64,000 nt of DNA from Pseudovibrio exalbescens (GTDB lineage Bacteria; Pseudomonadota; Alphaproteobacteria; Rhizobiales; Stappiaceae). The stretch spans positions 124,001-188,000 of the forward strand of contig NZ_JAQZAJ010000006.1 of NCBI RefSeq assembly GCF_028737195.1, written 5' to 3'. Shown piece after piece: positions 1-64,000 of this stretch (the first letter of the stretch is position 1; each line of letters begins with the position of its first letter). Position numbers and translations under genes: made by a program. The notes beneath the pieces were generated by a model that ran no database searches, was not told the DNA's origin, and saw only the letters and a program-made list of their open reading frames with translations.

Positions 1-160
1 CGGCCCATAGGTCGGCACTTCAAGACCTCGCTCCAGATATTTGCGAACGGTCTTCGCGATCCAGGCCAGTCTTGCAAGTAATCTCGCCGCAACACGGCTA
101 TGGCTACAAGACTTTGTCAGCAGAACCTTTCCACCCAGCCCTTCAAGCCTTAACGATAAA
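1..160 (-). pseudogene. IS21-type transposase (IstA-like) N-terminal fragment, runs off window edge
   Basis: Read on the minus strand, roughly positions 60 to 1 encode a stretch including TVRKYLERGLEVPTYGP. This is the helix-turn-helix end and the following conserved tract (TVRKYL...GL..P.YGPR) of IS21-family IstA transposases. The frame stays open back to about position 160, but the N-terminal part (around LEGLGGKVLL) is not typical and no convincing start with a ribosome binding site is visible. The rest of the gene would lie left of the window. Degraded insertion sequences are common in the following 8 kb, so a remnant is more likely than a working element. The family call rests on a short motif only. 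Confidence 0.45.
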
Positions 161-196
161 TCCCAAGCCGCGATTGAGGATACCCACTGCTCGTTG

Positions 197-222
197 AAAC
201 TCTAATCGGTTGATTGGAGTTT
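197..222. repeat. Imperfect hairpin upstream of the helicase remnant
   Basis: Two 11-base arms (AAACTCTAATC at 197-207 and GATTGGAGTTT at 212-222) pair with one mismatch around a 4-base loop. There is no T-run on either side, so it is not a typical terminator. It may be an insertion-element end or a chance hairpin. The remainder of 161-364 shows no gene. Confidence 0.3.
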
Positions 223-364
223 GTCGCGCGCGAAACTGGGGGCTCCACAGTCGGAGCGTGGCAGATGCTGGCCGTAGGGGGCTATTTTTTAAGACGCATT
301 AAATGAAGGAGTGCAACGAAATTTTGCACACGAACGATACGTCTACATAGGTTGAATTTGGGTT

Positions 365-1320
365 GTGAACACAGGCCGTTACGCGTTACGCTTACAAAAA
401 ACCGATCGAATTCAGGGCAATCTATTGAAAATCATCGACAACATTTCTGTCCTATTGGGAGATGAGTTGAAAGCAGGGTCTGAAGCCGGTGCAAAAATCC
501 GAGTGGCGGCCAGTTGCTTCTCAATATTTGCATACGAAGCGCTACAGGATGAATTGGAAGGCGTCAAAGAACTGCAGTTTATCCTGACCGATCCAACGTT
601 TATTCCGAACGAGGTTCTAGGACGTTCGAAGAAAGAGAAAAGGGAGTTTTTTATCCCGAAACAGCTTAGAGAAACTGCTCTCTATGGCACAGATTTCGAG
701 ATTCATCTTCGGAACAAATTAACCCAGAAAGCCATTGCACGACAGTGTGCGGACTGGATCCGGAGGAAGGCCACCTTCAAATCCAATGCCACTGACGCCC
801 CGATGCAGCAGTTCGCAACTATCGAAGCCCACAAAGGAAATAAGGTTTTCTCGCCTATCAGTGGCTTTTCAGCGGTCGATTTAGGCTACCAGCCAGGCAA
901 CGCTGTTTCGAACTTCACCCATGCTTTCGAGGACGACCTTTCTACAAAGACCTATCTTTCATTGTTTGATCAGGTCTGGGCCAACCCCGCAAACGTTCAA
1001 GATGTGACGGATCAAGTCCTTCAACACATAGAAGCCGTTTACCAAGAGAATTCGCCACAACGAATTTATTTCCTGATCCTGTACAACATCTTCAGGGAAT
1101 TCCTTGAGGAAGTTGACGAGGATGTGCTGCCCAATGATCAGACGGGCTATCTGGATAGCCTCGTCTGGAACAAGCTGTTCAACTATCAACGCGATGCCGC
1201 CACTGGGGTCATCAACAAGCTGGAAAGCCATAACGGCTGCATCCTTGCGGACAGCGTCGGCTTGGGAAAAACTTTTACCGCCCTCGCAGTATCCATCTTA
1301 TGGAACAATAAGGAGGTGCT
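365..1320 (+). pseudogene. SNF2/DEAD-type helicase with PLD-like N-terminal domain, truncated
   Basis: The frame opens with GTG at 365. It encodes the N-terminal phospholipase-D-like region found in some bacterial superfamily 2 helicases (residues about 25-160, with FSIFAYEALQDELEG), then a linker, and then the helicase ATP-binding start with Walker A motif ADSVGLGKTFTALAV at about residues 296-310. Homology stops just after the NNKEVL segment near 1320. Full-length relatives run to roughly 1,000 residues, with DEAD box and helicase C-terminal domains that are absent here. The frame continues to 1735 only through unrelated sequence: an inverted repeat at 1351-1393 and then the antisense of the next gene. 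It is therefore a 5-prime fragment. Such proteins often occur in defence or mobile islands, which fits the neighbouring IS remnant. Confidence 0.75.
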
Positions 1321-1350
1321 ACGATCTTCTATGTATCCACGCCGACCCGA

Positions 1351-1393
1351 CGATAGCGCCTCAATCTGGCAGTATCAGACTGAGGTGCTATCG
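1351..1393. repeat. 18-bp imperfect inverted repeat at the helicase breakpoint
   Basis: CGATAGCGCCTCAATCTG (1351-1368) and CAGACTGAGGTGCTATCG (1376-1393) are inverted copies matching at 16 of 18 positions around a 7-base centre. It lies about 30 bases after helicase homology ends and 57 bases before the next gene's stop. It could be abutting ends of a lost insertion element or a hairpin terminator for the leftward gene at 1451-2053, although no clear T-run follows on that strand. Confidence 0.5.
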
Positions 1394-1450
1394 CACGTCA
1401 GAAACGGTGTTGTCTCTGGGTTGAGGACAGTCCGGTCGGTGTGTTCTCGG

Positions 1451-2053
1451 TCAACTGATGGCCGCCGCCTGAGCTTGATCCTCAGCAATTTGCTTCAACA
1501 GGCGCGCTTGCTTAATCTTGGGATCCAATTCTGGATCAAGAACATGAGAAAGCATTGCGGGTACCGAGGCGGCAAGATCTGTCTCTTCGGCAACGGCAAG
1601 GCCATTAAGCACAAAGGGACGCAAATATGTCATACCAGTGAGGTTCGCGGTTTGCTGGTATGGTTTCAGCAACTCGTCCATTGTGAATTGATTGTATCCG
1701 CCTGCGTGGTAGGATTCTGCCGGCCCACCCGTTGATACGAGTACCAAGCATTCACGGCCCTTAAGCTTGTCACCATTCGGGCCATAAGCGAAGCCATAGG
1801 ACAGGACCTGATCTATCCAAGCTTTCAGGACGGCAGGTGCTGAGTACCAATACCATGGAAACTGAAAGACGATGCGCTCGTGTGCCAACAGCAGGGTTTG
1901 TTCCGTCTCAACATCAAATTGCTGAGTTTCTCCGCCTATCGCAGTCAGATCTCTGGTGGTGGTATTTTCCTGTTCGCTTAATGCGACAAACCACAGTCGG
2001 TTGATGCGGGATTTGGTCAGATCGGGGTGAGCGGTTAACACCAAAGTCTTCAT
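1451..2053 (-). CDS. NAD(P)H-dependent oxidoreductase, flavodoxin-like fold (KefF/MdaB-type)
   Basis: A 200-residue cytosolic flavoprotein of the flavodoxin-like quinone reductase family. It begins MKTLVLTAHPD, the phosphate-binding loop after the first strand. It carries FQFPWYWYSAPAVLKAWIDQVL at about residues 63-84, a signature of KefF/MdaB/NQO1-type enzymes, followed by SYGFAYGP and LVLVSTGGPAESY, which contact FMN or FAD. It probably reduces quinones or electrophiles with NAD(P)H by two-electron transfer. Its ATG overlaps the stop of the upstream NTF2-like gene by four bases (ATGA), so the two are cotranscribed. A LysR-type gene, now broken, diverges from the pair, the usual arrangement for regulator and target. 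The physiological substrate is unknown. Confidence 0.85.
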   Translation of the reverse strand: MKTLVLTAHPDLTKSRINRLWFVALSEQENTTTRDLTAIGGETQQFDVETEQTLLLAHERIVFQFPWYWYSAPAVLKAWIDQVLSYGFAYGPNGDKLKGRECLVLVSTGGPAESYHAGGYNQFTMDELLKPYQQTANLTGMTYLRPFVLNGLAVAEETDLAASVPAMLSHVLDPELDPKIKQARLLKQIAEDQAQAAAIS

Positions 2054-2445
2054 TGGGTTTCATCCTTGTTTATTGGGTCTGCGCTGTAGCGCTTGATGCT
2101 GATAGAGCCGCCAGCTGTTGTCGTGAAAAGCCAAGTCTCATGTGCGCGTTCGTGCATCACTTGCCCCGATACCAACCTTGCCTCGACACAAACATCGAAC
2201 TCGACCGTGTCTTTATCGACGACAATGTTAGAGACATGATGAGTACATGGAGGTTCCACCACATCCAGAATGCTTTGATACCAGGCAAGAAAACGGTCAT
2301 GGCCATGCAGAGTGTGGTCGGCATCCGGCAGGTTCCACTCCACCTCTGGATCGAGGAACGGAAGGAATGTTTCAGGTGGATCCAGTCGGTCTAACCGACG
2401 AAACCATTGGGCAATAAACAGCCGGATCGGGTCTTCATGTGTCAT
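2050..2445 (-). CDS. NTF2-like / SnoaL-like domain protein
   Basis: 131 residues of the SnoaL-like nuclear transport factor 2 superfamily, a cone-shaped alpha-beta fold. Seen in the sequence are an N-terminal helix with FIAQWFRRLDR, then FLDPEVEWNLPDADHTLHGHDRFLAWYQSILDVV, then a mixed beta region with VEFDVCVEARLV and HERAHETWLF. I chose the ATG at 2443-2445 because GGAGG lies seven bases upstream; a longer in-frame start at 2499 lacks such a site. Members act as polyketide cyclases, isomerases, dehydratases or non-catalytic binders, so no reaction can be assigned. It is translationally coupled to the flavodoxin-like reductase, which suggests they act on the same small molecule. Confidence 0.75.
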   Translation of the reverse strand: MTHEDPIRLFIAQWFRRLDRLDPPETFLPFLDPEVEWNLPDADHTLHGHDRFLAWYQSILDVVEPPCTHHVSNIVVDKDTVEFDVCVEARLVSGQVMHERAHETWLFTTTAGGSISIKRYSADPINKDETQ

Positions 2446-2657
2446 GCTGCGCCTCCAATTGGGTTGATTCAGGTGTTGCGGGGCTCGGCCCGACGTCAAA
2501 ATGCTTTCAATTCACGCTCGGTCCTGACGCGATCCGTCGGCGCGAATTGGCCCCTTATGTGTTCATGAGTGACAGTAGCGCTTTCCTTGTTTTAGGATAA
2601 TTGCCTCATTATTGAATTTATTATTAGATTTAATCGAACAATAGCTACGGAGCTGAG
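2446..2657. promoter_or_regulatory. Divergent LysR-target intergenic region
   Basis: 212 bases separate the leftward NTF2-like/reductase pair from the rightward LysR gene. The stretch near 2590-2640 is AT-rich with repeated ATTATT and TTTAAT elements. LysR proteins typically bind such regions to control the divergent operon and themselves. No single operator can be assigned with confidence. Confidence 0.35.
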
Positions 2658-3557
2658 ATGCGCTTACCGCTGGTTACACTTGAGATTTTTAATGCGATCG
2701 CGGCCCATGGCAGCATGCGAGCGGCCGCGGAATCGCTGGGTATCAAACCTTCAACGGTCACTCACCACTTGAAGACACTTGAAGATCAGATCGGAACTGC
2801 GCTTTTTATCCGTACCACGCGCTCTGTAAGGCTTACCGAGGCTGGAAGGGCCTTGATGCGCGGTGCAGGTCCAGCTCTTGAACAATTGGCGGAAGCCATG
2901 GAAAGTGCTCGGTCCACGGGTAATGCTGCACGGGGGACCTTGAGGTTGGCCTTACCGGAATTCGCTTATCATTTGCGGGTCGGCCCTGCTTTGAAAACCT
3001 TTACTGAAGCGTTTCCTCAAATAGCACTTGAGCTGTCGGTCACGGATGCGCTTTCAGACATTTTGGAAGAAGGGTTGCATGCAGGTTTTCGATTGGGCGA
3101 CAAGGTTGCTGAGGATATGATTGCGCTCAAAATAACGCCGCCTCTTCGGTTGGCAGTCATGGCAAGTCCGTCCTATCTCGAAGCTCATGGCACCCCGTCC
3201 AAGCCGCGCGATCTGCTGGACCACAATTGCATCAACTATCGGTTTCCGTCGTCAGGCGCCATCGCACCTTGGCTTTTTTCCGATGAAGCGTGAAGTTACG
3301 AGGTCGAGCCACAGGGAGGGTTCGTTGCGAACACGCTCCCTGTCTGCGTTGACATGGCCAAGCAAGGATTGGGATTGGTCTTCACCTTCAGGAACTATTG
3401 CGCGAAAGAAATCTCAAACGGTCAGCTGGTGCCGGTTCTTGAAGCGTATCAGGCTTCGACGTCCGGCCTTTTCATCTACTTCCCTCGCGAATACCGAAAC
3501 ATGATGCCATTGAGGCTGTTCATAGAGCACTTAAGACATCTACCCCCGGATTCTTGA
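2658..3557 (+). pseudogene. LysR-family transcriptional regulator interrupted by one in-frame TGA
   Basis: The ATG at 2658 opens a 299-codon LysR frame. The winged helix-turn-helix spans about residues 1-60 (LEIFNAIAAHGSMRAAAESLGIKPSTVTHHLKTLE), followed by the linker helix and the co-inducer-binding domain (LRLALPEFAYHLRVGPAL). At 3291-3293 a TGA stops translation after 211 residues. The same frame then continues with clear LysR sequence (EVEPQGGFVANTLPVCVDMAKQGLGLV) to the TAA before 3558. No base is lost or gained, so this is a point nonsense mutation, not a frameshift. A truncated product would keep DNA binding but lose part of the second effector subdomain. The gene sits head-to-head with the reductase operon it presumably controlled. 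A sequencing error at this one base is the alternative. Confidence 0.8.
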
Positions 3558-3869
3558 ATGCCCGAAGTCTTGCATCTGCCAGCGAAACGACGTCATTTGG
3601 GCGCGTTGCATGGTGTGCGGTACCGCCCGCACCTTATCGCGCTGATCCAAGTGAGCCTTGGTATTGTACTGCTGTTCCCGCTGGCCAGTTTTGATGCGCT
3701 TGCTGAGATCACGAGCATAGAATGGAGCTATTTGCTTGTACTCGGCGGTGTGCATACCATGCTGATGTACATTTTGATGTACTCGGCCTTCCAGATGTTA
3801 CCGACCCCGGTGATCGCCGTCATGTCCTTCATCTATCCTGTTGTCGCTATTGGCGTGGACAACATCTGA
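3558..3869 (+). pseudogene. DMT/EamA-family transporter remnant (C-terminal part)
   Basis: From about 3630 the frame encodes hydrophobic segments typical of the second half of EamA drug/metabolite transporters: IQVSLGIVLLFPLASF, WSYLLVLGGVHTMLMYILMYSAF and TPVIAVMSFIYPVVAIGVD. The family usually has ten helices in about 300 residues. Here only about three remain, the first 25 residues look unrelated, and the frame closes at TGA 3867-3869 before the last helix. The frame begins directly after the LysR stop. It is best read as a decayed gene. The stretch 3870-4033 shows nothing further. Confidence 0.6.
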
Positions 3870-4033
3870 GGACCTCTATCAACCACCGTAGCACGGGTTA
3901 CCTGCCGGCCGCGCGTCTATTGTGCGTATGAGGCGGAATTGCCTCTTTGCTTTGGGCTTTGCAGGCTGTGTTTTTAAGTGCCCCATTCGAACAGTGCTTT
4001 ACCCGAAGGCCCCTGCTGCTGCGTCTCCGGCGT

Positions 4034-4891
4034 TCAGGTCAAACGCCGCACGAGTTCTGCAACATGAGCGGGGCCAACTTCACAGCAGCCGCCGATGATG
4101 GTTGCGCCCATTTTCGCCCAGTGCTCTGCAAAGTCGGCATAGGCGGCCGGTGAAAGGTCCGAGCGTGCAGAGAGTTCCGAGACTGTCGCACCTTCTTGAA
4201 CGAAGCTCTTGGTAATCCGGGTAAAGCCGTTGGCGTAAGCGCCGAATGGTCTTTCAGTGGTCTTGATGACATCAAGACCGGCACTCACCGCTTCAGGCGT
4301 GGAGCAATTAATGAGCAGCGCATCAATCTTTGAGGTCATGCGCATCACCTCTTCCAGCGGCTCGCCAGAGCGCAGCTTCGTGCCGTCCCGGTCATCCACG
4401 GAGACACCAAGCCAGATCGGTTTGTCATGGCCAGTCGCCCCGGCCACTGCCGCGCGGGCCTGTTCCAGTGAAGACGCGGTTTCAATGAGAAACAGATCGA
4501 CCAGCGGCGCTTGCAGGCGGCAAATCTCCCTGAAGCGCTCAACAGCATCTTCGGGCAACGGGCCCACCCTGTAGGAGCCGATCAACGGGCCGAGTGCCCC
4601 GGCAACGCGGCCAGCCCCGGCGGCATCTCTGGCCGCGCAGGCGATTTCACAGGCCGTGCGGTGCAAGGCTTCGAACTTGTCATCGATCCCCGCCGGCATC
4701 AGCCTGTCATGGTGAATGGCGTAGGTGTTCGCGGTCGCAACCATTGCTCCGGCGGCGAAAAAGTCGTCGTGCACCGCGCGCACGAGCGCCGGCTCATCAA
4801 GCATGACCTGTGTCGCCCAGAGGGGCGTCGGTTCGGCCGAAGTGCGGGCAATCAGCTCTTGCCCCATGCCGCCATCCAGTATGGTGATCAT
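4034..4891 (-). CDS. Homocysteine S-methyltransferase family protein
   Basis: About 285 residues of the cobalamin-independent homocysteine S-methyltransferase family (BHMT/MmuM type). It starts with MITILDGGMGQEL, the conserved first strand. It has a central INCSTPEAV with the first zinc-ligand cysteine and ends with IIGGCCEVGPAHVAEL, whose adjacent cysteines complete the zinc site that activates the homocysteine thiol. Such enzymes transfer methyl from S-methylmethionine, betaine or a similar donor to make methionine. I chose the ATG at 4889-4891 because conserved sequence begins there. An ATG at 4921 and longer forms add residues without homology and no ribosome binding site is strong at any of them. 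Length (about 300 in relatives) agrees. The methyl donor cannot be told from sequence. Flanks show no operon partner. Confidence 0.85.
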   Translation of the reverse strand: MITILDGGMGQELIARTSAEPTPLWATQVMLDEPALVRAVHDDFFAAGAMVATANTYAIHHDRLMPAGIDDKFEALHRTACEIACAARDAAGAGRVAGALGPLIGSYRVGPLPEDAVERFREICRLQAPLVDLFLIETASSLEQARAAVAGATGHDKPIWLGVSVDDRDGTKLRSGEPLEEVMRMTSKIDALLINCSTPEAVSAGLDVIKTTERPFGAYANGFTRITKSFVQEGATVSELSARSDLSPAAYADFAEHWAKMGATIIGGCCEVGPAHVAELVRRLT

Positions 4892-5227
4892 CCCCGCCAC
4901 ATTCCCCTTGGTTCTTTTCATCAGTGGTATCGTTTTATACACACTGGAAGGCGCAGGCGGCATCCTCAAGGTGTTGCTTGCACCTTCGGTTAACAGCTTT
5001 TCATAAGGGGGTGACCGCGGCGCTATCAAAGGCCTTTTCTGGTCGAACGCTAGAAATGTGCGTCAAACTGGCGAACATGGTGAGCGGTGCAACAGGAGGC
5101 GCACCTGCCTGCTGCATGCATCTCGATGATCTGCTTGTCGAGCCCTGCGCCGAATGGCCGGTGTCGCCGGTGCCATCGGCGTGGTTGTGATCCTGCGCGA
5201 GGTTCTCGAATGCGGATGCCGTGCTCC

Positions 5228-6418
5228 TCAGCGGCTGTTGATCTCCGCGTACAGCTCCCTAGCTCTCTTCTGGGCCTGAGTAAGAGACAAAGGGTCTAGC
5301 TGTTCGCCTAGAAGATCCCGTGCCTTCACGTACCTTTCATCCCCACCAATAGCAGCCAAGACAAACCATTGGTAAGCTTCTGTGTGGTCCTGCGGCACAC
5401 CTTGGGCTCTGAAATATATGAGACCGAGGATGAATTGCGCACCGGCATGCCCCTGCTCAGCAGCAAGGCGGTACCACTTCGCCGCTTCTTCGTCGTCCTG
5501 TGGCACGCCTTGGCCGTTGGTGTACATGAGGCCAAGGTTGACTTGCGCATCGGCTTGTCCCTGCTCAGCAGCAAGGCGGTACCACTTCAGCGCTTCTGCC
5601 TCGTCCCGCGAAACGCCTTGGCCTTGTTTGTACATGGCGCCGAGGTTGTACTGCGCAAGGACATGCCCCTGCTCAGCAGCAAGGTGGAACCACATCAGCG
5701 CTTCTGCATAGTCCTGCGGCACACCTTTGCCGTGTGTGTACATGTTGGCGAGGTTGTTCTGCGCACTGGAATGCCCCTGTTCAGCAGCAAGGCGGTACCA
5801 CTTCACCGCTTCTGCATCATCCTGCGGCACGCCTTGGCCGTTTTTGTGCATGGTGCCAAGGTTGACCTGCGCATCGGCATTTCCCTGCTCGGCAGCAAGG
5901 CGGTACCACTTCGCCGCTTCTGTGTCGTCCTGCGCTACGCCTCGGCCTTGGTCATACATGAGGCCAAGGTTGGTCTGCGCATCGGCATTTCCCTGCTCAG
6001 CAGCAAGGCGGTACCACTTTACCGCCTCTGAGTCGTCCTGCGGCACGCCTCGGCCGTTGGTGTAGAGGAGGCCAAGGTTGACCTGCGCAAAGGTATTCCC
6101 CTGCTCAGCAGCAAGGCGGTACCACTTCACCGCTTCTGCGTCGTCCTGCGGCACGCCTTGGCCTTTGGCGTACATGACGCCGATGCTGTTCTGCGCAAGG
6201 GCATGCCCCTGCTCAGCAGCAAGGCGGTACCACTTCGCCGCTTCTGCGTAGTCTTGTGGCACGCCTTGGCCTTGGGCGTACATAAGGCCTAGCTTGAACT
6301 GCGCAACGGCATCCCCAGAGTGTGCCTGTTTGACATTTTCTTCCAAGGTGCCAGCCACAGCAGGAGCCAGCCATACAAACGCACACACCAATGCACTGAA
6401 AATAAAACGCATCCCCAT
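5228..6418 (-). CDS. Secreted Sel1-repeat protein, nine tandem units
   Basis: 396 residues. A signal peptide (FIFSALVCAFVWLAPAVAG) spans residues 5-23 with cleavage probably after AVAG. Nine Sel1-like repeats of exactly 36 residues (about 37-360) follow, each close to AQ.NLG.MY..G.GVPQD..EA.KWYRLAAEQG, then a short charged tail. Sel1 repeats form TPR-like alpha solenoids that bind proteins, and periplasmic members are adaptors in envelope signalling or host interaction. No enzymatic domain is present. ATG codons at 6418 and 6412 are both possible starts. Repeat units are so similar at the DNA level that unit number may vary between strains. The gene stands alone between a methyltransferase and transposon debris, so its partner is unknown. 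Confidence 0.9.
   Translation of the reverse strand: MGMRFIFSALVCAFVWLAPAVAGTLEENVKQAHSGDAVAQFKLGLMYAQGQGVPQDYAEAAKWYRLAAEQGHALAQNSIGVMYAKGQGVPQDDAEAVKWYRLAAEQGNTFAQVNLGLLYTNGRGVPQDDSEAVKWYRLAAEQGNADAQTNLGLMYDQGRGVAQDDTEAAKWYRLAAEQGNADAQVNLGTMHKNGQGVPQDDAEAVKWYRLAAEQGHSSAQNNLANMYTHGKGVPQDYAEALMWFHLAAEQGHVLAQYNLGAMYKQGQGVSRDEAEALKWYRLAAEQGQADAQVNLGLMYTNGQGVPQDDEEAAKWYRLAAEQGHAGAQFILGLIYFRAQGVPQDHTEAYQWFVLAAIGGDERYVKARDLLGEQLDPLSLTQAQKRARELYAEINSR
5339..6310 (-). repeat. 108-bp tandem DNA repeats encoding the Sel1 units
   Basis: Nine head-to-tail 108-base units, matching the 36-residue protein repeats. Blocks such as CTGCTCAGCAGCAAGGCGGT recur almost unchanged in most units, so the array is prone to slippage and unequal recombination. 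Confidence 0.85.
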
Positions 6419-6583
6419 CCCCTAAGCCACAGGCCCCCAAAAAGCACCCTGTAATCAGATGGGTTCTACTACAAGGTGCATCGGAGATAAAGGAAGGTTG
6501 TGACGGCGAGTTGTACCCGCGTATCTGACAAGTTCGGGCAATCCGCTATCCAAAACAATCTGGCTACGGCGAGTTAACTGATC

Positions 6584-6880
6584 GTCATCCTCGACGGTGT
6601 GCTGATGAAAGAAACCGGCAAGCGGATCAGAGAGTTCCATGCCGACACCGGTGGGTCACAGGTTATGTCTTTTCTGTTCCGGCTCTCTTGGGATAGCGCT
6701 GCATTCCCCGTATTCGGGACCTATGATACCAACGCCCGTATGTGTTCGACACCTCATCAGCCTCCAGGGAGTTGCGCGGTCTGATTGGTGGCAAGGTCCA
6801 TGAAAATCTGATCGCGAAGAATTGGCCGGATATTCTGCAGCGCCGCTGCGACCTTACGGCAGGAAACATATCCCCAAAAG
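6584..6880 (+). pseudogene. Tn3-family transposase (TnpA) C-terminal remnant, frameshifted
   Basis: Three pieces in shifting frames match consecutive parts of Tn3-family TnpA. The first (from 6584) reads VILDGVLMKETGKRIREFHADTGG and matches the VLDGLL...E.Y.DT.G block. The second reads CIPRIRDL with flanking stops and matches the FRFAPRIRDL block. The third reads LIGGKVHENLIAKNWPDIL and matches the G.I...LI..NWD+IL block near the end of the enzyme. Internal stops and at least one frameshift make it non-functional. The typical protein is about 1,000 residues. No terminal inverted repeat was recognised. It is transposon debris left of two small unknown genes. Confidence 0.65.
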
Positions 6881-6938
6881 CTTATGCATCTCTTTGCAAC
6901 TTCAGATTGCATTCACTTTTGTATCACTCCAAGGCTGT

Positions 6939-7253
6939 ATGCCAGCATTGATTGAGGGTGTTAGTCCTAACGGTAAGAAATTGGAGTTCAAATATTACCC
7001 CGGTGGAGACAAACTCGATGATCTTCTAATCATCGAAGGCAAAAACTACTTTGGCACAGCTCAATACCAGATGGATGATCCGTTAGCCGATATAGGCTTC
7101 AGATTCAACAAGGGGATAAAAGTACAGGCCGAGTGCATTCGCACTAGAAGGAACTTCATAGATGAGATTGAGTGCGTCGAATACGAAGTCTACAGAAGTT
7201 CATTTGACCATGTTCCTGAAGGCAGCAAGTTTTTCATGCCAGAACTGTTTTAA
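6939..7253 (+). CDS. Small protein of unknown function (104 aa)
   Basis: Not recognised. The predicted product from ATG 6939 is acidic with mixed beta-type segments (KKLEFKYYPGGDKLDDLLIIEG, VEYEVYRSSFDHVPEGSKFF). The frame is open further upstream to ATG 6822. That longer version would give a hydrophobic stretch ending in LQGC, a lipobox-like motif directly before residue 1 of the short form, so a lipoprotein is possible. However, its N-terminal part overlaps transposon debris. An AAGG lies a few bases before 6939. Codon use and base composition are more AT-rich than the neighbours, suggesting acquired DNA. A second small gene starts 24 bases downstream, so the two may be cotranscribed. Confidence 0.5.
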   Translation: MPALIEGVSPNGKKLEFKYYPGGDKLDDLLIIEGKNYFGTAQYQMDDPLADIGFRFNKGIKVQAECIRTRRNFIDEIECVEYEVYRSSFDHVPEGSKFFMPELF

Positions 7254-7276
7254 GTTGTGAGGAAGAAATTCACATA

Positions 7277-7549
7277 TTGAGCAGAATAGTCGGGGCTATG
7301 CTCATTTTATTCGGGTTTTTATACTCGATAGAAGACGTTGATGTTCCGGCTATCGTTGCTGACAGCTCTTTTATGATTGGCGGACTCGTTTTTCATAGTT
7401 TCTTTTGGGAGCAGCAAGAAATCTCAAATCGAGCAAGAAGCAAGAAGACTCGCCGAAATCGACAATCGGAACAAAAGAACTTCTATAAGAAGATTAGCTG
7501 TATTCTTCTTGACCAACCAAGGACAGAACGCATCATAACCAGCCTATGA
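7277..7549 (+). CDS. Small membrane protein of unknown function (90 aa)
   Basis: Not recognised. The frame starts with TTG at 7277, preceded by GAGGAA about 11 bases upstream; an ATG at 7298 would give 83 residues. Two hydrophobic segments (IVGAMLILFGFLYSI and SSFMIGGLVFHSFFW) suggest two membrane helices. They are followed by a strongly basic tail (RARSKKTRRNRQSEQKNFYKK) that would face the cytoplasm. It lies 23 bases after the preceding unknown gene and is similarly AT-rich. The pair could be a small two-gene unit brought in with the adjacent Tn3 remnant, but no function can be proposed. Confidence 0.45.
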   Translation: MSRIVGAMLILFGFLYSIEDVDVPAIVADSSFMIGGLVFHSFFWEQQEISNRARSKKTRRNRQSEQKNFYKKISCILLDQPRTERIITSL

Positions 7550-7680
7550 GTGCATTCTGGAAAACTGTAGCCCCTTACATTGCCTTGACCCGCTACACCC
7601 CTGAATAATAAGTCAAGATACCAAACGTTCGCGCCGACAATAGACCCTGCCGAAACTCCCATGAGGGCCTCCTGGAAAGG

Positions 7681-8229
7681 CTAAATCGGCAAGAGCTCAA
7701 TGAGTTCGACTGCCTGCCCTGAATGGTTCTGGCAGTGCTCATAAGCCTGACTGAACGTGTTAGGGCGATGGTAGCCGTTCGGATTTGGCTTACCATGTTT
7801 TGGAAGGCCAAAAGCAAAGCTGTCCGCCAAAGTCTGCTGCCCGCAGGGATCAGTTCGGTCATCCCACCAAAGCCAAACTGCAAGGGACCAATACCCTTGC
7901 GCAGCAATCGATCTGACAGCGTTCAACTCAAACCCGATTGCCATCAGATCATAGGCCAATGATGCTTGGGTTTGATCGAGGCCGGTGGCGCGCATCACCA
8001 GTTGGACACCGAAAGGCAGTGCCTCCTCTCCGGTGATCAATTGCGCAAGACCAGCACCTGCTGTATCCGCTCCATGGGCTGCCACCAAGACAGATGCCGT
8101 AGCACAGGCCGTTCCTGCGGAAGCGGAGCACATGTGCACAGCGCCAGCCACTTCAGCCGCGCCAAAGACAACATCAATCGCGCCGGAAATCCGGTTGTCT
8201 AGAACTCGCTGCCTGTCGATTTCCTCATC
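7681..8229 (-). pseudogene. Third polymorphic-toxin module, pre-toxin fragment
   Basis: The minus-strand frame, read from about 8229 down to 7681, encodes DEEIDRQRVLDNRISG, then a glycine/alanine-rich helical stretch (FGAAEVAGAVHMCSASAGT, VLVAAHGADTAGAGLAQLITG) and ATGLDQTQASLAYDLM. Alanine/glycine-rich pre-toxin segments of this kind precede the variable toxin in many CdiA, Rhs and PAAR-type polymorphic toxins. The C-terminal 70 residues (from AAQGYW to ELLPI) are not a toxin domain I recognise. No start codon with a ribosome binding site is visible at the homologous boundary. Position and strand, behind a cdiA gene and another orphan module, support a displaced C-terminal cassette. Confidence 0.45.
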
Positions 8230-8354
8230 AGTTGAAGGGTGTCGCGTTGACGCGGATGGAGATCGGGTCTCAGGTCAAGACCGACAAGCGGTTCATTGAC
8301 GCCATCTATGACGTCTAGCAACAACGCAGTCACATGCTCAATGCATAACACGCC

Positions 8355-8615
8355 ATGGAAGAGCATGCCCGCCGCACACAATCAGACTGGATAATGTTCG
8401 GTATTGCCATGGGCGTCGGCATCATCCTTGCCGCGGCAACAGCCTTCGCCTTCACGCGCAATCACATCCACACAAACTACTTCGACACCACAATCCGCAT
8501 CATTCAGGCCGACACGTCAGGCAATCGTTGCCCACAAGCACAAGGCACATTAGTCCCCGGACAAAATGGCGGGGCCTTCTGTGCAATCAAAATGAACGGA
8601 TATGACGGCGAGTGA
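8355..8615 (+). CDS. Small single-span membrane protein, unknown (86 aa)
   Basis: Not recognised. ATG 8355 opens a frame with a short charged head (MEEHARRTQSDW), one membrane helix (IMFGIAMGVGIILAAATAFAFT, about residues 13-34) and a periplasmic tail with two cysteines. No strong ribosome binding site precedes it. It runs opposite to the toxin/immunity genes on both sides and ends only a few bases from the SMI1 gene stop, so it could be a chance frame inside decayed toxin sequence. The balanced amino-acid composition and defined helix favour a gene. Confidence 0.4.
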   Translation: MEEHARRTQSDWIMFGIAMGVGIILAAATAFAFTRNHIHTNYFDTTIRIIQADTSGNRCPQAQGTLVPGQNGGAFCAIKMNGYDGE

Positions 8616-8619
8616 GGAT

Positions 8620-9084
8620 TTAAGCCTCAGGATCGGATATGCGCTTATATAAAAAACCAGCAAAGCTGTCCGCATACTTTTTCTCAGTGGCACCAGCCTT
8701 CACAAAGACAGGGTATTCTCCCTCGTTATCCCGTGCAGACGTGTCAAAATAGAAAGTCTCACCAAAATCATTAGAGCAAATGACCACAGCAGAGCTCCCA
8801 ACAAAGCCCTGCTCTCTCTCGGCTTTTGTTTGATAAGCAATATCGCCAACAGATAGGTCGGATAGAACAGGGTATATTGCAAATATTTCCTCCCCGTAAA
8901 CGTGACCACCACCATAGTTTTTGACAAACCATAGGTAGCTAGGTGGCAATTTACAGCCTATTTTGCTCTCAGTTTCAGCAACTCGTTCATCTGTTGGCGA
9001 AAGATCACTGCTCGAATTGCCAAACTCAACACCATTGCCTGAATACTCAGCGATCAATTGCTCTAGGTCGTTTAAAGACGTCAT
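8620..9084 (-). CDS. SMI1/KNR4 (SUKH) family immunity protein
   Basis: 154 residues from ATG 9082-9084. The SUKH core is visible: an N-terminal helix (LNDLEQLIAEY), then the conserved VAETESKIGCKLPPSYLWFV segment with the LP..Y..F motif, GGG, EEIFAIYPV, and later SSAVVICSNDFGETFYFD, and a last helix (SFAGFLYKRI). SUKH proteins bind and neutralise the nuclease toxin of polymorphic toxin systems. The start codon overlaps the TAA of the upstream LHH toxin frame by one base (TAATG). This gives strict toxin-immunity pairing and translational coupling in the parental arrangement. Because the toxin frame upstream is an orphan without a start, how this gene is expressed now is unclear; a promoter inside the module is likely. 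Confidence 0.85.
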   Translation of the reverse strand: MTSLNDLEQLIAEYSGNGVEFGNSSSDLSPTDERVAETESKIGCKLPPSYLWFVKNYGGGHVYGEEIFAIYPVLSDLSVGDIAYQTKAEREQGFVGSSAVVICSNDFGETFYFDTSARDNEGEYPVFVKAGATEKKYADSFAGFLYKRISDPEA

Positions 9085-10325
9085 TATTGCCCCCAGTTTG
9101 CCGAACGATCTTTCCAATAATTGCTCGACCACGTGTTAAATTGAGAACGATTAATCCCCGAGGGGATAGTATTCGGATTTATATGGATGGTGCCATGGTT
9201 CTGCTTATGGAAGGTTTGTGTCATCTCCATAATAGGACCATTTTGTGTTTGAAGCCCGTGATGCAAGTTCACTGATTTTCCATCCGGACCAATTGGCGCT
9301 CTTCCATCAGCCATACGTTCAAGGTTAGTGCCTGTTTTGACCTGTCCGTTGATAGTCCAAGAACTAACACGATCAGGGTTAATCAGATCATTACGCTGAT
9401 AAACCTGATTCCCATTGAACTGAACCGGGTCTTGCGACCAGAATCTGCGGTTCTGCTGGAAATGTCCAGCCACATCATCTGCGCTAGCCAATGTCCCCTT
9501 TGGCCCATTTGGCGTGTCAACAACGTTCTTCAGAGATTTTGGCAGCCGTGTGGTGGTGAACGCGGTACCGCTGGCAGCCAGCGCTGACAAGTCCATGGCT
9601 GTTGCCACCATGGCGATATCGGTGGGGTTTGAGGGGTTCGCGAAGAAATATTGGCCGGTGATGTCATTCTTGTAGAGGTGGCGCCCCTTTTCATCCACCA
9701 AATACAGGGGTACTCCCTGATCGTCAGTCCCAAGGGATTGGGGGCCGGAATAAAGAGCGCCTAACTGCCCAATGGCCCGTACGGGCGCCGAGAGTGTTCC
9801 CTGTGCCAGCCATTTGGTAAGTTTGCTGGCCTTGGCCGGATCGGCAATGGCGATGCCAAGATACGCTTCAAGACATTGGCGCCCCTCCTCCTGCGTGAGA
9901 TGGATGGTGAAGCCATCATTGGTACGCACCGTGCAAGAGGCAGGGCCCGCAAGTGCAGGAGAGACGATCCAGTCAAGCAGATTGAAGCCTTGCTGGCTCG
10001 TGCCGCACTGGGCCAGTTGCCGGAGGATTGCCTCATCTGAGAGTTGCCCGGCCTTTTTGGCAGCACTCAACTGCCCAATATTGGCGCTGTCTTTGCCAAG
10101 GGTTTCGAACAGTTCATCCGAGACATCGGCAAGGGCACGACCAACGACTTCAATACTTTCTACCGCCGCCCGTACCGTTTCGTCGGAGACATAGACGCCG
10201 ACGTACTCTTCTTCGTCCCGTGTGATTTCCTGGGCGATGGTGACGTCGCGGTTGAGGGAGGCGAGCGAGGTGGTTGCGCCGCCCTCCTCCAGCTCCTGCT
10301 GCTTGTCCTCATCGCGGATGAGCAG
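9084..10325 (-). pseudogene. Orphan CdiA C-terminal module with LHH-type HNH/ENDO VII nuclease toxin
   Basis: The open frame runs from about 10370 to the TAA at 9084-9086 without a credible start codon (only TTG at 10070 and CTG upstream). Its first 50 codons from 10325 (DEDKQQELEE, SLASLNRDVTIAQEITRDEE, YVGVYVSDE) are a near-copy of an internal stretch of the complete cdiA at 12092-12249. After a variable pre-toxin part (LLDWIVSPALAGPASC) the last 115 residues fit the LHH nuclease family: NQVYQRNDL, TNLERMADGRAPIGPDGKSV, NLHHGLQTQNGPIMEM, then TFH, TIHIN and YWKDRSANW. The His-His pair of LHH and the later His are the expected metal-site residues. This is the known form of orphan cdiA-CT modules, silent until recombination fuses them to cdiA. 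Confidence 0.8.
10165..10322. repeat. 158-bp near-copy of internal cdiA segment (12092-12249)
   Basis: Aligned by eye without gaps, 10165-10322 and 12092-12249 differ at about eight positions (around 95 percent identical), and both are on the minus strand. Outside this block the two sequences diverge at once. The block would serve as homology for recombination between cdiA and the orphan module. Confidence 0.85.
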
Positions 10326-10330
10326 CGTAT

Positions 10331-10715
10331 TATTGCACCTAAAAAGTGTGTTTAGGTCAGAGGCTGGCGGTTACAATTAAATCTCTGAATTATCGCACTC
10401 GGTCTGCAGCCATTTTGGTGAGCAAACCTGGAACCCAAAAGGTCGTCGTCTTCTCAATTCTTTGCCCCAATAGTTGCCTTAACACGAAAACCAAAGTTTT
10501 CCTCGTCCTCAGGCCCAAAAGTCTTGAGGGTCTATGTCGCTAGTTTTAAGGGCTTTGAATTTTGTTCACAATTTTATGCCGTGATGTCGAGGTGATCAGC
10601 CAAACTTAGGGACTGGCTCTGCTGCTGCAAACACAGGCCTTAAAACCTTCCGATGAGAGCGAGCCCAAAATACGGTTTCTCAAAGACAAGTTCCATGCGT
10701 AAGGCCAATTAAAAC
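10331..10715. other. Intergenic region without recognised gene
   Basis: About 385 bases between the orphan toxin module and the immunity gene. Short open frames here have no ribosome binding site or family resemblance. It may contain leftover immunity-gene sequence or a promoter for the orphan module, but nothing can be supported. Confidence 0.4.
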
Positions 10716-11213
10716 TCATTCTAAAATGTATAGACTGCTGTGATGTGCTAGTTTTCTAACTAGTTCAAGCTTGTCTGGCGAAAGACTTAAAAGTGTGTCC
10801 GTTCTATCATGCCCACCCAATACACGTATTTCAAAAGCCGGAAAGTATGCATCCATAAATCTCTTCTCTCGTAAACTCCTTCTGAAGATTTTGAGAGCCT
10901 TAGTATTTATGTGTTCAAAGAAACGTGTTTGATTGCTCTGGCTTTTTCTCACAAAAAAACCACTTTTGGCCAAATTACAGTAAAACTCTATGAAAGTATT
11001 TTCTTGATTTAAATATGTAGTCCTAGATCTCGCTTCTATAATTGCCTTTTTGTAGTATAGCGTGTTGCAGTCGTCGGCCTCTTCTGGGGTTAGCCAGTGG
11101 TCAAATGGTGAAATATAGCGAACAAGGGCAGAGTTCACGTCTTCATCTCTATCGAGATCAAGTTCGCATATTGGGTGAAGCTCACTCCAACGCATGTTGT
11201 GCTTTTTTCGCAT
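10716..11213 (-). CDS. Candidate CdiI immunity protein for the cdiA toxin
   Basis: 165 residues, no family recognised. The ATG at 11211-11213 lies four bases after the cdiA stop and has AAGGAAA seven bases upstream, inside the cdiA end, so the two are cotranscribed and probably coupled. The product is rich in charged residues and aromatic/helix segments (NTFIEFYCNLAKSGFFVRK, HINTKALKIFRRSLREKRF) with no signal peptide or membrane helix. That suits a cytosolic protein that binds the incoming toxin. The assignment as immunity protein rests on position, size and location: in CDI loci the gene directly after cdiA encodes the cognate immunity protein. The AT-rich composition compared with cdiA is also typical of exchangeable toxin/immunity ends. 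Confidence 0.65.
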   Translation of the reverse strand: MRKKHNMRWSELHPICELDLDRDEDVNSALVRYISPFDHWLTPEEADDCNTLYYKKAIIEARSRTTYLNQENTFIEFYCNLAKSGFFVRKSQSNQTRFFEHINTKALKIFRRSLREKRFMDAYFPAFEIRVLGGHDRTDTLLSLSPDKLELVRKLAHHSSLYILE

Positions 11214-11217
11214 TCTG

Positions 11218-14200
11218 TTATTTCCTTAATACTTGCCCATCTTTTGATAAGGTTGCAATCCTGTTTCCTCTTTTGTCATAGAGCTTCCAAAAGCTACCTC
11301 CATGACCTCCAGCCCCGGCTCTGTCCTTGCTTATTCGATATCCGGTCGCTGGATCTGCAAAGTCCTTAGATCCTCTTACCCGCTTTGTAAAATCTCCGAG
11401 GTTTATGTAATCACCTTTCGTTAGTGGTTCGTTTGGTTTGTGTGCGTTTAGTACATTTAGGCCGGTGCCATTGAGGTCAGCGGTCATGCCTTCCAGCATG
11501 GTTTCCGGCATGAGTTCGCCGTTGATGAAGCCCTGATCCACAACAAAGCCGTTGTCCTGCTCAGTCACGAAACCACGGATGACGACTTCTTCGCCCGTTG
11601 GATAGGTGACGATGATCTTGCGGATCAGTTCATCCCCATGCCCCGTTATGGTGATAAGTTTGCCGCCTTCGGCCGCGATTTCCTCATGGATCTGGCCGCC
11701 CCCGGCAGGGGTGGTCATGGCCACAAGAAGCGCTGTCGCCAGGGCGCCCTGTGCGCTTGTGGCAACACCTGCCGCATACTTCACAGTCTGGGAGAAAACG
11801 GTCAGGCAGGCTTTGGCTGCATCCGGCGAGAGAACGACGACTTCTCCTCCGGCGTTGATGGCGCACCCCCCTTGCGCGTGGGCAGGGGCAATAATCCAAT
11901 CCCACAGCGTTGGCGAAAGGGAAGACCGCTGACTGCCACAGGCCTTCAACTGCGCCAGAACGGCGGGATCATCCTTGAAGGCAAGCAGGTGCATGGCGGA
12001 GGTGCGGTCTGCTTGTGAAAGCTTTCCATCCTGTGCCAACCGGTCAAGGGCATTGGTGATGATTTCGGAGATCGCCTTGCCGCCCTGCAAGGCCGCCCGT
12101 ACCGCTTCGTCGGAGATATAGACGCCGACGTATTCTTCTTCGTCCCGGGTGATTTCCTGAGCGATGGTGACGTCGCGGTTGAGGGAGGCGAGCGAGGTTG
12201 TTGCGCCGCTTTCCTCCAGCTCCTGCTGCTTGTCCTCATCGCGGATGAGGATCTCCCCCTCGCCCACCGTGGCACGGGTTATCTGCCGCTTGTCGCGAGC
12301 GGAATAGGTGCCTTCGAGCGAACCGTGGGCTTCGACGGTGTTCTTTGTGGTGGCGTCACCTGGGTTGTCTCCCCCACCTTCTGGCTTCTGCTTTTCGCTG
12401 GTGACGTTGACTGAGCCGGAAAGGGCAATGCCGGTGGAGGAAGCCTTGTCATGATCATGAATGTCGGAGTGGGTGAGCGTCCCCGTATCGAGAGTGAGAT
12501 CGCCGCTTTCCGAGGCGATGAGACCGCCGGTCAGGTCCGTGTTGTTTTCCGTCCGGATATCCACCTTACCGGATGCCACAATGCCGGACTGGTCTGTGAC
12601 CCATGCCTTGGAGGCGGAGCCGTTGGAGTTGTTGATGCTGACTGAGCCTCCCACTGAGTTGGCGCTTAGCGAAAGCCCCAGAGAACCGCCGGTGGACTTG
12701 TCTGTGCTGCGGGCCGTGTCCTGCTGGCTTTCGATGGTGAGATCGCCGCCTACGCGGGCTGTGACTGTCTCGCCCTTAACCTGCGCGCCGTTGAGGGTGG
12801 TGTCTTGACCGGATGTGAGCGACACATCCCGCTCAGCCTGCACCAATGAGTTGGTGTTGGTGGCGCTTTGGCCGCTGCCTTTTGCTTTTTGTCCGGCGAT
12901 ATTGGCATCCACACCGACTGAAAAAGGCTCTTTGCCAATGCCAATACCAACGGAAAGGCCTATGCCCGCGGACTTGCTGGAAGAGGATGATGCGTTAGAT
13001 TGCGCGGTTTGCGCGGCTTCAAGGGTAAGGTCGCGACCTGCCGTCAACGAGGCGTCGCGGCCCGCCACGATCTGTGTTCCTTCCGAGGTCAGGTCTCTGC
13101 CAGCCTCCAGGGTGATGTCACGGCCTGCGTTGAGGTGCCCAGTCTTGTCTGCGACGCTTGCGACCTCGCTGCTGCTGCGTTCAGAAGAGACGCCAATGCC
13201 GACGCGCACCCCTGCAATCGTGCCGCCTTGCGCCATGTTGGCCAGCGACTGGGCAGCCTCAGCGGCTTTCAGGGCACCCGATACAGCGGTGACAGCCTGA
13301 TACCCAGCATTGCCTTTGCCAGCTGTCATTTCTTGAGGTGTGCGGGCCAGCGTCTTGACCGGGCCGGAGACATTTTCAAACACCCCAATGCTGAGCGCAA
13401 TGCTGTCGATCTTGTGGCTTTCGGAATGGGCGTAGGTGTCCGTTGCTGTGGTCAGGTTGATGTCATTTCCAGCGGCAATGGACAGGTCTTCGCCCGCGTT
13501 TAGAATGCCTGCTTCCGAGGTGAAATCATTGCCGGCCGTGATGTCGATAGTCTCACCGGAAACGGAGGAAACAACTTCCGTCGACATCTGCGTGTCGAAG
13601 GTGTGTTTTTCCTTCTTGTAACCGACGGTAAGGGTTCCTCCACCCGCACTTGCGAAGAAACCGTGGCTCTTTTTGAAGACGCTCTGGCTGTAGTCCTCGG
13701 TTGCACTGGCAAGCGCGATATCGTCCGCCGCGTCCAGCTGGACGGTGCCCTCACTTGCGAGTGCAGACGCAGTTACATCGATGGACCCTTGGCTGGACCG
13801 GATTGTAAGGCCATCCGTGGCCGTTACCAAGGAGCCCACCTGAGTTGTGCGCGCTTCTTCGTTGCGGCGGGTCTTGCCGGAGAAGGTGCCAGACTTCCTC
13901 AGATAGCTGAAGTCGTAGGCGCTTTCTTCCAGGCTTGTTATGTTGATGTCGTCGTTTGCAGAAAGGGTGGCTGTCCCATCGCTGGCAACCAATGCCCCTT
14001 CGAGGGTGATGCCCTTTTCAGAGGTGATTTGCAGCGTGTCGGCAGCTTGAATGTCCGAGGTGACAAACTGAGTTTTGTCGTGGCGTCCGGTCTGATGTGT
14101 GCGTCCGTTCCTGATGTCATAGTGATAGTGTGAGTTTGTCTGTGCACCCGTAACCTTGAGATCGCCGCCGGTGTTGAGCGTCAGATCGCCGCCACTGGAA

Positions 14201-17200
14201 ACACTGCCGCCTGCAATAGTGGTGTCGCCTGTGCTGGTGATGGACAGGCTCTCAGCTGCAGACACGCTGGCAATGTCATCAATGATTGAACCGATGCGGT
14301 CATCACCGTTGCCGGTGGTTGTGATCGCAGTCTCGATCTTGATTTCGCGCGCCTGCAGATCCACAGTCGAGCCTGACAGCACGCCGGACCGGTTGGTGAG
14401 CGTGTTGGATGCAAGTACCGTCAGGTTGTCATTAGCGGAAAGGCGTCCCTTCGTGTTGAGGACGTCGGCTGAGGCGAGGCTGATATTGCGCCCGGCAATG
14501 ATGGCACCCGACCGATTGCGGCTTGTGCTGTCGGCGAGGTAAAGGCGTGGCACCACGACCTCATGGCCACTAACTACGGTTTTCTCATACCAGACAATGT
14601 CTTTGGTCAGCAGTGCGACCTGCTCGGCTGAGAGGGCAACGCCATAGGTAAGGTCCAGGCTCGAGGCGGCATCTGCTGCATTATGCATGAGCTGGCGAAC
14701 TTGATCAGCCTCTGAGGTACCATCGTCAGTCAGCCAACGTCGGTCGGTGGCAGCGAGCACCTGATCGTTGATCAGACGCGTGTCAAAGTAGGCGTCGCCC
14801 AATGATACGGCATAGGCATCAACACTTTGAATGCCAACTGTTTCAGCAAAATAGTCATGTCCATAAAAGCCCGAGGGATCGATGAACTCGAAGCGGGTTT
14901 CAATGAGATACCCTGCCCCCTCCGGCGCTTGTTTGAAGAGCTGGGCGTTGGAGGTTAGGCCGATGGCGCGCAGGAAGTCCTTCCCCTGCGGTGCCCGCGG
15001 GTTGACAACGTCAGGGCTTGTCAGATCCAGGTCGCCGTAATTGAGGGTGTCAAGTGATCCCAGACCCGGGGTTACCGCATCCGGGGCTGACAATGAGGCC
15101 CCCGTAAGCGGATCAACCTTCAAAACGGTGTCGGCGGTTCTTTGCAGGATCTGGATGTTGTTGGCACTGACGAAGCTGAGTGGGTTTTCGTCACCCGGAT
15201 CGACACTTGAGTTGGTAATTGACGTGGCCAGATTGCCTGTGAGAGCGCCCCCCGCGCTGATAACACCGGGCACAGCGGCGACTGTTGTATCTTCTTCAAT
15301 ATGTGCATTGTTGCGATTGAGCCAGCCTATCCAGCCAAACCCGCGGTGAACCGTTCGGTTGTTGTAATTGAGCCTTGCGCCGTATGTGCGGGACAGGCTG
15401 ACACCTTCGTTGGTCAGTGTGTCGCCGAACAGGGAGATATCCTGATCCGCGATGATATTGCTGGAGCGGTTGACGATATTGTCAGCATCAATGGTGATGC
15501 TGCCCTTGCGGGCGGTGATCTCTGCCGTTGGATCCTGCTTGGTTACGATGCCCTGCTCGATGAAGACAATCAACTGTCCCCCGGTTGGAACCTTATGCTC
15601 TTCATCGGGAGCAAGGACATTCCAGCGTTCCAGATGCCCCTTGAACGGATCAAATGTGTCCAAACTGGTTGGCGCGTATTCTTTCCACCAGTTGGGGTCC
15701 CAGTCTTCAGGTTCTGCCCCTTTGTCCGCCAGGATTTGCTCGATCATGACAATGTCGGGTGCAAAGATGTAACCAATGGGCCCTCTGGAACGGTCCCACA
15801 TGGTACCGTAGGCGTAGCCGCTGACGTATCCGTTGTTTACGTAAACGTTGTTGTAGCGACTTCCCCCCTTATAGCCGGGAGCTCGTGGATCCAACCAGGA
15901 TGGCGGATATTGATAGTAGATGTAATTATTCGCGTACTCATAAGTTTTTACGGTGGTTTCGACCGCCGTCAGGTTTTGAAGATCCTGAGTGCGCAGAGTG
16001 ATGTTGCCTTCCAGAGCTTCGATCGCCCCGCCGTTGTGGTTCAGCAACTGCATGCTTTTGGAACCGACCGTCTTACCTTCGATGAGGATATCGGTCTTGG
16101 CAAGAATGAGCCCGCCGTCGTTGTCCAGCTGTTCTGAACGCAGAACAATGTTCTGCCCACTGGCAAGGGCACCTTCATTGAGAAGGTTTCTGGCGGTAAT
16201 GGATAGGGGGCCCTGCTCGCTCTGCCACACGGCACCGTCCCGGATCACTACGTCGCCACTGGTGGTGAAATTCAGGCCGGTTTTGCCTGAGAACATGCCC
16301 CGATTGTCCACCGAGCTGGCGGTAATCCGGAGCTGTCCTTGGCTTTCCAATCTGCCAGAGACCGTGTTGGTCAGTGCGTTGTTATCGCTGCCATTTACGT
16401 GCACACGGGTTTGCACCGAAGCGTTTATCTGTCCTTCATTGGTCAGTTCTGTGGCGTCAAGGCTCAAGTCCGAGTTTGAAAGCAGCTCACCTGTTTCTCT
16501 ATTGCGTATACTGTCTGATGAGGAAAGCGACAGCCGGGTTTCGGCCCCTACTTGCCCCCCGTTGTCGATTGTTCCAGCGCTTGCCTCAATCACGTAACTG
16601 AGGACAGTAGCGCCATTTGCAATGGTGAAGCGATCGGCCACCGTGAGCTCAAGCGCGCCATCGCTCAGGAGCGTTCCGCTGTTGTTGATGGTGAGCGTGT
16701 CGACGCCGACAGCAAGAGAGCCCGCTGTTTCCAGACTGCCTGAAACCGCAAGGGACGTGCCAGAGACTGTTGTATGCTGGCCAGATAGCCAAACTGTACC
16801 GGCCTCGATTGCAATATCGGAAGCAATCTCAACTTGCAGCGATTTCAGTGTTTTGACATCGCCGTTTCCGGAGTAGCTATCGGCGTGGGCGGCTATGGAG
16901 CCAGAGGAATAGAAAAGACCATCGTTGCGGATTCTGTTAGCTGCGGTGAGCGACAATGCCACGTCGTTGTTTGAGGACAGGCCGCTTCTGATCGACCCAG
17001 TGTTTTTTATGGCACCAGCCGTTGTTTCCAAGCTCAGGAGCCCGTTGGTTTCTATGGTCCCAGCTGTGTCAATGGAACCGTTGCTGCGCACACGGACGGC
17101 ATTGCCAGCGATGATATTGCTGGTCCCGTGAAGATGAGTTGGGCCGGTACGGCTCGTTATATCAATATCGCCCAGAATTGTGGCTGTGCCACCCAGTTCC

Positions 17201-19986
17201 GTGGAGGCGGCATTCAGCAAAAGGCGTTCTGTTGCCGTGAGGTTCGACGTGGCCGCTCCCCAATACGTGCCCTGTACCTCGATGTTCAATGCAGCTGAAG
17301 AAAGAACGTCGCCGTTCTGGATAATATTGGCTGCCGATTGTAGATCCAAGGCGCCTGATGTTGTTTGGGTCAACGAGCCAGAGTGCAGTTCCAGACTGTT
17401 GCTTCGGGTGGCTATGGACAGGTCCGAGCCGCTCAGAGTTCCACTGGTTTCAAGGGCTGCGGAGCGGGTGTTCAAACTGCCCCCCGCAGAGACGATAGCG
17501 TCGTTGGAAAGGCCGATGGACCGGGTGGCTTCAAGCCATACGTCGCCAGAAAGAGTGGCAACAGAGCCCGCAACATGAACGTTGCCGTCGGCTTCAATGT
17601 GCATCTGCTCCTGAGATTGGGTGGTCCCGGCGAGCAGTAGATCCCCAGCGCTGGTTAGGTGAACAGCGCCCGTTTTGCTGAGTATCTGGCCTTGAGAGGA
17701 CTGCTGCAAGGTACCCTCGCGGGCTTCGACTGCAACATTCCCGACAGCTTCGATTGCTCCGGACAGCTTCAACGCGTTTGATCCCAGTTCAAGCTGGCCG
17801 AAGGTTGTAATCTGCGCGGTTTCACGGAGATTGAAGTTCCCGGCCGTATCCAAATTTACGGCGCCGCCACCGTAGAACTTGCCTGCAGTGCTCAGATCAC
17901 TCTGGGCAGAGATTGTGAGCTGGTTGTCCGTTTCAATGGCCCCGCTTTCACCAATTTCAGACAGGTTGGCCCCGAGCAACTGCATAGAGAGGTCGCCTGA
18001 ACTCTTCAGGGCACCTTGAACCGAGAGCTGGTGCGCAGTTGCGCTCAGGGAGCCCAAGCTAACAACAGAGGCGTCAGAACTCACGAGCTGTAGATGCCCC
18101 CCGGCGGTAAGCACCAGGTCTTGATCGCTGAGAACGGTAGCCAGCTGGTTTTCAGCCCTGCCGCCAATACTCAGTTCGTTCCCTGCGTTTAAGTTCAAAG
18201 CGCCTTTGGACCGAAGGTAGCTGCCGGTTTCAAGTGAAAGGAGGGTAAGAGCCGAGGCGCTCAGATTGCCCGCGCTTTTGATCTGGCCGCTTGAGCGAAG
18301 CAATGCTGCATCGATGCGGAGGTTCGTGCCCGAGAGGACCTGCGCCGCGTCTCCCAATACCAATTGCTCGGCGGTAAACTGAAGGCCGTTTTGCGCCTCA
18401 ATCGTGCCAAGCACAGAAAGGTCAGCCACATCAACATTCACTGCGCCCCCAGCAATGATCTGTGTGGACTGCTTCATCTCCGTATTTTGGGCCGAAAGCG
18501 TAAGGTCTCCATCCATATCGATGGTGCCCGCGAGAACCGCGTCGTTTTTGATAAGAAGGGTAACATCCGATTTGGCGCGAATGTCGCCTGCTGTGTGCAG
18601 ACGTCCGGCAGTGATTTCAACGTCGGTTTCGGACTGAAGTGCGTCGATGGCCGCGTCGATAACCATCGTGCCGGCAACATCAAAGCGCAGCGCCCCGCCG
18701 TAAAGGTGCCCCTTATTCCCGCTAATCTGGAGGGTGTTGGCGGTCATAGACAAGTCGCCGTCAGTGGACAAGGAACCGCTTTGGCTGATCGCGTCGGCGG
18801 TAAGTACCCCGTTACCACTGGCGTAGGCGGCCACTGTTGCGCCGAGGTCCAACTTATCGCTTGCTGCGAAGGTCAGATCACTGTGGTTGGTCAGCGCCTT
18901 GCCATTTCTGTCTACCCCCGAGGCGATGTCGGCTCCGTTCGCAAATATGCTTTGCGCAGAAAGCGTGAGGTCGGAGCGTGCCGCGAGAACGCTCTTGGGG
19001 GAAATCCACAGATCGGCGCCGGCTTTGAGCAAAAGCGTATCTTCTGCGTAAACACTCACGTTTTCGCGAACTGTAATATCGGCTTTTTGCGCGCTAGCAG
19101 TTATGTTGCGCTTGGCACTGACGGAGCCCAGTGAAATCTGCCCGGAGGCGCTGATGGTGAAATCGCCCGTGGTGGCGACAACTTCATCCGGTGCTCGAAC
19201 ACCGACGCCGGCCTCGGTGCCCACCAACTTGATTTGGCCTGCATACATTCCGCCCAAAGCGGCGGTATCGATTGCAAATTCTGGTTTGCCGCTGTCGCTT
19301 CCATCATTGGGCGAGATCTTCCCTGTCTTCGGATCGTAGGTGTTTCGACCAGCATACAAGCCCAGAAATTCACCGCCGTGTATCTTGCCGTTGACTTCGA
19401 TACTTCGAGCTACGATATCGAAGTAATCCGTTCCTTCAGCAGTCAGGCCCAAAGGCCCGATTGTGACTGCGCCATCTTGCACCAGCAACTTGCTGAGCTT
19501 GCCCTCTTCAAACACAGGCGTTCCTGTTGAAAGGGTTGCCCGTGGAATATTGATGAAGCCGCAGCCATTGCAGGTCATGCCGTTCGGATTCACCAGAATG
19601 TAGTTTGCGGCAGGCCCGTGTACCTCGGTTGGCCCCTCAAGGAGGGAACGGTTTGAAGAGGTGACTTCGTTTAAGATCAGAGAGGCATTGTTACCCTCTG
19701 TGATGTTGGGGTTCTCGTAGATCAGGCCGCCGAGTTCAGACCGGCCCATGACACCCGAGTTGTTGAGGATCACCCCCTCCGTTCCAACATTGAAGTCGGT
19801 GAACTTGTTGTGGGACAGGCCGTGACCATCGGGCGTTACGATGTTGACCACCGGAACGCCGTTGGCTGCTTCGGTGAGGCCCGGTGCATTGGCGCCCGTA
19901 TCCACAGAGAGGCCTTGGGCATAGGTTGGCAAGATACCCTGCAGGGAAAAAAGACAGCAGAACAGCGCATTAAGTATCTTTTTCAT
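11218..19986 (-). CDS. CdiA/FhaB-like two-partner exoprotein with C-terminal toxin
   Basis: 2,922 residues from ATG 19984-19986, preceded by AGGTGG five bases upstream; a GTG three codons earlier overlaps that site. The signal peptide ends near LPTYA. The TPS domain (about residues 27-160) has the landmarks NPNGMTCNGCGFIN and ATLSTG. It is followed by a very long region of imperfect beta-helix FHA repeats (about 160-1400 and on) and haemagglutinin repeats (about 1790-2560, such as ITAGNDFTSEAGILNAGEDL). The pre-toxin part contains LWDWIIAPAHAQGGC. The last 75 residues (from LNAHKPNEPL to KDGQVLRK, with GYRISKD and GHGGSFWKLYDKRGNRIATL) form a small domain resembling short RNase-like toxin tips of polymorphic toxins. 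The protein would be exported by the upstream TpsB and deliver the tip into neighbours. The toxin family is tentative. Confidence 0.9.
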   Translation of the reverse strand: MKKILNALFCCLFSLQGILPTYAQGLSVDTGANAPGLTEAANGVPVVNIVTPDGHGLSHNKFTDFNVGTEGVILNNSGVMGRSELGGLIYENPNITEGNNASLILNEVTSSNRSLLEGPTEVHGPAANYILVNPNGMTCNGCGFINIPRATLSTGTPVFEEGKLSKLLVQDGAVTIGPLGLTAEGTDYFDIVARSIEVNGKIHGGEFLGLYAGRNTYDPKTGKISPNDGSDSGKPEFAIDTAALGGMYAGQIKLVGTEAGVGVRAPDEVVATTGDFTISASGQISLGSVSAKRNITASAQKADITVRENVSVYAEDTLLLKAGADLWISPKSVLAARSDLTLSAQSIFANGADIASGVDRNGKALTNHSDLTFAASDKLDLGATVAAYASGNGVLTADAISQSGSLSTDGDLSMTANTLQISGNKGHLYGGALRFDVAGTMVIDAAIDALQSETDVEITAGRLHTAGDIRAKSDVTLLIKNDAVLAGTIDMDGDLTLSAQNTEMKQSTQIIAGGAVNVDVADLSVLGTIEAQNGLQFTAEQLVLGDAAQVLSGTNLRIDAALLRSSGQIKSAGNLSASALTLLSLETGSYLRSKGALNLNAGNELSIGGRAENQLATVLSDQDLVLTAGGHLQLVSSDASVVSLGSLSATAHQLSVQGALKSSGDLSMQLLGANLSEIGESGAIETDNQLTISAQSDLSTAGKFYGGGAVNLDTAGNFNLRETAQITTFGQLELGSNALKLSGAIEAVGNVAVEAREGTLQQSSQGQILSKTGAVHLTSAGDLLLAGTTQSQEQMHIEADGNVHVAGSVATLSGDVWLEATRSIGLSNDAIVSAGGSLNTRSAALETSGTLSGSDLSIATRSNSLELHSGSLTQTTSGALDLQSAANIIQNGDVLSSAALNIEVQGTYWGAATSNLTATERLLLNAASTELGGTATILGDIDITSRTGPTHLHGTSNIIAGNAVRVRSNGSIDTAGTIETNGLLSLETTAGAIKNTGSIRSGLSSNNDVALSLTAANRIRNDGLFYSSGSIAAHADSYSGNGDVKTLKSLQVEIASDIAIEAGTVWLSGQHTTVSGTSLAVSGSLETAGSLAVGVDTLTINNSGTLLSDGALELTVADRFTIANGATVLSYVIEASAGTIDNGGQVGAETRLSLSSSDSIRNRETGELLSNSDLSLDATELTNEGQINASVQTRVHVNGSDNNALTNTVSGRLESQGQLRITASSVDNRGMFSGKTGLNFTTSGDVVIRDGAVWQSEQGPLSITARNLLNEGALASGQNIVLRSEQLDNDGGLILAKTDILIEGKTVGSKSMQLLNHNGGAIEALEGNITLRTQDLQNLTAVETTVKTYEYANNYIYYQYPPSWLDPRAPGYKGGSRYNNVYVNNGYVSGYAYGTMWDRSRGPIGYIFAPDIVMIEQILADKGAEPEDWDPNWWKEYAPTSLDTFDPFKGHLERWNVLAPDEEHKVPTGGQLIVFIEQGIVTKQDPTAEITARKGSITIDADNIVNRSSNIIADQDISLFGDTLTNEGVSLSRTYGARLNYNNRTVHRGFGWIGWLNRNNAHIEEDTTVAAVPGVISAGGALTGNLATSITNSSVDPGDENPLSFVSANNIQILQRTADTVLKVDPLTGASLSAPDAVTPGLGSLDTLNYGDLDLTSPDVVNPRAPQGKDFLRAIGLTSNAQLFKQAPEGAGYLIETRFEFIDPSGFYGHDYFAETVGIQSVDAYAVSLGDAYFDTRLINDQVLAATDRRWLTDDGTSEADQVRQLMHNAADAASSLDLTYGVALSAEQVALLTKDIVWYEKTVVSGHEVVVPRLYLADSTSRNRSGAIIAGRNISLASADVLNTKGRLSANDNLTVLASNTLTNRSGVLSGSTVDLQAREIKIETAITTTGNGDDRIGSIIDDIASVSAAESLSITSTGDTTIAGGSVSSGGDLTLNTGGDLKVTGAQTNSHYHYDIRNGRTHQTGRHDKTQFVTSDIQAADTLQITSEKGITLEGALVASDGTATLSANDDINITSLEESAYDFSYLRKSGTFSGKTRRNEEARTTQVGSLVTATDGLTIRSSQGSIDVTASALASEGTVQLDAADDIALASATEDYSQSVFKKSHGFFASAGGGTLTVGYKKEKHTFDTQMSTEVVSSVSGETIDITAGNDFTSEAGILNAGEDLSIAAGNDINLTTATDTYAHSESHKIDSIALSIGVFENVSGPVKTLARTPQEMTAGKGNAGYQAVTAVSGALKAAEAAQSLANMAQGGTIAGVRVGIGVSSERSSSEVASVADKTGHLNAGRDITLEAGRDLTSEGTQIVAGRDASLTAGRDLTLEAAQTAQSNASSSSSKSAGIGLSVGIGIGKEPFSVGVDANIAGQKAKGSGQSATNTNSLVQAERDVSLTSGQDTTLNGAQVKGETVTARVGGDLTIESQQDTARSTDKSTGGSLGLSLSANSVGGSVSINNSNGSASKAWVTDQSGIVASGKVDIRTENNTDLTGGLIASESGDLTLDTGTLTHSDIHDHDKASSTGIALSGSVNVTSEKQKPEGGGDNPGDATTKNTVEAHGSLEGTYSARDKRQITRATVGEGEILIRDEDKQQELEESGATTSLASLNRDVTIAQEITRDEEEYVGVYISDEAVRAALQGGKAISEIITNALDRLAQDGKLSQADRTSAMHLLAFKDDPAVLAQLKACGSQRSSLSPTLWDWIIAPAHAQGGCAINAGGEVVVLSPDAAKACLTVFSQTVKYAAGVATSAQGALATALLVAMTTPAGGGQIHEEIAAEGGKLITITGHGDELIRKIIVTYPTGEEVVIRGFVTEQDNGFVVDQGFINGELMPETMLEGMTADLNGTGLNVLNAHKPNEPLTKGDYINLGDFTKRVRGSKDFADPATGYRISKDRAGAGGHGGSFWKLYDKRGNRIATLSKDGQVLRK
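12092..12249. repeat. cdiA-internal partner of the 158-bp duplication
   Basis: Matches 10165-10322 with about eight mismatches. It encodes the boundary region upstream of the variable pre-toxin and toxin parts, the natural crossover point for exchange of the C-terminus. Confidence 0.85.
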
Positions 19987-19995
19987 GTGTGCCAC

Positions 19996-21759
19996 CTAGA
20001 ACTGCGCCCGCAAACGCACCTGCGCCCGGATGAAGCCGCGCTGATTTACTGAAATGAATTGAGGGTGATGAAGAGGGCGCTCGTAAACGATCTGCCCTGA
20101 AAGAGCGCCGCCGCCAAACCTGAGTCCAACCGCGGCCCCAGCCATGCTGCCGCCCTCATTGGGGTCTGCTCCGTCATTGGCTATGCGCCCCGCATCCACT
20201 GCAGCAAACACCTGGGGTTGGCCGATCACGGCAGAAAAATCGCTTAGAACGCCGTCAAGTGAAGGTTGCCAGGAAACCTCTGTGCGCAGGTAGCCGCCCA
20301 CATCTCCAGACAGGCTGTCATCTCGAAAGCCTCTCACCGTGCTGGAACTGCCCAGGCTGACGCGTTCGCTGGAAAACAGGGTATGGTTGGAGGCTGAGAC
20401 AAAGCCGTTTGTTGCAAATGAAACCGCGCCAAACCTGGTCGCCCAACCACGTCGCCACGTCGCTTCCAGCTCTACTTCCGAAAACTGGGCGCTTGGGGCC
20501 TGCCCGATGATGTTTGGGTCTTGCTGGGCTGCGAATGCGTTCAGTCCCTGCTTGAAGGTCACTCGAGCATTTGCTGCGCCGGAAAGTACGCGGCCACTCA
20601 GGGAGCCGTAGAGTTCGGCAATTGCTAGCCGTTGGCTTGACGCGTCAATGTAGAGGTCTTCAATGTAGTTGGCGTTTTCCTTGAGAGTGAGGCCGGTGCC
20701 CGTCTTCCAGATCCAGTTCTTGTTACGGAAAACCGTCTGTTCCATCGCGGCGCGGGCTTCCCAACTACTGCCGTTGTAGTGAAAGACCCGGCTTGGGGAT
20801 GACAGTTCCGATTGGTACTCCTGATAGGACCCACTCAAGCTGAACAGAGTGTAACGCCAAGGGACTGAGACGTATCCGTTTACCGAGCGAGAGAACACGT
20901 CGTTCTCCAGCTCATCAAGAGAGGTCTTGGCTGTAAGGGTTACGCTCTCATAGTACCCAAGGGTGTCTTCCATGGTGAAGGAACTGGATAGTTGATGGCG
21001 CCCGGTGGATTGGGACCCCTCATTGGATAGGGATGCCGAGGCGTCGACACTGTAAGTATCCCTAACATCAATGAAGACGTGACTGGTGCCGACGTGTTGT
21101 CCGGGCTCTATGCGGATCTTGGCTTGTTTGGAGCCGAGCCGATTGATCTGATCCAGCCCTTGTTCGAAATCCCGCAGGTTGAGGATCTGGCCTTTGCGTT
21201 TGCCAAATATCTGCTCGGTATTGTGGCGCGGCTCGTCGTTGAGAAGGTGGGTTACACCGTCAACATTGCCTTCAATGACGAGAACTTCAAAGCGTCCCTG
21301 CGATATGTTCTGCGGCTTCAGATAAGCGCGGGTGGTTATGTAGCCCTTGCCCACATAATAATTTGTCACGGCTCGAAGAATGTTCTGCAGATCGACCGGC
21401 GTCAGACATTGTCCGGCAAGACTTTCGAGCTTGCTGGTTACCTGCCCAGTTGGAACTGTCAAATCGCCAACAAGCACAATTTCCTGGATGTCGAAGCAGG
21501 CTGCGTCAAGCCGGGGCGCCAACTGCAATTGCTCAACGCTTGAGCCTGTTGTTTGTTGCGGGCGTTCCAGATAGCGCCGTTGCTCAAGTCGCCTCTGCTC
21601 TTGTTCACGGATCTGGATTTGTTGCTGGTCACGCAGAATTTGTTCAGGAATGGTCTGAGAGGATGCGGTGCCGGTTGTACACATGAGACCAGTGGCCACA
21701 ATCAGAACCGTCCATGCAGCACCCGTCAGCGCGTTGCAAAGTGACACTCTATGCAGCAT
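19996..21759 (-). CDS. TpsB/CdiB-family outer-membrane transporter (ShlB/FhaC type)
   Basis: 587 residues from ATG 21757-21759, chosen because a normal signal peptide (MLHRVSLCNALTGAAWTVLI, then a cut near ASSQT) begins there. The in-frame extension upstream runs into the preceding gene. Next come a Gln/Arg-rich N-terminal helix (QQQIQIREQEQRRLEQ), the first POTRA domain (FDIQEIVLVGD to YYVGKGYITTRAYL), a second POTRA (GRFEVLVIEGNVDGV) and a C-terminal 16-strand barrel. The VRGFRDDSLSGD segment carries the VRGF motif of the conserved plug loop of Omp85/TpsB proteins, and the protein ends in a beta strand with terminal Phe. It secretes the CdiA-like protein encoded ten bases downstream. Confidence 0.92.
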   Translation of the reverse strand: MLHRVSLCNALTGAAWTVLIVATGLMCTTGTASSQTIPEQILRDQQQIQIREQEQRRLEQRRYLERPQQTTGSSVEQLQLAPRLDAACFDIQEIVLVGDLTVPTGQVTSKLESLAGQCLTPVDLQNILRAVTNYYVGKGYITTRAYLKPQNISQGRFEVLVIEGNVDGVTHLLNDEPRHNTEQIFGKRKGQILNLRDFEQGLDQINRLGSKQAKIRIEPGQHVGTSHVFIDVRDTYSVDASASLSNEGSQSTGRHQLSSSFTMEDTLGYYESVTLTAKTSLDELENDVFSRSVNGYVSVPWRYTLFSLSGSYQEYQSELSSPSRVFHYNGSSWEARAAMEQTVFRNKNWIWKTGTGLTLKENANYIEDLYIDASSQRLAIAELYGSLSGRVLSGAANARVTFKQGLNAFAAQQDPNIIGQAPSAQFSEVELEATWRRGWATRFGAVSFATNGFVSASNHTLFSSERVSLGSSSTVRGFRDDSLSGDVGGYLRTEVSWQPSLDGVLSDFSAVIGQPQVFAAVDAGRIANDGADPNEGGSMAGAAVGLRFGGGALSGQIVYERPLHHPQFISVNQRGFIRAQVRLRAQF

Positions 21760-21764
21760 GGGAC

Positions 21765-22283
21765 TTATTGTTTTTCCAAAAGAGAATTGAGGCGGTTGAG
21801 CGCCGCGGTGAACCCCTTCAGGGACAGTTCTATTTCGACCCTTTGTGCAGCAGAGATTGACCAAACAGAAAGTTGTAATGCCGTGCCGCGTCGCAGGCCC
21901 TGCTCCAAGTCATCGTCTATGTCTAGAGAAGCCAAACACCCAGAGGGCAAGCATGTGCTGAAATGCGTTTTCTGAAGGGCCTGATCAGAGTCAATGGTGC
22001 CCTCGATACCCTTTTGCAAGTCCAGCCCAAATGGCATGAGAAGGGTGCCCGTCAAATTCTCGTCGTTACCCCTTTCAACAATGAAAGCGAGGATGCGTTG
22101 GCCACTTTGCTTGTTGGAAAGCTCTTGAAGTAGTTGGCATTGTGGTGGCTTTTCTTCCCCAAAAGGAATGCACCGCACTGTCCAGTCCGAATAAGTTTCA
22201 ATGCGAGAACTTGGTTGCTCTTGAGCGTATGCGCATCCTACGGTTGCAAATAATGCTATTGCTATACCGAGCCAGTGATACAT
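21765..22283 (-). CDS. Invasion-associated locus B (IalB) family periplasmic protein
   Basis: 172 residues. The signal peptide is MYHWLGIAIALFATVGCAYA. The mature domain has the IalB family layout: YSDWTVRC near the start, CQLLQELSNKQSGQRIL, GTLLMPFGLDLQKGI, ID.D, then FSTCLPSGCLASLDID and a final C-terminal part with GTALQLSVWS. The four cysteines probably form two disulfides. IalB proteins are periplasmic or outer-membrane proteins common in alphaproteobacteria; Bartonella IalB aids erythrocyte invasion, and the molecular role is unclear. AGAGGAAA lies directly before the ATG. The gene is first in the leftward run, five bases before the tpsB start, so it belongs to the secretion operon. A periplasmic chaperone role for the exoprotein is inference. 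Confidence 0.8.
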   Translation of the reverse strand: MYHWLGIAIALFATVGCAYAQEQPSSRIETYSDWTVRCIPFGEEKPPQCQLLQELSNKQSGQRILAFIVERGNDENLTGTLLMPFGLDLQKGIEGTIDSDQALQKTHFSTCLPSGCLASLDIDDDLEQGLRRGTALQLSVWSISAAQRVEIELSLKGFTAALNRLNSLLEKQ

Positions 22284-22879
22284 TTGACTTTCCTCTGACC
22301 TAAAGATGCCCTGAGATCAGACGAAAAACACCTCTTGCTATCCCAAAGTCAAATGTTGTTTTGTAAAGAAATTAAATCAAATAGTAAAAAGTAATCTAAT
22401 TTAATTTGATCAAGTGAAAATCGGGATAATTTGAAAAAATAGCCAACATATTTTGCCATAATTGCCATATTGGTTAAATATAATCATCAATATGGCGTGT
22501 GCATATTTTGTTGGATTGTGATTGACGTTTCTGCCTTTAGTGAAATAGAACCACGTTATTCTGGACAAAAGGTTTTTTGGTTTGCTGTGGCGGGTGTCAA
22601 TGCAAGTGCCGGTGTGGCTGCGTTCGCGTGCAATCAGGGCTGTGTCTGGATCAAGCGTTTTTCTGGACATCGCGTTACAACAGTGCCCCGAGAGGTTTCC
22701 TGTTGCTGCTCTTCGCAAACGAATGCTCTGGCTGGGCGAAAACTGTTTGTCCTATTGATCATCATATGTGTAGTCAGTGGCAGCGTTTTCTGCTGCACCA
22801 ATCAGGTGCTCTTTACGCCGTCCGAATTGCGAATGCATGGGACGTACATAAGGCGCTTGCGGCAGTCGCGATCATGCCT
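22284..22879. other. AT-rich intergenic and promoter region with degraded sequence
   Basis: Positions 22284-22500 are markedly AT-rich and hold the presumed promoter of the ialB-tpsB-cdiA run, with long A/T tracts around 22360-22420. No operator is clear. From about 22500 to 22880 the composition returns to average and frames are open on both strands, but nothing resembles a known family. It may be the lost 5-prime part of the LacI-type remnant or inserted DNA. Confidence 0.4.
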
Positions 22880-23359
22880 ATTGCAACGGCTCTTTCAGGA
22901 CTGGCGGTTGTCGTCCCAAAACGCGCTTCCTACACGGTTCTGGGCAGAGCCCTTGCCTTTGAAACTTTGGCAAAGGCCGAGGGCTGGGACGTTTTGAAGC
23001 TTGAAGCAGGTGGACAGTCTTATGCTGGCGGGCTGGCAGCGGCGCATGCGTTCGCGGAGGCAGCATCAGGCATTGACGGTGTTTTCTGCGTCGCGGACTA
23101 CATGGCGCTGGGGTTTCTCGACGGCCTTCGCTTCGATCACAATGTGAAAGTGCCAGAAGATTTGAAGGTGGTTGGATATGACGACATTCCGCAGTCGAGC
23201 TGGAAGGCCTATGATCTGACCACCATCGCTCAGAGCCGAGAGGAGCTGAGCGAGGTTACCATGCGCCTGCTCCTCGACCGGTTGGAAACGCCAGAGGCCC
23301 CGCCCCATGAGGTTATCACGGGTGTGACGCTCGTGCAGCGCGGCTCAACAGCGGGGTAA
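22880..23359 (+). pseudogene. LacI/GalR-family regulator, C-terminal remnant
   Basis: From about 22890 the frame encodes the second half of a LacI-type periplasmic-binding-like domain: VLGRALAFETLAKAEGWDV, GIDGVFCVADYMALGFLDGL, KVPEDLKVVGYDDIPQSSW, LTTIAQSREELSEVTMRLLLDRLE and a TLVQRGST ending, all characteristic of these regulators. The helix-turn-helix and the first subdomain (about 170 residues) are missing; upstream sequence in the same frame is unrelated. There is no DNA-binding part, so it cannot act as a repressor. It marks a deletion or insertion scar between the CDI-like operon and the efflux operon. No sugar-utilisation gene remains beside it. Confidence 0.75.
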
Positions 23360-23620
23360 AGGCTCACAGGTATCAACCCCGCTGTGTCCCTTGCTACCTG
23401 TGACAAGCACCAGGAGGCATTGAAAGTCGATCACATCCAAACAGCGACTGCGAATGCGGAGAGCCCGCGAGGTTTTTAGGCCGGAGTGCCAGAGCTGCTC
23501 TTAAGTTCAGGGGACAAGCGTTCCGACAGATCCGTTGTTTTTCTGCCTGCTCATCCGTGAGCCGACAATGTAACGTTTGGCGCAGACACCTCCGACTTTC
23601 CGCCGATGCCTGGGGTGTGA

Positions 23621-25303
23621 TCAGTCTTCTTTCAGGTCATTGCGGCAGCCGAACTGGAAGCCGATGTTGCAATGGGCTTTCAGCCTCTTTGTGTCCTCCG
23701 CCGTCCAGTTCGCCGGATCTGTTACCTGAACCCAAGGACCAATGTAGTCTTGCGCATAATAGGCATGGCCGTGCCCGGGCGGCGATCCGAAGGACAGCGC
23801 CATGTCCAACGCCAGCTGGAACTGCGTTACCACGGGCATGAATAACAGATGCTCTGACATGTCTTCTGCAGGCGGATCGTTCATCCATGGCGGTGCCCGC
23901 CACAGCGAGGCGGGATCATAAAAGACAATTGGATCGCTTGAATACTGCAAGAAGACGATGCGCATATTGCCCCATGCGTCAGGCGCCTTGGAACCATCTT
24001 GGGTATGTGAGGCGTAGCGCACAATCCTCCCCTCCCCAATGCTTGGCGATACAAAGGGGCTGCCAGGGTTGCGGCGGTTCTGGATGTAGTTCCAGAATGC
24101 GGACGGGAATGGAGGACCGGCCCAAAACGCCCCATCTATCGGGTCATCCATGAACCTGAAAATGTTGGTGGCGTACATTGAGGACCAAGCTCCAAGGCTT
24201 AGTCCGTGCACATAAAGACGCGGCCGTTCGTTTTCCGGAAGCGTCTTCCAGTATCCATGCACCGCATCTTGCAACGCTGTTGCTTGCTCCAGTCCGGTTT
24301 GGGTTTCCAGGATCAGCGCAAGGGGAGACTGGAGATAGGAGTACTGAGCGCTAACAGTGGCAATATCGCCATTGTGCATGTATTCGACCGGGTCGTGCGC
24401 GCCCGGATCCATCCAGCCAGTCCCCGTAGGGCTTGCGATAATCAGAACCTCGCGCTCAAAGGCACCCAAACGCTTGAGTTCAGCCAACGCCAGTTCCGCG
24501 CGTTCCTTCGCGGTCTCTCCATTTGCACGGCCCACATAGACACGGATCGGGTCAAGCGCTGGCCTGCCTGTAAACGCCGAAATCGCTGCTGAATCGGGCC
24601 CCGTTGTTATAAAGTTTCGTCCCGGTTCGCCGATGGCCTCCCAGTCGATCAAAGAAGCAGCGCTTCCGGTCATTCTTGGGTCGTCAGGCCGAGGCGGCGC
24701 ATCGTCAAACAAGGCCTGTGCCGCCTCGTAGCTTTCGTCCAGCGCTGTCACGATCACATCGAGGAGTCCATCGCGGGTTGCAACAAACAAGATCATCACA
24801 ACGGCGATGACGCCGAGCACATTTGCTCGTCTAGGGGGCATGACCCGATAAAACCACGCGCGCACCAGACGGAACAGCGTTGCAACGAGGCGACCGGAAA
24901 AATAAGCAATTGCGAACGTTACGGCGGCGGCGATCATGATGCTCGATAGGTGCAGAGCTTCTGCCGGTTCCATGCCCATCTTTTGGCGCAGTTCGTTTTG
25001 CCATTCGAGGCTGGAACTCAGTATCCATAGAAAAAACGCAACAACACCAATCCCGAGGCACAAGACCAAAACTCTGGCCAGCCTGCCTTTTAGGCGGGGC
25101 ATATCCGCAGCTTTCCAAAGAAGCGCAATGATCTGGCCGATAAGATAGCCGAGCGCGGTGACCAGTCCGCCCAGTATGCCTTGTTCAAGCGGGCCTCGTG
25201 GAATGAGAGATGGCGTCAAGGAGGCTGCAAAGAAGACCAAGCCAAGCAACAAGCAAGGAACACTGAACTTGCCAAAGGCCCAAGACACGGCTCCTCGTTT
25301 CAT
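23621..25303 (-). CDS. Membrane-anchored alpha/beta-hydrolase (Abhydrolase_9 family)
   Basis: 560 residues. The first about 190 residues hold five to six membrane helices (VPCLLLGLVFFAASLTPSLI, GILGGLVTALGYLIGQIIAL, VLVLCLGIGVVAFFLWILSS and others), matching the Abhydrolase_9 N-terminal domain. The soluble part has IRVYVGRANGETAKERAELA, the nucleophile elbow LYVHGLSLGAWSS (GLSLG, Ser about 376), AFWAGPPFPSAFW, and a late GHGHAY region likely to give the catalytic His. The family is uncharacterised but predicted to be an esterase or lipase facing the periplasm or cytoplasm at the inner membrane. Its ATG overlaps the stop of the RND pump gene by four bases, so it is translated with the pump. 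A role in membrane-lipid or drug-conjugate hydrolysis is inference. Confidence 0.85.
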   Translation of the reverse strand: MKRGAVSWAFGKFSVPCLLLGLVFFAASLTPSLIPRGPLEQGILGGLVTALGYLIGQIIALLWKAADMPRLKGRLARVLVLCLGIGVVAFFLWILSSSLEWQNELRQKMGMEPAEALHLSSIMIAAAVTFAIAYFSGRLVATLFRLVRAWFYRVMPPRRANVLGVIAVVMILFVATRDGLLDVIVTALDESYEAAQALFDDAPPRPDDPRMTGSAASLIDWEAIGEPGRNFITTGPDSAAISAFTGRPALDPIRVYVGRANGETAKERAELALAELKRLGAFEREVLIIASPTGTGWMDPGAHDPVEYMHNGDIATVSAQYSYLQSPLALILETQTGLEQATALQDAVHGYWKTLPENERPRLYVHGLSLGAWSSMYATNIFRFMDDPIDGAFWAGPPFPSAFWNYIQNRRNPGSPFVSPSIGEGRIVRYASHTQDGSKAPDAWGNMRIVFLQYSSDPIVFYDPASLWRAPPWMNDPPAEDMSEHLLFMPVVTQFQLALDMALSFGSPPGHGHAYYAQDYIGPWVQVTDPANWTAEDTKRLKAHCNIGFQFGCRNDLKED

Positions 25304-28300
25304 GGCGTGTCCTCCATGGCGTTCTCCCCTTTTGTGTGACCCGCTGAAATGTAGCTGTACATCACGGGCAATACAAAGAGTGTGAACAAGGTGCCGATGG
25401 AAAGGCCCGCGACAATCACAAGGCCAATGTTGTAGCGCGAAACTGCACCTGCACCAGTTGCATAAAGCAGCGGGATAAGCCCTGCAATCATGGCGGCAAC
25501 AGTCATGAGAATGGGGCGCAGCCGGATTCGTGCCGCTTCAATGATCGCTTCGGTTTTGGAAGAACCTTTTTCGATCTGCTCATTCTTTGCCATTTCGCAC
25601 ATGAGGATGCCGTGTTTTGAGATAAGCCCCACCAGCGTAATCAAGCCCACCTGCGAGTAGATGTTAAGTGAAGTAAGGCCTGACACATGGGTCCAGCCGA
25701 GAGCGATTAGAGCCCCGCTGATGGCCATGGGCACCGTAAACATGATCACCAGTGGGTCTCGCAGGCTTTCAAACTGACTGGCGAGCACGAGGAAGATTAC
25801 CGCCAGTGCCAGCGCGAGTGTCACATAAAGTGCGTTGCCTTCCTCAACAAACTGCCGGGATTCTCCCATGAATGCATAGTTGAAACCGCGCGGCAAAGTT
25901 TCTCGCGCTTGTGTTTCGAAGAAGCTGATGGCATCGCTCATGGCAACATTCGGTGCAGGTACTGCTGAGATTGTGATGGAGTTCAGCTGATTGTAATGCG
26001 GCAGAGACTTGGGCTGGGTCTGCACCTCATGGGAGACCAGACTGGACATCGGTATGGCGCTGCCATCCTGGGCCGTTACATAGAATTGGCTGAGTTGATC
26101 AGGTGTTGCTCGAAACCGGCGTTCGGCCTCTGGGATTACCTCATAGGAGCGGCCGTCAATATTGACGCGGTTGATGTAGCCTCCGCCCATGAGACTGCCG
26201 AGCGTATTGCCAATCGCTTGAGCGGTGACACCGTAGGCACCAGCGGCGTCGCGGTTGATGACAAGATTGGCCGTGCCGGAATCGTACTTCAGGTCCACAT
26301 CCGCGAACAGAAACAACGGACTTGCTTTGGCCTTCTCCAAAATGGCAGAGCCCACGCTGTACAAACTTTCAAAATCTGTTGGGCTGGTTATGACAAACTG
26401 AACAGGTAGCCCGGCGGAGGAGCCGGGTAAGGCAGGCAGCTGGAAGGCCGAGGCATTGATGCCCGGCAAGTCTTTCGCCTCTTTGGACACGATGTTGGAA
26501 ATTTCTTTTTGGCTGAGTTCACGCTCGCTCCACGGAATGAGTGGCCCAATGCCAATCCCTTGCGTGGTGGTTGGAATGCCAATCAAGGCGAGAGATGCTG
26601 AGGCCTCGGGACGCTTGCCAATTATGTCGGCGAGCAGTGCCATGTTGGCTTCAATATAGTCGTTGTTGGCTGTAGATGGCGCGGTTCCCATTACGAGAAC
26701 AACGCCTTGGTCTTCGTCAGGTGCGAGTTGCGCGGGCAAGAACGAAAAAATTACCGGCAATGACACGATCACAATGAAGGCAAAGCACAGGACAATCCGC
26801 CTGTGATTGAAAACTGCAAGAAGTGCGGTGTGATAGTTGCTCGTGATTTTGTGCAGCAGCCCATCAACGATACGTTGGAACCTGCTCGCTTTCCCCTTTT
26901 CCTTCATTAGCTTGGAGCACATCATTGGTGAGAGTGTCAGCGCTATGAAGCCTGAGATAACCACTGATCCGGCCAGAGTGAGGGCAAACTCCTTGAACAG
27001 GGCACCAGTGATGCCGCCCATGAGGGCTATAGGCGTGTAAACTGCAGCAAGCGTGATGGTCATGGAAATGACCGGTATGGCGATCTCGCGGGTTGCCTCA
27101 ATCGCTGCCTTGAAGGGCTTGGAGCCGTTGTTGATATGGCGGTCTACGTTCTCAACGACCACGATGGCGTCGTCAACCACGAGGCCAATGGCGAGAACCA
27201 TTGCGAGCAGTGTCATCAGGTTCAATGTGAAACCCACCGCCTGCATTAGGGCTATGACGCCAATTAGCGAAAGCGGGATGGTGACGATGGGAATAATGAC
27301 GGATCGAAACGAGGCCATGAACAGCATGATGACCACAATCACGATAACTGCTGCCTCTCCGAGCGTGGTCACGACCTCCCGGATGGAGTCTTCGATGGCG
27401 ATCGAAGAGTCATAGACAATCTCCGAGTTTATGGAGGGCGGCATGCCGTTTTTGATGACCGTGTAGACAGAACGAAGCCCCTGCGCCACGGTAAGTGGGT
27501 TGCCGGTTGGTGAAATGTTGATGCCGATGATAACGGCCTGACGGCCGTTTGCTATGGCGCGGGTATCGTCGTTGCTGCCATCCAGTGAAACTTCCGCCAC
27601 ATCCTGCAGTCTTACAAGGTCACCGTTGTCGGACTTGATCACAAGTTTTTTTAGGCCTTCTACATCAATGACCTGACTGTTGATGTTGCTCTCAAGAACG
27701 GTGAAGTAGCTGTTGAACTCGCCAATGGCAGACTGGAAGTTGTTCTGCTGTAAAATGGTGACCAGCTCCTGCGTGGAGATGTCATACTGCCCAAGCTTTT
27801 CAGGGATGGGCCAGATCCGCAGCGCAAAAGGAGCCCCGCCCTGATAGGTGATGTTGGAAACACCCTCAACTGTCGCGAGCTGGGGGCTGACCACGCGCTC
27901 AATGTAGTCAGTGATTTGGCTCGGGTTGAGCGTATCACTGTAGAACGAGATGTACATGAGTGCTGTTGTTGAACCCGTAGAAGAGGTGATCGACGGGTTA
28001 TAGGCCGCATCGGGCAAATCATTGGTGACGGAATTGATTTGAGCCAATGCATCAGCAAGGGCCTCTTCCGGATTTGTGTCGAGCAACATGTTCAGCGTGA
28101 TGGTGGACGTGCCCAGTTCGCTTGACGAGGTCATGAAGTCCAGCCGGTCCACCTGCGCCAGTGCCTGCTCCAGCTGTTGGGTTATGGCCCCTTCCACCAG
28201 AGCGGGGTCCGCACCGGGGTAGGGTGTCGTCACCGTGATTACCGTGTTGGTCATCTTTGGGAACTGGCGGACATCAATGCTGCTTATTGAATTCAGGCCG

Positions 28301-28371
28301 AAGATGAACAGCAACATGCTGAGTGACGCCGCCATCACGGGACGTTTGATGAAGATATCCGTAAAGCGCAT
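25300..28371 (-). CDS. RND multidrug efflux permease (HAE-1 family)
   Basis: 1,023 residues, the usual length for AcrB/MexI-type pumps. The first cytoplasmic helix is FTDIFIKRPVMAASLSMLLF. The first periplasmic porter region follows (VRQFPKMTNTVITVTTPYPGAD). The GLVVDDAIVVVENVDRHI segment in TM4 carries the paired aspartates of the proton relay, and the second half repeats the layout (HTALLAVFNHRRIVLCFAFI, LVLASQFESLRDP, GLISKHGILMCEMA). The proton-driven trimer expels drugs, solvents or signals from periplasm and membrane through an outer-membrane channel. AGGAGG lies six bases before the ATG, and the adaptor gene ends 11 bases upstream. No TolC-type channel gene is adjacent, so it must use one encoded elsewhere. 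Substrates cannot be predicted. Confidence 0.93.
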   Translation of the reverse strand: MRFTDIFIKRPVMAASLSMLLFIFGLNSISSIDVRQFPKMTNTVITVTTPYPGADPALVEGAITQQLEQALAQVDRLDFMTSSSELGTSTITLNMLLDTNPEEALADALAQINSVTNDLPDAAYNPSITSSTGSTTALMYISFYSDTLNPSQITDYIERVVSPQLATVEGVSNITYQGGAPFALRIWPIPEKLGQYDISTQELVTILQQNNFQSAIGEFNSYFTVLESNINSQVIDVEGLKKLVIKSDNGDLVRLQDVAEVSLDGSNDDTRAIANGRQAVIIGINISPTGNPLTVAQGLRSVYTVIKNGMPPSINSEIVYDSSIAIEDSIREVVTTLGEAAVIVIVVIMLFMASFRSVIIPIVTIPLSLIGVIALMQAVGFTLNLMTLLAMVLAIGLVVDDAIVVVENVDRHINNGSKPFKAAIEATREIAIPVISMTITLAAVYTPIALMGGITGALFKEFALTLAGSVVISGFIALTLSPMMCSKLMKEKGKASRFQRIVDGLLHKITSNYHTALLAVFNHRRIVLCFAFIVIVSLPVIFSFLPAQLAPDEDQGVVLVMGTAPSTANNDYIEANMALLADIIGKRPEASASLALIGIPTTTQGIGIGPLIPWSERELSQKEISNIVSKEAKDLPGINASAFQLPALPGSSAGLPVQFVITSPTDFESLYSVGSAILEKAKASPLFLFADVDLKYDSGTANLVINRDAAGAYGVTAQAIGNTLGSLMGGGYINRVNIDGRSYEVIPEAERRFRATPDQLSQFYVTAQDGSAIPMSSLVSHEVQTQPKSLPHYNQLNSITISAVPAPNVAMSDAISFFETQARETLPRGFNYAFMGESRQFVEEGNALYVTLALALAVIFLVLASQFESLRDPLVIMFTVPMAISGALIALGWTHVSGLTSLNIYSQVGLITLVGLISKHGILMCEMAKNEQIEKGSSKTEAIIEAARIRLRPILMTVAAMIAGLIPLLYATGAGAVSRYNIGLVIVAGLSIGTLFTLFVLPVMYSYISAGHTKGENAMEDTP

Positions 28372-28382
28372 CGACGACCCTC

Positions 28383-29486
28383 CTAGAGCCTAGGCATCGT
28401 GGCTGGTGGGGTGACCCTGTCTGGAACGACCTTGATCGCGGCATTGTTTGAAAGGTTTTGCGCACCCGAGGTTACGACGGCGTCGCCAAACTTCAGGTCT
28501 CCTGTCACAAGAGCGTCGCTGCCGTTGCGCTGCAAGACTTTGATGGTCACTTGGCGAGCGCGGGGTTTGTCTTCGTTGGTCTCCTGAACAAACACAGAGT
28601 CCCCATAGAGCGCAAAAACGATTGCTGTCTGCGGCACCACAAACTGCTTGTCCAGATCCTTTTCTCGAACTTGAACACTGGCAAACATGCCGCCGCGCAA
28701 GGAGCGGTCATCATTTGGGACCGTGGCCTGAACCGTAACCAGACCGGTGCTGCCGCTGACAATGGGTTCAATGGCGTTGATCTTGCCCACGTAGACACGG
28801 CCTGGGTAACTCACAACTGTAAGGTTGACCTCTTGGCCCAGAGAAATTTTGCTTAGGTCTGCCTGCTCAATGCTGAAACGCACACGCATGACTGAGAGGT
28901 CTTCAAGGCGCACAAAGTTGTCGCCCGCGTGGACGTACTGGCCAAGATCGATGCTGCGTATGCCTAACTTGCCACTGAACGGCGCCTTAATTTCTCGTTG
29001 GGCAATTTCTGTCTGCAAGGTGCCAATGCGCGCCTTGAGCGCTTCGAAATTGGACTGAGCGTCCTGCATGGCTTTCTCGGAGACTGTTTGATCGCGAAAG
29101 AGAGTGAGTTGTCGGTTGTAGTTGGCTTCAACGGAGGGGAGCTGTACCTCTTGAACTTTCAACTCTGCGCGCTGCACGGAACTGTCCAGTGAGACCAGAA
29201 CATCTCCAGCCTTAACGGTATCGCCATTTTCAAAGTTGATATCGGTAACGGTGCCCGATACCTCGGATGACACGTAGACGCCTTGGTTCGCCTCTACAAA
29301 GCCAACCACTTGAATGGTCTGGGGCCATACCTTGGGTTCCAGCTTTTGGACGGAAACTGGAAATGTTGGTTCAGGCGCATTCGCCAAGGCCTCTTTGGTC
29401 TTTTCGGCAACATAGTAGTTGAAACCGATGACCGTTCCGAATGCCAGAAGAGCAATCACCAGCATACCGGCGATCCATCGAAACAT
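28383..29486 (-). CDS. RND efflux periplasmic adaptor (membrane fusion protein)
   Basis: About 367 residues from ATG 29484-29486 (a GTG at 29501 is in frame, but GGAG lies between the two, favouring the ATG). It has one N-terminal membrane anchor (IAGMLVIALLAFGTVIGFNYY). The biotinyl-lipoyl half-motifs are VYVSSEVSGTVTDINFENGD and REIKAPFSGKLGIRSIDLGQ. A coiled-coil hairpin lies between them (LKVQEVQLPSVEANYNRQL to IGTLQTEIAQ), and beta-barrel and membrane-proximal domains follow. It bridges the downstream RND pump to an outer-membrane channel. It is the first gene of the operon; no regulator gene is adjacent upstream. Confidence 0.92.
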   Translation of the reverse strand: MFRWIAGMLVIALLAFGTVIGFNYYVAEKTKEALANAPEPTFPVSVQKLEPKVWPQTIQVVGFVEANQGVYVSSEVSGTVTDINFENGDTVKAGDVLVSLDSSVQRAELKVQEVQLPSVEANYNRQLTLFRDQTVSEKAMQDAQSNFEALKARIGTLQTEIAQREIKAPFSGKLGIRSIDLGQYVHAGDNFVRLEDLSVMRVRFSIEQADLSKISLGQEVNLTVVSYPGRVYVGKINAIEPIVSGSTGLVTVQATVPNDDRSLRGGMFASVQVREKDLDKQFVVPQTAIVFALYGDSVFVQETNEDKPRARQVTIKVLQRNGSDALVTGDLKFGDAVVTSGAQNLSNNAAIKVVPDRVTPPATMPRL

Positions 29487-29683
29487 GCCTTGTTTCTCCA
29501 CTGTCAGATGAGATGGGAACCGTGGGCAGATTTTCCGGTCAGCTTTCGGAAACTCGGCCTGTCTGTACTGCTTCAGCCTGTGCTAGGGAATAGCGGGGGC
29601 CTATGTTCTTGTTGTTGTTTGGCTACACATGCTGTCGGAGAGTTTACGCAGCGTCCGTTAAGGTCATTTTAATGGCATAACGC

Positions 29684-29718
29684 AAAAAGCCCCCTAAAAC
29701 TGATCTTGTTCAGGGGGC
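29684..29718 (-). terminator. Rho-independent terminator
   Basis: On the minus strand GCCCCCT (complement of 29712-29718) pairs with AGGGGGC (29689-29695 complement) around a 16-base loop and is followed by TTTTT. It lies about 100 bases after the small secreted protein gene and closes the leftward protease unit before the efflux operon. Confidence 0.75.
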
Positions 29719-29816
29719 CGCGGAGGGTGCTGATTGGAAGCGTGATGTTCTCTTAAGGAGCGGCTTGGCTCGCACCCGCATCGCTGCAGGTAGATGGCCA
29801 GTACTCAACGAAGGTC

Positions 29817-30215
29817 TTAGTACATGACCGTGTAAAGGGTAATTTCCTGCGGCATATCAGGTTTTTTCAGCGAAGCAGCTCCACGGGCCAGCAACCAGCC
29901 GTCGGCGCGTTCCAAGCGCGCGATGAGTTGAAAGGGCGCGGTGGGCTCCAGAGCCTCGGGAAGATTGGCAACAAAGGCCAACGTCCCTGTTTTGCCCCTG
30001 CTTTCCAGTGGGGTTTCTGTTTCAAGCTCAGTTTTGCTGTCAGGCCGCGCGGTGCTCTTGAGGTAGAGCTTGAGGCTGCCTTCGGGGATAAGTTCCTGAT
30101 CTGCAAAGGAGATCGTACCGCTGATTTTTTGAGTTTGTGCGTTCACCGGTTGGCCAATCGAAACAAGACCTGAAAAGAGAAGACTGGCGAACAATCGGGA
30201 AAACCGGGCTTTCAT
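29817..30215 (-). CDS. Small secreted YbaY/YscW-like domain protein
   Basis: 132 residues. The signal peptide is FSRLFASLLFSGLVSIGQPVNA, with cleavage after VNA. The mature 105 residues look like one beta-sandwich domain: KISGTISFADQELIPEGSLK, LYLKST, LAFVANLPEALEPTAPFQL, ARLERADGWLLARGAA. This resembles the YbaY/YscW lipoprotein-chaperone fold (GTV....LP.A.L.V.L...... pF.l.......Y...A.I...G.L), but there is no lipobox cysteine, so it would be free in the periplasm or secreted. It starts 75 bases after the M10 protease gene on the same strand and is followed by a terminator, so both may share a transcript. A protease inhibitor or chaperone role is possible from position only. Confidence 0.6.
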   Translation of the reverse strand: MKARFSRLFASLLFSGLVSIGQPVNAQTQKISGTISFADQELIPEGSLKLYLKSTARPDSKTELETETPLESRGKTGTLAFVANLPEALEPTAPFQLIARLERADGWLLARGAASLKKPDMPQEITLYTVMY

Positions 30216-30290
30216 CTGACTTCCCTTTCTGTTTTCGAAACATCAATAGAGGCTGGAAGGGAAGCATGAGGCTCCCCTTCCAAAGTGGTG

Positions 30291-33200
30291 TTAAAAGATA
30301 GTGAAATGGTCGGCTGACAAGTCAAGGCCGGACTTCAGCGTGGCAAACTGGATTGCCTCACCATCACCAGACCCATCCGCATCATAGAACAAGGCACCGC
30401 TATCGGTGTCGTAGATGATACGATCATTCGCGTCCTGGCTGACGCCCGCAGCGCTCTTGTGGAACGCCATGAGGTCAAGTTGCCCCTTGCCACCCAGTTC
30501 GGAGAAGATGTCACTGTCGAGCATGATGACATCGTCTTCCACGTTGAAGTCCTTGATCCGATCAATGTTGTCCGCGCCGAGTTCAGTGGAGAAACGGAAC
30601 GTATCTTCTCCTTTACCCCCGACGAGGAAGTCGGCACCCAAACCGCCGTCGAGCAGATCGTTGCCCTTGCCGCCGAAGAGCCGGTCGTTTCCAGCTTCGC
30701 CGGGTTGCACTGGTTCAGGCGGGAACTCAACAGAGACGTTCAGCTTGTAGGTTGATCCTTCAGGCACAGCCTCAGACCAGCCACTGCCCGGTGCGTCGGG
30801 CGACCAGGCACCCTGCACAATGAAGTAAGTGCCTGTTTCTTCGACAACGAAGACACTGCTGGAATCTCGGTTGCTGGTTGAGCCTGGGTCTCCGCCGCCG
30901 TCGTCGTTCTGGGCGATGATGTTGCCCTCAGCATCCAGAACACGGATCCAGCTGTCATGCACATTCGGATCGGCAATCCCGTCCACATCAATGCTGACGA
31001 TCGTGCCTTCGGCCAGCGAAATGCTGTAATAGCCACCCTGACCGTTACCGGTCGCATTGACCGTGGTGTGAAGCACGGTTGTGGAGTCAAAGATATCCGG
31101 GTCCTCTGCGAGCGAGAAGTTGTTGGAGATGTCGAACGCCGTGGCAATCGAGTTGTTGGTCGCATCTGCTCCCAGAGTGACATAGCCTGTGCCAAGGCCC
31201 GGACGTGGAACAGAGCCAGCCTGATCCGAGAAGTCGCCCAACAGGATGTCATCTCCGCCGCCGCCTTTCAGGACGTCATTTCCACCTTGCCCGATCAGAG
31301 TGTTGGCGGAGCGATCGCCTTTCATCCGATCATTGAAACCGGAGCCAGACAGGTTCTCGATGGACTCGTAGGTGTCGCCTTCGGACTGTCCTCTAGCCAG
31401 GTTGAGGTTTACACCACTGGTTGCATCGGAATAGTCCGCGGTGTCACTGCCCGCGCCGCCTTTCAGCACATCAGCGCCTGCCCCGCCGGTGAGGATGTCA
31501 TTCCCGTGGCCACCTGACAGAACGTTAGTTTCGTCGTTGCCGATCAAGTGGTCGTCAAAGAACGATCCCACCACATTTTCCACGTCCACGATGATGTCGT
31601 GCTTGATGGTGGTGCCACGCCCTACAATCTGCACAGGCCCATCGGCGTCGCCGCCGCTGGCTGTGCCATTGGCAAGATCCACGGTTACCCCATCATTGCT
31701 TCCAGAGTAATCGACCGTGTCGATGCCCTCACCGCCATTCATGTAGTCTTGGCCCGAGCCACCGATGAGGATGTCGTTTCCTTCGTCCCCATAGAGCAGG
31801 TCGCCATCCCGGCCGCCGTCGAGAATGTCATCTCCACCGCCACCGTTGAAGACATCGCCGCCACCGCGACCCCAGAAATGGTTGGCATCATCTGTGCCGA
31901 TGAAGCGATCAATGCGGTCATCGGAACCAATAAGGTTTTCGATGCTGTAGAAGGTGTCCCCGGAGGCCGTGCCGCCGCTCGCCACATTGGTTGCAAGGTT
32001 TACCAGAAGCTGGAACGGACTTTCGTGGCTGTAGTCAACGGTGTCCACGCCGTCGCCACCGCGGAAGACATCAACGCCGTCCTGACCCATCAAGGTATCA
32101 TCGCCGTCGCCGCCATCCAGAATGTCGTCACCGGCTCCGCCGAAGATGGTGTCGTTGCCGCGCCCGCCGTAAAGAACATCGTCGCCATCGTCACTTTCCG
32201 TCTGGTCCTCCAGGTCCTCAAACGCGATGGTGTTGTTGATGTCACGGCTGGCAAGGGAATCTCGGCCACCAATGATGAGATCGTCACCATCCAACCCGAA
32301 GATAGTGTCGCCACCCGCTCCGCCATTGAGTGTGTTGTTGCCGTCGTCGCCAAAAATGAGGTTTGAGAGCGCATCGCTCGGGGTGCCGGTGCCTGTATCG
32401 TTGTCGTCTGCGTCAGTGGCAGGGGGAACGGGCGTGCCGTCTACGTAGATGATGTTCTCGACATTGGCTACCTCACCAAGGTCAATGTCTTTGTTGAGGA
32501 CGATAATGGTGTCAAAGCCGCCATCGGCTTCTTCACGAACAAGGTCATCGGCAGAGTCGACGAAATAGATGTCGTCCCCCTTGCCGCCTGCCATTTTGTC
32601 TGCGCCGCCGCGCCCATCCAGGGTGTTGTTGCCATCGTTGCCGATGAGGATGTCATCGTAGGCGCTGCCAATGCCGTTTTCGATATAGTATTCGCTCTGG
32701 TCTTCGTTGTGACCGGCGAAGATCGAAACGTTGTTGCTATGGCCATTCACGCTGGAGAACTGGCCTGCACGCAGATCCAGAATGGTGCCAGCCGTGGAAC
32801 CAGAAAAGTCGATAGTGTCGATGCCGCCGGTGTCATGGATGGTGAAACCGATGTCATGCTGCATGCCCGAAGACGTCAGCTCGTAACCGTATTCGGTGCT
32901 GTTGAAACCGTATGTGTTGTTGCCGGTGTTGAGGTCGATCTGCTCGAAGGTGCGCGTGCCATTTTCATCAACTTCGGAGAAGAAGCGCCGGATTGTGGCT
33001 TCGATGTCTGCCATAAGCGGTGTTGTCGCAGACCAACGGCTGGTTTCGCCCACATCAATCCCATCGAAGTAGGACATGACGGAGTATTGCTGGCGATCAT
33101 AGGTCCATGTTGCGTTGTTCAGATAGTTGATCTGCACCCCGCCGGGGCCGCTGTAATTGTAAAGTCCGGGGTGATTGAGGCCAAACTCGTGACCCAGCTC

Positions 33201-33638
33201 GTGGATGAAGGTGTCAAAGACATAACCACCCAAGTCGGTCTTGTTCGGCTCCGTGTCGTGGAAACGTTGGCCCACGCTGATGAAGCGATTGCTTGAATAC
33301 GCACTGCCGTCATTCGCTTCGCCAAACTCTGGGCTGACAATTTCCATCCATTGTGTTTCGGGATCGAAAGGCACGTCGTCGACGATCTCAAACGTCAATG
33401 GGGTCACTGCGGACCACATGTTCAGTGCGCCAATGGCAGCGGCTTTGTAGTCCGGATGATCGTTCAGCTCGCTGACGTTGATGACGAGCGTTTGCGCGGC
33501 GATCTCCGGTGTCAGGCTTCGTGGGAGTGCCCCCAGATAGTCAAGGTAGGCCTCGTAGTCCTCACTCTTGCCGTATGGATTGTCGGGTGTTTGGTCGTTG
33601 ACCCACCATTGGTCACTAGACTGGCTTTGGCTTGACAT
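30291..33638 (-). CDS. M10 (serralysin-like) metalloprotease with RTX repeats and PPC domain
   Basis: 1,115 residues from ATG 33636-33638, preceded by AGGGGG six bases upstream. There is no N-terminal signal peptide. The protease domain (about 40-300) has the zinc motif FIHELGHEFGLNHPG (HExxHxxGxxH) and the Met-turn YSVMSYFDG. Then come several blocks of RTX nonapeptides (GGxGxDxLx types such as LDGGDGDDTLMGQDGVDVF) between about 330 and 830, a pre-peptidase C-terminal (PPC) domain at about 850-970, a last RTX block and an acidic calcium-binding C-terminal segment ending in FTIF, typical of type I secretion signals. It is secreted in one step by an ABC/TolC system not encoded here and folds outside with calcium. 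It probably degrades extracellular protein. Confidence 0.92.
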   Translation of the reverse strand: MSSQSQSSDQWWVNDQTPDNPYGKSEDYEAYLDYLGALPRSLTPEIAAQTLVINVSELNDHPDYKAAAIGALNMWSAVTPLTFEIVDDVPFDPETQWMEIVSPEFGEANDGSAYSSNRFISVGQRFHDTEPNKTDLGGYVFDTFIHELGHEFGLNHPGLYNYSGPGGVQINYLNNATWTYDRQQYSVMSYFDGIDVGETSRWSATTPLMADIEATIRRFFSEVDENGTRTFEQIDLNTGNNTYGFNSTEYGYELTSSGMQHDIGFTIHDTGGIDTIDFSGSTAGTILDLRAGQFSSVNGHSNNVSIFAGHNEDQSEYYIENGIGSAYDDILIGNDGNNTLDGRGGADKMAGGKGDDIYFVDSADDLVREEADGGFDTIIVLNKDIDLGEVANVENIIYVDGTPVPPATDADDNDTGTGTPSDALSNLIFGDDGNNTLNGGAGGDTIFGLDGDDLIIGGRDSLASRDINNTIAFEDLEDQTESDDGDDVLYGGRGNDTIFGGAGDDILDGGDGDDTLMGQDGVDVFRGGDGVDTVDYSHESPFQLLVNLATNVASGGTASGDTFYSIENLIGSDDRIDRFIGTDDANHFWGRGGGDVFNGGGGDDILDGGRDGDLLYGDEGNDILIGGSGQDYMNGGEGIDTVDYSGSNDGVTVDLANGTASGGDADGPVQIVGRGTTIKHDIIVDVENVVGSFFDDHLIGNDETNVLSGGHGNDILTGGAGADVLKGGAGSDTADYSDATSGVNLNLARGQSEGDTYESIENLSGSGFNDRMKGDRSANTLIGQGGNDVLKGGGGDDILLGDFSDQAGSVPRPGLGTGYVTLGADATNNSIATAFDISNNFSLAEDPDIFDSTTVLHTTVNATGNGQGGYYSISLAEGTIVSIDVDGIADPNVHDSWIRVLDAEGNIIAQNDDGGGDPGSTSNRDSSSVFVVEETGTYFIVQGAWSPDAPGSGWSEAVPEGSTYKLNVSVEFPPEPVQPGEAGNDRLFGGKGNDLLDGGLGADFLVGGKGEDTFRFSTELGADNIDRIKDFNVEDDVIMLDSDIFSELGGKGQLDLMAFHKSAAGVSQDANDRIIYDTDSGALFYDADGSGDGEAIQFATLKSGLDLSADHFTIF

Positions 33639-34282
33639 TTTTGTCCCCCTTTTAAGCAAAGCTCGGCTGTAGAAACAGGATGATTGAGATGCAGTCTCCC
33701 CGTGCTGGCTCAGCGCTTGCGGGCGCTAAGTTAGAAATGTTTGTCGGGGATTTTTCTGGAAGATGAGTAGTTTGGATCTAGCTTGAGGATGCAAAGGAAA
33801 GTCTAGAATGGCCCGTAGGACGCCATGAAGATAAATCCAAAAAGCAACCATCCTCCGCTGCTATGTCATTCTTTGGAAAATCATACATTTTTGCGCCCCC
33901 GAGACTTCTCTTGGCTGAACTCTCTCAATTTCAACCAAATAAATCTTCGAATCTTACTTAATCATAGCTTCATAATTGAAGATTTAATATGAGTGCATGT
34001 CATATTATTGCGTAATTGTTTTGCAAAAATGACCTAAAGTCAACGAGTGTCATGGTGATCATTTTTAAATGACCTAGCGTTATATGTCTTTGTTTTTTGC
34101 TATTACCAATTAGAATACTTCACGATAATTTTAGAAGTATATTAATTACAGTATTTGCGTGTCTAGAATGACCGTTTTCGCCTTGGGGTGGCTATGGTGG
34201 GGCGTTCCAACAGGGCTGGTGAGATGGCGTGCGGCTGCGAAAAGATACGGCTTGGCGGATCTGGGCACTTCGATTGAGGCCA
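33639..34282. other. AT-rich gene-free region between protease and hut genes
   Basis: About 640 bases without a supported gene. Positions 33900-34160 are strongly AT-rich. AATGACCTA occurs twice (near 34027 and 34066) with a partial inverted copy between, around GTCATGGTGATCATTT, which could be a regulatory direct repeat for the leftward protease gene. No promoter could be placed with certainty and no hairpin plus T-run was found after hutC. Confidence 0.4.
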
Positions 34283-34981
34283 TCAGCTGCGGCTAAGCAA
34301 TTGATAGCCGGGCGCAGTTATTGCCGTTACCGTGGTAATGGCCGCCTCATCAACCCAAGTAGCGCGTTCTATCGCAAGCAGTGCACTGCCCTGTTGAACG
34401 GATAGAAGTTCGGCTGTCTTTTCATCGGCATTCAGCGCGTAAAACTTCAATTCGAAGCGGGTGTATGGCGCATTCTTGAGCAGCCATTCATTCGCATTTT
34501 CTCGGGTTAAATCCACCTGAAGGATATCTGGCACTGTCTCGATGGAGACCCAGCGATTTTCCAAGGTATAAGGGCGGCCGTCGGAAAGGTGCAGGCAGAC
34601 GATCTGCAACATGTCCTGCGGTTCCGCCATTCCCAAAGCGGCCTGAACGGCGCGGGTTGGGGGCCGCTGGACTTTTTCGATGAGCTGATAGCCGTACTGC
34701 CCGCCGCGTCCTTCGATTTCATGGCGGGTCACAGGAATATCAAGTGTCGCGCGGACAAGGGGGTTCTTCCGCACGTGCGTCCCGCCCTTGCGGCGACGTT
34801 CAATGATCCCGCTGTCGGACAAATCCTGCATGGCGCGCTGAATGGTTGAGCGGGCACAGTCCATTTGAAGCGCCAGCTCGGAATCTTTGGGCAACTTGTC
34901 ACCCGGTCCATAACGACCCGAGAGAATCCAGTCGTGAATCCTCTCCCGCACAGCCTTCCAGGTTTGGCGTCCTTGTTGCAT
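34283..34981 (-). CDS. hutC: Histidine utilization repressor, GntR/HutC family
   Basis: 232 residues. The GntR winged helix is at about 8-75 (WKAVRERIHDWILSGRYGPGDKLP, LQMDCARSTIQRAMQDLSDSG, IERRRKGGTHV). The UTRA ligand domain follows (about 90-230; LGMAEPQDMLQIVCLHLSDGRPYTLENRW is characteristic of HutC). It represses hut genes until urocanate binds. Its ATG overlaps the hutF stop by one base (TAATG), so it is cotranscribed with hutF and would control its own synthesis through the shared promoter region, where an 18-bp palindrome lies. Confidence 0.93.
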   Translation of the reverse strand: MQQGRQTWKAVRERIHDWILSGRYGPGDKLPKDSELALQMDCARSTIQRAMQDLSDSGIIERRRKGGTHVRKNPLVRATLDIPVTRHEIEGRGGQYGYQLIEKVQRPPTRAVQAALGMAEPQDMLQIVCLHLSDGRPYTLENRWVSIETVPDILQVDLTRENANEWLLKNAPYTRFELKFYALNADEKTAELLSVQQGSALLAIERATWVDEAAITTVTAITAPGYQLLSRS

Positions 34982-36342
34982 TAAATCTCTTGTCCCAAGC
35001 CTTCCATAACCGCCCTAAAGCGTTTGACAATGATGTCTCGCTTGTGGTGGCGCCCCTCAACGACTACGTGACGCCCTGCACTCCAGACATCGCGGATGCA
35101 ATCGCGGCCGCGTCCTCCAAAGATCAGGCTGTCCAAAGCAGTGTCGCCGCGGCGGTTGTAGAGCCATTCGTTTGCCGTGTCGAGCGCGACCAGATCTGCC
35201 CACGCGCCCGATGCGATCCGCCCTGAGGTGCGCCCGGCAGCCACCGCGCCGCCTTTTGCCGCGCCCTCAAACAGCACTCGTCCGGCAGAGCGTCCAGGTT
35301 CTGCTGTTGCGGCGCGGCTGCGATCCCGCAAACGCTGTGTGTAATCCAACGTGCAGAGTTCTTCAAACAAGGCTATGTGCACGTTCGAGTCCGAACCAAC
35401 GCCGAACCGTCCGCCTGCGGCCAAGAAATCGGTGCCATTGAAAATACCGTCGCCCAAGTTTGCTTCGGTAATAGGGCACAGCCCCGCAATAGCCCTGCTT
35501 TTCGCCAGCGCGGTTGTCTCGTTTTCCGTTATTTGGGTGCAATGAATGAGGCACCAGTTTTCATTAAGGTCATGGTTTTCCAGCAGCCATTCCACTGGGC
35601 GTGCGCCCAGGTGCGCTTTGACCTCGTCTACTTCCGCCAATTGTTCCGCAACATGCATGTGGATCGGCCCATCGCCAAGTCTCAGGGCTTGTCGCAAGGC
35701 TTCCGGCGCAACGGCCCGGAGGGAATGCGGAGCGACGCCCAAGACGAAGTCCACCGGGCCTGTGTTCAAGTGCGAGGCACTGGCGTCGTGGAGCTTTACG
35801 AAAGCTTCCAAGCTGTTGCCGAAGCGCAGCTGCCCGCCTTGTAGTTCGCGCCGATCACAGCCGCCATGCGTGTAAAGCACGGGCAGCAGGGTCAAGCCGA
35901 TACCTGCCCTTTTTGCTGCCGACACGATCCTTCCAGCCATTTCAGCTGGGTCATCGTAGGTCTGCCCGCCAACACCGTGATGCAAATAGTGGAATTCCGC
36001 GACCGCTGCGTAACCGGCTTCGAGCATTTCCATGAAGACCATGGAAGCGATGGTCTCCACATCCTCAGACGAAAGCTGCTCCAGAAAGCGGTACATCAAG
36101 TGACGCCATGTCCAAAATGTATCGCGAGGATCTGGCCCACGGGTCTCAGTTAGCCCTGACATGGCACGCTGAAAGGCATGGCTATGCAGATTGGTTGGTG
36201 CGGGTAACAGGAGATCAACCTTCTTGCCTGTCGGGGCTGTGTTTGCCGTCACGGCCCCAATGCGACCGTCCAGAATTTCGACTGAAACGTCAGCTTCCCA
36301 TCCGTTGGGGGTGAGGGCTTGCTTTGCGTGAAGGATTTCCAT
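34981..36342 (-). CDS. hutF: Formimidoylglutamate deiminase
   Basis: 453 residues of the amidohydrolase superfamily. The metal-binding motif PAPTNLHSHAFQRAM (HxH-type) is near residue 55, with WTWRHLMYRF, EFHYLHHGVGG, HMHVAEQLAEVDEV, CLIHCTQIT and the late GVGSDSNV aspartate motif. HutF removes ammonia from N-formimino-L-glutamate to give N-formylglutamate, which the nearby hutG product hydrolyses. The five-step route is therefore complete here without hutE or formiminoglutamase. The ATG at 36340-36342 lies just beyond the operator region; hutC follows with a one-base overlap. Length and motifs are normal. Confidence 0.95.
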   Translation of the reverse strand: MEILHAKQALTPNGWEADVSVEILDGRIGAVTANTAPTGKKVDLLLPAPTNLHSHAFQRAMSGLTETRGPDPRDTFWTWRHLMYRFLEQLSSEDVETIASMVFMEMLEAGYAAVAEFHYLHHGVGGQTYDDPAEMAGRIVSAAKRAGIGLTLLPVLYTHGGCDRRELQGGQLRFGNSLEAFVKLHDASASHLNTGPVDFVLGVAPHSLRAVAPEALRQALRLGDGPIHMHVAEQLAEVDEVKAHLGARPVEWLLENHDLNENWCLIHCTQITENETTALAKSRAIAGLCPITEANLGDGIFNGTDFLAAGGRFGVGSDSNVHIALFEELCTLDYTQRLRDRSRAATAEPGRSAGRVLFEGAAKGGAVAAGRTSGRIASGAWADLVALDTANEWLYNRRGDTALDSLIFGGRGRDCIRDVWSAGRHVVVEGRHHKRDIIVKRFRAVMEGLGQEI

Positions 36343-36355
36343 GAGATCACTTCTG

Positions 36356-36385
36356 TTGACACAATATGTAGCTACATATTACGAA
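36356..36385 (+). promoter_or_regulatory. Likely hutI promoter overlapping the operator
   Basis: TTGACA at 36356-36361 is a perfect -35 box. TACGAA at 36380-36385, 18 bases on, is a plausible -10. The spacer is occupied by the 18-bp palindrome, so a bound repressor would block polymerase. The divergent hutF promoter must use the same 74-base gap. Confidence 0.55.
36363..36380. promoter_or_regulatory. Probable HutC operator, 18-bp perfect palindrome
   Basis: AATATGTAGCTACATATT is perfectly palindromic and sits midway between the divergent hutF and hutI genes. GntR/HutC regulators bind such dyads with a TGTA..TACA-like core. Its position in the promoter spacer would let one site control both hut operons. 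Confidence 0.75.
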
Positions 36386-36416
36386 TATGCAGGCTCATTT
36401 GCAAGAAGGATAGAGC

Positions 36417-37613
36417 ATGACGAGCGCCAAGCTGATCACCAATGTCAGGGCCGCGACGATCACGGGAGGGAGCTATGGGCTGATAGAGGACGCTGCCATT
36501 GCGTTAGAGGGTGGCCGGATTGCGTGGGCTGGCTCTCGTGCGGAGATGCCAGCTTCATATGCCAATGCTGAGCCCGTCGATCTGGACGGCCGATTGGTTA
36601 CCCCGGCGCTCATTGATTGTCATACGCATCTTGTTCATGGCGGCAATCGTGCTGGTGAATTCGAGATGCGCCTTGAGGGGGCAAGCTATGAAGAGATTGC
36701 CCGCGCTGGCGGTGGCATTGTCTCCACGGTTACGGCGACACGGGATGCTTCGGAGGAGGCTTTGCTTGCCAGTGCATTGGTGCGCGCCGATGCCTTGATT
36801 GGCGAGGGTGTCGGGGTGGTTGAGATCAAGTCTGGATATGGGCTTGATATGGAAACGGAACTCAAGATGCTTCGGGTGGCGCGCCGTGTGGCTGACCATC
36901 GGCCCTTGCGCGTTGTCACCACGTTCTTAGGCGCTCATGCCGTTCCTAAAGGTGTGGACGCGGACGCCTACATTGATGAGGTTTGCCTGCCTGCGCTTGA
37001 GGCCGCACACGCCGAGGGGCTGGTTGATGCCGTTGATGGGTTTTGTGAAGGGATTGCTTTCAGTCCTGCGCAAATCGCCCGCGTTTTCGATCGTGCAAAG
37101 GCATTGGGTTTGCCGGTCAAGCTTCATGCCGAGCAGCTTTCCCATCAGGGTGGAACTGAACTCGCCGCTCAATGCGGCGCTCTTTCGACAGATCATCTGG
37201 AATACATAACTGACGCCGATGTACGCGCCATGGCCACAGCTGGCAGTGTTGCGGTGCTTCTGCCGGGCGCGTTTTACACGCTGAACGAAAAACAAAAGCC
37301 TCCTGTTGGTGCGCTGCGAGACCACGCTGTGCCGATGGCTGTTGCGACTGACTGGAACCCGGGTACGTCTCCTCTCGGTTCACTCCTGCTGGCGATGAAT
37401 ATGGCCTGCACGTTGTTTGGTCTCACGCCCGTCGAAGCCCTGAGAGGGACCACATACAATGCAGCAAGGGCACTTGGCCTTTCCGACTGCGGCACCATTG
37501 CTCCGGGAAAACGTGCCGATCTGGCAGTTTGGAATGTCGCTCATCCTGCCGAGCTTTCCTATGGCATTGGCATCAATCCACTTCACAAACGCATCTTTGG
37601 AGGACGCCTATGA
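36417..37613 (+). CDS. hutI: Imidazolonepropionase
   Basis: 398 residues, amidohydrolase superfamily. After a short beta-sandwich N-terminus come [29 protein letters not shown] (HTH metal motif and substrate loop), [63 protein letters not shown] and [10 protein letters not shown] with the late aspartate. It hydrolyses imidazolone-5-propionate to N-formimino-L-glutamate. ATG 36417 is preceded by AAGGA. The gene leads the rightward operon, and its stop overlaps the hutH start (ATGA). Confidence 0.95.
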
Positions 37614-39127
37614 CCCTTGTGCTGAAACCCGGCGCATGCTCACTTCTTGAGCTGGAACAGATTTGGCAAGGAAAAGGTGCTCGGCTTACACCTTCAGCTC
37701 GGGCCGATGTGGAGGTGGCCGCAGAACGCGTGCGCAAAGCCGCTCAAGGAGATGTGCCCGTCTATGGCGTGAATACTGGGTTTGGCAAGCTTGCATCCGT
37801 GCGCATCGCGCCGGAAGACACCGAAACCTTGCAGCGCAATCTGATCCTAAGCCATTGCTGCGGTGTTGGATCACCGCTTGAGGCGGAGACCACGCGTTTG
37901 ATGATGGCACTCAAGCTGTTGTCGCTGGGGCGCGGCGCATCCGGAGTACGCTGGGATATATGCGCCTTGATCGAAGGGATGTTGGACGCGGGTGTTCTGC
38001 CTGTTATTCCCTCGCAAGGTTCTGTCGGAGCTTCCGGCGATCTGGCGCCCCTTGCCCATCTGGCTGCAGTAATGATCGGTGAAGGCGAAGCAATATACGC
38101 CGGGGAGCGTATGCCGGGCGGCACGGCACTTGAAAAAGCCGGGATGTTGCCAGTTGTGCTTGGTCCCAAAGAGGGTCTCGCCCTTATCAACGGGACACAG
38201 TTCTCAACGGCCTGCGCGCTGGCAGCTCTGTTTGAAACATGGCGGATGCTTCGAACATCGGTTGTGACATCCTGCCTTTCGGCTGATGCGATAATGGGCT
38301 CAACCCAGCCCTTGCACCCGGAAATTCACCGTCTGCGCGGCCATGCTGGCCAGATCGATGTTGCCTCCGCGATGTCCAGGTTGATGGAGGGCAGCGTGAT
38401 CCGCGAGAGCCATCTTGATGATGACAGTCGTGTCCAAGACCCCTATTGCATCCGCTGCCAGCCACAGGTGGTTGGAGCGGCTCTGGACCTTGTGCGTTTT
38501 GCTGGAAAAACGTTCGAGATTGAGGCGAATGCGGTAACAGACAATCCGCTGGTGACCGCCGATGGCATTTTCTCTGGAGGGAACTTCCATGCTGAGCCTG
38601 TGGCGTTTGCTGCCGATCAAATTGCGCTGGCCCTGTCCGAGGTTGGGGCGATTGCACAGCGACGTGTTGCACTAATGGTGGACCCTGCCCTCAGTCATGA
38701 TTTGCCACCTTTCCTGACGCCAGAACCCGGCTTGAACTCCGGCTTCATGATCGCTGAGGTTACCACTGCGGCTTTGATGAGCGAGAACAAACATCTCGCC
38801 AATCCGTGCTCGACGGACTCGACACCGACCTCGGCCAATCAGGAAGACCATGTGAGCATGGCAGCCCATGGTGCGGTTCGGCTGAAGCGGATGACTGCCA
38901 ATCTCTCCGTGATCTTGGGTATTGAGGCACTGTGTGGGGCTCAAGGCATTGAAGCCCGCGCCCCTCTCGTCACATCCACTGCGCTTCAAGCTGTCGTGGC
39001 AAAGCTCCGCAGCCAAGTTCCTAGCCTTGTCGGCGACCGTTACCTCGCTCCGGACATCGAATTGGCCGCGTCGCTGGTGCGCAATGATGAACTCGCGCAA
39101 GCTGCCAGGTTGGAGTTGCAGATATGA
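37610..39127 (+). CDS. hutH: Histidine ammonia-lyase
   Basis: 505 residues. Start ATG 37610 is set by the ATGA overlap with hutI and by homology from MTLVLKPG. The protein contains [27 protein letters not shown] (the Ala-Ser-Gly triplet that cyclises to the MIO electrophile, about residues 141-143), [12 protein letters not shown] and the late [11 protein letters not shown]. It removes ammonia from histidine to give urocanate, the first step of the pathway and the source of the HutC inducer. Length is normal for the family. Confidence 0.96.
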
Positions 39128-39912
39128 GTTTCCTCGAGATCTCGCAGGGCGACAGTCCGCTTGTGTTGGGGCTGCCGCACACTGGCACAGAGCTTCCCGA
39201 CGACATTGCCAGCCGCCTGAACGAGACCGGACTGGCATTGGCTGATACAGACTGGCATGTACACAAGCTCTATGAGGGGCTGGTGCCGGGTGTGACGACA
39301 GTTCGAACGCGGATACATCGCTATGCTATTGATGTGAACCGCGACCCGAAGGGCGTCAGTCTCTACCCCGGCCAAAACACCACTGGTTTGTGCCCGCTGA
39401 CTGACTTCAACGGCATCGAGATCTATCGGAGCGGCAGTGCACCGGATGAGGTCGATGTTGAAATCCGCAGGCAGACCTACCATGCGCCGTACCACGCCGC
39501 TCTGTCGGCAGAGCTTGACCGCGTCAAGGCTATGCATGGGTTTGTCATTCTTTATGATTGTCACTCCATTCGGTCCAAAATTCCGTTCCTGTTTGATGGC
39601 ACCCTCCCGGTTTTCAACATCGGAACGAATGGCGGTACAACATGCCACAATCAAATAGCAGGCCGCGTAATCGATTGCTGCACTCAGGCTGCCGACTACA
39701 GCAGCGTTGTTGATGGGCGCTTTAAAGGCGGCTGGACGACACGCCACTATGGGCGTCCGGCAGACGGCCTCCATGCCATTCAAATGGAGCTCGCGCAATG
39801 CTCCTACATGCAGGAGCGCGCGCCTTGGACCTATGATCCGGAGAAGGCCGATCGGCTCCGTGCCCATCTGAAAACCATACTTGAAGCCCTGATAGAGTGG
39901 AGGCCCTCATGA
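39124..39912 (+). CDS. hutG: N-formylglutamate deformylase
   Basis: 262 residues of the N-formylglutamate amidohydrolase family. Key segments are [63 protein letters not shown] and GGWTTRHYG. Paired His/Asp/Glu residues would bind zinc. It hydrolyses N-formyl-L-glutamate, the product of hutF, to glutamate and formate. Start ATG 39124 overlaps hutH by four bases, and its end overlaps hutU by four bases. Confidence 0.93.
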
Positions 39913-41582
39913 CCAACCCACGGCACAATCAACGCGATGTATACCCACCCACCGGTAGTGAGCTTTCGGCTAAGAACTGGCAGTCCGAGGCTGCCATGCG
40001 CATGCTGATGAACAACCTGCACCCAGACGTGGCGGAAAACCCCCATGAGTTGGTTGTCTATGGCGGGATCGGACGCGCCGCGCGGACCTGGGAGGATTTT
40101 GACAGGATCGTGGCTGGTCTCAAGGACCTTGAGGCGGACGAAACACTCATTGTTCAGTCAGGCAAACCCATCGCAATCATCAAGACACACCAAGACGCCC
40201 CCCGTGTCCTGATTGCAAACTCCAACATCGTTCCGCATTGGGCCAATTGGGATCACTTCAACGACCTCGATCGCAAGGGGTTGATGATGTACGGCCAGAT
40301 GACAGCCGGCTCGTGGATTTACATTGGCTCACAGGGCATTGTGCAGGGCACCTATGAGACATTTGCTGAGGCGGGCCGCCAGCATTTCGGCGGCAATCTG
40401 AAAGGCAAGTGGATCCTCACCGGCGGTCTTGGCGGCATGGGTGGGGCTCAGCCTTTGGCGGCGGTGATGGCAGGTGCCTGCTGTCTTGCCGTAGAATGCA
40501 ATCCCGACAGCATCGATGCGCGACTTCGGACGCGTTATCTGGATGAGAAGACAGAGAGTCTGGATGAGGCGCTGGAAATGATCGAGCGCTGGACGAAAGC
40601 AGGCGAAGCAAAGTCCGTTGGGTTGCTCGGCAATGCAGCCGACATTTTCCCGGAGATTTATCGCCGAGGTGTTCGGCCCAGCATCGTGACCGACCAGACT
40701 TCCGCTCATGATCCAATTAATGGATATCTGCCGCAAGGTTGGTCGCTGGCGGACTGGCGGGCAAAGCGAGAGACCGATCCAAAGGCGGTTGAAGCGGCAG
40801 CCAGAGCGTCGATGAAGGTTCATGTAAAGGCCATGGTCGATTTCTGGAATGACGGCGTTCCGACGCTGGACTACGGCAACAACATCCGGCAGGTGGCTCT
40901 GGAAGAGGGCCTGGAAAATGCCTTTGCATTTCCGGGGTTTGTTCCCGCTTACATCCGTCCACTCTTTTGCAAAGGAGTTGGTCCGTTCCGGTGGTGCGCA
41001 CTCTCGGGTGACCCGGAAGACATTTATAAGACCGATCAGGCCATGAAGGACCTCTTTCCAGAGAACGCGCATCTGCATAATTGGCTGGATATGGTGCGAG
41101 AGCGAATTTCGTTCCAAGGCTTGCCTGCGCGGATCTGTTGGATCGGCCTGGGAGATCGCCACCGTGCTGGCTTGAAGTTCAACGAAATGGTGGCGAGTGG
41201 TGAACTGAAAGCACCCGTTGTTATCGGCCGCGATCACCTCGACAGCGGATCTGTTGCCAGCCCAAACCGCGAGACCGAAGCGATGAAAGACGGCTCTGAT
41301 GCTGTCAGCGATTGGCCTTTGCTCAATGCCCTTGTCAACACGGCGAGTGGAGCAACCTGGGTCTCGCTGCATCATGGTGGTGGGGTTGGAATGGGCTTTT
41401 CACAACATGCCGGGGTGGTGATCGTGGCGGATGGAACTCCAGAGGCTGCAAAACGGTTGGAGCGCGTGTTGTGGAATGATCCGGCTTCAGGTGTCTGGCG
41501 CCATGCAGATGCTGGCTATGATATTGCGATTGAATGCGCAAAAGAGCATGGTCTGCGCCTGCCGGCGATCTTGGGCAACTAG
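39909..41582 (+). CDS. hutU: Urocanate hydratase
   Basis: 557 residues from ATG 39909, which has GGAGG five bases upstream and overlaps the hutG stop (ATGA); a GTG at 39897 is in frame but would hide that site. Segments diagnostic of urocanase: [56 protein letters not shown] (NAD-binding), [36 protein letters not shown] with the conserved active-site Cys region, and [13 protein letters not shown]. It converts urocanate to imidazolonepropionate with tightly bound NAD+. It is the last gene of the rightward operon. Confidence 0.96.
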
Positions 41583-41964
41583 CTCTTACCTCAACTCTAA
41601 GCAGGAAAACCACAAGTGCCTTCATAGCGATGCACTTGTGGTGCCAGTGCGCTCATTCTGCTCAGGTTGTTTCATCAGCGTTCGGAAACTGAGCTGATCA
41701 CGATTGAGCCGGGCACCTGATAGCGGCTTTTCATTCGGCTATGACCGTCTATCCTATCGCAGCTATGCGAGGGCTAAATCCTAGTTCAGGAAAGTAGAGG
41801 TTGATCAAGGAGAGCCTGTTTGGGAGGCCCTCCTCAAGATCTTCAGCTCTTAAGTTCTAAGGTCCGCCATGGGCCTTGTCTTCAAGAACACCATAGTCGC
41901 TGGCTCCTTGAAGACGCCAATCCCCGATGAGAAGAGCTTGGGATTGCTGTTCTTGAACTCGGGG
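41583..41964. other. Intergenic region with an 11-bp perfect hairpin
   Basis: ACCACAAGTGC (41609-41619) and GCACTTGTGGT (41632-41642) pair perfectly around a 12-base loop, 27 bases after hutU. On the plus strand no T-run follows; on the minus strand the stem is followed by TTTT. It may end hut transcription or act in both directions, since the leftward methyltransferase gene also ends on this side. The remainder to 41964 shows no gene. Confidence 0.5.
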
Positions 41965-42945
41965 CTACATCCTTCCAATAGTGATTTGTCTGAGGGCGCG
42001 TTCGAAGCGAAATCTGTTCATCTCTCCTCTGTCGGCGTCGTCGCTCATCGTATGTCCGAAGAGCGTGCTGGTATGTTCAAGCTGCTTCAGCGCGCGCTCT
42101 TTTTCGCCCTTGTACGCCATCAGATAGGCCTTGGAGATTTCCATCCGGAGCTTGTACATCTCCGACATCTCATGATTAGCGCCCTTATCATGAAGCTTTA
42201 GGCATTCCTCCAGTGAAGCTTCGGTATAAGGGTCATAGTCCGCGACTGCTTGTGGGATCTCTTTGACGCACTTATAAACCGAGCTGCAGTGGACCTGTCC
42301 CAACCATTCGAAGTATTCCGCGAGATAGCCCATGGTCACTTTGATCCAAGGAAGGCGATCAAAGAAATAATCTTGATTGATCATGTATGAATTGGCGGGC
42401 ATAAGGCATGGAAAAAATTGGCTGGTTACATGCCTGTTCAGTTCGGCTGTCTTGCATACATCAATAAAGCAAAGTTCAATTTTCCCCCCATCCCATGAAT
42501 ACGACCCCAGATCGCCCTCCCGCAGGCTTATAAGTTTCTCATAGGGAGAGATGTTTTTTCTGAGTGCGGGTAGGAAGGAATCCCCGCGCTTGAAACGTAC
42601 ATCTCCGTACTCGTGCCAAATCTCCCGACCGTTAGCTGGGGCAGGAAACACGCCAAGCTCGTAGGCCTTGATGATTTTGTTCAGGCTAATTTCCTGAGCA
42701 TTGTCTTTATCCAGCAGCCCCAGCGCGATTGAAACAGCGGAAGCGCCAAGAAAACTGCCGCCGTCAATTATGGCTCCAGATCCGCGAAACTTGTCTTTCG
42801 ACAGGAAATAGAGAAGTCGCCTCTCATCTACAGAGATCATACCCGGCGTCTCTTTGATCGCCTGATTGAAAGGCGTCTCCAAAAAGTCAATTTCAGGTCG
42901 AACTGAAACGCCTGATGCGGTCTGTATTTCACTCGCTGTCGTCAT
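41965..42945 (-). CDS. Class I SAM methyltransferase-like protein
   Basis: 326 residues. The central part has a Rossmann-type motif I, GAIIDGGSFLGASAVSIALGLL (about residues 57-78), and a later acidic strand KIELCFIDVCKTAELNRHV followed by NSYMINQDYFFDRLPW. This resembles methyltransferase-24-type enzymes that act on sugars or lipids of surface polymers. The C-terminal 80 residues are helical (MYKLRMEISKAYLMAYKGEKERALKQLE), TPR-like. GAGG lies five bases before the ATG. The gene is last in a leftward run of glycosyltransferases and overlaps a 54-codon small ORF by 17 bases, so it is translated in a chain. The acceptor is unknown; sugar O-methylation is inference. Confidence 0.65.
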   Translation of the reverse strand: MTTASEIQTASGVSVRPEIDFLETPFNQAIKETPGMISVDERRLLYFLSKDKFRGSGAIIDGGSFLGASAVSIALGLLDKDNAQEISLNKIIKAYELGVFPAPANGREIWHEYGDVRFKRGDSFLPALRKNISPYEKLISLREGDLGSYSWDGGKIELCFIDVCKTAELNRHVTSQFFPCLMPANSYMINQDYFFDRLPWIKVTMGYLAEYFEWLGQVHCSSVYKCVKEIPQAVADYDPYTEASLEECLKLHDKGANHEMSEMYKLRMEISKAYLMAYKGEKERALKQLEHTSTLFGHTMSDDADRGEMNRFRFERALRQITIGRM

Positions 42946-43093
42946 GGAAGCCTCGCTGAGTATAGAGCAAGCTCAAAGATAATGTTTGAAGCGCAACAAC
43001 AGAAATTCCCGGAACTCTGTACCAGCAGAACTCAGTGGTTGCGGTGTGGGCTTGTGAGGAGCTGCTGGCTTTGTGCAGATCAACTGTGTTCAT
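42929..43093 (-). CDS. 54-codon coupled small ORF between glycosyltransferase and methyltransferase
   Basis: Not recognised. ATG 43091-43093 overlaps the TGA of the upstream glycosyltransferase (ATGA) and has GAGGAGG five bases before it, the strongest ribosome binding site of this operon. The frame ends 17 bases inside the methyltransferase gene. The product is Ser/Thr-rich at the N-terminus (HKASSSSQAHTATTEF), has one Cys and one Trp (FCWYRVPG) and a moderately hydrophobic segment (ISVVALQTLSLSLLY). It could be a small membrane-associated protein, a peptide substrate, or merely a translated bridge that keeps ribosomes moving into the methyltransferase gene. The overlaps support translation, not function. 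Confidence 0.45.
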   Translation of the reverse strand: MNTVDLHKASSSSQAHTATTEFCWYRVPGISVVALQTLSLSLLYTQRGFHDDSE

Positions 43094-44319
43094 GACCGCC
43101 TCCTCAGTTTGTGCCAAAGGAGAGACTTTCGCAGCGCTTTCGGGATCCTTAGAACCCCTGTTAAAAGCCACCAGAAGGATTCGTAGACAGCTACAACTTG
43201 GTCCAAGTGAACATTGGTCTGCTTAAACCTTTCTGGGAAATGGTCATGTCGGAGCACTCCCTTGCGATAAAGAAAAGACCTTATTGGCCGGGTACAACGC
43301 CAACTGGACGTTTCTGTAAGATCCTGAAGCTTGGCGGTGAGTTCGCTTTCCGATATCGACTTCTGTTCCGAGAGTACGTCAAAGTAGTTGGATTTGCTTT
43401 TATTCAACTCCAGCCATTCTTTTCTGAAACCGTCTTTGGTTACCCAGTCGCTGCCTTCAAGTTCGTGGCCATCTTTGATCCTTACCGTGTTGCTGGCAAT
43501 TCGATCTTGATGCCGAATGATACTCCGCGAAATGCGATAGACGTCTGCATTCAGTCGGTCTGGGCTTTGCATGTCCTTGGCAAGCCTCTGCTCGAACCCG
43601 GGGCGGTATTTGAAGTGGTAAATTGGGTAAGAAACATCGCTCAACGGGATTGGTGTGCAAACATGAGTTGAGTGAACATACTGAAAACCAGGGCGCCAAA
43701 ACACCAGCGGTATCTTGTAGGACCTAACTCTGTAGTTTGTGGTTCCTGAGATGCGCGCTCTGGCGTTCGAACGTAAGTCCACAAATGGAAATCTTTCCAT
43801 CGAAGAGAAATTGCAATTGGCGAAAGGGACGTAGTTGGGCGATCCTTGAAGCAAGCCTTGAAGGTTCTTTTGAGTATGCAAGTGCCCCGTCAAATCGTCA
43901 GCGAAAAAATCGATCAGGGGAGCGTAAAGGCCGAAAGCCAATTCTCGGCGCATTGCAGCGCTGACCTGTGCCAATGGACTTTTTTCTTCGCTTTTTGGTA
44001 GCTGTAAAAACTCATCCGCATCAACGACCAGCGTCCAGGTGCCAGTACAAGACGTGCAGCCGATCTCATTAACCCAGTCGATGCCCGCGTTTGCTTGCGC
44101 GTAGCCTCCTTTTTTCAGGTAAACTTGAGTGTCCTTTTGGTCTTTAAGGTACTGAATTGAGCCATCAGTACTGCCCGTGTCGACGAAATGAAACAGATTG
44201 ACCCCAAGACCACGATAGTGGGACAAAAAGGCAGGGAGAATATCTCTTTCATTACGAAGCACGCAGATCAGCGGAAAAGGTTTTTCCGCTAACGGATGCA
44301 ATTTTTCGCTCGGGTTCAA
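43090..44319 (-). CDS. Glycosyltransferase family 2-type protein (Glyco_tranf_2_4)
   Basis: About 409 residues. The start chosen is TTG 44317-44319, which overlaps the previous stop (TTGA) and has AAGGA seven bases upstream; an upstream in-frame TTG at 44355 lacks a site. The N-terminal GT-A domain shows FPLICVLRNERDILPAFLSHYRGLGVN, FHFVDTGSTDGS and WTLVVDADEFLQLP, where DAD is the expected metal/nucleotide-sugar motif. The middle part has WRPGFQYVHSTHVCTPIPL and YPIYHFKYRPGFEQR, as in related enzymes of this group. The C-terminal 90 residues carry aromatic/basic segments (VYESFWWLLTGVLRIPKALR) that may touch the membrane. It would transfer a sugar to a surface-polymer or lipid intermediate; donor and acceptor are unknown. 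Confidence 0.8.
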   Translation of the reverse strand: MNPSEKLHPLAEKPFPLICVLRNERDILPAFLSHYRGLGVNLFHFVDTGSTDGSIQYLKDQKDTQVYLKKGGYAQANAGIDWVNEIGCTSCTGTWTLVVDADEFLQLPKSEEKSPLAQVSAAMRRELAFGLYAPLIDFFADDLTGHLHTQKNLQGLLQGSPNYVPFANCNFSSMERFPFVDLRSNARARISGTTNYRVRSYKIPLVFWRPGFQYVHSTHVCTPIPLSDVSYPIYHFKYRPGFEQRLAKDMQSPDRLNADVYRISRSIIRHQDRIASNTVRIKDGHELEGSDWVTKDGFRKEWLELNKSKSNYFDVLSEQKSISESELTAKLQDLTETSSWRCTRPIRSFLYRKGVLRHDHFPERFKQTNVHLDQVVAVYESFWWLLTGVLRIPKALRKSLLWHKLRRRS

Positions 44320-46430
44320 GCACTTATCCTTACAAAGCGCCGCAGTTTTCGCCAAGATGTTGTGAGCGCGCCGGGTCTGTAGTCCTCTCGGGCGACTTGC
44401 TGTCCATTGCGCTGCTTGTCAGGATTGTCGCGGAGAAGAAGCGCGCTCTTTTCTTCTGCATCAAGCCCCTCCAGAAACGGCGAGATCTGACGAAAGTCCG
44501 CCTCCTCCTTAACCTGATTTCTTGCTTTCATCGAGACGTCGCTGACGCGATAGTAGTAGAGTGGATCCGGGTAGTAGGAGACCTTGTACCCGCCTTGTAT
44601 CAACCGATTGAAAAACTCAATATCGTCTTTGCCTGTTCTGAAACGCTCGCTGTAACCACCCACCTGCTTGAAGGCTTCGGCATGAATGAGACAAGTTGCA
44701 TCGCCAACTACGTTCAATTTTCTGGAAAGCGCTTTTGCTGGCCCAAGAAAACGAATTTGCGTTCCAATGGTGCTTTCTGGGGTCATTGGTCTACCGTCGC
44801 CGTGAAAGCGCGTTGCACTGCAAGTCAGACACTGTAGGCCAGAAAACAGCGCTGCCTTAACCAAGCGTTCAACCATGCTTGGAAACATGACGTTGTCGTC
44901 ATCAAAGAACAGCAGAAACTCTCCTGATGCCGCGACGGCCGCCGCGTTTCTGGCGGCCCCAACATACTTGTTTTTCTGATAGAGGAACTTCCAGTGCGGA
45001 TATTGTGCTTCAATAGCCCTGAGCTTATCTAGGTTTTCGGGGGTTGAGCTGCCGTCATCCACCACGATGACTTCGATTTTTGCGTAGGTTTGGTTAGCAA
45101 TGCTATCCAGCGCCTGTTGAAGAAGGTCTGGACGTTCGTAATGTGGAACGCAGATGGAAACGAGCGGTTGTTGCTGGGGTTGAGCCGGTGTTCGGTTGCA
45201 TGAAAGCGAAAGCTGACCATGCCAGCGCTCCCAAGTCTCCAGTGACTGTGCCACCCGTTCGTGTTTTTTGGCCGGGGCCGGTAGTGTATCTACATGTCTT
45301 TCAAGCCTCTCCGCCAACGCATGGTGGTCTGGATTGAAAAGAACCCGTGAAGCGTCAGTTGGGCAAATGAGTTCTGGTGTCCCGCCTGTAGCTGCTGCAA
45401 TGAATGGCACCCGCGCTGCGATGCACTCATACACCGCGATTGGGGAGTTCTCCAAAAGCGCTGGAATAACCGCAAGCCGGCCGTCCCCACTTAGATAGTC
45501 GAGCGCCTGCAGAGCATTGAAGTCATTGTGGAAAGTAACTTTCGTATGCCACTTTTCCTGGTTCTCAGAGATCAGTTTGTTTGCGTCAAAGCGATGTGAA
45601 TGGCCCCCTAGAAAAGTGATGGAGGGAAGAGTTACCCCATTTTTGGCAAGTTCATTGAGTGCGTTCACAAACAACAAAATGCCTTTTCGCGGCTCTAGTC
45701 TTCCAAAGAAAACCCATTCAGTTGTCTTTGTTGGCCTTTCATTGCCGTTCTTCTCATGCTGAAGGTCTAGCAAATCATCTAGAAACACATTGGGCCAGAA
45801 GTAACTGTGAGCGGGCAACTGGTAACCGGCATTCTGCATCCATTCGAGAAGGTGAGCGCTGCCGCAAATCAATGTATCCGCGAACTCAACGCTTTTGCGC
45901 TCCATAAAAACCCAGGCCAGTTGTTGGTTGCTTTTGAGAAATTGACTGTTGCCTTCAGCTGACCAAAGTGTTGGCGAAGATCCCTTCACAACGAAATGAA
46001 TGTTTTGGAACGCGATGCCCAGTTTTTTTGCCAGAAGTGCGAAATATCCGAGGCCATGCCATTCAGAGACATGAACGATGTCAAATGCACCTTCGTGCAG
46101 CCGCAGCCACTCATAAGCAGCGTATGGTGGTGCCGTCATGCGCGCCAACTCTGTTTTGGCCAGCGGTTTTGGTGCGACGCAGTGGAACTCAACCCCATAT
46201 TTCTCGTAGAACTGCTTAATTTTGCGCACCTTTATTGGGTTGTGCGCCATGCGATCAACAAGGCATATAGCTACGCTGTGACCAATGCGTTTTAAAAACA
46301 CTGCGAGATGAAAAAAAGCAGTCCCGATGCCGCCGTTTTTCACCGCGCCTAAAATGTCCGGTGTGACAATACAGATGCGCTTTATGGACACCGGCTGGTG
46401 TTGGGTAAGGGCTGCTTCAAGCATTCTCAT
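44316..46430 (-). CDS. Bifunctional glycosyltransferase, GT4 + GT2
   Basis: 704 residues with two catalytic modules. Residues 15-420 are a GT4-type GT-B fold: ICIVTPDILGAVKNGGIGTAFFHLA (glycine-rich N-terminal loop), FDIVHVSEWHGLGYFALLAKK, WVFFGRLEPRKGILLFVNAL and ENSPIAVYECIAARVPFIAA, the donor-binding E..E region. Residues 425-660 are a GT2 GT-A domain: PLVSICVPHYERPDLLQQALDS, IEVIVVDDGSSTPENL, YVGAARNAAAVAASGEFLLFFDDDNVMFP and GGYSERFRTGKDDIEFFNRL. The starts at 46430 and 46424 both overlap the upstream gene end. Its GT4 half is clearly paralogous to the N-terminal half of the next upstream protein. Such fusions usually add two successive sugars to one surface glycan. Confidence 0.88.
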   Translation of the reverse strand: MRMLEAALTQHQPVSIKRICIVTPDILGAVKNGGIGTAFFHLAVFLKRIGHSVAICLVDRMAHNPIKVRKIKQFYEKYGVEFHCVAPKPLAKTELARMTAPPYAAYEWLRLHEGAFDIVHVSEWHGLGYFALLAKKLGIAFQNIHFVVKGSSPTLWSAEGNSQFLKSNQQLAWVFMERKSVEFADTLICGSAHLLEWMQNAGYQLPAHSYFWPNVFLDDLLDLQHEKNGNERPTKTTEWVFFGRLEPRKGILLFVNALNELAKNGVTLPSITFLGGHSHRFDANKLISENQEKWHTKVTFHNDFNALQALDYLSGDGRLAVIPALLENSPIAVYECIAARVPFIAAATGGTPELICPTDASRVLFNPDHHALAERLERHVDTLPAPAKKHERVAQSLETWERWHGQLSLSCNRTPAQPQQQPLVSICVPHYERPDLLQQALDSIANQTYAKIEVIVVDDGSSTPENLDKLRAIEAQYPHWKFLYQKNKYVGAARNAAAVAASGEFLLFFDDDNVMFPSMVERLVKAALFSGLQCLTCSATRFHGDGRPMTPESTIGTQIRFLGPAKALSRKLNVVGDATCLIHAEAFKQVGGYSERFRTGKDDIEFFNRLIQGGYKVSYYPDPLYYYRVSDVSMKARNQVKEEADFRQISPFLEGLDAEEKSALLLRDNPDKQRNGQQVAREDYRPGALTTSWRKLRRFVRISA

Positions 46431-49400
46431 GGGAAATTCCCAGCTGGCTTGGTACTAGCATCTGCGCGCTATAAACCAGATGACCGTTGCGAATAACTTG
46501 GCCTGTCTCCTTAATTTTCAATGCGATATTTGCGCCATCAACTTTCATCTCCGGGGACAGATCAAAGCAAAAGCCATGGTTGGCAAGCTTTCTATTGCGT
46601 GTGCCAAAACGTTCAATCACGACGTCTGCCGTTGTTTCCGCAACAGGTCGCTCATTGAGTTCCAGCACGACAGTCAGAGTGCGGCTTGTGTCACTGCGAT
46701 CCCAAGCCCACCCAGATAGTGTTTCTGGATTGATCGCGAACAGTTCCTTGGGCGGCACAGACCCACGGATTGGCGAGCCTTCATAACCGCGAATAGTACG
46801 GCTGACCTTCCGCTCGATCGTTCTGCCAACCTTGTGAGGTCTTAAACGCATGACGCTTTGGATGCCGCTCTTCAACCAGGTGCCTATCTTGGGGATGCTT
46901 TTGAGCTCAGAGCGGCGCAGTGCAGAAGACACTAGCGACCGTAGTCTCTTAGTCAGTCTTGAAGCAGGCGTATTGGTTCGTATCGGTTTTTTGAACAATG
47001 CCGCGATTGTTTGTGCGTCAGCGATTTGAGCCCCCGAAACTGCTGCAAACACGCGATCGGCCATTTTGATTACTCGAAGATATCTTGAGTTCTTAGAGCC
47101 GTGGTAATCTAGTATAAACTTAATGTGGAACACGCGCCCCGCTTCCCACCTATGCGGTACGTCAAACTGGTGAAGGGTCAAGTCACCACTGACTTTCTTT
47201 AGGACAATCTCCTGCCTTACGCCGTTTATGAACAGAGATCTTTCACCCTCGCCGTCAGCCACAAGAAGAAGTCTGGATTTGCGTTCGTCGACCCCAATGA
47301 AGACTTTCGGTGGACGTCGCATTGTTTGTGCTCTGCGATCGCTTGGGATGTACCAAACGGCTTCGTTGTTCCTGCGTTTTTTGTCGCGATACAGGTTGGG
47401 TTTGATATTTTGGCCAGCTGGACTTGAGATCGGCAAAAGCCCCATTTTTCGGCTGGAGATGTCATCCGCTTCGATGAGCGGCATTGCGCGCAAATAGCGG
47501 GAATTGGGATTCGCTTTTGTCCTTTCTAACTCGTTGGAATATGAATTGCTCTGCAATCGGCATTCGGGAATGACGAGCAGGTCGATTTTGTGGTTGTAGG
47601 CGGCTCTGAGAGCGTATTCTTGCAAAAGCCCAAAGCGAATATCGTAGGGTTGTAGCTCGCCAACGCGCTGTTGGACGTCTTTGGATACGCACAAGATGTT
47701 TGCGCCTACCGCTCCGCCATTTGCATTCTCGCATGCTACGTCATTGCCAATCGGCATCCCGATTGTCGTGTCATCGATCTGAACAAAGCTGGTGATGAGT
47801 GCGTCGCGTTTGTGTTGCAGTGCCACCCGCAATTCTGCAAAAAACTCTTGAAACCGAGTAGCGGTCCCATCACACAGTATGCAAGCATCGTACTTGCTGT
47901 TTCTCAAAGCCTCACTTAGCGCGGCACCAGCAGCATGCCCGAGACAATCTAGGGCTTCCACACTCTGCCCGGCTGCCTTGATGAGATTTGCCATTTTGTG
48001 TGCTGCTTCTTCCAGCGCCGGATCGGTAAACAGCAGTGTTGTATGGTCGGGAGGATCCTGAAGGAGCGATTTGGCAAAAAGCATTGCCTCTGTTTCCTCG
48101 CGAAGGAGAACAACCGCCTCCAGCGAGATGCTATCAGTTTCCGCCTCCGGCTTTGCATCAATCTTAGGCTCGCCCGTCAAACGCGATATGGCTTCCTCGC
48201 CAGAGTGTTTGCTGAAAAGATCCGCTAGGTAGGCATGAAAACCATACCATGTTTCCAAGTTCTTCTGGTTGTTGAAGCTTGGTTCTGCAATCCGGTGGCC
48301 CATAGTGAGGGCATGCTTTAGTTTTTGCGCTAACTCGTATGCATTCGGGGCAATGAGTGTTTCCTCGTGATCGGCTGTTGCGATCAGCTCCGCTGTGCCT
48401 CCCACATCTGTAGCTATAAACGGGATCCTGTTCTCAAGAGTTTCGTAGACCGCCATTGTGGAGTTTTCAATGAGAGAAGGCATGACGGCCAGCATGTCCC
48501 GGGAGCACAAGAATGAGAGCGCTTCAGGCTGATTAAGGTCCGTAATTCGGTTGACTTCGAACTTCCAGCCGGCGGATTTGCGGGTAATGAAATCCTCGAC
48601 TTTTTCATTGGCGTGATTTGTCAGAGGAGCGCCGTACTTGCCGAGAAAGTTGACGCGTTTCGGACGAATGCCATCTCGCTCCAAAATGTCGAGCGCGCTG
48701 CAAAAAAGCTCAATCCCTTTACGAGCTTCAAGCCGCCCGAAGAACGTGACTTCAGTTGACTGAACCAGATCACCCGGCTTTCGGGAGGGACGTTTGTCGA
48801 CGACCTTGACCTCAGAGAAGTCGAGAATATTCGGCTGGACAAAGCTAAACGCAGGCAACTGATAGCCCACATGGCGCATGAAGCTGAGCAAATGAGCGCT
48901 ACCGCCAATCACCATGTCTGCCAGCTCGACGCATTTTTGCTCTGCAAAGCTTGCGGCGACGAGATGCAATTTCTCGATTGGCTGCATTTGATAGTGACGG
49001 TTCCATAGATGCGGCGACGACGTCTTCACGATGAAGAGGGTGTTTTTAAAGGCCAGACCAAGCTTTTTGGCCATTAGCGCATAGACCAGACCACCACGCC
49101 ATTCAGATGTATGGACCACATCAAAATTGTTCTGGTTTTTTAGCCACTTGTATGCGGCTGCATAACGCTGCTGCCAGAATTGGGAAGGGCCGACAATGGC
49201 CTCTGGAATGTGCTCCAGATAATGTAAGGCAACTCCGAACTCGGCAAAGTGTTTAACCCAGTGGTCGGCTGTCTTGTTTTCAACAGTTGGTCCCTTAAGG
49301 TACAGCACATGTACCTCATGCCCGTGGGCAGCAAGCCCCTTGGCCAAGTGGTAATAGGTCGAGGCAATGCCGCCGTTTCGGACAGGCCCGAGTATTTCTT

Positions 49401-49497
49401 CGGTGGCGATACATAGCCGCAGCTTGCGGCTCGAGGTGTAGGCCGCATACTTTTCCAGGTCAGGAAAGGATGCTACTTCAAACGTATCGTGTTGCAT
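46417..49497 (-). CDS. Large multidomain GT4 glycosyltransferase (1,026 aa)
   Basis: Residues 22-435 form a GT4 domain parallel to that of the downstream gene: LRLCIATEEILGPVRNGGIASTYYHLAKGL, FDVVHTSEWRGGLVYALMAKK, VTFFGRLEARKGIELFCSAL and ENSTMAVYETLENRIPFIATDVGGT. Residues about 460-690 resemble a GT2 domain that has lost its acidic metal motif (VVLLREETEAMLFAKSLL, YDACILCDGTATRF), so it may be a non-catalytic scaffold. After a beta-rich part (VFHIKFILDYHGSKNSRYLR) and a basic helix region, the last 90 residues hold a GWAWDRSD module seen in large rhizobial glycosyltransferases. It is translated right after the epimerase gene. It probably builds a complex surface glycan at the cytoplasmic face. 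Confidence 0.8.
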   Translation of the reverse strand: MQHDTFEVASFPDLEKYAAYTSSRKLRLCIATEEILGPVRNGGIASTYYHLAKGLAAHGHEVHVLYLKGPTVENKTADHWVKHFAEFGVALHYLEHIPEAIVGPSQFWQQRYAAAYKWLKNQNNFDVVHTSEWRGGLVYALMAKKLGLAFKNTLFIVKTSSPHLWNRHYQMQPIEKLHLVAASFAEQKCVELADMVIGGSAHLLSFMRHVGYQLPAFSFVQPNILDFSEVKVVDKRPSRKPGDLVQSTEVTFFGRLEARKGIELFCSALDILERDGIRPKRVNFLGKYGAPLTNHANEKVEDFITRKSAGWKFEVNRITDLNQPEALSFLCSRDMLAVMPSLIENSTMAVYETLENRIPFIATDVGGTAELIATADHEETLIAPNAYELAQKLKHALTMGHRIAEPSFNNQKNLETWYGFHAYLADLFSKHSGEEAISRLTGEPKIDAKPEAETDSISLEAVVLLREETEAMLFAKSLLQDPPDHTTLLFTDPALEEAAHKMANLIKAAGQSVEALDCLGHAAGAALSEALRNSKYDACILCDGTATRFQEFFAELRVALQHKRDALITSFVQIDDTTIGMPIGNDVACENANGGAVGANILCVSKDVQQRVGELQPYDIRFGLLQEYALRAAYNHKIDLLVIPECRLQSNSYSNELERTKANPNSRYLRAMPLIEADDISSRKMGLLPISSPAGQNIKPNLYRDKKRRNNEAVWYIPSDRRAQTMRRPPKVFIGVDERKSRLLLVADGEGERSLFINGVRQEIVLKKVSGDLTLHQFDVPHRWEAGRVFHIKFILDYHGSKNSRYLRVIKMADRVFAAVSGAQIADAQTIAALFKKPIRTNTPASRLTKRLRSLVSSALRRSELKSIPKIGTWLKSGIQSVMRLRPHKVGRTIERKVSRTIRGYEGSPIRGSVPPKELFAINPETLSGWAWDRSDTSRTLTVVLELNERPVAETTADVVIERFGTRNRKLANHGFCFDLSPEMKVDGANIALKIKETGQVIRNGHLVYSAQMLVPSQLGISHENA

Positions 49498-49500
49498 TTG

Positions 49501-50460
49501 CTAGACCCCAACTCCGATACGCTGGGTGGAACCGTCGATGCCTTGGAAATAGCTCCAAGTCGCTCTAATGCCGTCGATCAATTCAGTCTGTGGCTCGAAA
49601 TCAAGCATCTTTGATGCTTTGGAAATATCGGTGTGATTGTGTTTGATCTCGCCTTTTCTAAAGTCGCGGTACTCTACTCGAAGCCTCTGTCCAAACCCTG
49701 TAACGTTTCTAAGCAGGTCAATGACTTCATTGACTGCAGTTGGTTTGCCGCTGCCAAGCTGAAAGACGCCTTTACTCGTGAGTTTGAGCGCATTTATAAT
49801 GCCTTGGCAAAGGTCTTCAACGAAAATAAAATCTCGCGTCTGTGTGCCATCCCCGTAAACAACACAGGTTTCACCCTTGAGAGCATTTTTGATGAATGCC
49901 GCGATAACGCTGCCTTTACGTAGGGAAAGTGGGCCGTAAACGTTGGAAAAGCGCAGCGAGGCTGCAGCGAGGCCATAGCTTTCCGAATAAGCTGAGCAGT
50001 ATGCTTCAGCTGCGGCTTTGGAGGCACCGTAGGCAGAGGCCGGTCTTGGAACCATTTCCTCGTGTACAGGCGGTACTGCTTCCCCAAGAATTGCGCCGCC
50101 AGTCGAAGCGTTTACAAGCCGAGAAACGCCATGGGCGCGCATTGCCTCAAGAAGATTCACCGTGCCGCGGACGTTGACCTCAAAGTTGTAAAGAGGCGCT
50201 GCAATTGAATCAATGACCCTCGTGTCTGCAGCTAGATGAACCACGGCATCCACACCGTCCATTGCTTTGTCGATGTCAGCAGGATTTCTCACATCCCCTT
50301 TAATAAAGGTGTGAGGGTGACCTGAGATCGACGAACGGTCGGAGGTTGCTTCATTGTCAAGGACAATGATGTCCTCGCAAAGCTTCTTGGAGCATAGTTC
50401 TCGAATTAGATTTGAGCCAATAAAGCCGCAGCCGCCTGTCACAAGAACTCTGTTAAACAA
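49501..50460 (-). CDS. Extended SDR NAD-dependent sugar epimerase/dehydratase
   Basis: About 319 residues with TTG 50458-50460 as start, seven bases after the SqdB-like gene stop. An ATG at 50553 is in frame but would overlap the upstream gene by 86 bases and adds a non-conserved head. NAD motif FNRVLVTGGCGFIGSNLI (GxxGxxG) is followed by GDVRNPADI, VVHLAADTRV, the catalytic YGASKAAAEAY (YxxxK) with STGG upstream, and RFSNVYGPLSLRKGSVIAAFI. It is of the UDP-glucose 4-epimerase or GDP/UDP-sugar epimerase type. It would supply an activated sugar for the adjacent glycosyltransferases; the exact sugar is not predictable. Confidence 0.85.
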   Translation of the reverse strand: MFNRVLVTGGCGFIGSNLIRELCSKKLCEDIIVLDNEATSDRSSISGHPHTFIKGDVRNPADIDKAMDGVDAVVHLAADTRVIDSIAAPLYNFEVNVRGTVNLLEAMRAHGVSRLVNASTGGAILGEAVPPVHEEMVPRPASAYGASKAAAEAYCSAYSESYGLAAASLRFSNVYGPLSLRKGSVIAAFIKNALKGETCVVYGDGTQTRDFIFVEDLCQGIINALKLTSKGVFQLGSGKPTAVNEVIDLLRNVTGFGQRLRVEYRDFRKGEIKHNHTDISKASKMLDFEPQTELIDGIRATWSYFQGIDGSTQRIGVGV

Positions 50461-50467
50461 TTTGATA

Positions 50468-51673
50468 CTATCCGCTAATGGTTGTTTCGAGATTGGGGGC
50501 CGCTTTATTTTTGCTCCAGTAGGAAACGCAGGGTATTTTCGAGTGATCTGCACGCGACCTGTAGCGTTCTGTTATCTCTTTAATTTCATTGAGCAGCCCA
50601 TCTTCAATGAGCGTTGGCGTCCACCCGAAGGACCGCAGCAGATCATTGCGGACCACCAGATCGTTCTTCTCAGCTTCATTTCGAGGGTTTTTTAGATAGC
50701 TGATCTTACAGCCTGTCATCTCTTGGATGTGCAATGCCAAGTCACAAAGGGTTTTGGTCTCTGCCATCTGGTTAAGCACAAGAGGTCGTGCGCCGGCAGT
50801 CGGTGGATGCAAGAGTGCCTGCTCTATGCACTTACAGGTGTCAGAGATGTGAATGAAAGCTCGAGTTTGCCCCCCTGTTCCGTGCACCGTCAGTGGATAC
50901 CCGACAGCTGCTTGCATCAAGAAGCGGTTGAGAACCGTTCCGTAGTCGCCGTCATAATCGAAGCGGTTAATAAGCCGTTCGTCCAGTTCGGTCAGTTCCG
51001 TTTGAGTTCCCCATACGATGCCCTGATGCAAATCTGTGATACGGAGCTTGTCATTCTTTGCGTAGAACTGAAACATCTGAGCGTCCATCGTCTTAGTCAT
51101 ATGATAGATGGAGCCTGGGTTTGGAGGATAGATAATTGTATCCGAGACCTGCCTGCCGTCGAGTGTGTCAATTTTCACCTCCAGGTAGCCTTCAGGAATC
51201 GGAATTGGTTCCTCATGGCCGTAGCCATAGACGCCCATCGTGCCCAGGTGCACCAAATGCACATCAAGCCCTGTTTCCACTATTGCGTTAAGTACATTGT
51301 GGGTGCCGCAAATATTGTTCTGGATGGTATAATTCTTCGTATGGCCGGACTTCATCGAATATGGCGCAGCCCGTTGTTCTGCAAAGTGAATAATAGCATC
51401 AGGCTGTTCTTCCCTGAGCGTGGACAGCAGTCCCTCGAAATCAGCGGCGATATCCAACTCGATAAACCGTATTACATGACCGGTACGATCGAACCATGCA
51501 TCCAGCCGATCGCCCACCCCAGAAATCGGTGTCAAGGAGTTGGTGCCAATTTCTTCATCAATGCGTCTGCGAGAGAGGTTGTCCAGAATAATCACGTCGT
51601 GCCCGAGATTGGACATGTGTAGCGCAGTTGGCCAGCCGCAAAAGCCGTCGCCACCCAAGACCATAATTTTCAT
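50468..51673 (-). CDS. sqdB: UDP-sulfoquinovose synthase-like SDR (SqdB/SQD1 family)
   Basis: 401 residues from ATG 51671-51673, preceded by GGAG about eight bases upstream. The sequence follows plant SQD1 and bacterial SqdB closely: IMVLGGDGFCGWPTALHMS, DNLSRRRIDEEIGTNSLTPI, HFAEQRAAPYSM, NNICGTHNVLNAI, LVHLGTMGVYG (catalytic Thr), GSIYHMTKTMDAQ (YxxxK), DLHQGIVWG, RFDYDGDYGTVLNRF and GGQTRAFIHISDT. The family makes UDP-sulfoquinovose from UDP-glucose and sulfite with bound NAD+. It is the first gene of the leftward glycosyltransferase operon. No recognisable sqdA/C/D or sqdX gene is beside it, so the sugar may enter a polysaccharide or glycoconjugate and not sulfolipid. That use is inference. 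Confidence 0.85.
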   Translation of the reverse strand: MKIMVLGGDGFCGWPTALHMSNLGHDVIILDNLSRRRIDEEIGTNSLTPISGVGDRLDAWFDRTGHVIRFIELDIAADFEGLLSTLREEQPDAIIHFAEQRAAPYSMKSGHTKNYTIQNNICGTHNVLNAIVETGLDVHLVHLGTMGVYGYGHEEPIPIPEGYLEVKIDTLDGRQVSDTIIYPPNPGSIYHMTKTMDAQMFQFYAKNDKLRITDLHQGIVWGTQTELTELDERLINRFDYDGDYGTVLNRFLMQAAVGYPLTVHGTGGQTRAFIHISDTCKCIEQALLHPPTAGARPLVLNQMAETKTLCDLALHIQEMTGCKISYLKNPRNEAEKNDLVVRNDLLRSFGWTPTLIEDGLLNEIKEITERYRSRADHSKIPCVSYWSKNKAAPNLETTISG

Positions 51674-51798
51674 TTGGTCACTCCGTAAATCGCAGTCAAA
51701 AAAATAGTAGATTTTGTAGTTCGTCAAAAGCATTTACTAATAGAATGTGAATTGGAAGCTCAAATATTGATGGTTATACAGTTGGTAGGTCTTGCATC
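51674..51798. promoter_or_regulatory. Divergent promoter region of the glycan and TPR-methyltransferase genes
   Basis: 125 AT-rich bases separate the leftward sqdB-like gene and the rightward methyltransferase gene, so both promoters must lie here. No operator or clear -35/-10 pair could be fixed. Confidence 0.35.
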
Positions 51799-53148
51799 AT
51801 GGGTGTAATAAATGACAGTTTTGTAAGTTTTGCTGTGAAATTTGAGGAGGGGAAGTCAGCTGCATTAGAAGGAGATATCGAGAATGCAAGAAAAATACTT
51901 TCTCCGATTGCACGGGAAATACCTTCTCACCCAGCCTCTTATTTTTTGTGCTTGGTTGAATCCAAATTCGGCAACTTGGACAGTTGCGAAGAGTACTGTT
52001 CTAAGTTTTTGGCGCATAATGCGAAGCATCCGGGCATGAGAACCATTTCGGCTCGGCTCTTTATGGCGCGAGGAGAGCTCGGCAATGCACAAAAGGAGTT
52101 GGATATAGCGTTGAAAGCAAGTCCTGGGCATCAGGCTGCTCTGCGTGCGCAAGATGAGTTGAAGCGGCTTAATCGCCAAAAGACGGCGCGAGATACTCTT
52201 TCCAAATTAAGTTCTCGTGGCCTAAACAAGTTAATACATTTTCGTAGGATAAAAGAAGCAGGGCGTTTGAGGAAAATGCGCCCAGTAAAAAAGTGGGACG
52301 CCGATCTGCTGGAAGCGACGATTGCGTACTTCCACAACGCTCCTGATGTTTCGAGCGCGTTGACCAATTTTGTTCCAGAACTCATTGGTGACGCAGTGGA
52401 ATTCGGTTACTGCACTTGGCCTTGGAAAATCCAAAGCCTTATCAAGGGGCGCACCGTTCTTGATGTTGGTTGCGGTTTTGGGGGTTATGCTATCGGTTTT
52501 CTCTGCGCAGGCGCTAAGAGTTACACTGGCATAGATCCGGCCATGAAGTTGGATGAAAAGCGTATGAGAAACAAACGCTTGCGGCAATGGGTTCCAGTTC
52601 AGAGGTCGGCAAGGGACATCATGGAGATTGTGCCGGCTATCGAACTGCGTCAAGTTTCCACGCGAGATATCATAGGTGAAAAAAGGTTTGATGTTGTTTG
52701 TCTTCACAATGTGACTGAGCATTTGATGAATATTGAGGGCGTATTTGACGACATATCAAAATTACTTGTATCTGGAGGTAAGATCGTCTTTCTGCATCAT
52801 AACTATTACGGATGGAGCGGGCATCATATGCGACCGCATCACCCCGACGTATTGGAAGAGGAAAATCCAGAACACTTGAAGTACTGTGATTGGAACCACA
52901 TCAAGATCATGGATGATATTCCGGAAGATCATTACATTAAAACCAGTCTCAATCGTATACGCATCGGTGAACTGAAAAAACTGACTGAAAATTACTTTAG
53001 AATTGAGAGTTGGGAACACAAGTATTCACCAAAGGTGGTTCTGCAGCGCCTTACACCTGAAATTCAGGAGGGTGTCTTTAAGGTAAGGGATGACCTCACT
53101 ACGGAGGAGCTAAAAACAAACGCTGTTTACTGCGTTGCAACTCTATAG
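51799..53148 (+). CDS. TPR-containing class I SAM methyltransferase
   Basis: 449 residues. The N-terminal about 120 residues are TPR-like helices (VKFEEGKSAALEGDIENARKIL, ISARLFMARGELGNAQKELDIAL). The methyltransferase domain (about 195-400) carries GRTVLDVGCGFGGYAIGFLCAG (motif I), YTGIDPAMKLDEK, FDVVCLHNVTEHLMNIEGVFDDI and GGKIVFLHHNYYGWSGHHMRPHHP; the histidine-rich stretch may be a substrate or metal site. It is probably a sugar or glycolipid methyltransferase working with the divergent glycosyltransferases. A strong terminator follows 18 bases after the stop, so it forms its own unit. Confidence 0.75.
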   Translation: MGVINDSFVSFAVKFEEGKSAALEGDIENARKILSPIAREIPSHPASYFLCLVESKFGNLDSCEEYCSKFLAHNAKHPGMRTISARLFMARGELGNAQKELDIALKASPGHQAALRAQDELKRLNRQKTARDTLSKLSSRGLNKLIHFRRIKEAGRLRKMRPVKKWDADLLEATIAYFHNAPDVSSALTNFVPELIGDAVEFGYCTWPWKIQSLIKGRTVLDVGCGFGGYAIGFLCAGAKSYTGIDPAMKLDEKRMRNKRLRQWVPVQRSARDIMEIVPAIELRQVSTRDIIGEKRFDVVCLHNVTEHLMNIEGVFDDISKLLVSGGKIVFLHHNYYGWSGHHMRPHHPDVLEEENPEHLKYCDWNHIKIMDDIPEDHYIKTSLNRIRIGELKKLTENYFRIESWEHKYSPKVVLQRLTPEIQEGVFKVRDDLTTEELKTNAVYCVATL

Positions 53149-53165
53149 AACCCTGGGAAGCATCG

Positions 53166-53197
53166 AAGCTTGAATAAAGAATTTTTCAAGCTTTTTT
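53166..53197 (+). terminator. Rho-independent terminator after the TPR-methyltransferase
   Basis: AAGCTTGAA (53166-53174) pairs perfectly with TTCAAGCTT (53185-53193) around a 10-base loop, followed by TTTT. It separates the methyltransferase gene from the carbamoyltransferase operon. Confidence 0.85.
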
Positions 53198-53325
53198 GCG
53201 TTGAGGCCGCGCGAAGTTGAGAAAGTTAAACTTTGTATCTGTAATGTGAACTGTTAGATCGAAGACGGGATTCGAGTCTGAGTACTTAAGTTACTGAATA
53301 TTATTATTGAGGTGCTGCTTTAAAC

Positions 53326-53388
53326 AGGAGGTGAAAAAATATTTCTATGACTTTTACCTATTTTCACAAAGAGTTCTTGCGTATCTAA
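53326..53388 (+). other. Perfect Shine-Dalgarno with 13-codon leader ORF
   Basis: AGGAGGT at 53326-53332 is a full anti-16S match, followed after 14 bases by ATG 53347 and a 13-codon frame ending TAA 53386-53388. The spacing is long for efficient initiation. It lies upstream of the carbamoyltransferase gene and could be a leader peptide or a leftover gene start. Confidence 0.3.
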
Positions 53389-53450
53389 ATTTGGTGAAAT
53401 GCTGAAAGGTCGCGCGGCTGACTCGGGTCTGCTTGTTGGGGGAATTAGTT

Positions 53451-55463
53451 TTGCAGGATGGCTTCTATATCTCGGCTTACTGCCAGATTGGGCAGCTTGA
53501 GTACCTCCATCGCATCGCTCTCAGGCATGACCAGAACATCAGCTTGTGGCGTAAGGCGGGGCAGGCTATAGAGCTCGTCCAGCTGTGGGAGCTTGAGCGC
53601 TATTCGGGACAGAAGCATCACACGCAAGCCTTTTACAACACAGATCATTTTCGAGAATTTCTGCAGGAGCGTCTGGCTCCCCTCGGATTGAAGCCCGCCG
53701 ACATCAAGGGAATGTGGGGGACGCCGGGAGTCACCACGGACGCCACCGACTACTGGCACCGCTATGGCGACTTTTCGCAGCATAGTCTGGCCCACCTCTT
53801 TAGCGCGATGATGTTGGATAAAGAGGTTTTCGAGAGAGGTTGTATCGTGGGTCTGGCCGTTGATGGCGGGCCAGATAGCCTGGAGGATCTTTATAGCCGG
53901 GATAAGCCATTCTACGCTGGGGCTATAGTAAAGTCTGGGAGTGTTAAGGTATTCCCTGTCCCGTCGACGGCTCCATTCTGGGCGTTACTTCGGCAATACT
54001 TTGGCTTGAAAGAAGGGAGCTTGATGGCACTAGCAAGTGCTTGTCGCGGGCCAGATCTTTTGCCAGAGCAGGCGCCGCCGCCCATTTTTGGCGTTGCGGA
54101 TTTTCTTGAAGCCGATGCCTGGTTCAACGGAATGATCGATAAGGTCAATTTTCTTTGCGATGAAGAAAAATCAGAGGATATGGACGGAAGGTTCTCCCCT
54201 CTGGAAAATAAAGCGGCAGTTATGACGCGGATTATTCAGGCCTGTACTGAGAAGCGGCTTGAAAATACGGTGTCATCTATTTTAAAAGAACATGAAGTTG
54301 ACCCGCGATCGAGCCATCTTGCCATGGCTGGCGGCTTGGCACTTAACTGTCCTGCCAACACGCATCTCATGAATACTTTTGGGTTCAAGGGATTTATTGC
54401 CCCACCTTGCGTCAATGACTCAGGGCTTTCGATGGGGTTGGGGTTGATGCGTTTTTTTGAACAAAACAGGGATTTTGCGTTCAAATTTGCGTCGCCTTAC
54501 GTTGGGGGGCGTTCGGGGAGCTCAGTCGAAGCTGTTGTGGCTTCTGAAAGCTTCAGCCCTTTCGTTCGCGCGCTATCAACTTATGCCCCCTCTGAGTTCT
54601 TGGAGGATATTGTTAAGGGACCCGTGGTGCGTATCTGCGAAGGCTCTGAGGTTGGGCCGCGCGCCTTGGGTAATCGATCTTTGCTGGCTGATCCGAGAAC
54701 GGAGCGGTCCAAGGATCTGTTGAACTCAATCAAACAACGGGAGTGGTGGCGGCCTGTCGCCCCGGTCGTTCTGGAGGAGCATATCGACGCTTGGTTTGAG
54801 GAAGCGTTTCCGTCACCTTACATGCTGCATGCATTTGCAGTGAAGCCAGAGCAGCAGGCCCTCGTTCCGGCAATCTGCCATCTGGATGGCACGGCACGCG
54901 CGCAGACACTCTCTCGCGCAGCAAATCCGGCGCTCTACGATGAGATACAGGCCTTTGCGCGCGAAACCGGGGTGCCGATGCTGTGCAATACCTCGCTGAA
55001 TGATCGCGGCGAACCCATTTTGAACAGCTTGGAAGCGGCGCTCGACTTTGCGCTGAAAAAGGAACTCAGCGTTGTTTATGTTGATGGCTTTCGGCTAGAG
55101 CTGACGAACTTCAAGGTATACCAATCCGCGCCGCCACCCGAAGGGGTCAACCGGAGCTTTGTGCCACGGCAGCCTATCGACTGGGCAGAAGCCGAGCGAG
55201 CAGCCAATCCGCTGGAGCTGACCCGGGAAGAGCTGGTCTTAAAGCAGCTGAACCCGCGCTTGAGAGCTCTTGATCACAAAGACCCGGAACAACTGCCCAG
55301 ACTGCGCAAACTGCTGCGCCGTGTCAGGGCGCAGTTTTCCAAGCGTGCGGACTTCCAGTTTGTCGATCTGGCGCAGGATTTTGATGCACCGAACACGCCG
55401 CCCCGCGAGGCGAAGGCTCTAAGCCGGGCGGAGCCGCCGCGTCTGGAGGTAACAGATGGATAG
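53451..55463 (+). CDS. Carbamoyltransferase, NodU/CmcH-like family
   Basis: About 670 residues. TTG 53451 is the likely start: GGGGGA lies eight bases upstream, and conserved sequence begins there (QDGFYISAYCQIGQLEYLHRI, ALRHDQNISLW); two other TTG codons at 53433 and 53436 precede that site. The N-terminal Kae1/HSP70-like domain shows HSLAHLFSAMM and LAVDGGPDSLEDLY. LAMAGGLALNCPANTHL and PPCVNDSGLSMGLGL are hallmark motifs, and the C-terminal part has EVGPRALGNRSLLADPR, WWRPVAPVVL and MLCNTSLNDRGEPI. The family uses carbamoyl phosphate and ATP to put a carbamoyl group on a hydroxyl of a sugar or natural product. It leads a four-gene run with an acyltransferase, radical SAM protein and P450. 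Confidence 0.88.
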   Translation: MQDGFYISAYCQIGQLEYLHRIALRHDQNISLWRKAGQAIELVQLWELERYSGQKHHTQAFYNTDHFREFLQERLAPLGLKPADIKGMWGTPGVTTDATDYWHRYGDFSQHSLAHLFSAMMLDKEVFERGCIVGLAVDGGPDSLEDLYSRDKPFYAGAIVKSGSVKVFPVPSTAPFWALLRQYFGLKEGSLMALASACRGPDLLPEQAPPPIFGVADFLEADAWFNGMIDKVNFLCDEEKSEDMDGRFSPLENKAAVMTRIIQACTEKRLENTVSSILKEHEVDPRSSHLAMAGGLALNCPANTHLMNTFGFKGFIAPPCVNDSGLSMGLGLMRFFEQNRDFAFKFASPYVGGRSGSSVEAVVASESFSPFVRALSTYAPSEFLEDIVKGPVVRICEGSEVGPRALGNRSLLADPRTERSKDLLNSIKQREWWRPVAPVVLEEHIDAWFEEAFPSPYMLHAFAVKPEQQALVPAICHLDGTARAQTLSRAANPALYDEIQAFARETGVPMLCNTSLNDRGEPILNSLEAALDFALKKELSVVYVDGFRLELTNFKVYQSAPPPEGVNRSFVPRQPIDWAEAERAANPLELTREELVLKQLNPRLRALDHKDPEQLPRLRKLLRRVRAQFSKRADFQFVDLAQDFDAPNTPPREAKALSRAEPPRLEVTDG

Positions 55464-56961
55464 AAACGCTGGAAGTGAGGCGATTGACCGCCGGGCGCAG
55501 AACCAGAAACTCCGGGAGGCAAAAGAAGCTGCCCAAAAAGCTGAGGCTGACGGCGACCTGAACAGGGCGCTGGCTTTATGGTCTGGACTTGTTGAGAGCG
55601 CGCCGCACTTTCTGCCTGCTGTCGTTGGGGTCATTCGTACACAGCGCGCCTTGGGGCAATGGTCCGAGGCTTTGGTAGCAGCGCGGAAGGCACTGGCGAC
55701 CTGGCCCGACAGACCGGCCCTCCTTCGCCATGCGGCGCAACTCTCCAAGCAAGCGGGCGCACACTCTGACGCGTTGCAGTTCGCTCGGGCACTCGCGGAA
55801 CTGGAGCCAGAAAATCCTGTTCCTCTGCGTTTGGAGCTCATGAGTTTGTTCTCGCTTGGGAACTATGAAGAGCTTGAGGGCAAGATCGAAAGCGCCTTGC
55901 AGAAGCACCCTTCGGACACAGCATTGCGTCATGTTTATATTCTGTTGAAGCGGGTTACTTCCCCTTCATCTGGTGACATAACAAGACGTGCTCAGTGGTT
56001 CCACGAAAGCCCGGCTGATCGGGTTTTCTATTCTTTTTATCTGGATGGTCTTCACGGCACGGGGCGGCTGGAACAGGCAAGAGCAGCGCAGGAGCTCCAC
56101 GAGCATGCGCGCCAGAAAACTGAAAAATTACAGGATCTTGAGGCTTTTCGAGCGCGCCTCAATGCGCCGCCCGAACCCAAGAAGCAAGATGCCGTCTTTT
56201 TTAAAAGGATACGCCAGTTTCTGTGTCCGCCAGGTGTCCCAGACGATGAGTTTATGCGCGGCATGGTGTGGGGCGCTGCTGCAAACAGACTTTCCATGCA
56301 ATGCTTCATGGACTTGCCAGCCGAAGCCGAGCACATGGAAGGGCTTTTTGTGCCGCCGGACCTTGGCGCGGTGCGTGTGGCGCTCAACAAAGGGAAGGGT
56401 TGTCTCTTGGTCGCGTCTCACAACGGCCCAACGGCGGCAGCTTCTTGGTATCTTGAGCGGCAGTTTGAACGCTTCAGGCGTATCGGCAATCGCGGCAACT
56501 TGATGTTGGCACGACGTCCTGAAAATGCGTGGGAGCCAGAAGCGCATAAGTCCATACTCATCGGCGCAAAGCCAAGAGCGGAATTGCGGGCTGTCATTAA
56601 AGCATTGAAAGAAAATGACGTGCTGGCGCTTGCCTGCGATGGAAGTCAGGTCGGTTCCGCCGTAGAAGTGGCGTTTCTGGACGGCACCCTGAGGCTTTGG
56701 GACATGCCCGCGCGCCTAGCTGTGAAGCATGGGGTTCCCACATTTTGGTGCCAACCCTATTGGCAGGGCGAGAGCATTGCCCTTGAAATAGAAGAGATTG
56801 CGCCGAACACTGCATCACCGGATGCTGACGTTGCGGTCATGGAATGGGCGCGGAGTTTTGCCAGCAAGCTGGAGCGCCACCTGCGCAGGTCTCCGCGAAA
56901 CTACACGTATACCAGAGATTTTTGGGCAAGGGCCATGGGGTCCTCGCCTGGCTCGGACTGA
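55456..56961 (+). CDS. TPR protein fused to LpxL-type acyltransferase-like domain
   Basis: 501 residues starting inside the end of the carbamoyltransferase gene (8-base overlap). The first about 210 residues are TPR-like (AQKAEADGDLNRALALWSGL, RALGQWSEALVAARKALATW, HSDALQFARALAELEPENPV). The second half resembles lipid A late acyltransferases (HtrB/LpxL family): GCLLVASHNGPTAA, LARRPENAW, LRAVIKALKENDVLALACDG and LWDMPARLAVKHGVPTFWCQ. In LpxL the catalytic motif is H-X4-D/E; here the histidine of SHNGPTAA is followed by alanine at that spacing. The chemistry may therefore differ or be lost. It would sit at the inner membrane face and attach or handle an acyl chain on the same product. Confidence 0.7.
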   Translation: MDRNAGSEAIDRRAQNQKLREAKEAAQKAEADGDLNRALALWSGLVESAPHFLPAVVGVIRTQRALGQWSEALVAARKALATWPDRPALLRHAAQLSKQAGAHSDALQFARALAELEPENPVPLRLELMSLFSLGNYEELEGKIESALQKHPSDTALRHVYILLKRVTSPSSGDITRRAQWFHESPADRVFYSFYLDGLHGTGRLEQARAAQELHEHARQKTEKLQDLEAFRARLNAPPEPKKQDAVFFKRIRQFLCPPGVPDDEFMRGMVWGAAANRLSMQCFMDLPAEAEHMEGLFVPPDLGAVRVALNKGKGCLLVASHNGPTAAASWYLERQFERFRRIGNRGNLMLARRPENAWEPEAHKSILIGAKPRAELRAVIKALKENDVLALACDGSQVGSAVEVAFLDGTLRLWDMPARLAVKHGVPTFWCQPYWQGESIALEIEEIAPNTASPDADVAVMEWARSFASKLERHLRRSPRNYTYTRDFWARAMGSSPGSD

Positions 56962-56974
56962 AGACGGGGCATCG

Positions 56975-58168
56975 ATGATAAACGCCGCAAACAAGGATGC
57001 ACGGGCATCCGGTGGTTTTGCAAGTCTGCGAAGCGTGACCTACAAAAAGTGGGTTGCGCAACGGATCTCGCATTTCCTCAGCCTCCACCCCCAGCTTGAG
57101 CCTCGCTACGCGGCGGCCAAGAAAGTGGTGCGTGCTTTCCGTCGTCCTGCCTTCTATGAGATTTCGACGCGCTGCAATTTGAAATGTGAAGGCTGCTATT
57201 ATTTTGAGGGGGGGCAATCCCACGTTTCCGATATTCGGGCGCAGGATGAAGAATGGGCACAGTTCTTCAAGGAAGAGCAGCGGCGCGGTGTTTCAATGGC
57301 CTATTTCGTCGGCGCGGAGCCTGCCTTGGAACCGAAGCGTTTGATGGCGGCCGCCGAGTGTTTCCCTTGGGGAAACATCGGCAGCAACGGCACGATCAGA
57401 ATTCCCTCCGAGGTGCCCTACCGCATTGGTGTCTCGGTTTGGGCAGCCGATGAAGAAACCGATCGCGTGATGCGCGGCGCGGGTGCTTTCCGCAAGGCCC
57501 TGATGAACTATGCGGGGGACCCGAGAGCGATCATTCTGTTTACCGTGTCACGCTGGACCATTGATCATATTCCGATGATTGCCCAGCAGTGCCGAGAGCA
57601 CGGGCTGCCACTCACGTTCAATATCTACTCTCCAACCCACAGCTATCTGGAGAAACTCAAGTCACATCAAAGCAATGACCAGGCGTTTTTCCGCGTAAGT
57701 GCGCCGGAAGACAACCCGCAGCTGGGGCCTGAAGACCTTTACCGCATGGCGCAGGTGATCGAGGAGACCATGGATCGGTATCCGGAAACAGTCATCTACG
57801 ATCGTGGCTATAACCGGCTCATGAGTGCGCGCGAGGCGCCCCATGCGATAGATCCGGCTACCGGTATTGCCGAAAATTGCGGCTCTCGGATGGTTGCCCC
57901 TATGCGTTACTTCGGCACCAACCGACAACAGCTGCAGGTCAAGTGCGGCACTTCTGATGTGGACTGCAGTCAATGCCGCCTGTACTCCGGCGGCTGGTCT
58001 TCTCGCTTTGTGCCCAGCCCTGCAGACCTTGAGGACCTGCAAGGCTTTAAGGGGTGGTTGGACACGATGGATGTGCTCGGGCGGATTTTCCTCATCGGTG
58101 CGGCCGAGCCATATCATGTGCCTGCTGCCGAAAGTGCCGATCAGTTTGCTGGACGTGCGTTTGAATGA
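56975..58168 (+). CDS. Radical SAM protein with C-terminal cysteine cluster
   Basis: 397 residues from ATG 56975, which lies 14 bases after the acyltransferase gene. After about 60 residues, FYEISTRCNLKCEGCYYFEGG gives the CxxxCxxC site for the radical [4Fe-4S] cluster with the following aromatic residue. YFVGAEPALEPKRL replaces the usual GGEPLL SAM-binding turn. IGVSVWAADEETDRVMRGAG and FNIYSPT follow the TIM-barrel plan. Near the end ENCGSRM, KCGTSDVDCSQC and a further motif suggest an auxiliary SPASM-like Fe-S site, common in enzymes acting on peptides or sugars. Its end overlaps the P450 start (ATGA). The substrate is unknown; the operon suggests late modification of a carbamoylated or acylated product. 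Confidence 0.8.
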   Translation: MINAANKDARASGGFASLRSVTYKKWVAQRISHFLSLHPQLEPRYAAAKKVVRAFRRPAFYEISTRCNLKCEGCYYFEGGQSHVSDIRAQDEEWAQFFKEEQRRGVSMAYFVGAEPALEPKRLMAAAECFPWGNIGSNGTIRIPSEVPYRIGVSVWAADEETDRVMRGAGAFRKALMNYAGDPRAIILFTVSRWTIDHIPMIAQQCREHGLPLTFNIYSPTHSYLEKLKSHQSNDQAFFRVSAPEDNPQLGPEDLYRMAQVIEETMDRYPETVIYDRGYNRLMSAREAPHAIDPATGIAENCGSRMVAPMRYFGTNRQQLQVKCGTSDVDCSQCRLYSGGWSSRFVPSPADLEDLQGFKGWLDTMDVLGRIFLIGAAEPYHVPAAESADQFAGRAFE

Positions 58169-59436
58169 GTGGAGCGACGATGGCCCCTCGCCTGTCTTTT
58201 GCCCGGGCTGACGAGATCAACTGGAAGAACCTGTCACAGATTATTCGCTTCCGGCCAAACACACGACCGGTGGAGCTTCTTCATGAACCTATGGTGCTTC
58301 GGCGCATCAAAGGACGGCAAGTGGCGTTGATTGCCGATGCGGCTGCCGCTGAACAGATCCTGTTCGTGAGGCCTCATGACTTTCCGAAATCCGAGGTCCA
58401 GCGCAAGCTGGCCTGCGTGGCGCTCGGCGAAGGCATCAGCGGGACCCGAGGGGAACAGAGTGCTCAACAGCGGCGTGCCATTCGGCCCTTGTTCAGCGCT
58501 GTTTTGAAGGAGTGTCTGGCACAGGTCACCGTTGAAGCAACGGCTGATGCGGTGGGGCGTTGGCGGCGGAAAGGCACAATTGATCTCGGCTTGGAAATGT
58601 CTGATCTGGCGCTGCAAATCGCCTGGGCAACCCTTTTCGGGCCTGGCAGATATGAAGGTCGAGACCCAGTTGTTACGCAAACAGTGCAAGAGATTGCCCG
58701 CGCAAGCAGGGCCGATTTTCTCGACAACTCCAAAATCGTCAAGCGCCTGACGAGACATTTCATTGACAGCGGGCGGTGGAAGAAGGTCGCGGACAGCTCC
58801 CCGTTTTCTCAGATCACCAACCCGGCTGGGCATTCGGCAATGAAGCTGAGCCAAGCGGAACTGGAGGCAAATGCGAGCGTACTGATTGCCTCGGGCCATG
58901 TGTCTACAGGCATTTCCTTGGCGTGGATCGCTTGGCTGATGGCAGCGCTGCCCGAAAGGCAAAACCAGCTTCGCGAGAGCCTTGGCACATGGCAAGCGCC
59001 GGAAAGGAGCCCCCTTCTCGCTGCGACCATGAATGAAGCGCTCAGGCTGTTTCCAGCTGTGCCCGAAGCCATGCGTGACGCGAAGGTGCCCTTCGAAATA
59101 GATGGCGTGCCTCTAGAGCGCGGGGCACTCTTGATTGTCTCGCTATATGCTCTCCATCGCAGTCACAGATACTGGGAGGCGCCGGATTCGTTCTCTCCTG
59201 AACGCTTTTTGTCCGGACCCAAAGCCCCGCGCGGGGCATTTATCCCCTTTTCCGGTGGGCCTTACGGCTGCCTTGGAGCGGCAATTGCTCAAGAGGAAAT
59301 CTCGCAGGTGATCAGCTCGGTCATGTCGCAGGTTCGGTTGAAACTGCCGGATCGCGATGAGCCCGCCCCCGGGCTTGAAACAGGTGTTTGTCTCTACCCC
59401 GACCGTCCTCTTCTTGTTGAAGTTGCGGGCCTTTAA
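58165..59436 (+). CDS. Cytochrome P450
   Basis: 423 residues. The start at ATG 58165 overlaps the radical SAM stop; ATG 58180 with GGAG seven bases upstream is an alternative. P450 landmarks: I-helix SVLIASGHVSTGISLAWIAWL (with SGHVST in place of AGxxT), K-helix MNEALRLFPAVPEAMRD (ExxR), FSPERFLSG, and the heme loop FIPFSGGPYGCLGAAIAQEE with the proximal cysteine. No membrane anchor is seen, so it is a soluble bacterial P450 needing a ferredoxin system encoded elsewhere. It would hydroxylate or couple the product of the operon. No ferredoxin gene is adjacent. Confidence 0.92.
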   Translation: MSGATMAPRLSFARADEINWKNLSQIIRFRPNTRPVELLHEPMVLRRIKGRQVALIADAAAAEQILFVRPHDFPKSEVQRKLACVALGEGISGTRGEQSAQQRRAIRPLFSAVLKECLAQVTVEATADAVGRWRRKGTIDLGLEMSDLALQIAWATLFGPGRYEGRDPVVTQTVQEIARASRADFLDNSKIVKRLTRHFIDSGRWKKVADSSPFSQITNPAGHSAMKLSQAELEANASVLIASGHVSTGISLAWIAWLMAALPERQNQLRESLGTWQAPERSPLLAATMNEALRLFPAVPEAMRDAKVPFEIDGVPLERGALLIVSLYALHRSHRYWEAPDSFSPERFLSGPKAPRGAFIPFSGGPYGCLGAAIAQEEISQVISSVMSQVRLKLPDRDEPAPGLETGVCLYPDRPLLVEVAGL

Positions 59437-59443
59437 GGCCCGC
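59425..59443. terminator. GC-rich hairpin overlapping the P450 stop codon
   Basis: GCGGGCC (59425-59431) and GGCCCGC (59437-59443) pair perfectly around five bases that include the TAA stop. No T-run follows, so it may be a weak or Rho-assisted terminator, an mRNA 3-prime stabiliser, or both. Confidence 0.5.
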
Positions 59444-59747
59444 TCCCAGGCGTTCTTTCCTAAATCTCTTGTGGCAAATTGAGGTCCTGCTGGGGCGCGG
59501 CACCCACCGGCATTCTCCCCCGTTGCTATTTATAACCATGCTATGTTTTCTCAAGGTCATTCCTCCCAGAGAAACGTGAGAATGGCGTCAAGAGTTATGC
59601 CCCTATAGGTTGCTTGAAGTAAATTAATGCAACCAAAAAGAGAAATGGCACGGCAACTCCCAGCGACTTTGCTGTCTCAGTTGCAGATTTATGTTTCCGT
59701 CTCTTTTTGGATCGCTAGTCAACCAAGGAACCTTAGGTGAGGACTGA
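59444..59747. other. Intergenic region before the collar-protein genes
   Basis: About 300 bases without a gene. TATAAC near 59531 and several A/T tracts could hold a promoter for the collar-protein unit, but no matching -35 was found. The sequence before 59748 contains GAGGA five bases from the ATG. Confidence 0.35.
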
Positions 59748-60293
59748 ATGGGACAACCCTTTATCTCCCAGATATCTCTGTGGGGCTTGAACTTCGCGGT
59801 TGAGGACTGGGCGTTTTGCGACGGCCAGACACTTAATATTTCTCAGTATGCGGCTCTCTATTCTCTGCTGGGTACCAAGTATGGAGGCAACGGAACCTCC
59901 ACCTTTTCGTTGCCAAACCTCAAAGGGCGCATAGCAACGGGCTTGGGCTACCCGGGGGAAGACCGTGGCACCATTGGCGGTACGGAAACCGTGACGCTTA
60001 CTGAGGTCAGCATGCCGGCTCATACCCACCGAGGCACAGTGCTGACGGTGGCTGATGACCCGGGCACCAGCGGGCCCGCAACAGGCCTTGTGATGGCAAA
60101 CCCTACCGTGACTCGCCCGGGGTCCAGCGTAGTTGGCAGTTCCTTCTCGGAGGACGGGAGCCCAGATGCTTCCTTCAGTGCAGGAAATCCGACGGAAAGC
60201 GTTGGTTCAAGTACACCGTTTTCCGTGCGCAGTCCGTTTCTTGCAGTGAATTACGAGATCGCGTTGGAAGGCGTCTATCCTTCTCGGGATTAG
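59748..60293 (+). CDS. Phage tail collar domain protein (MdpB-like), copy 1
   Basis: 181 residues, the first of three paralogues. It starts MGQPFISQIS and carries [50 protein letters not shown], the canonical tail-collar fold of microcystin-dependent protein MdpB and phage short tail fibres (about residues 15-70). Then come MPAHTHRGTV, a variable Gly/Ser/Pro-rich middle and a conserved end SPFLAVNYEIALEGVYPSRD. There is no signal peptide. These proteins form trimers in phage tails; bacterial stand-alone copies have no proven role. No other phage genes are nearby. Ribosome binding site and ATG are clear. Confidence 0.88.
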   Translation: MGQPFISQISLWGLNFAVEDWAFCDGQTLNISQYAALYSLLGTKYGGNGTSTFSLPNLKGRIATGLGYPGEDRGTIGGTETVTLTEVSMPAHTHRGTVLTVADDPGTSGPATGLVMANPTVTRPGSSVVGSSFSEDGSPDASFSAGNPTESVGSSTPFSVRSPFLAVNYEIALEGVYPSRD

Positions 60294-60339
60294 AAGCTTG
60301 TGTTCACCTGCCGTTTAAACAAGTTTTAAGGAGTAAGTC

Positions 60340-60900
60340 ATGGCGGAGCCATTTATCTCCCAGATTTCGGCGTTTGGCCTCGGGTTCACCATTGAGGGCT
60401 GGACCCAATGTCAAGGTCAGTTGCTGTCGGTTGGACAGAACCAAGCGCTGTTCTCCCTCATCATGGATATCTATGGCGGCGATGGCCGTGTGTCCATGGG
60501 CGTGCCGAACCTGGCAGGCCGGACGGTGTTGCACTCAGGTACCGGTCCGGGCCTGTCCAACCGGAATCTGGGAGACCAACACGTCTCCAGAGCCTGGGCG
60601 CTCACCGATCTTGAGATGCCCTCTCATGACCACCTCATTGCCCAAAAAGCCAAGCCGAGTTCTGGCGCTTCCCGTGATCCCGCTCCGGGCTTTGTCACTG
60701 CGATACCGGAAGGCTCATTTGGCGGTACCCCGGTAATCGCGGACTGGTATGCATCTGCCTCCAATCTGACAGACTTGTCTTCCTATGGCTCTCCGGCCAC
60801 CAGTACCGAAGGTGCCAGTTCACCCATTTCGACTATGTCGCCATTTCAGGTGGTTAGCTACCAAATGGCTTTGCTTGGGACGTATCCACCGCGCCCCTAA
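60340..60900 (+). CDS. Phage tail collar domain protein (MdpB-like), copy 2
   Basis: 186 residues, start ATG 60340 with AAGGAG upstream. It has the same plan as copy 1: MAEPFISQISAFGLGFTIEGW, QCQGQLLSVGQNQALFSLIMDIYGGDGRVSMGVPNLAGRTVLHSGTG, MPSHDHLIAQ and a C-terminal SPFQVVSYQMALLGTYPPRP. It is the most divergent of the three, with a changed first cysteine context and a shorter central segment. The repeated N- and C-terminal frames with variable middles suggest that the middles specify binding while the ends assemble. Confidence 0.85.
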   Translation: MAEPFISQISAFGLGFTIEGWTQCQGQLLSVGQNQALFSLIMDIYGGDGRVSMGVPNLAGRTVLHSGTGPGLSNRNLGDQHVSRAWALTDLEMPSHDHLIAQKAKPSSGASRDPAPGFVTAIPEGSFGGTPVIADWYASASNLTDLSSYGSPATSTEGASSPISTMSPFQVVSYQMALLGTYPPRP

Positions 60901-60935
60901 ACGCCTCGACACTTTGCGTTTGTATCTAAAATTGA

Positions 60936-60955
60936 AAACACCTTGACGGGTGTTT
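60936..60955 (+). other. Small hairpin between collar genes 2 and 3
   Basis: AAACACC (60936-60942) pairs with GGTGTTT (60949-60955) around six bases, directly before the ribosome binding site of the third collar gene. It could tune translation or expression within the operon; it has no T-run beyond it. Confidence 0.4.
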
Positions 60956-60973
60956 CTAAAATGGAGGCATGAA

Positions 60974-61513
60974 ATGTCACAGCCATTTATGTCGCAGATT
61001 TCGATCTTTCCGCTCGTCTTTGCTGTCCAGGACTGGGCCTATTGTGACGGACAGATACTCTCAATCAGTCAGTACAATGCGCTCTTTTCGTTGCTTGGTA
61101 CAACTTTTGGTGGAAATGGACGCACGTCATTTGGCCTGCCGGAAATGCGGGGCCGCGTTGCTGTTCATCGGGACACCAACGGGCTTTATCCATGGGGCCT
61201 ACGGTCAGGCAACGAGACGCAGACCCTTGATGTCAACAACCTGCCACCGCACACGCATGACAATGTGCGGTTCGCAGCTTCCACCTTGGTTGGGAGTGAA
61301 GTGCCATCAGACATGACCATTCTCTCGGTCCCGCAAGTCGGCGGTTTGGTTGGCGATGGTTTTGCGGTGCCCGACGGGAGTGAGGTCACGCTCGGCAATA
61401 GCGGCAGCCGAACGATAAAAAGCGGATCGGGCATCCCTTTCTCGATCATGGACCCGTTCACCTGCATGAACTACGAGATCTCGCTCAAAGGGGTGTACCC
61501 CTCAAGAGCGTAG
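60974..61513 (+). CDS. Phage tail collar domain protein (MdpB-like), copy 3
   Basis: 179 residues from ATG 60974, with GGAGG six bases upstream. It begins MSQPFMSQISIFPLVFAVQDW, continues with AYCDGQILSISQYNALFSLLGTTFGGNGRTSFGLPEMRGRVAVH and LPPHTHDNVRF, has a variable middle, and ends DPFTCMNYEISLKGVYPSRA. Closest by eye to copy 1. The three genes are unlikely to be prophage remnants because all are intact and accompanied by a GNAT and a DUF6916 gene. Confidence 0.88.
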   Translation: MSQPFMSQISIFPLVFAVQDWAYCDGQILSISQYNALFSLLGTTFGGNGRTSFGLPEMRGRVAVHRDTNGLYPWGLRSGNETQTLDVNNLPPHTHDNVRFAASTLVGSEVPSDMTILSVPQVGGLVGDGFAVPDGSEVTLGNSGSRTIKSGSGIPFSIMDPFTCMNYEISLKGVYPSRA

Positions 61514-61548
61514 CTTCTCCCGTTTTTCACCCAGAGTGGAGGTATGTG

Positions 61549-62133
61549 ATGACCGCAGTGAGCCCCCATGATGTGAGGATCAGGCCAGCCGGAGCCGCAG
61601 ATGAGCCGTTCTTGAAGCGTGTGCACGCCGCGGAACGGCATTGGGAGTTCGCGCCCCTTCTCAATGCAGGGGACGAGGAGAACTACCACAAGGTGCTGGC
61701 GCAGCAGTATAACGCCCATCATGAGGTCTATTTCAACAGCTACACTGTTGCAAAGTATGGGATCATTTTGCTGTGCGGGACGCCGATCGGCCGGCTCTAT
61801 CTGGATGAGCGGGAGGGTGAGTTCCGGGTTCTGGACATCGCCTTGCTGCCACACTACCGGGGGCGCGGGATCGGTTCGATTATCATGCATGGGATTTGTG
61901 CAACTGCTGCACGTATGCGTTTGCCCGTGACCTTGCATGTGCACTGCCTAAACGCAGCGGCCTATCGGTTCTACTGGCGGCTTGGGTTTGAGCCGGTGAG
62001 TTCGAACCAACGGCACACGCTGATGCGGTGGTTTCACCCAAGCTATGAGCAGTTTGCCAGTGGGCACTTTGTGCCGCCGGACGTAACCATCCGGCGTCTG
62101 CAGCACGAAAACGCGGGGTCGGGTGCAGCCTGA
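61549..62133 (+). CDS. GNAT-family N-acetyltransferase
   Basis: 194 residues from ATG 61549, with GGAGG six bases upstream. The acetyl-CoA binding motif is FRVLDIALLPHYRGRGIGSIIMHGICATA (Q/RxxGxG/A as RGRGIG), followed by LHVHCLNAAAYRFYWRLGFEPV, the typical N....Y...GF end. It is cytosolic. It lies between the collar genes and the DUF6916 gene in the same orientation, and probably acetylates or otherwise N-acylates a component of this system. The substrate is unknown. Confidence 0.88.
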   Translation: MTAVSPHDVRIRPAGAADEPFLKRVHAAERHWEFAPLLNAGDEENYHKVLAQQYNAHHEVYFNSYTVAKYGIILLCGTPIGRLYLDEREGEFRVLDIALLPHYRGRGIGSIIMHGICATAARMRLPVTLHVHCLNAAAYRFYWRLGFEPVSSNQRHTLMRWFHPSYEQFASGHFVPPDVTIRRLQHENAGSGAA

Positions 62134-62216
62134 CCGCGGTGACTTCTCTGAAAATGCCTTGGCACCGTGAAAGCACTTGGGCTGAGGCGTGTATGCATCA
62201 TCAAATGGAGGTAGTT

Positions 62217-62501
62217 ATGAAAGCCATCAAGGATTTGGAACACACTGACTTTACTGGTTTGGTTGGCGAGGAGTTTGCAATCGGGCATTACAAAGCCAAG
62301 CTCACCTCCGTCTCTCTGGGGCCTGATACGCCTTCCGAGTTCCGCGAGCAGTTCTCGTTGATCTTTGAATGCCCGGATAATTTTGTCGGTGACCACGACA
62401 CGCTGGCGATCTCTCACGATACCATCGGAGCGCATTCCGTCTTCATCTCCAAAGTGATGGGGAGCAATAAAACACCGAACCTTCAGGTGGTGTTTAGCTG
62501 A
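62217..62501 (+). CDS. DUF6916 family small protein
   Basis: 94 residues from ATG 62217, with GGAGG five bases upstream; a longer frame from 62139 lacks a site. The sequence fits the DUF6916 plan: HTDFTGLVGEEFAI, AKLTSVSLGPD, FREQFSLIFECPD, and a final DTIGAHSVFISKVM. This family is of unknown function; to my knowledge it occurs near MdpB-type collar proteins in several bacteria. The terminator 30 bases downstream marks the end of the unit. Confidence 0.75.
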   Translation: MKAIKDLEHTDFTGLVGEEFAIGHYKAKLTSVSLGPDTPSEFREQFSLIFECPDNFVGDHDTLAISHDTIGAHSVFISKVMGSNKTPNLQVVFS

Positions 62502-62531
62502 TTGATCTCATTGGAGATCGAGACCTGAAAA

Positions 62532-62564
62532 CAAAGCTGGCGGCATCTGTGTGCCGCCAGCTTT
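62532..62564 (+). terminator. Strong Rho-independent terminator
   Basis: AAAGCTGGCGGCA (62532-62544) pairs perfectly over 13 bp with TGCCGCCAGCTTT (62551-62563) around a 6-base loop, with TTTT at the end. Symmetry means it can also serve the leftward peptide-transporter genes, which end at 62678. Confidence 0.9.
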
Positions 62565-62677
62565 TCGTTTCATCCGACCCTCGCCGGTTAAAGCTCAGGG
62601 AGCGTTGGCCGCTTCGCTCTGATGGATCTAACCCTTCAAAGGCCGCGCCTGATTGTTGAGCGCGGCACGACCCAGTC

Positions 62678-63664
62678 CTAGCCCGGAAAGTGGCAGGCCG
62701 TGAAGTGGTCCGCGTCATTCTCCGCGCTGGCTAGAGCCGGGGCGGATTGGGCACAAGCATCCTGAGCAATGGGGCATCTGGTGCGGAAAACGCAACCGGA
62801 TGGTGGATTGAGCGGACTTGGCAGATCCCCTTCGAGCAGCATGTGCTTCTTGGCCCGTTCGATTGCAGGATCCGGGATCGGAACGGCCGAGATCAGTGCC
62901 TTGGTGTAAGGATGGCGCGGCGCAGAGTAGAGTGCCGCGCGATTGGCGATTTCCATCACCTTGCCAAGGTAAAGCACCATCACCCGATCTGAAATGTGTT
63001 GGACCACGGACAAGTCATGGGCGATGAAGATCATGGACAGGCCCATCTCCTGCTGGATGTCCTTGAGGAGATTGACCACTTGCGCCTGAATGGACACATC
63101 CAGCGCGGAGACCGGCTCATCACAAATCAAGAGCTTCGGCTCCACAATCAGCGCCCGTGCGATGCCGATGCGCTGGCACTGACCGCCGGAGAACTCATGG
63201 GGGTAGCGGTTGATCTGGTTTGGCAGCAGGCTGACCCGCTCCATCATGGCGCGCACCCGTGCCTTTACCTCCGCAGCTGACAGGTGCGGCTGATGGGTCT
63301 TCAGCGGCTCTGCGATGATTTCGCCAACGGTCATGCGCGGATTAAGCGAGGCCAGTGGATCTTGAAAGATCATCTGGATTTGAGAGCGGTAGGGCTGCAT
63401 CCGTTTGGGGCTGAGAGACAAAAGATCTGTCGTGCCATCGAAGGTGACACTGCCTTCTGCTTCAACCATCTGGATTAACGCGCGGGCCAGCGTGCTCTTG
63501 CCGCAACCGGACTCGCCCACAATGCCGAGGGTTTCTCCGGGGCGCAGCGTGAAGGACACCCCATTGACCGCTTTCACAACCCGTTGAGGCGACCAAGGCA
63601 GCGCGTTTTCTCGGCCTGCGGAGAAAGTAACGCGCAGGTTCTCTACATCAAGAAGCGGGGTCAT
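62678..63664 (-). CDS. Peptide ABC transporter ATP-binding protein (DppF/OppF type)
   Basis: 328 residues. Walker A GIVGESGCGKSTLARAL, Q-loop MIFQDPLASLNPRMTVGEII, signature FSGGQCQRIGIARALIVEPKLLICDEPVSALDVS (LSGGQ-type and Walker B) and switch FIAHDLSVVQHIS are followed by the oligopeptide transporter C-terminal domain with GCVFRTRCPIAQDAC, whose cysteines bind an Fe-S cluster in some members. It pairs with the DppD/OppD subunit, whose stop overlaps its ATG (ATGA). The complex imports di- or oligopeptides or glutathione-like substrates. The permease and binding-protein genes must lie right of the window. Confidence 0.92.
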   Translation of the reverse strand: MTPLLDVENLRVTFSAGRENALPWSPQRVVKAVNGVSFTLRPGETLGIVGESGCGKSTLARALIQMVEAEGSVTFDGTTDLLSLSPKRMQPYRSQIQMIFQDPLASLNPRMTVGEIIAEPLKTHQPHLSAAEVKARVRAMMERVSLLPNQINRYPHEFSGGQCQRIGIARALIVEPKLLICDEPVSALDVSIQAQVVNLLKDIQQEMGLSMIFIAHDLSVVQHISDRVMVLYLGKVMEIANRAALYSAPRHPYTKALISAVPIPDPAIERAKKHMLLEGDLPSPLNPPSGCVFRTRCPIAQDACAQSAPALASAENDADHFTACHFPG

Positions 63665-64000
63665 GAGGCAAGCTCCAGAACTGGGCGTGTACAGGCCCGC
63701 AGTCGACCTTCAGCAAAAGCCTCCAGAGCAGGCCGTGTGGTTTCGCAGAGCGGCTGAACTTCGCTGCAGCGCGGGGCGAAAGGGCATCCCGCCGGTTGGC
63801 TGAGCAAGTTGGGCGGGCTGCCTGGGATGGTCTTCAGGGTTGGGGAGAGCTGGTCGACGCGCGGGATGGCCTGCAACAGACCGCGGGTGTACGGGTGGGA
63901 CGGACTGTCAAACATGGCGTCAACAGGGCCCTGCTCCATCACCCGGCCGCCATACATGACCAGCACTTCATCGCAGAAACCAGCGACAACGCCCAGATCA
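63661..64000 (-). CDS. Peptide ABC transporter ATP-binding protein (DppD/OppD type), partial
   Basis: The C-terminal 112 codons are in the window; the start lies beyond 64000. It includes DLGVVAGFCDEVLVMYGGRVMEQGPV after the switch histidine, HPYTRGLLQAIPRVDQL and the oligo_HPY domain with AGCPFAPRCSEVQPLCETTRPAL. It is translationally coupled to the downstream DppF-type gene by an ATGA overlap. Confidence 0.92.
   Translation of the reverse strand, partial: DLGVVAGFCDEVLVMYGGRVMEQGPVDAMFDSPSHPYTRGLLQAIPRVDQLSPTLKTIPGSPPNLLSQPAGCPFAPRCSEVQPLCETTRPALEAFAEGRLRACTRPVLELAS

Follow-up and report, generated by a model that had tools for sequence, protein, structure and literature searches.

Several described systems resemble parts of the locus reported here. 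Its acyltransferase shares the architecture of VexE, the maker of a capsule lipid anchor (PMC9597891), its carbamoyltransferase is of the NodU/TobZ kind, and its radical SAM enzyme (rSAM) can be compared with BlsE, viperin, DesII, SkfB and SuiB. The remaining genes are akin to the tail-collar triplets of bacteria ('microcystin-dependent' or 'tail fiber' proteins) and to the short tail fibres of phages. Solibacter has paralogous collar genes that show some sign of positive selection (PMC3174227), and those of Acaryochloris appear among regulated genes (PMC11633204). The passages concerned assign them no function, and none was found for bacterial 'tail fibre' or collar genes in the literature, where the matches listed for tail collar or microcystin-dependent protein mostly concern phages. 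No article was found on DUF6916, on tail collar together with lasso peptide, or on the combination of radical SAM, carbamoyltransferase, P450 and acyltransferase in Pseudovibrio; the terms carbamoyl, radical SAM, P450 and lasso do not occur in the main text of a Pseudovibrio cluster survey (PMC5563371).

Here, we observe nine genes, all on the + strand, in a window of 64,000 nucleotides from Pseudovibrio exalbescens. Four enzyme genes (carbamoyltransferase, TPR-acyltransferase, rSAM and cytochrome P450) follow one another in the same orientation and are succeeded downstream by three collar genes, a GNAT gene and a DUF6916 gene. Pfam agrees with the enzyme families named in the sequence-only reading, and the spacings it had given are exact, namely an 8-base overlap (55456-55463), a 13-base gap (56962-56974) and a 4-base overlap (58165-58168). 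The block is bounded on both sides by terminator-like hairpins with a T-run. One (53165..53197, + strand; folded stretch 53158-53200, -16 kcal/mol, z -3.96) lies between the TPR-methyltransferase gene at 51.8 kb and the block, the other (62533..62565, + strand; folded stretch 62520-62570, -25.7 kcal/mol, z -5.40) after the last gene. In the interval between P450 and collar genes (59436-59700), neither of two folded stretches is remarkable (z +1.9 and -1.4). Neither flanking hairpin is listed by a consensus promoter and terminator scan, which is no richer than shuffles (promoters 3 vs 4.2, terminators 15 vs 11.2), and Rfam at gathering scores gives no known RNA in the whole window. No NRPS, PKS or RiPP-like gene was seen by eye among the ORFs of at least 200 aa in 1-44.5 kb and of at least 90 aa in 46-64 kb. 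Taking the evidence as a whole, we give a probability of about 0.55 to the explanation that the nine genes are one unit built from two modules, the enzymes on the one hand and the collar, GNAT and DUF6916 proteins on the other.

The carbamoyltransferase gene (53451..55463, + strand) begins with TTG, a start that is consistent with the homologues, whose N-terminal region aligns (9 rows). Both Carbam_trans_C (182.7 bits, 5e-54, cut-off 27) and Carbam_trans_N (28.1 bits, cut-off 24) score above their Pfam cut-offs, and the relatives in the PDB are the carbamoyltransferase 7xb6 and TobZ. The protein has the C-terminal domain of O-carbamoyltransferases of the NodU/TobZ type and a portion of their N-terminal one, but it falls far under the cut-off of the NodU equivalog (154 of 1000 bits).

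In the TPR-acyltransferase (55456..56961, + strand), Lip_A_acyltrans (30.1 bits, cut-off 22.3) follows the TPRs, so that a TPR domain is joined to an LPLAT fold as in VexE. The nearest solved folds are PatA and LpxM. The classical HX4D/E motif of LpxL/LpxM is absent from the alignment: the motif reads [ST]HxGP and has no acid at the sixth place. The candidate catalytic histidine is invariant in 13 of 13 rows and an Asp (D395) or Glu is present in every LPLAT row shown, and we propose from these sequences a catalytic histidine with a distal Asp/Glu, putatively the pair H322 and D395, despite the degenerate motif. VexE likewise has the HX4D/E acid replaced and combines a histidine with a distal acid. 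The block protein differs from it in a shorter TPR part and in weak sequence similarity (50.3 bits against a cut-off of 1200 for the VexE equivalog NF011721), and its setting differs in that the nine genes include no other Vi-type genes.

The rSAM gene (56975..58168, + strand) scores 22.2 bits with Pfam Radical_SAM, under the cut-off of 29.5. The CxxxCxxC motif and the barrel of the predicted fold nevertheless place the protein in the radical SAM superfamily. In a 37-row alignment C67, C71 and C74 of this motif are invariant, as are C324, C331 and C334 near the C-terminus, and C302 is conserved in at least 90% of the rows. The spacing of these four C-terminal cysteines differs from that which we take to be typical of SPASM domains, and it is the protein's own in comparison with BlsE, viperin, DesII, SkfB and SuiB, to which it is 12-16% identical. 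None of the NCBIfam models listed is matched above its cut-off.

The P450 (58165..59436, + strand; Pfam p450 137.5 bits) carries both FxxGxxxC and ExxR in the alignment. The standard I-helix pair of acid and alcohol is not present, the acid being replaced in SGHVST. In many other loci the I-helix reads GHVTT, AGHKTS or AGHDN, and AGHEST occurs in L050 and L056. It is unsafe to assume plain hydroxylation, because many of these P450s lack the usual I-helix acid.

It could be argued that the enzyme module modifies a peptide or protein, the rSAM acting as a RiPP maturase on the collar proteins or on an unannotated peptide that the other enzymes decorate. This is suggested by the fold search, in which the peptide-modifying SkfB and SuiB are as close as small-molecule enzymes and the top rows are tied, by SkfB as the sole PDB sequence match of the rSAM, and by the best NCBIfam matches, ApyO for the P450 (a RiPP P450; 134 bits, cut-off 525) and ScmE for the rSAM (34.6, cut-off 400). 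Collar modules elsewhere also adjoin lasso-type RiPP genes. Against it, the top 15 groups of small ORFs near the block and its related loci contain nothing like a conserved precursor, the shared ones being judged by eye as of low complexity or as overlapping flanking homologous genes, and no PqqD or other leader-binding domain was found in the nine proteins with Pfam and NCBIfam (E 0.001; modelled domains). Moreover, a collar gene is missing from the fetched stretch at 35 of 39 rSAM loci, for which reason collar proteins were rejected as the general substrate of the rSAM. We consider a peptide or protein substrate unlikely and prefer a small molecule.

The rSAM family can be taken as the marker of a biosynthetic pathway, of which no account was found in the literature and which has neither of the gene types, NRPS and PKS, by which clusters are usually recognised. 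Its loci were found by an alignment-based search of genome contigs; a search with a single protein had given 6 stretches, none of them confirmed. Members come from Alphaproteobacteria, Gammaproteobacteria and Magnetococcales, more distant relatives from Deltaproteobacteria, and a plasmid search at E 1e-20 returned a single distant match, in Methylomagnum. At 25 of the 39 related loci there is an acyltransferase: 14 have the VexE-type TPR-acyltransferase, 11 an unrelated MBOAT pair, and none has both. With L034 taken as TPR-LPLAT and all 39 loci treated as independent, chance would produce this mutual exclusion with a probability of 0.0015. Independence does not hold, as several Brevundimonas loci, two Nioella loci and two from a single Magnetococcales bin are closely related. 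L065 was counted on a 114-aa piece, and the partner of the MBOAT protein received the label 'SGNH' on visual inspection; Pfam gave no match for the single member scanned. Neither acyltransferase is in reach at the remaining 14 loci, among which L034 is truncated by its contig, five of gammaproteobacterial origin adjoin an unclassified protein of about 334 aa, and the rest show nothing clear. A P450 is found at 20 of the 39 loci and a carbamoyltransferase at six. The P450s of the MBOAT loci fit the P450 profile far less well (1e-36 to 1e-46) and may be of another kind. That unrelated acyltransferases stand in for each other hints at which part of the chemistry is essential.

From the observed family content, conservation and co-occurrence, and from the different relatedness of the two halves described below, we infer the following scheme, including its acceptor and the role of the second module. 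Module 1 would make a small metabolite without NRPS, PKS or short precursor peptide. The rSAM would alter a core molecule, with a sugar or nucleotide sugar as first guess. By analogy to VexE acting with UDP-GlcNAc, the TPR-LPLAT protein would then acylate a hydroxyl or amine of this core with a fatty acyl group taken from acyl carrier protein, the carbamoyltransferase would cap a hydroxyl, and the P450 would oxidise core or chain, in an order that is likewise conjectural. As part of the two-module explanation, we thus read the product as a small molecule with a radical-SAM-altered core that is acylated and then sometimes oxidised and carbamoylated.

Of 15 further genomes of the genus, two have all nine genes in the same order, so that the block is present in 3 of 16. 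In one of the two congeners it is split over two contigs with the rSAM gene interrupted; in G010 the P450 and collar genes lie about 1.2 kb apart, with two opposite-strand ORFs between them. Leisingera sp. ANG1 has the same nine genes with the enzyme genes permuted. Since the association recurs in two congeners and in Leisingera, it exceeds what chance would give. Of the earlier proposal, the part on tailoring is supported for an acylated product, as the four enzymes belong to a conserved set which in the genus and in Leisingera stands with the collar genes. The neighbouring glycosyltransferase region, in which the product had been supposed to be made, does not share this conservation: no gene of the window between 42 and 53 kb matches an ORF beside the congener blocks (blastp 1e-5), in a comparison that covered 36 kb in G010 and, in G011, about 16 kb upstream and 1 kb downstream.

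In most of the genomes covered, enzymes and collar genes lie apart, which largely agrees with the outcome that the sequence-only reading had named as refuting it. A collar gene is present at 4 of the 39 rSAM loci, as counted in the fetched stretches, several of which are contigs of less than 10 kb, and 1 of 19 DUF6916 loci (L019) has the enzymes within the 20 kb viewed (15 other alphaproteobacterial genomes). The collar half is a module separate from the enzyme half. In a tree with a long-branch warning, the GNATs of the Pseudovibrio blocks, of the Leisingera block and of a small locus in G010 group in a single clade (100% SH-aLRT). All five members belong to loci with rSAM and TPR-acyltransferase, and the pairing therefore looks non-random. 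On the rSAM tree the collar label needs 5 changes, a number that includes two loci of doubtful linkage, L050 and L069. In the genome of L069, which does have a collar gene, no GNAT match was found. In UR115 (L019/L050) the collar set begins 6.7 kb after the P450 with lasso-type genes alongside, and the GNAT, about 8 kb from the P450, falls outside the clade of the block; UR115 is therefore doubtful as a joined unit. The Leisingera enzymes group with collar-less Roseobacter loci, but its collar half is 66-81% identical to that of the window. The collar-half tree is poorly separated, and a clade of Pseudovibrio alone is not rejected (p-AU 0.19). The halves were probably joined more than once, with a separate joining in Leisingera as the simplest reading, and such repeated joining suggests a coupled function.

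Alternatively, the enzymes might modify an envelope glycan or lipid, such as lipid A or a capsule anchor, the collar proteins being unrelated neighbours from the same mobile region. MBOAT and SGNH pairs often acylate surface glycans, VexE makes a capsule lipid anchor, the block is patchy within the genus, and giant surface-type proteins are among the neighbours of collar modules, all of which would fit. The glycosyltransferase region, however, does not travel with the block, and neither the gathering of the five-member GNAT clade at rSAM loci nor the repeated changes of the collar label, doubtful loci included, would be expected of unrelated neighbours. We hold this alternative to be rather improbable and retain the two-module unit.

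The second module comprises collar proteins A (59748..60293, Pfam Collar 1.2e-24), B (60340..60900, 1.1e-16) and C (60974..61513, 6.3e-24), the GNAT (61546..62133; best NCBIfam match RimI, 32.6 bits, cut-off 86.4) and a DUF6916 protein of 94 aa (62217..62501; PF21880, 51.3 bits), all on the + strand. Collar C was scored from GTG 60950 and DUF6916 from GTG 62139, the starts of the ORF list; ATG 60974 and ATG 62217 are their likely starts. The Collar domain, the three tandem paralogues, the GNAT and often DUF6916 alongside are features in common with bacterial collar triplets and phage short tail fibres. This raises the question of a phage tail or tailocin remnant next to which the enzyme block stands by chance. 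Collar A does match 336 phage records (E 1e-5), and PHROG tail families match all three collar proteins. The GNAT, in contrast, has no phage match at E 1e-5 and only weak matches to PHROG acetyltransferases, DUF6916 has no PHROG, and a DUF6916 search of viral contigs gave 10 candidate stretches with none confirmed. No other tail genes lie by the collar genes in the window (51.8-64 kb) or in five annotated plasmid regions, and triplets with a GNAT recur beyond this genus, which makes a remnant very unlikely. As part of the two-module unit, these five proteins would instead be a portable surface or export accessory. Its three collar proteins, all different, probably form a short trimeric fibre or lectin for handling or presenting the product, and their N-termini may be acetylated by the RimI-like GNAT.

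The set of the block differs from known triplets in being tied to a small-molecule pathway and in having no other phage genes. Its repeated pairing with an rSAM pathway offers a testable handle on bacterial 'tail fibre' genes. As a speculative and rather doubtful extension, the phage-fibre-derived set of three collar proteins, N-terminal acetyltransferase and DUF6916 could be a general carrier or presentation device for different product systems, serving here a new class of sugar- or nucleoside-like lipids that a radical SAM pathway makes and that are acylated and carbamoylated, and in other genomes lasso-type peptides, siderophore-type genes or giant surface proteins. In Azospirillum and others, a collar/GNAT module likewise adjoins a biosynthetic cluster, with lasso-peptide-type genes (B2, PqqD-like, Asn-synthase) next to the triplet. 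The enzymes of our block are quite different, and lasso B1/B2 and the Asn-synthase cyclase are absent from its nine genes according to Pfam and NCBIfam. Collar sets elsewhere adjoin either lasso-type genes or giant surface-type proteins, and triplets with a GNAT are found repeatedly in Alphaproteobacteria and in one Deinococcus.

The nine genes at 53451-62501 of the window all lie on the + strand. An enzyme half, consisting of a carbamoyltransferase (53451-55463), a VexE-type TPR-acyltransferase (TPR-LPLAT, 55456-56961), a radical SAM protein (rSAM, 56975-58168) and a P450 (58165-59436), precedes a collar half of three collar genes (59748-60293, 60340-60900 and 60974-61513), a GNAT gene (61546-62133) and a DUF6916 gene (62217-62501). 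The 8- and 4-base overlaps and the 13-base gap which, according to the sequence-only reading, tie the first four genes together proved exact when the coordinates were checked. RNA folding revealed T-run hairpins on both flanks, one 5' of the first gene and one 3' of the last; two stretches folded within the P450-collar interval were not exceptional. The TPR-methyltransferase gene at 51.8 kb is not part of the nine-gene unit.

An rSAM search of 61 genomes found relatives in three of the 16 Pseudovibrio genomes, namely G000, G010 (two loci) and G011 (two pieces). G010 carries all nine genes in the order and orientation of the window, with approximately 1.2 kb and two opposite-strand ORFs between P450 and collar genes. 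In G011 they are divided between two contig ends (end of L011, start of L012), both of which carry IS3-like transposase genes, recognized by eye, and the rSAM gene is broken within its CxxxC region. Since this gene is interrupted by IS3-like genes, the pathway of the G011 strain is probably inactive. The flanks of the block are unlike one another. In G010 it is bordered by OprB porin and MnmA genes, in G011 by genes for a methyltransferase and a GST-like protein, and in the window by the glycosyltransferase region. DUF6916 occurs in four of the 16 genomes, including all three with rSAM; in the fourth, G007, the collar set adjoins siderophore-type genes (below NCBIfam cut-offs).

A second, smaller locus of G010 (L009) comprises rSAM, TPR-acyltransferase, one collar gene, GNAT and DUF6916 in about 5 kb and adjoins relatives of the window genes at 34-41.6 kb. 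Histidine-utilisation genes (hutU confirmed, the remainder by eye) form the anchor in L009 and in the window (34283-41582); hutU is followed by the small rSAM/collar locus in G010 and by the glycosyltransferase region in the window, and the anchor is possibly an insertion hot spot. The third collar triplet of G010 (L075, 7918-10030) has DUF6916, lacks a related GNAT and adjoins transposase-like genes (by eye).

A profile search of genome contigs with the rSAM alignment yielded 40 loci, of which 39 were counted (L073, 36% over 55 aa, was left out). The sequence-only reading suggested checking whether the two halves are conserved as one block. They are in G010 and, in split form, in G011, but a collar gene lies within the fetched stretch at only four of the 39 loci (L034, L035, L050 and L069), and thus the halves are usually apart. 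The GNATs of the window, both G010 loci, G011 and Leisingera sp. ANG1 form one clade with 100% support against 18 others, in a tree of 23 rows that were drawn unevenly from rSAM, DUF6916 or GNAT searches and carry a long-branch warning. The GNAT of UR115 (L019/L050) falls among the 18 others, and the L069 genome gave no GNAT match. The collar-half genes of Leisingera are 66-81% identical to those of the window, each above G010 (61-76%), whereas its enzymes reach 29-55% versus 45-69% in G010. In the enzyme tree, Leisingera groups with collar-less Roseobacter loci (100/100); the collar-half tree did not settle the order, and a Pseudovibrio clade was not rejected (p-AU 0.19). On the simplest reading, the collar half came to Leisingera separately, and the pairing therefore arose more than once.

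At the 39 rSAM loci, one of which (L034) is cut by a contig end, the acyltransferase varies. TPR-LPLAT is present at 14 (including a 114-aa piece in L065, excluding TPR-only matches in L060 and L071), the unrelated MBOAT with an SGNH-like partner at 11, both at none and neither at 14. Pfam confirms one MBOAT and finds nothing in its partner, which is SGNH-like by eye. L060, L064 and L071 encode a TPR protein with a different C-terminal part, and a 499-aa TPR-like neighbour in G082 was given no label. Five gammaproteobacterial loci have instead a neighbour of approximately 334 aa; the one member that was scanned gave no Pfam or NCBIfam match and is GNAT-like by eye. A P450 is found at 20 loci, more distant at those with MBOAT, and a carbamoyltransferase at six. 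A quick tree was built from 40 rSAM sequences, 36 of them from the 40 loci (L034, L071, L072 and L073 being omitted) and the other four being that of the window, the two of G010 and that of G082. It needs eight changes for five neighbour labels, three for TPR-LPLAT alone and four for MBOAT alone. Its starred branches force at least two changes each for TPR-LPLAT and MBOAT, some branches being long and unsure in position. We read acylation of the rSAM product as obligatory and the acylating enzyme as interchangeable.

More distant rSAM relatives have other neighbours. On a Methylomagnum plasmid (L082, 6401-15193) one (36%) comes after an acyl carrier protein gene and is flanked by a TauD-like dioxygenase and an NRPS. 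In Deltaproteobacteria (L068, L070, L072) they come after kin of PGA_cap-type and WD40 genes (families named on L070) and are paired in L068 and L070. Separately, the P450 of L036, in a Magnetococcales bin, adjoins another protein (3340-4467) that itself resembles P450s weakly, its 20.4 bits falling short of the cut-off.

Of 385 sampled alphaproteobacterial genomes, 16 gave a DUF6916 match, which passes the cut-off in 14; near full-length rSAM matches occur in three of the same 385 (counting the window's own) and partial matches in a further four. Around DUF6916 matches, 19 loci were fetched from 15 other genomes; 18 carry at least one collar gene and 12 a related GNAT. An Asn-synthase-type gene is common to six of the 19, and six hold a sulfotransferase-type and an HprK-like gene, families being named on scanned members. 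Among these, L014 and L028 have a lasso B2 protease above cut-off; matches to PqqD-type, cyclase and HprK-like families are beneath theirs. Collar modules also have giant ORFs, some 1300-3300 aa long, in their vicinity (L016-L018, L021, L026, L029, L030), and all four scanned (L021, L026, L029, L030) contain DUF4347. In annotated plasmid records, collar triplet and GNAT adjoin lasso genes (Azospirillum), a choice-of-anchor D giant (Ruegeria TM1040), a VcbS protein (Deinococcus) or, on further plasmids, large hypothetical proteins.

In the proposed pathway, rSAM would remodel a core molecule, the TPR-LPLAT enzyme or MBOAT would acylate it, and carbamoyltransferase (relatives TobZ and 7xb6) and P450 would complete the product. 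LpxM, a near characterised relative of the TPR-LPLAT fold, uses a sugar-bearing acceptor. So do the near relatives VexE and PatA, according to PMC9597891. Because the nearest characterised relatives use such acceptors, a sugar or nucleotide sugar is favoured by analogy as the core, with a probability of perhaps one in three. Heme and ExxR motifs are present in the P450, but its I-helix acid is substituted in the window and at many other loci (L050 and L056 retain AGHEST), so that unusual chemistry is possible.

Collar A, B and C match A, B and C, respectively, in G010 and Leisingera; as each is kept as its own type, a mixed trimer would fit. Among 43 distinct collar proteins matching a purpose-written start pattern (41 further matches off pattern are uncounted, some likewise starting MS or MA), Met is first in 37 and Ser, Ala or Gly second in 37. 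Since the GNAT adjoining the collar genes is RimI-like, N-terminal acetylation of collar proteins by it is a fair guess, no more. Literature searches found no paper on the enzyme-collar pairing or on DUF6916; the component families are already known, and their combination is new to us.

Elsewhere in the window, a UDP-sulfoquinovose-synthase-like protein (50468-51733, - strand; 322.6 bits, cut-off 575) is encoded next to large glycosyltransferase-like proteins, and a sulfosugar glycan is possible. A 2925-aa filamentous-haemagglutinin-like protein and its 622-aa outer-membrane partner (11218-21864, - strand; by eye) look, together with the 328-aa ORF that lies downstream (9084-10070), like two-partner secretion or contact inhibition. 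At 30291-33659 (- strand), a 1122-aa protein has a metalloprotease-like start and many RTX-like calcium-binding repeats (by eye).
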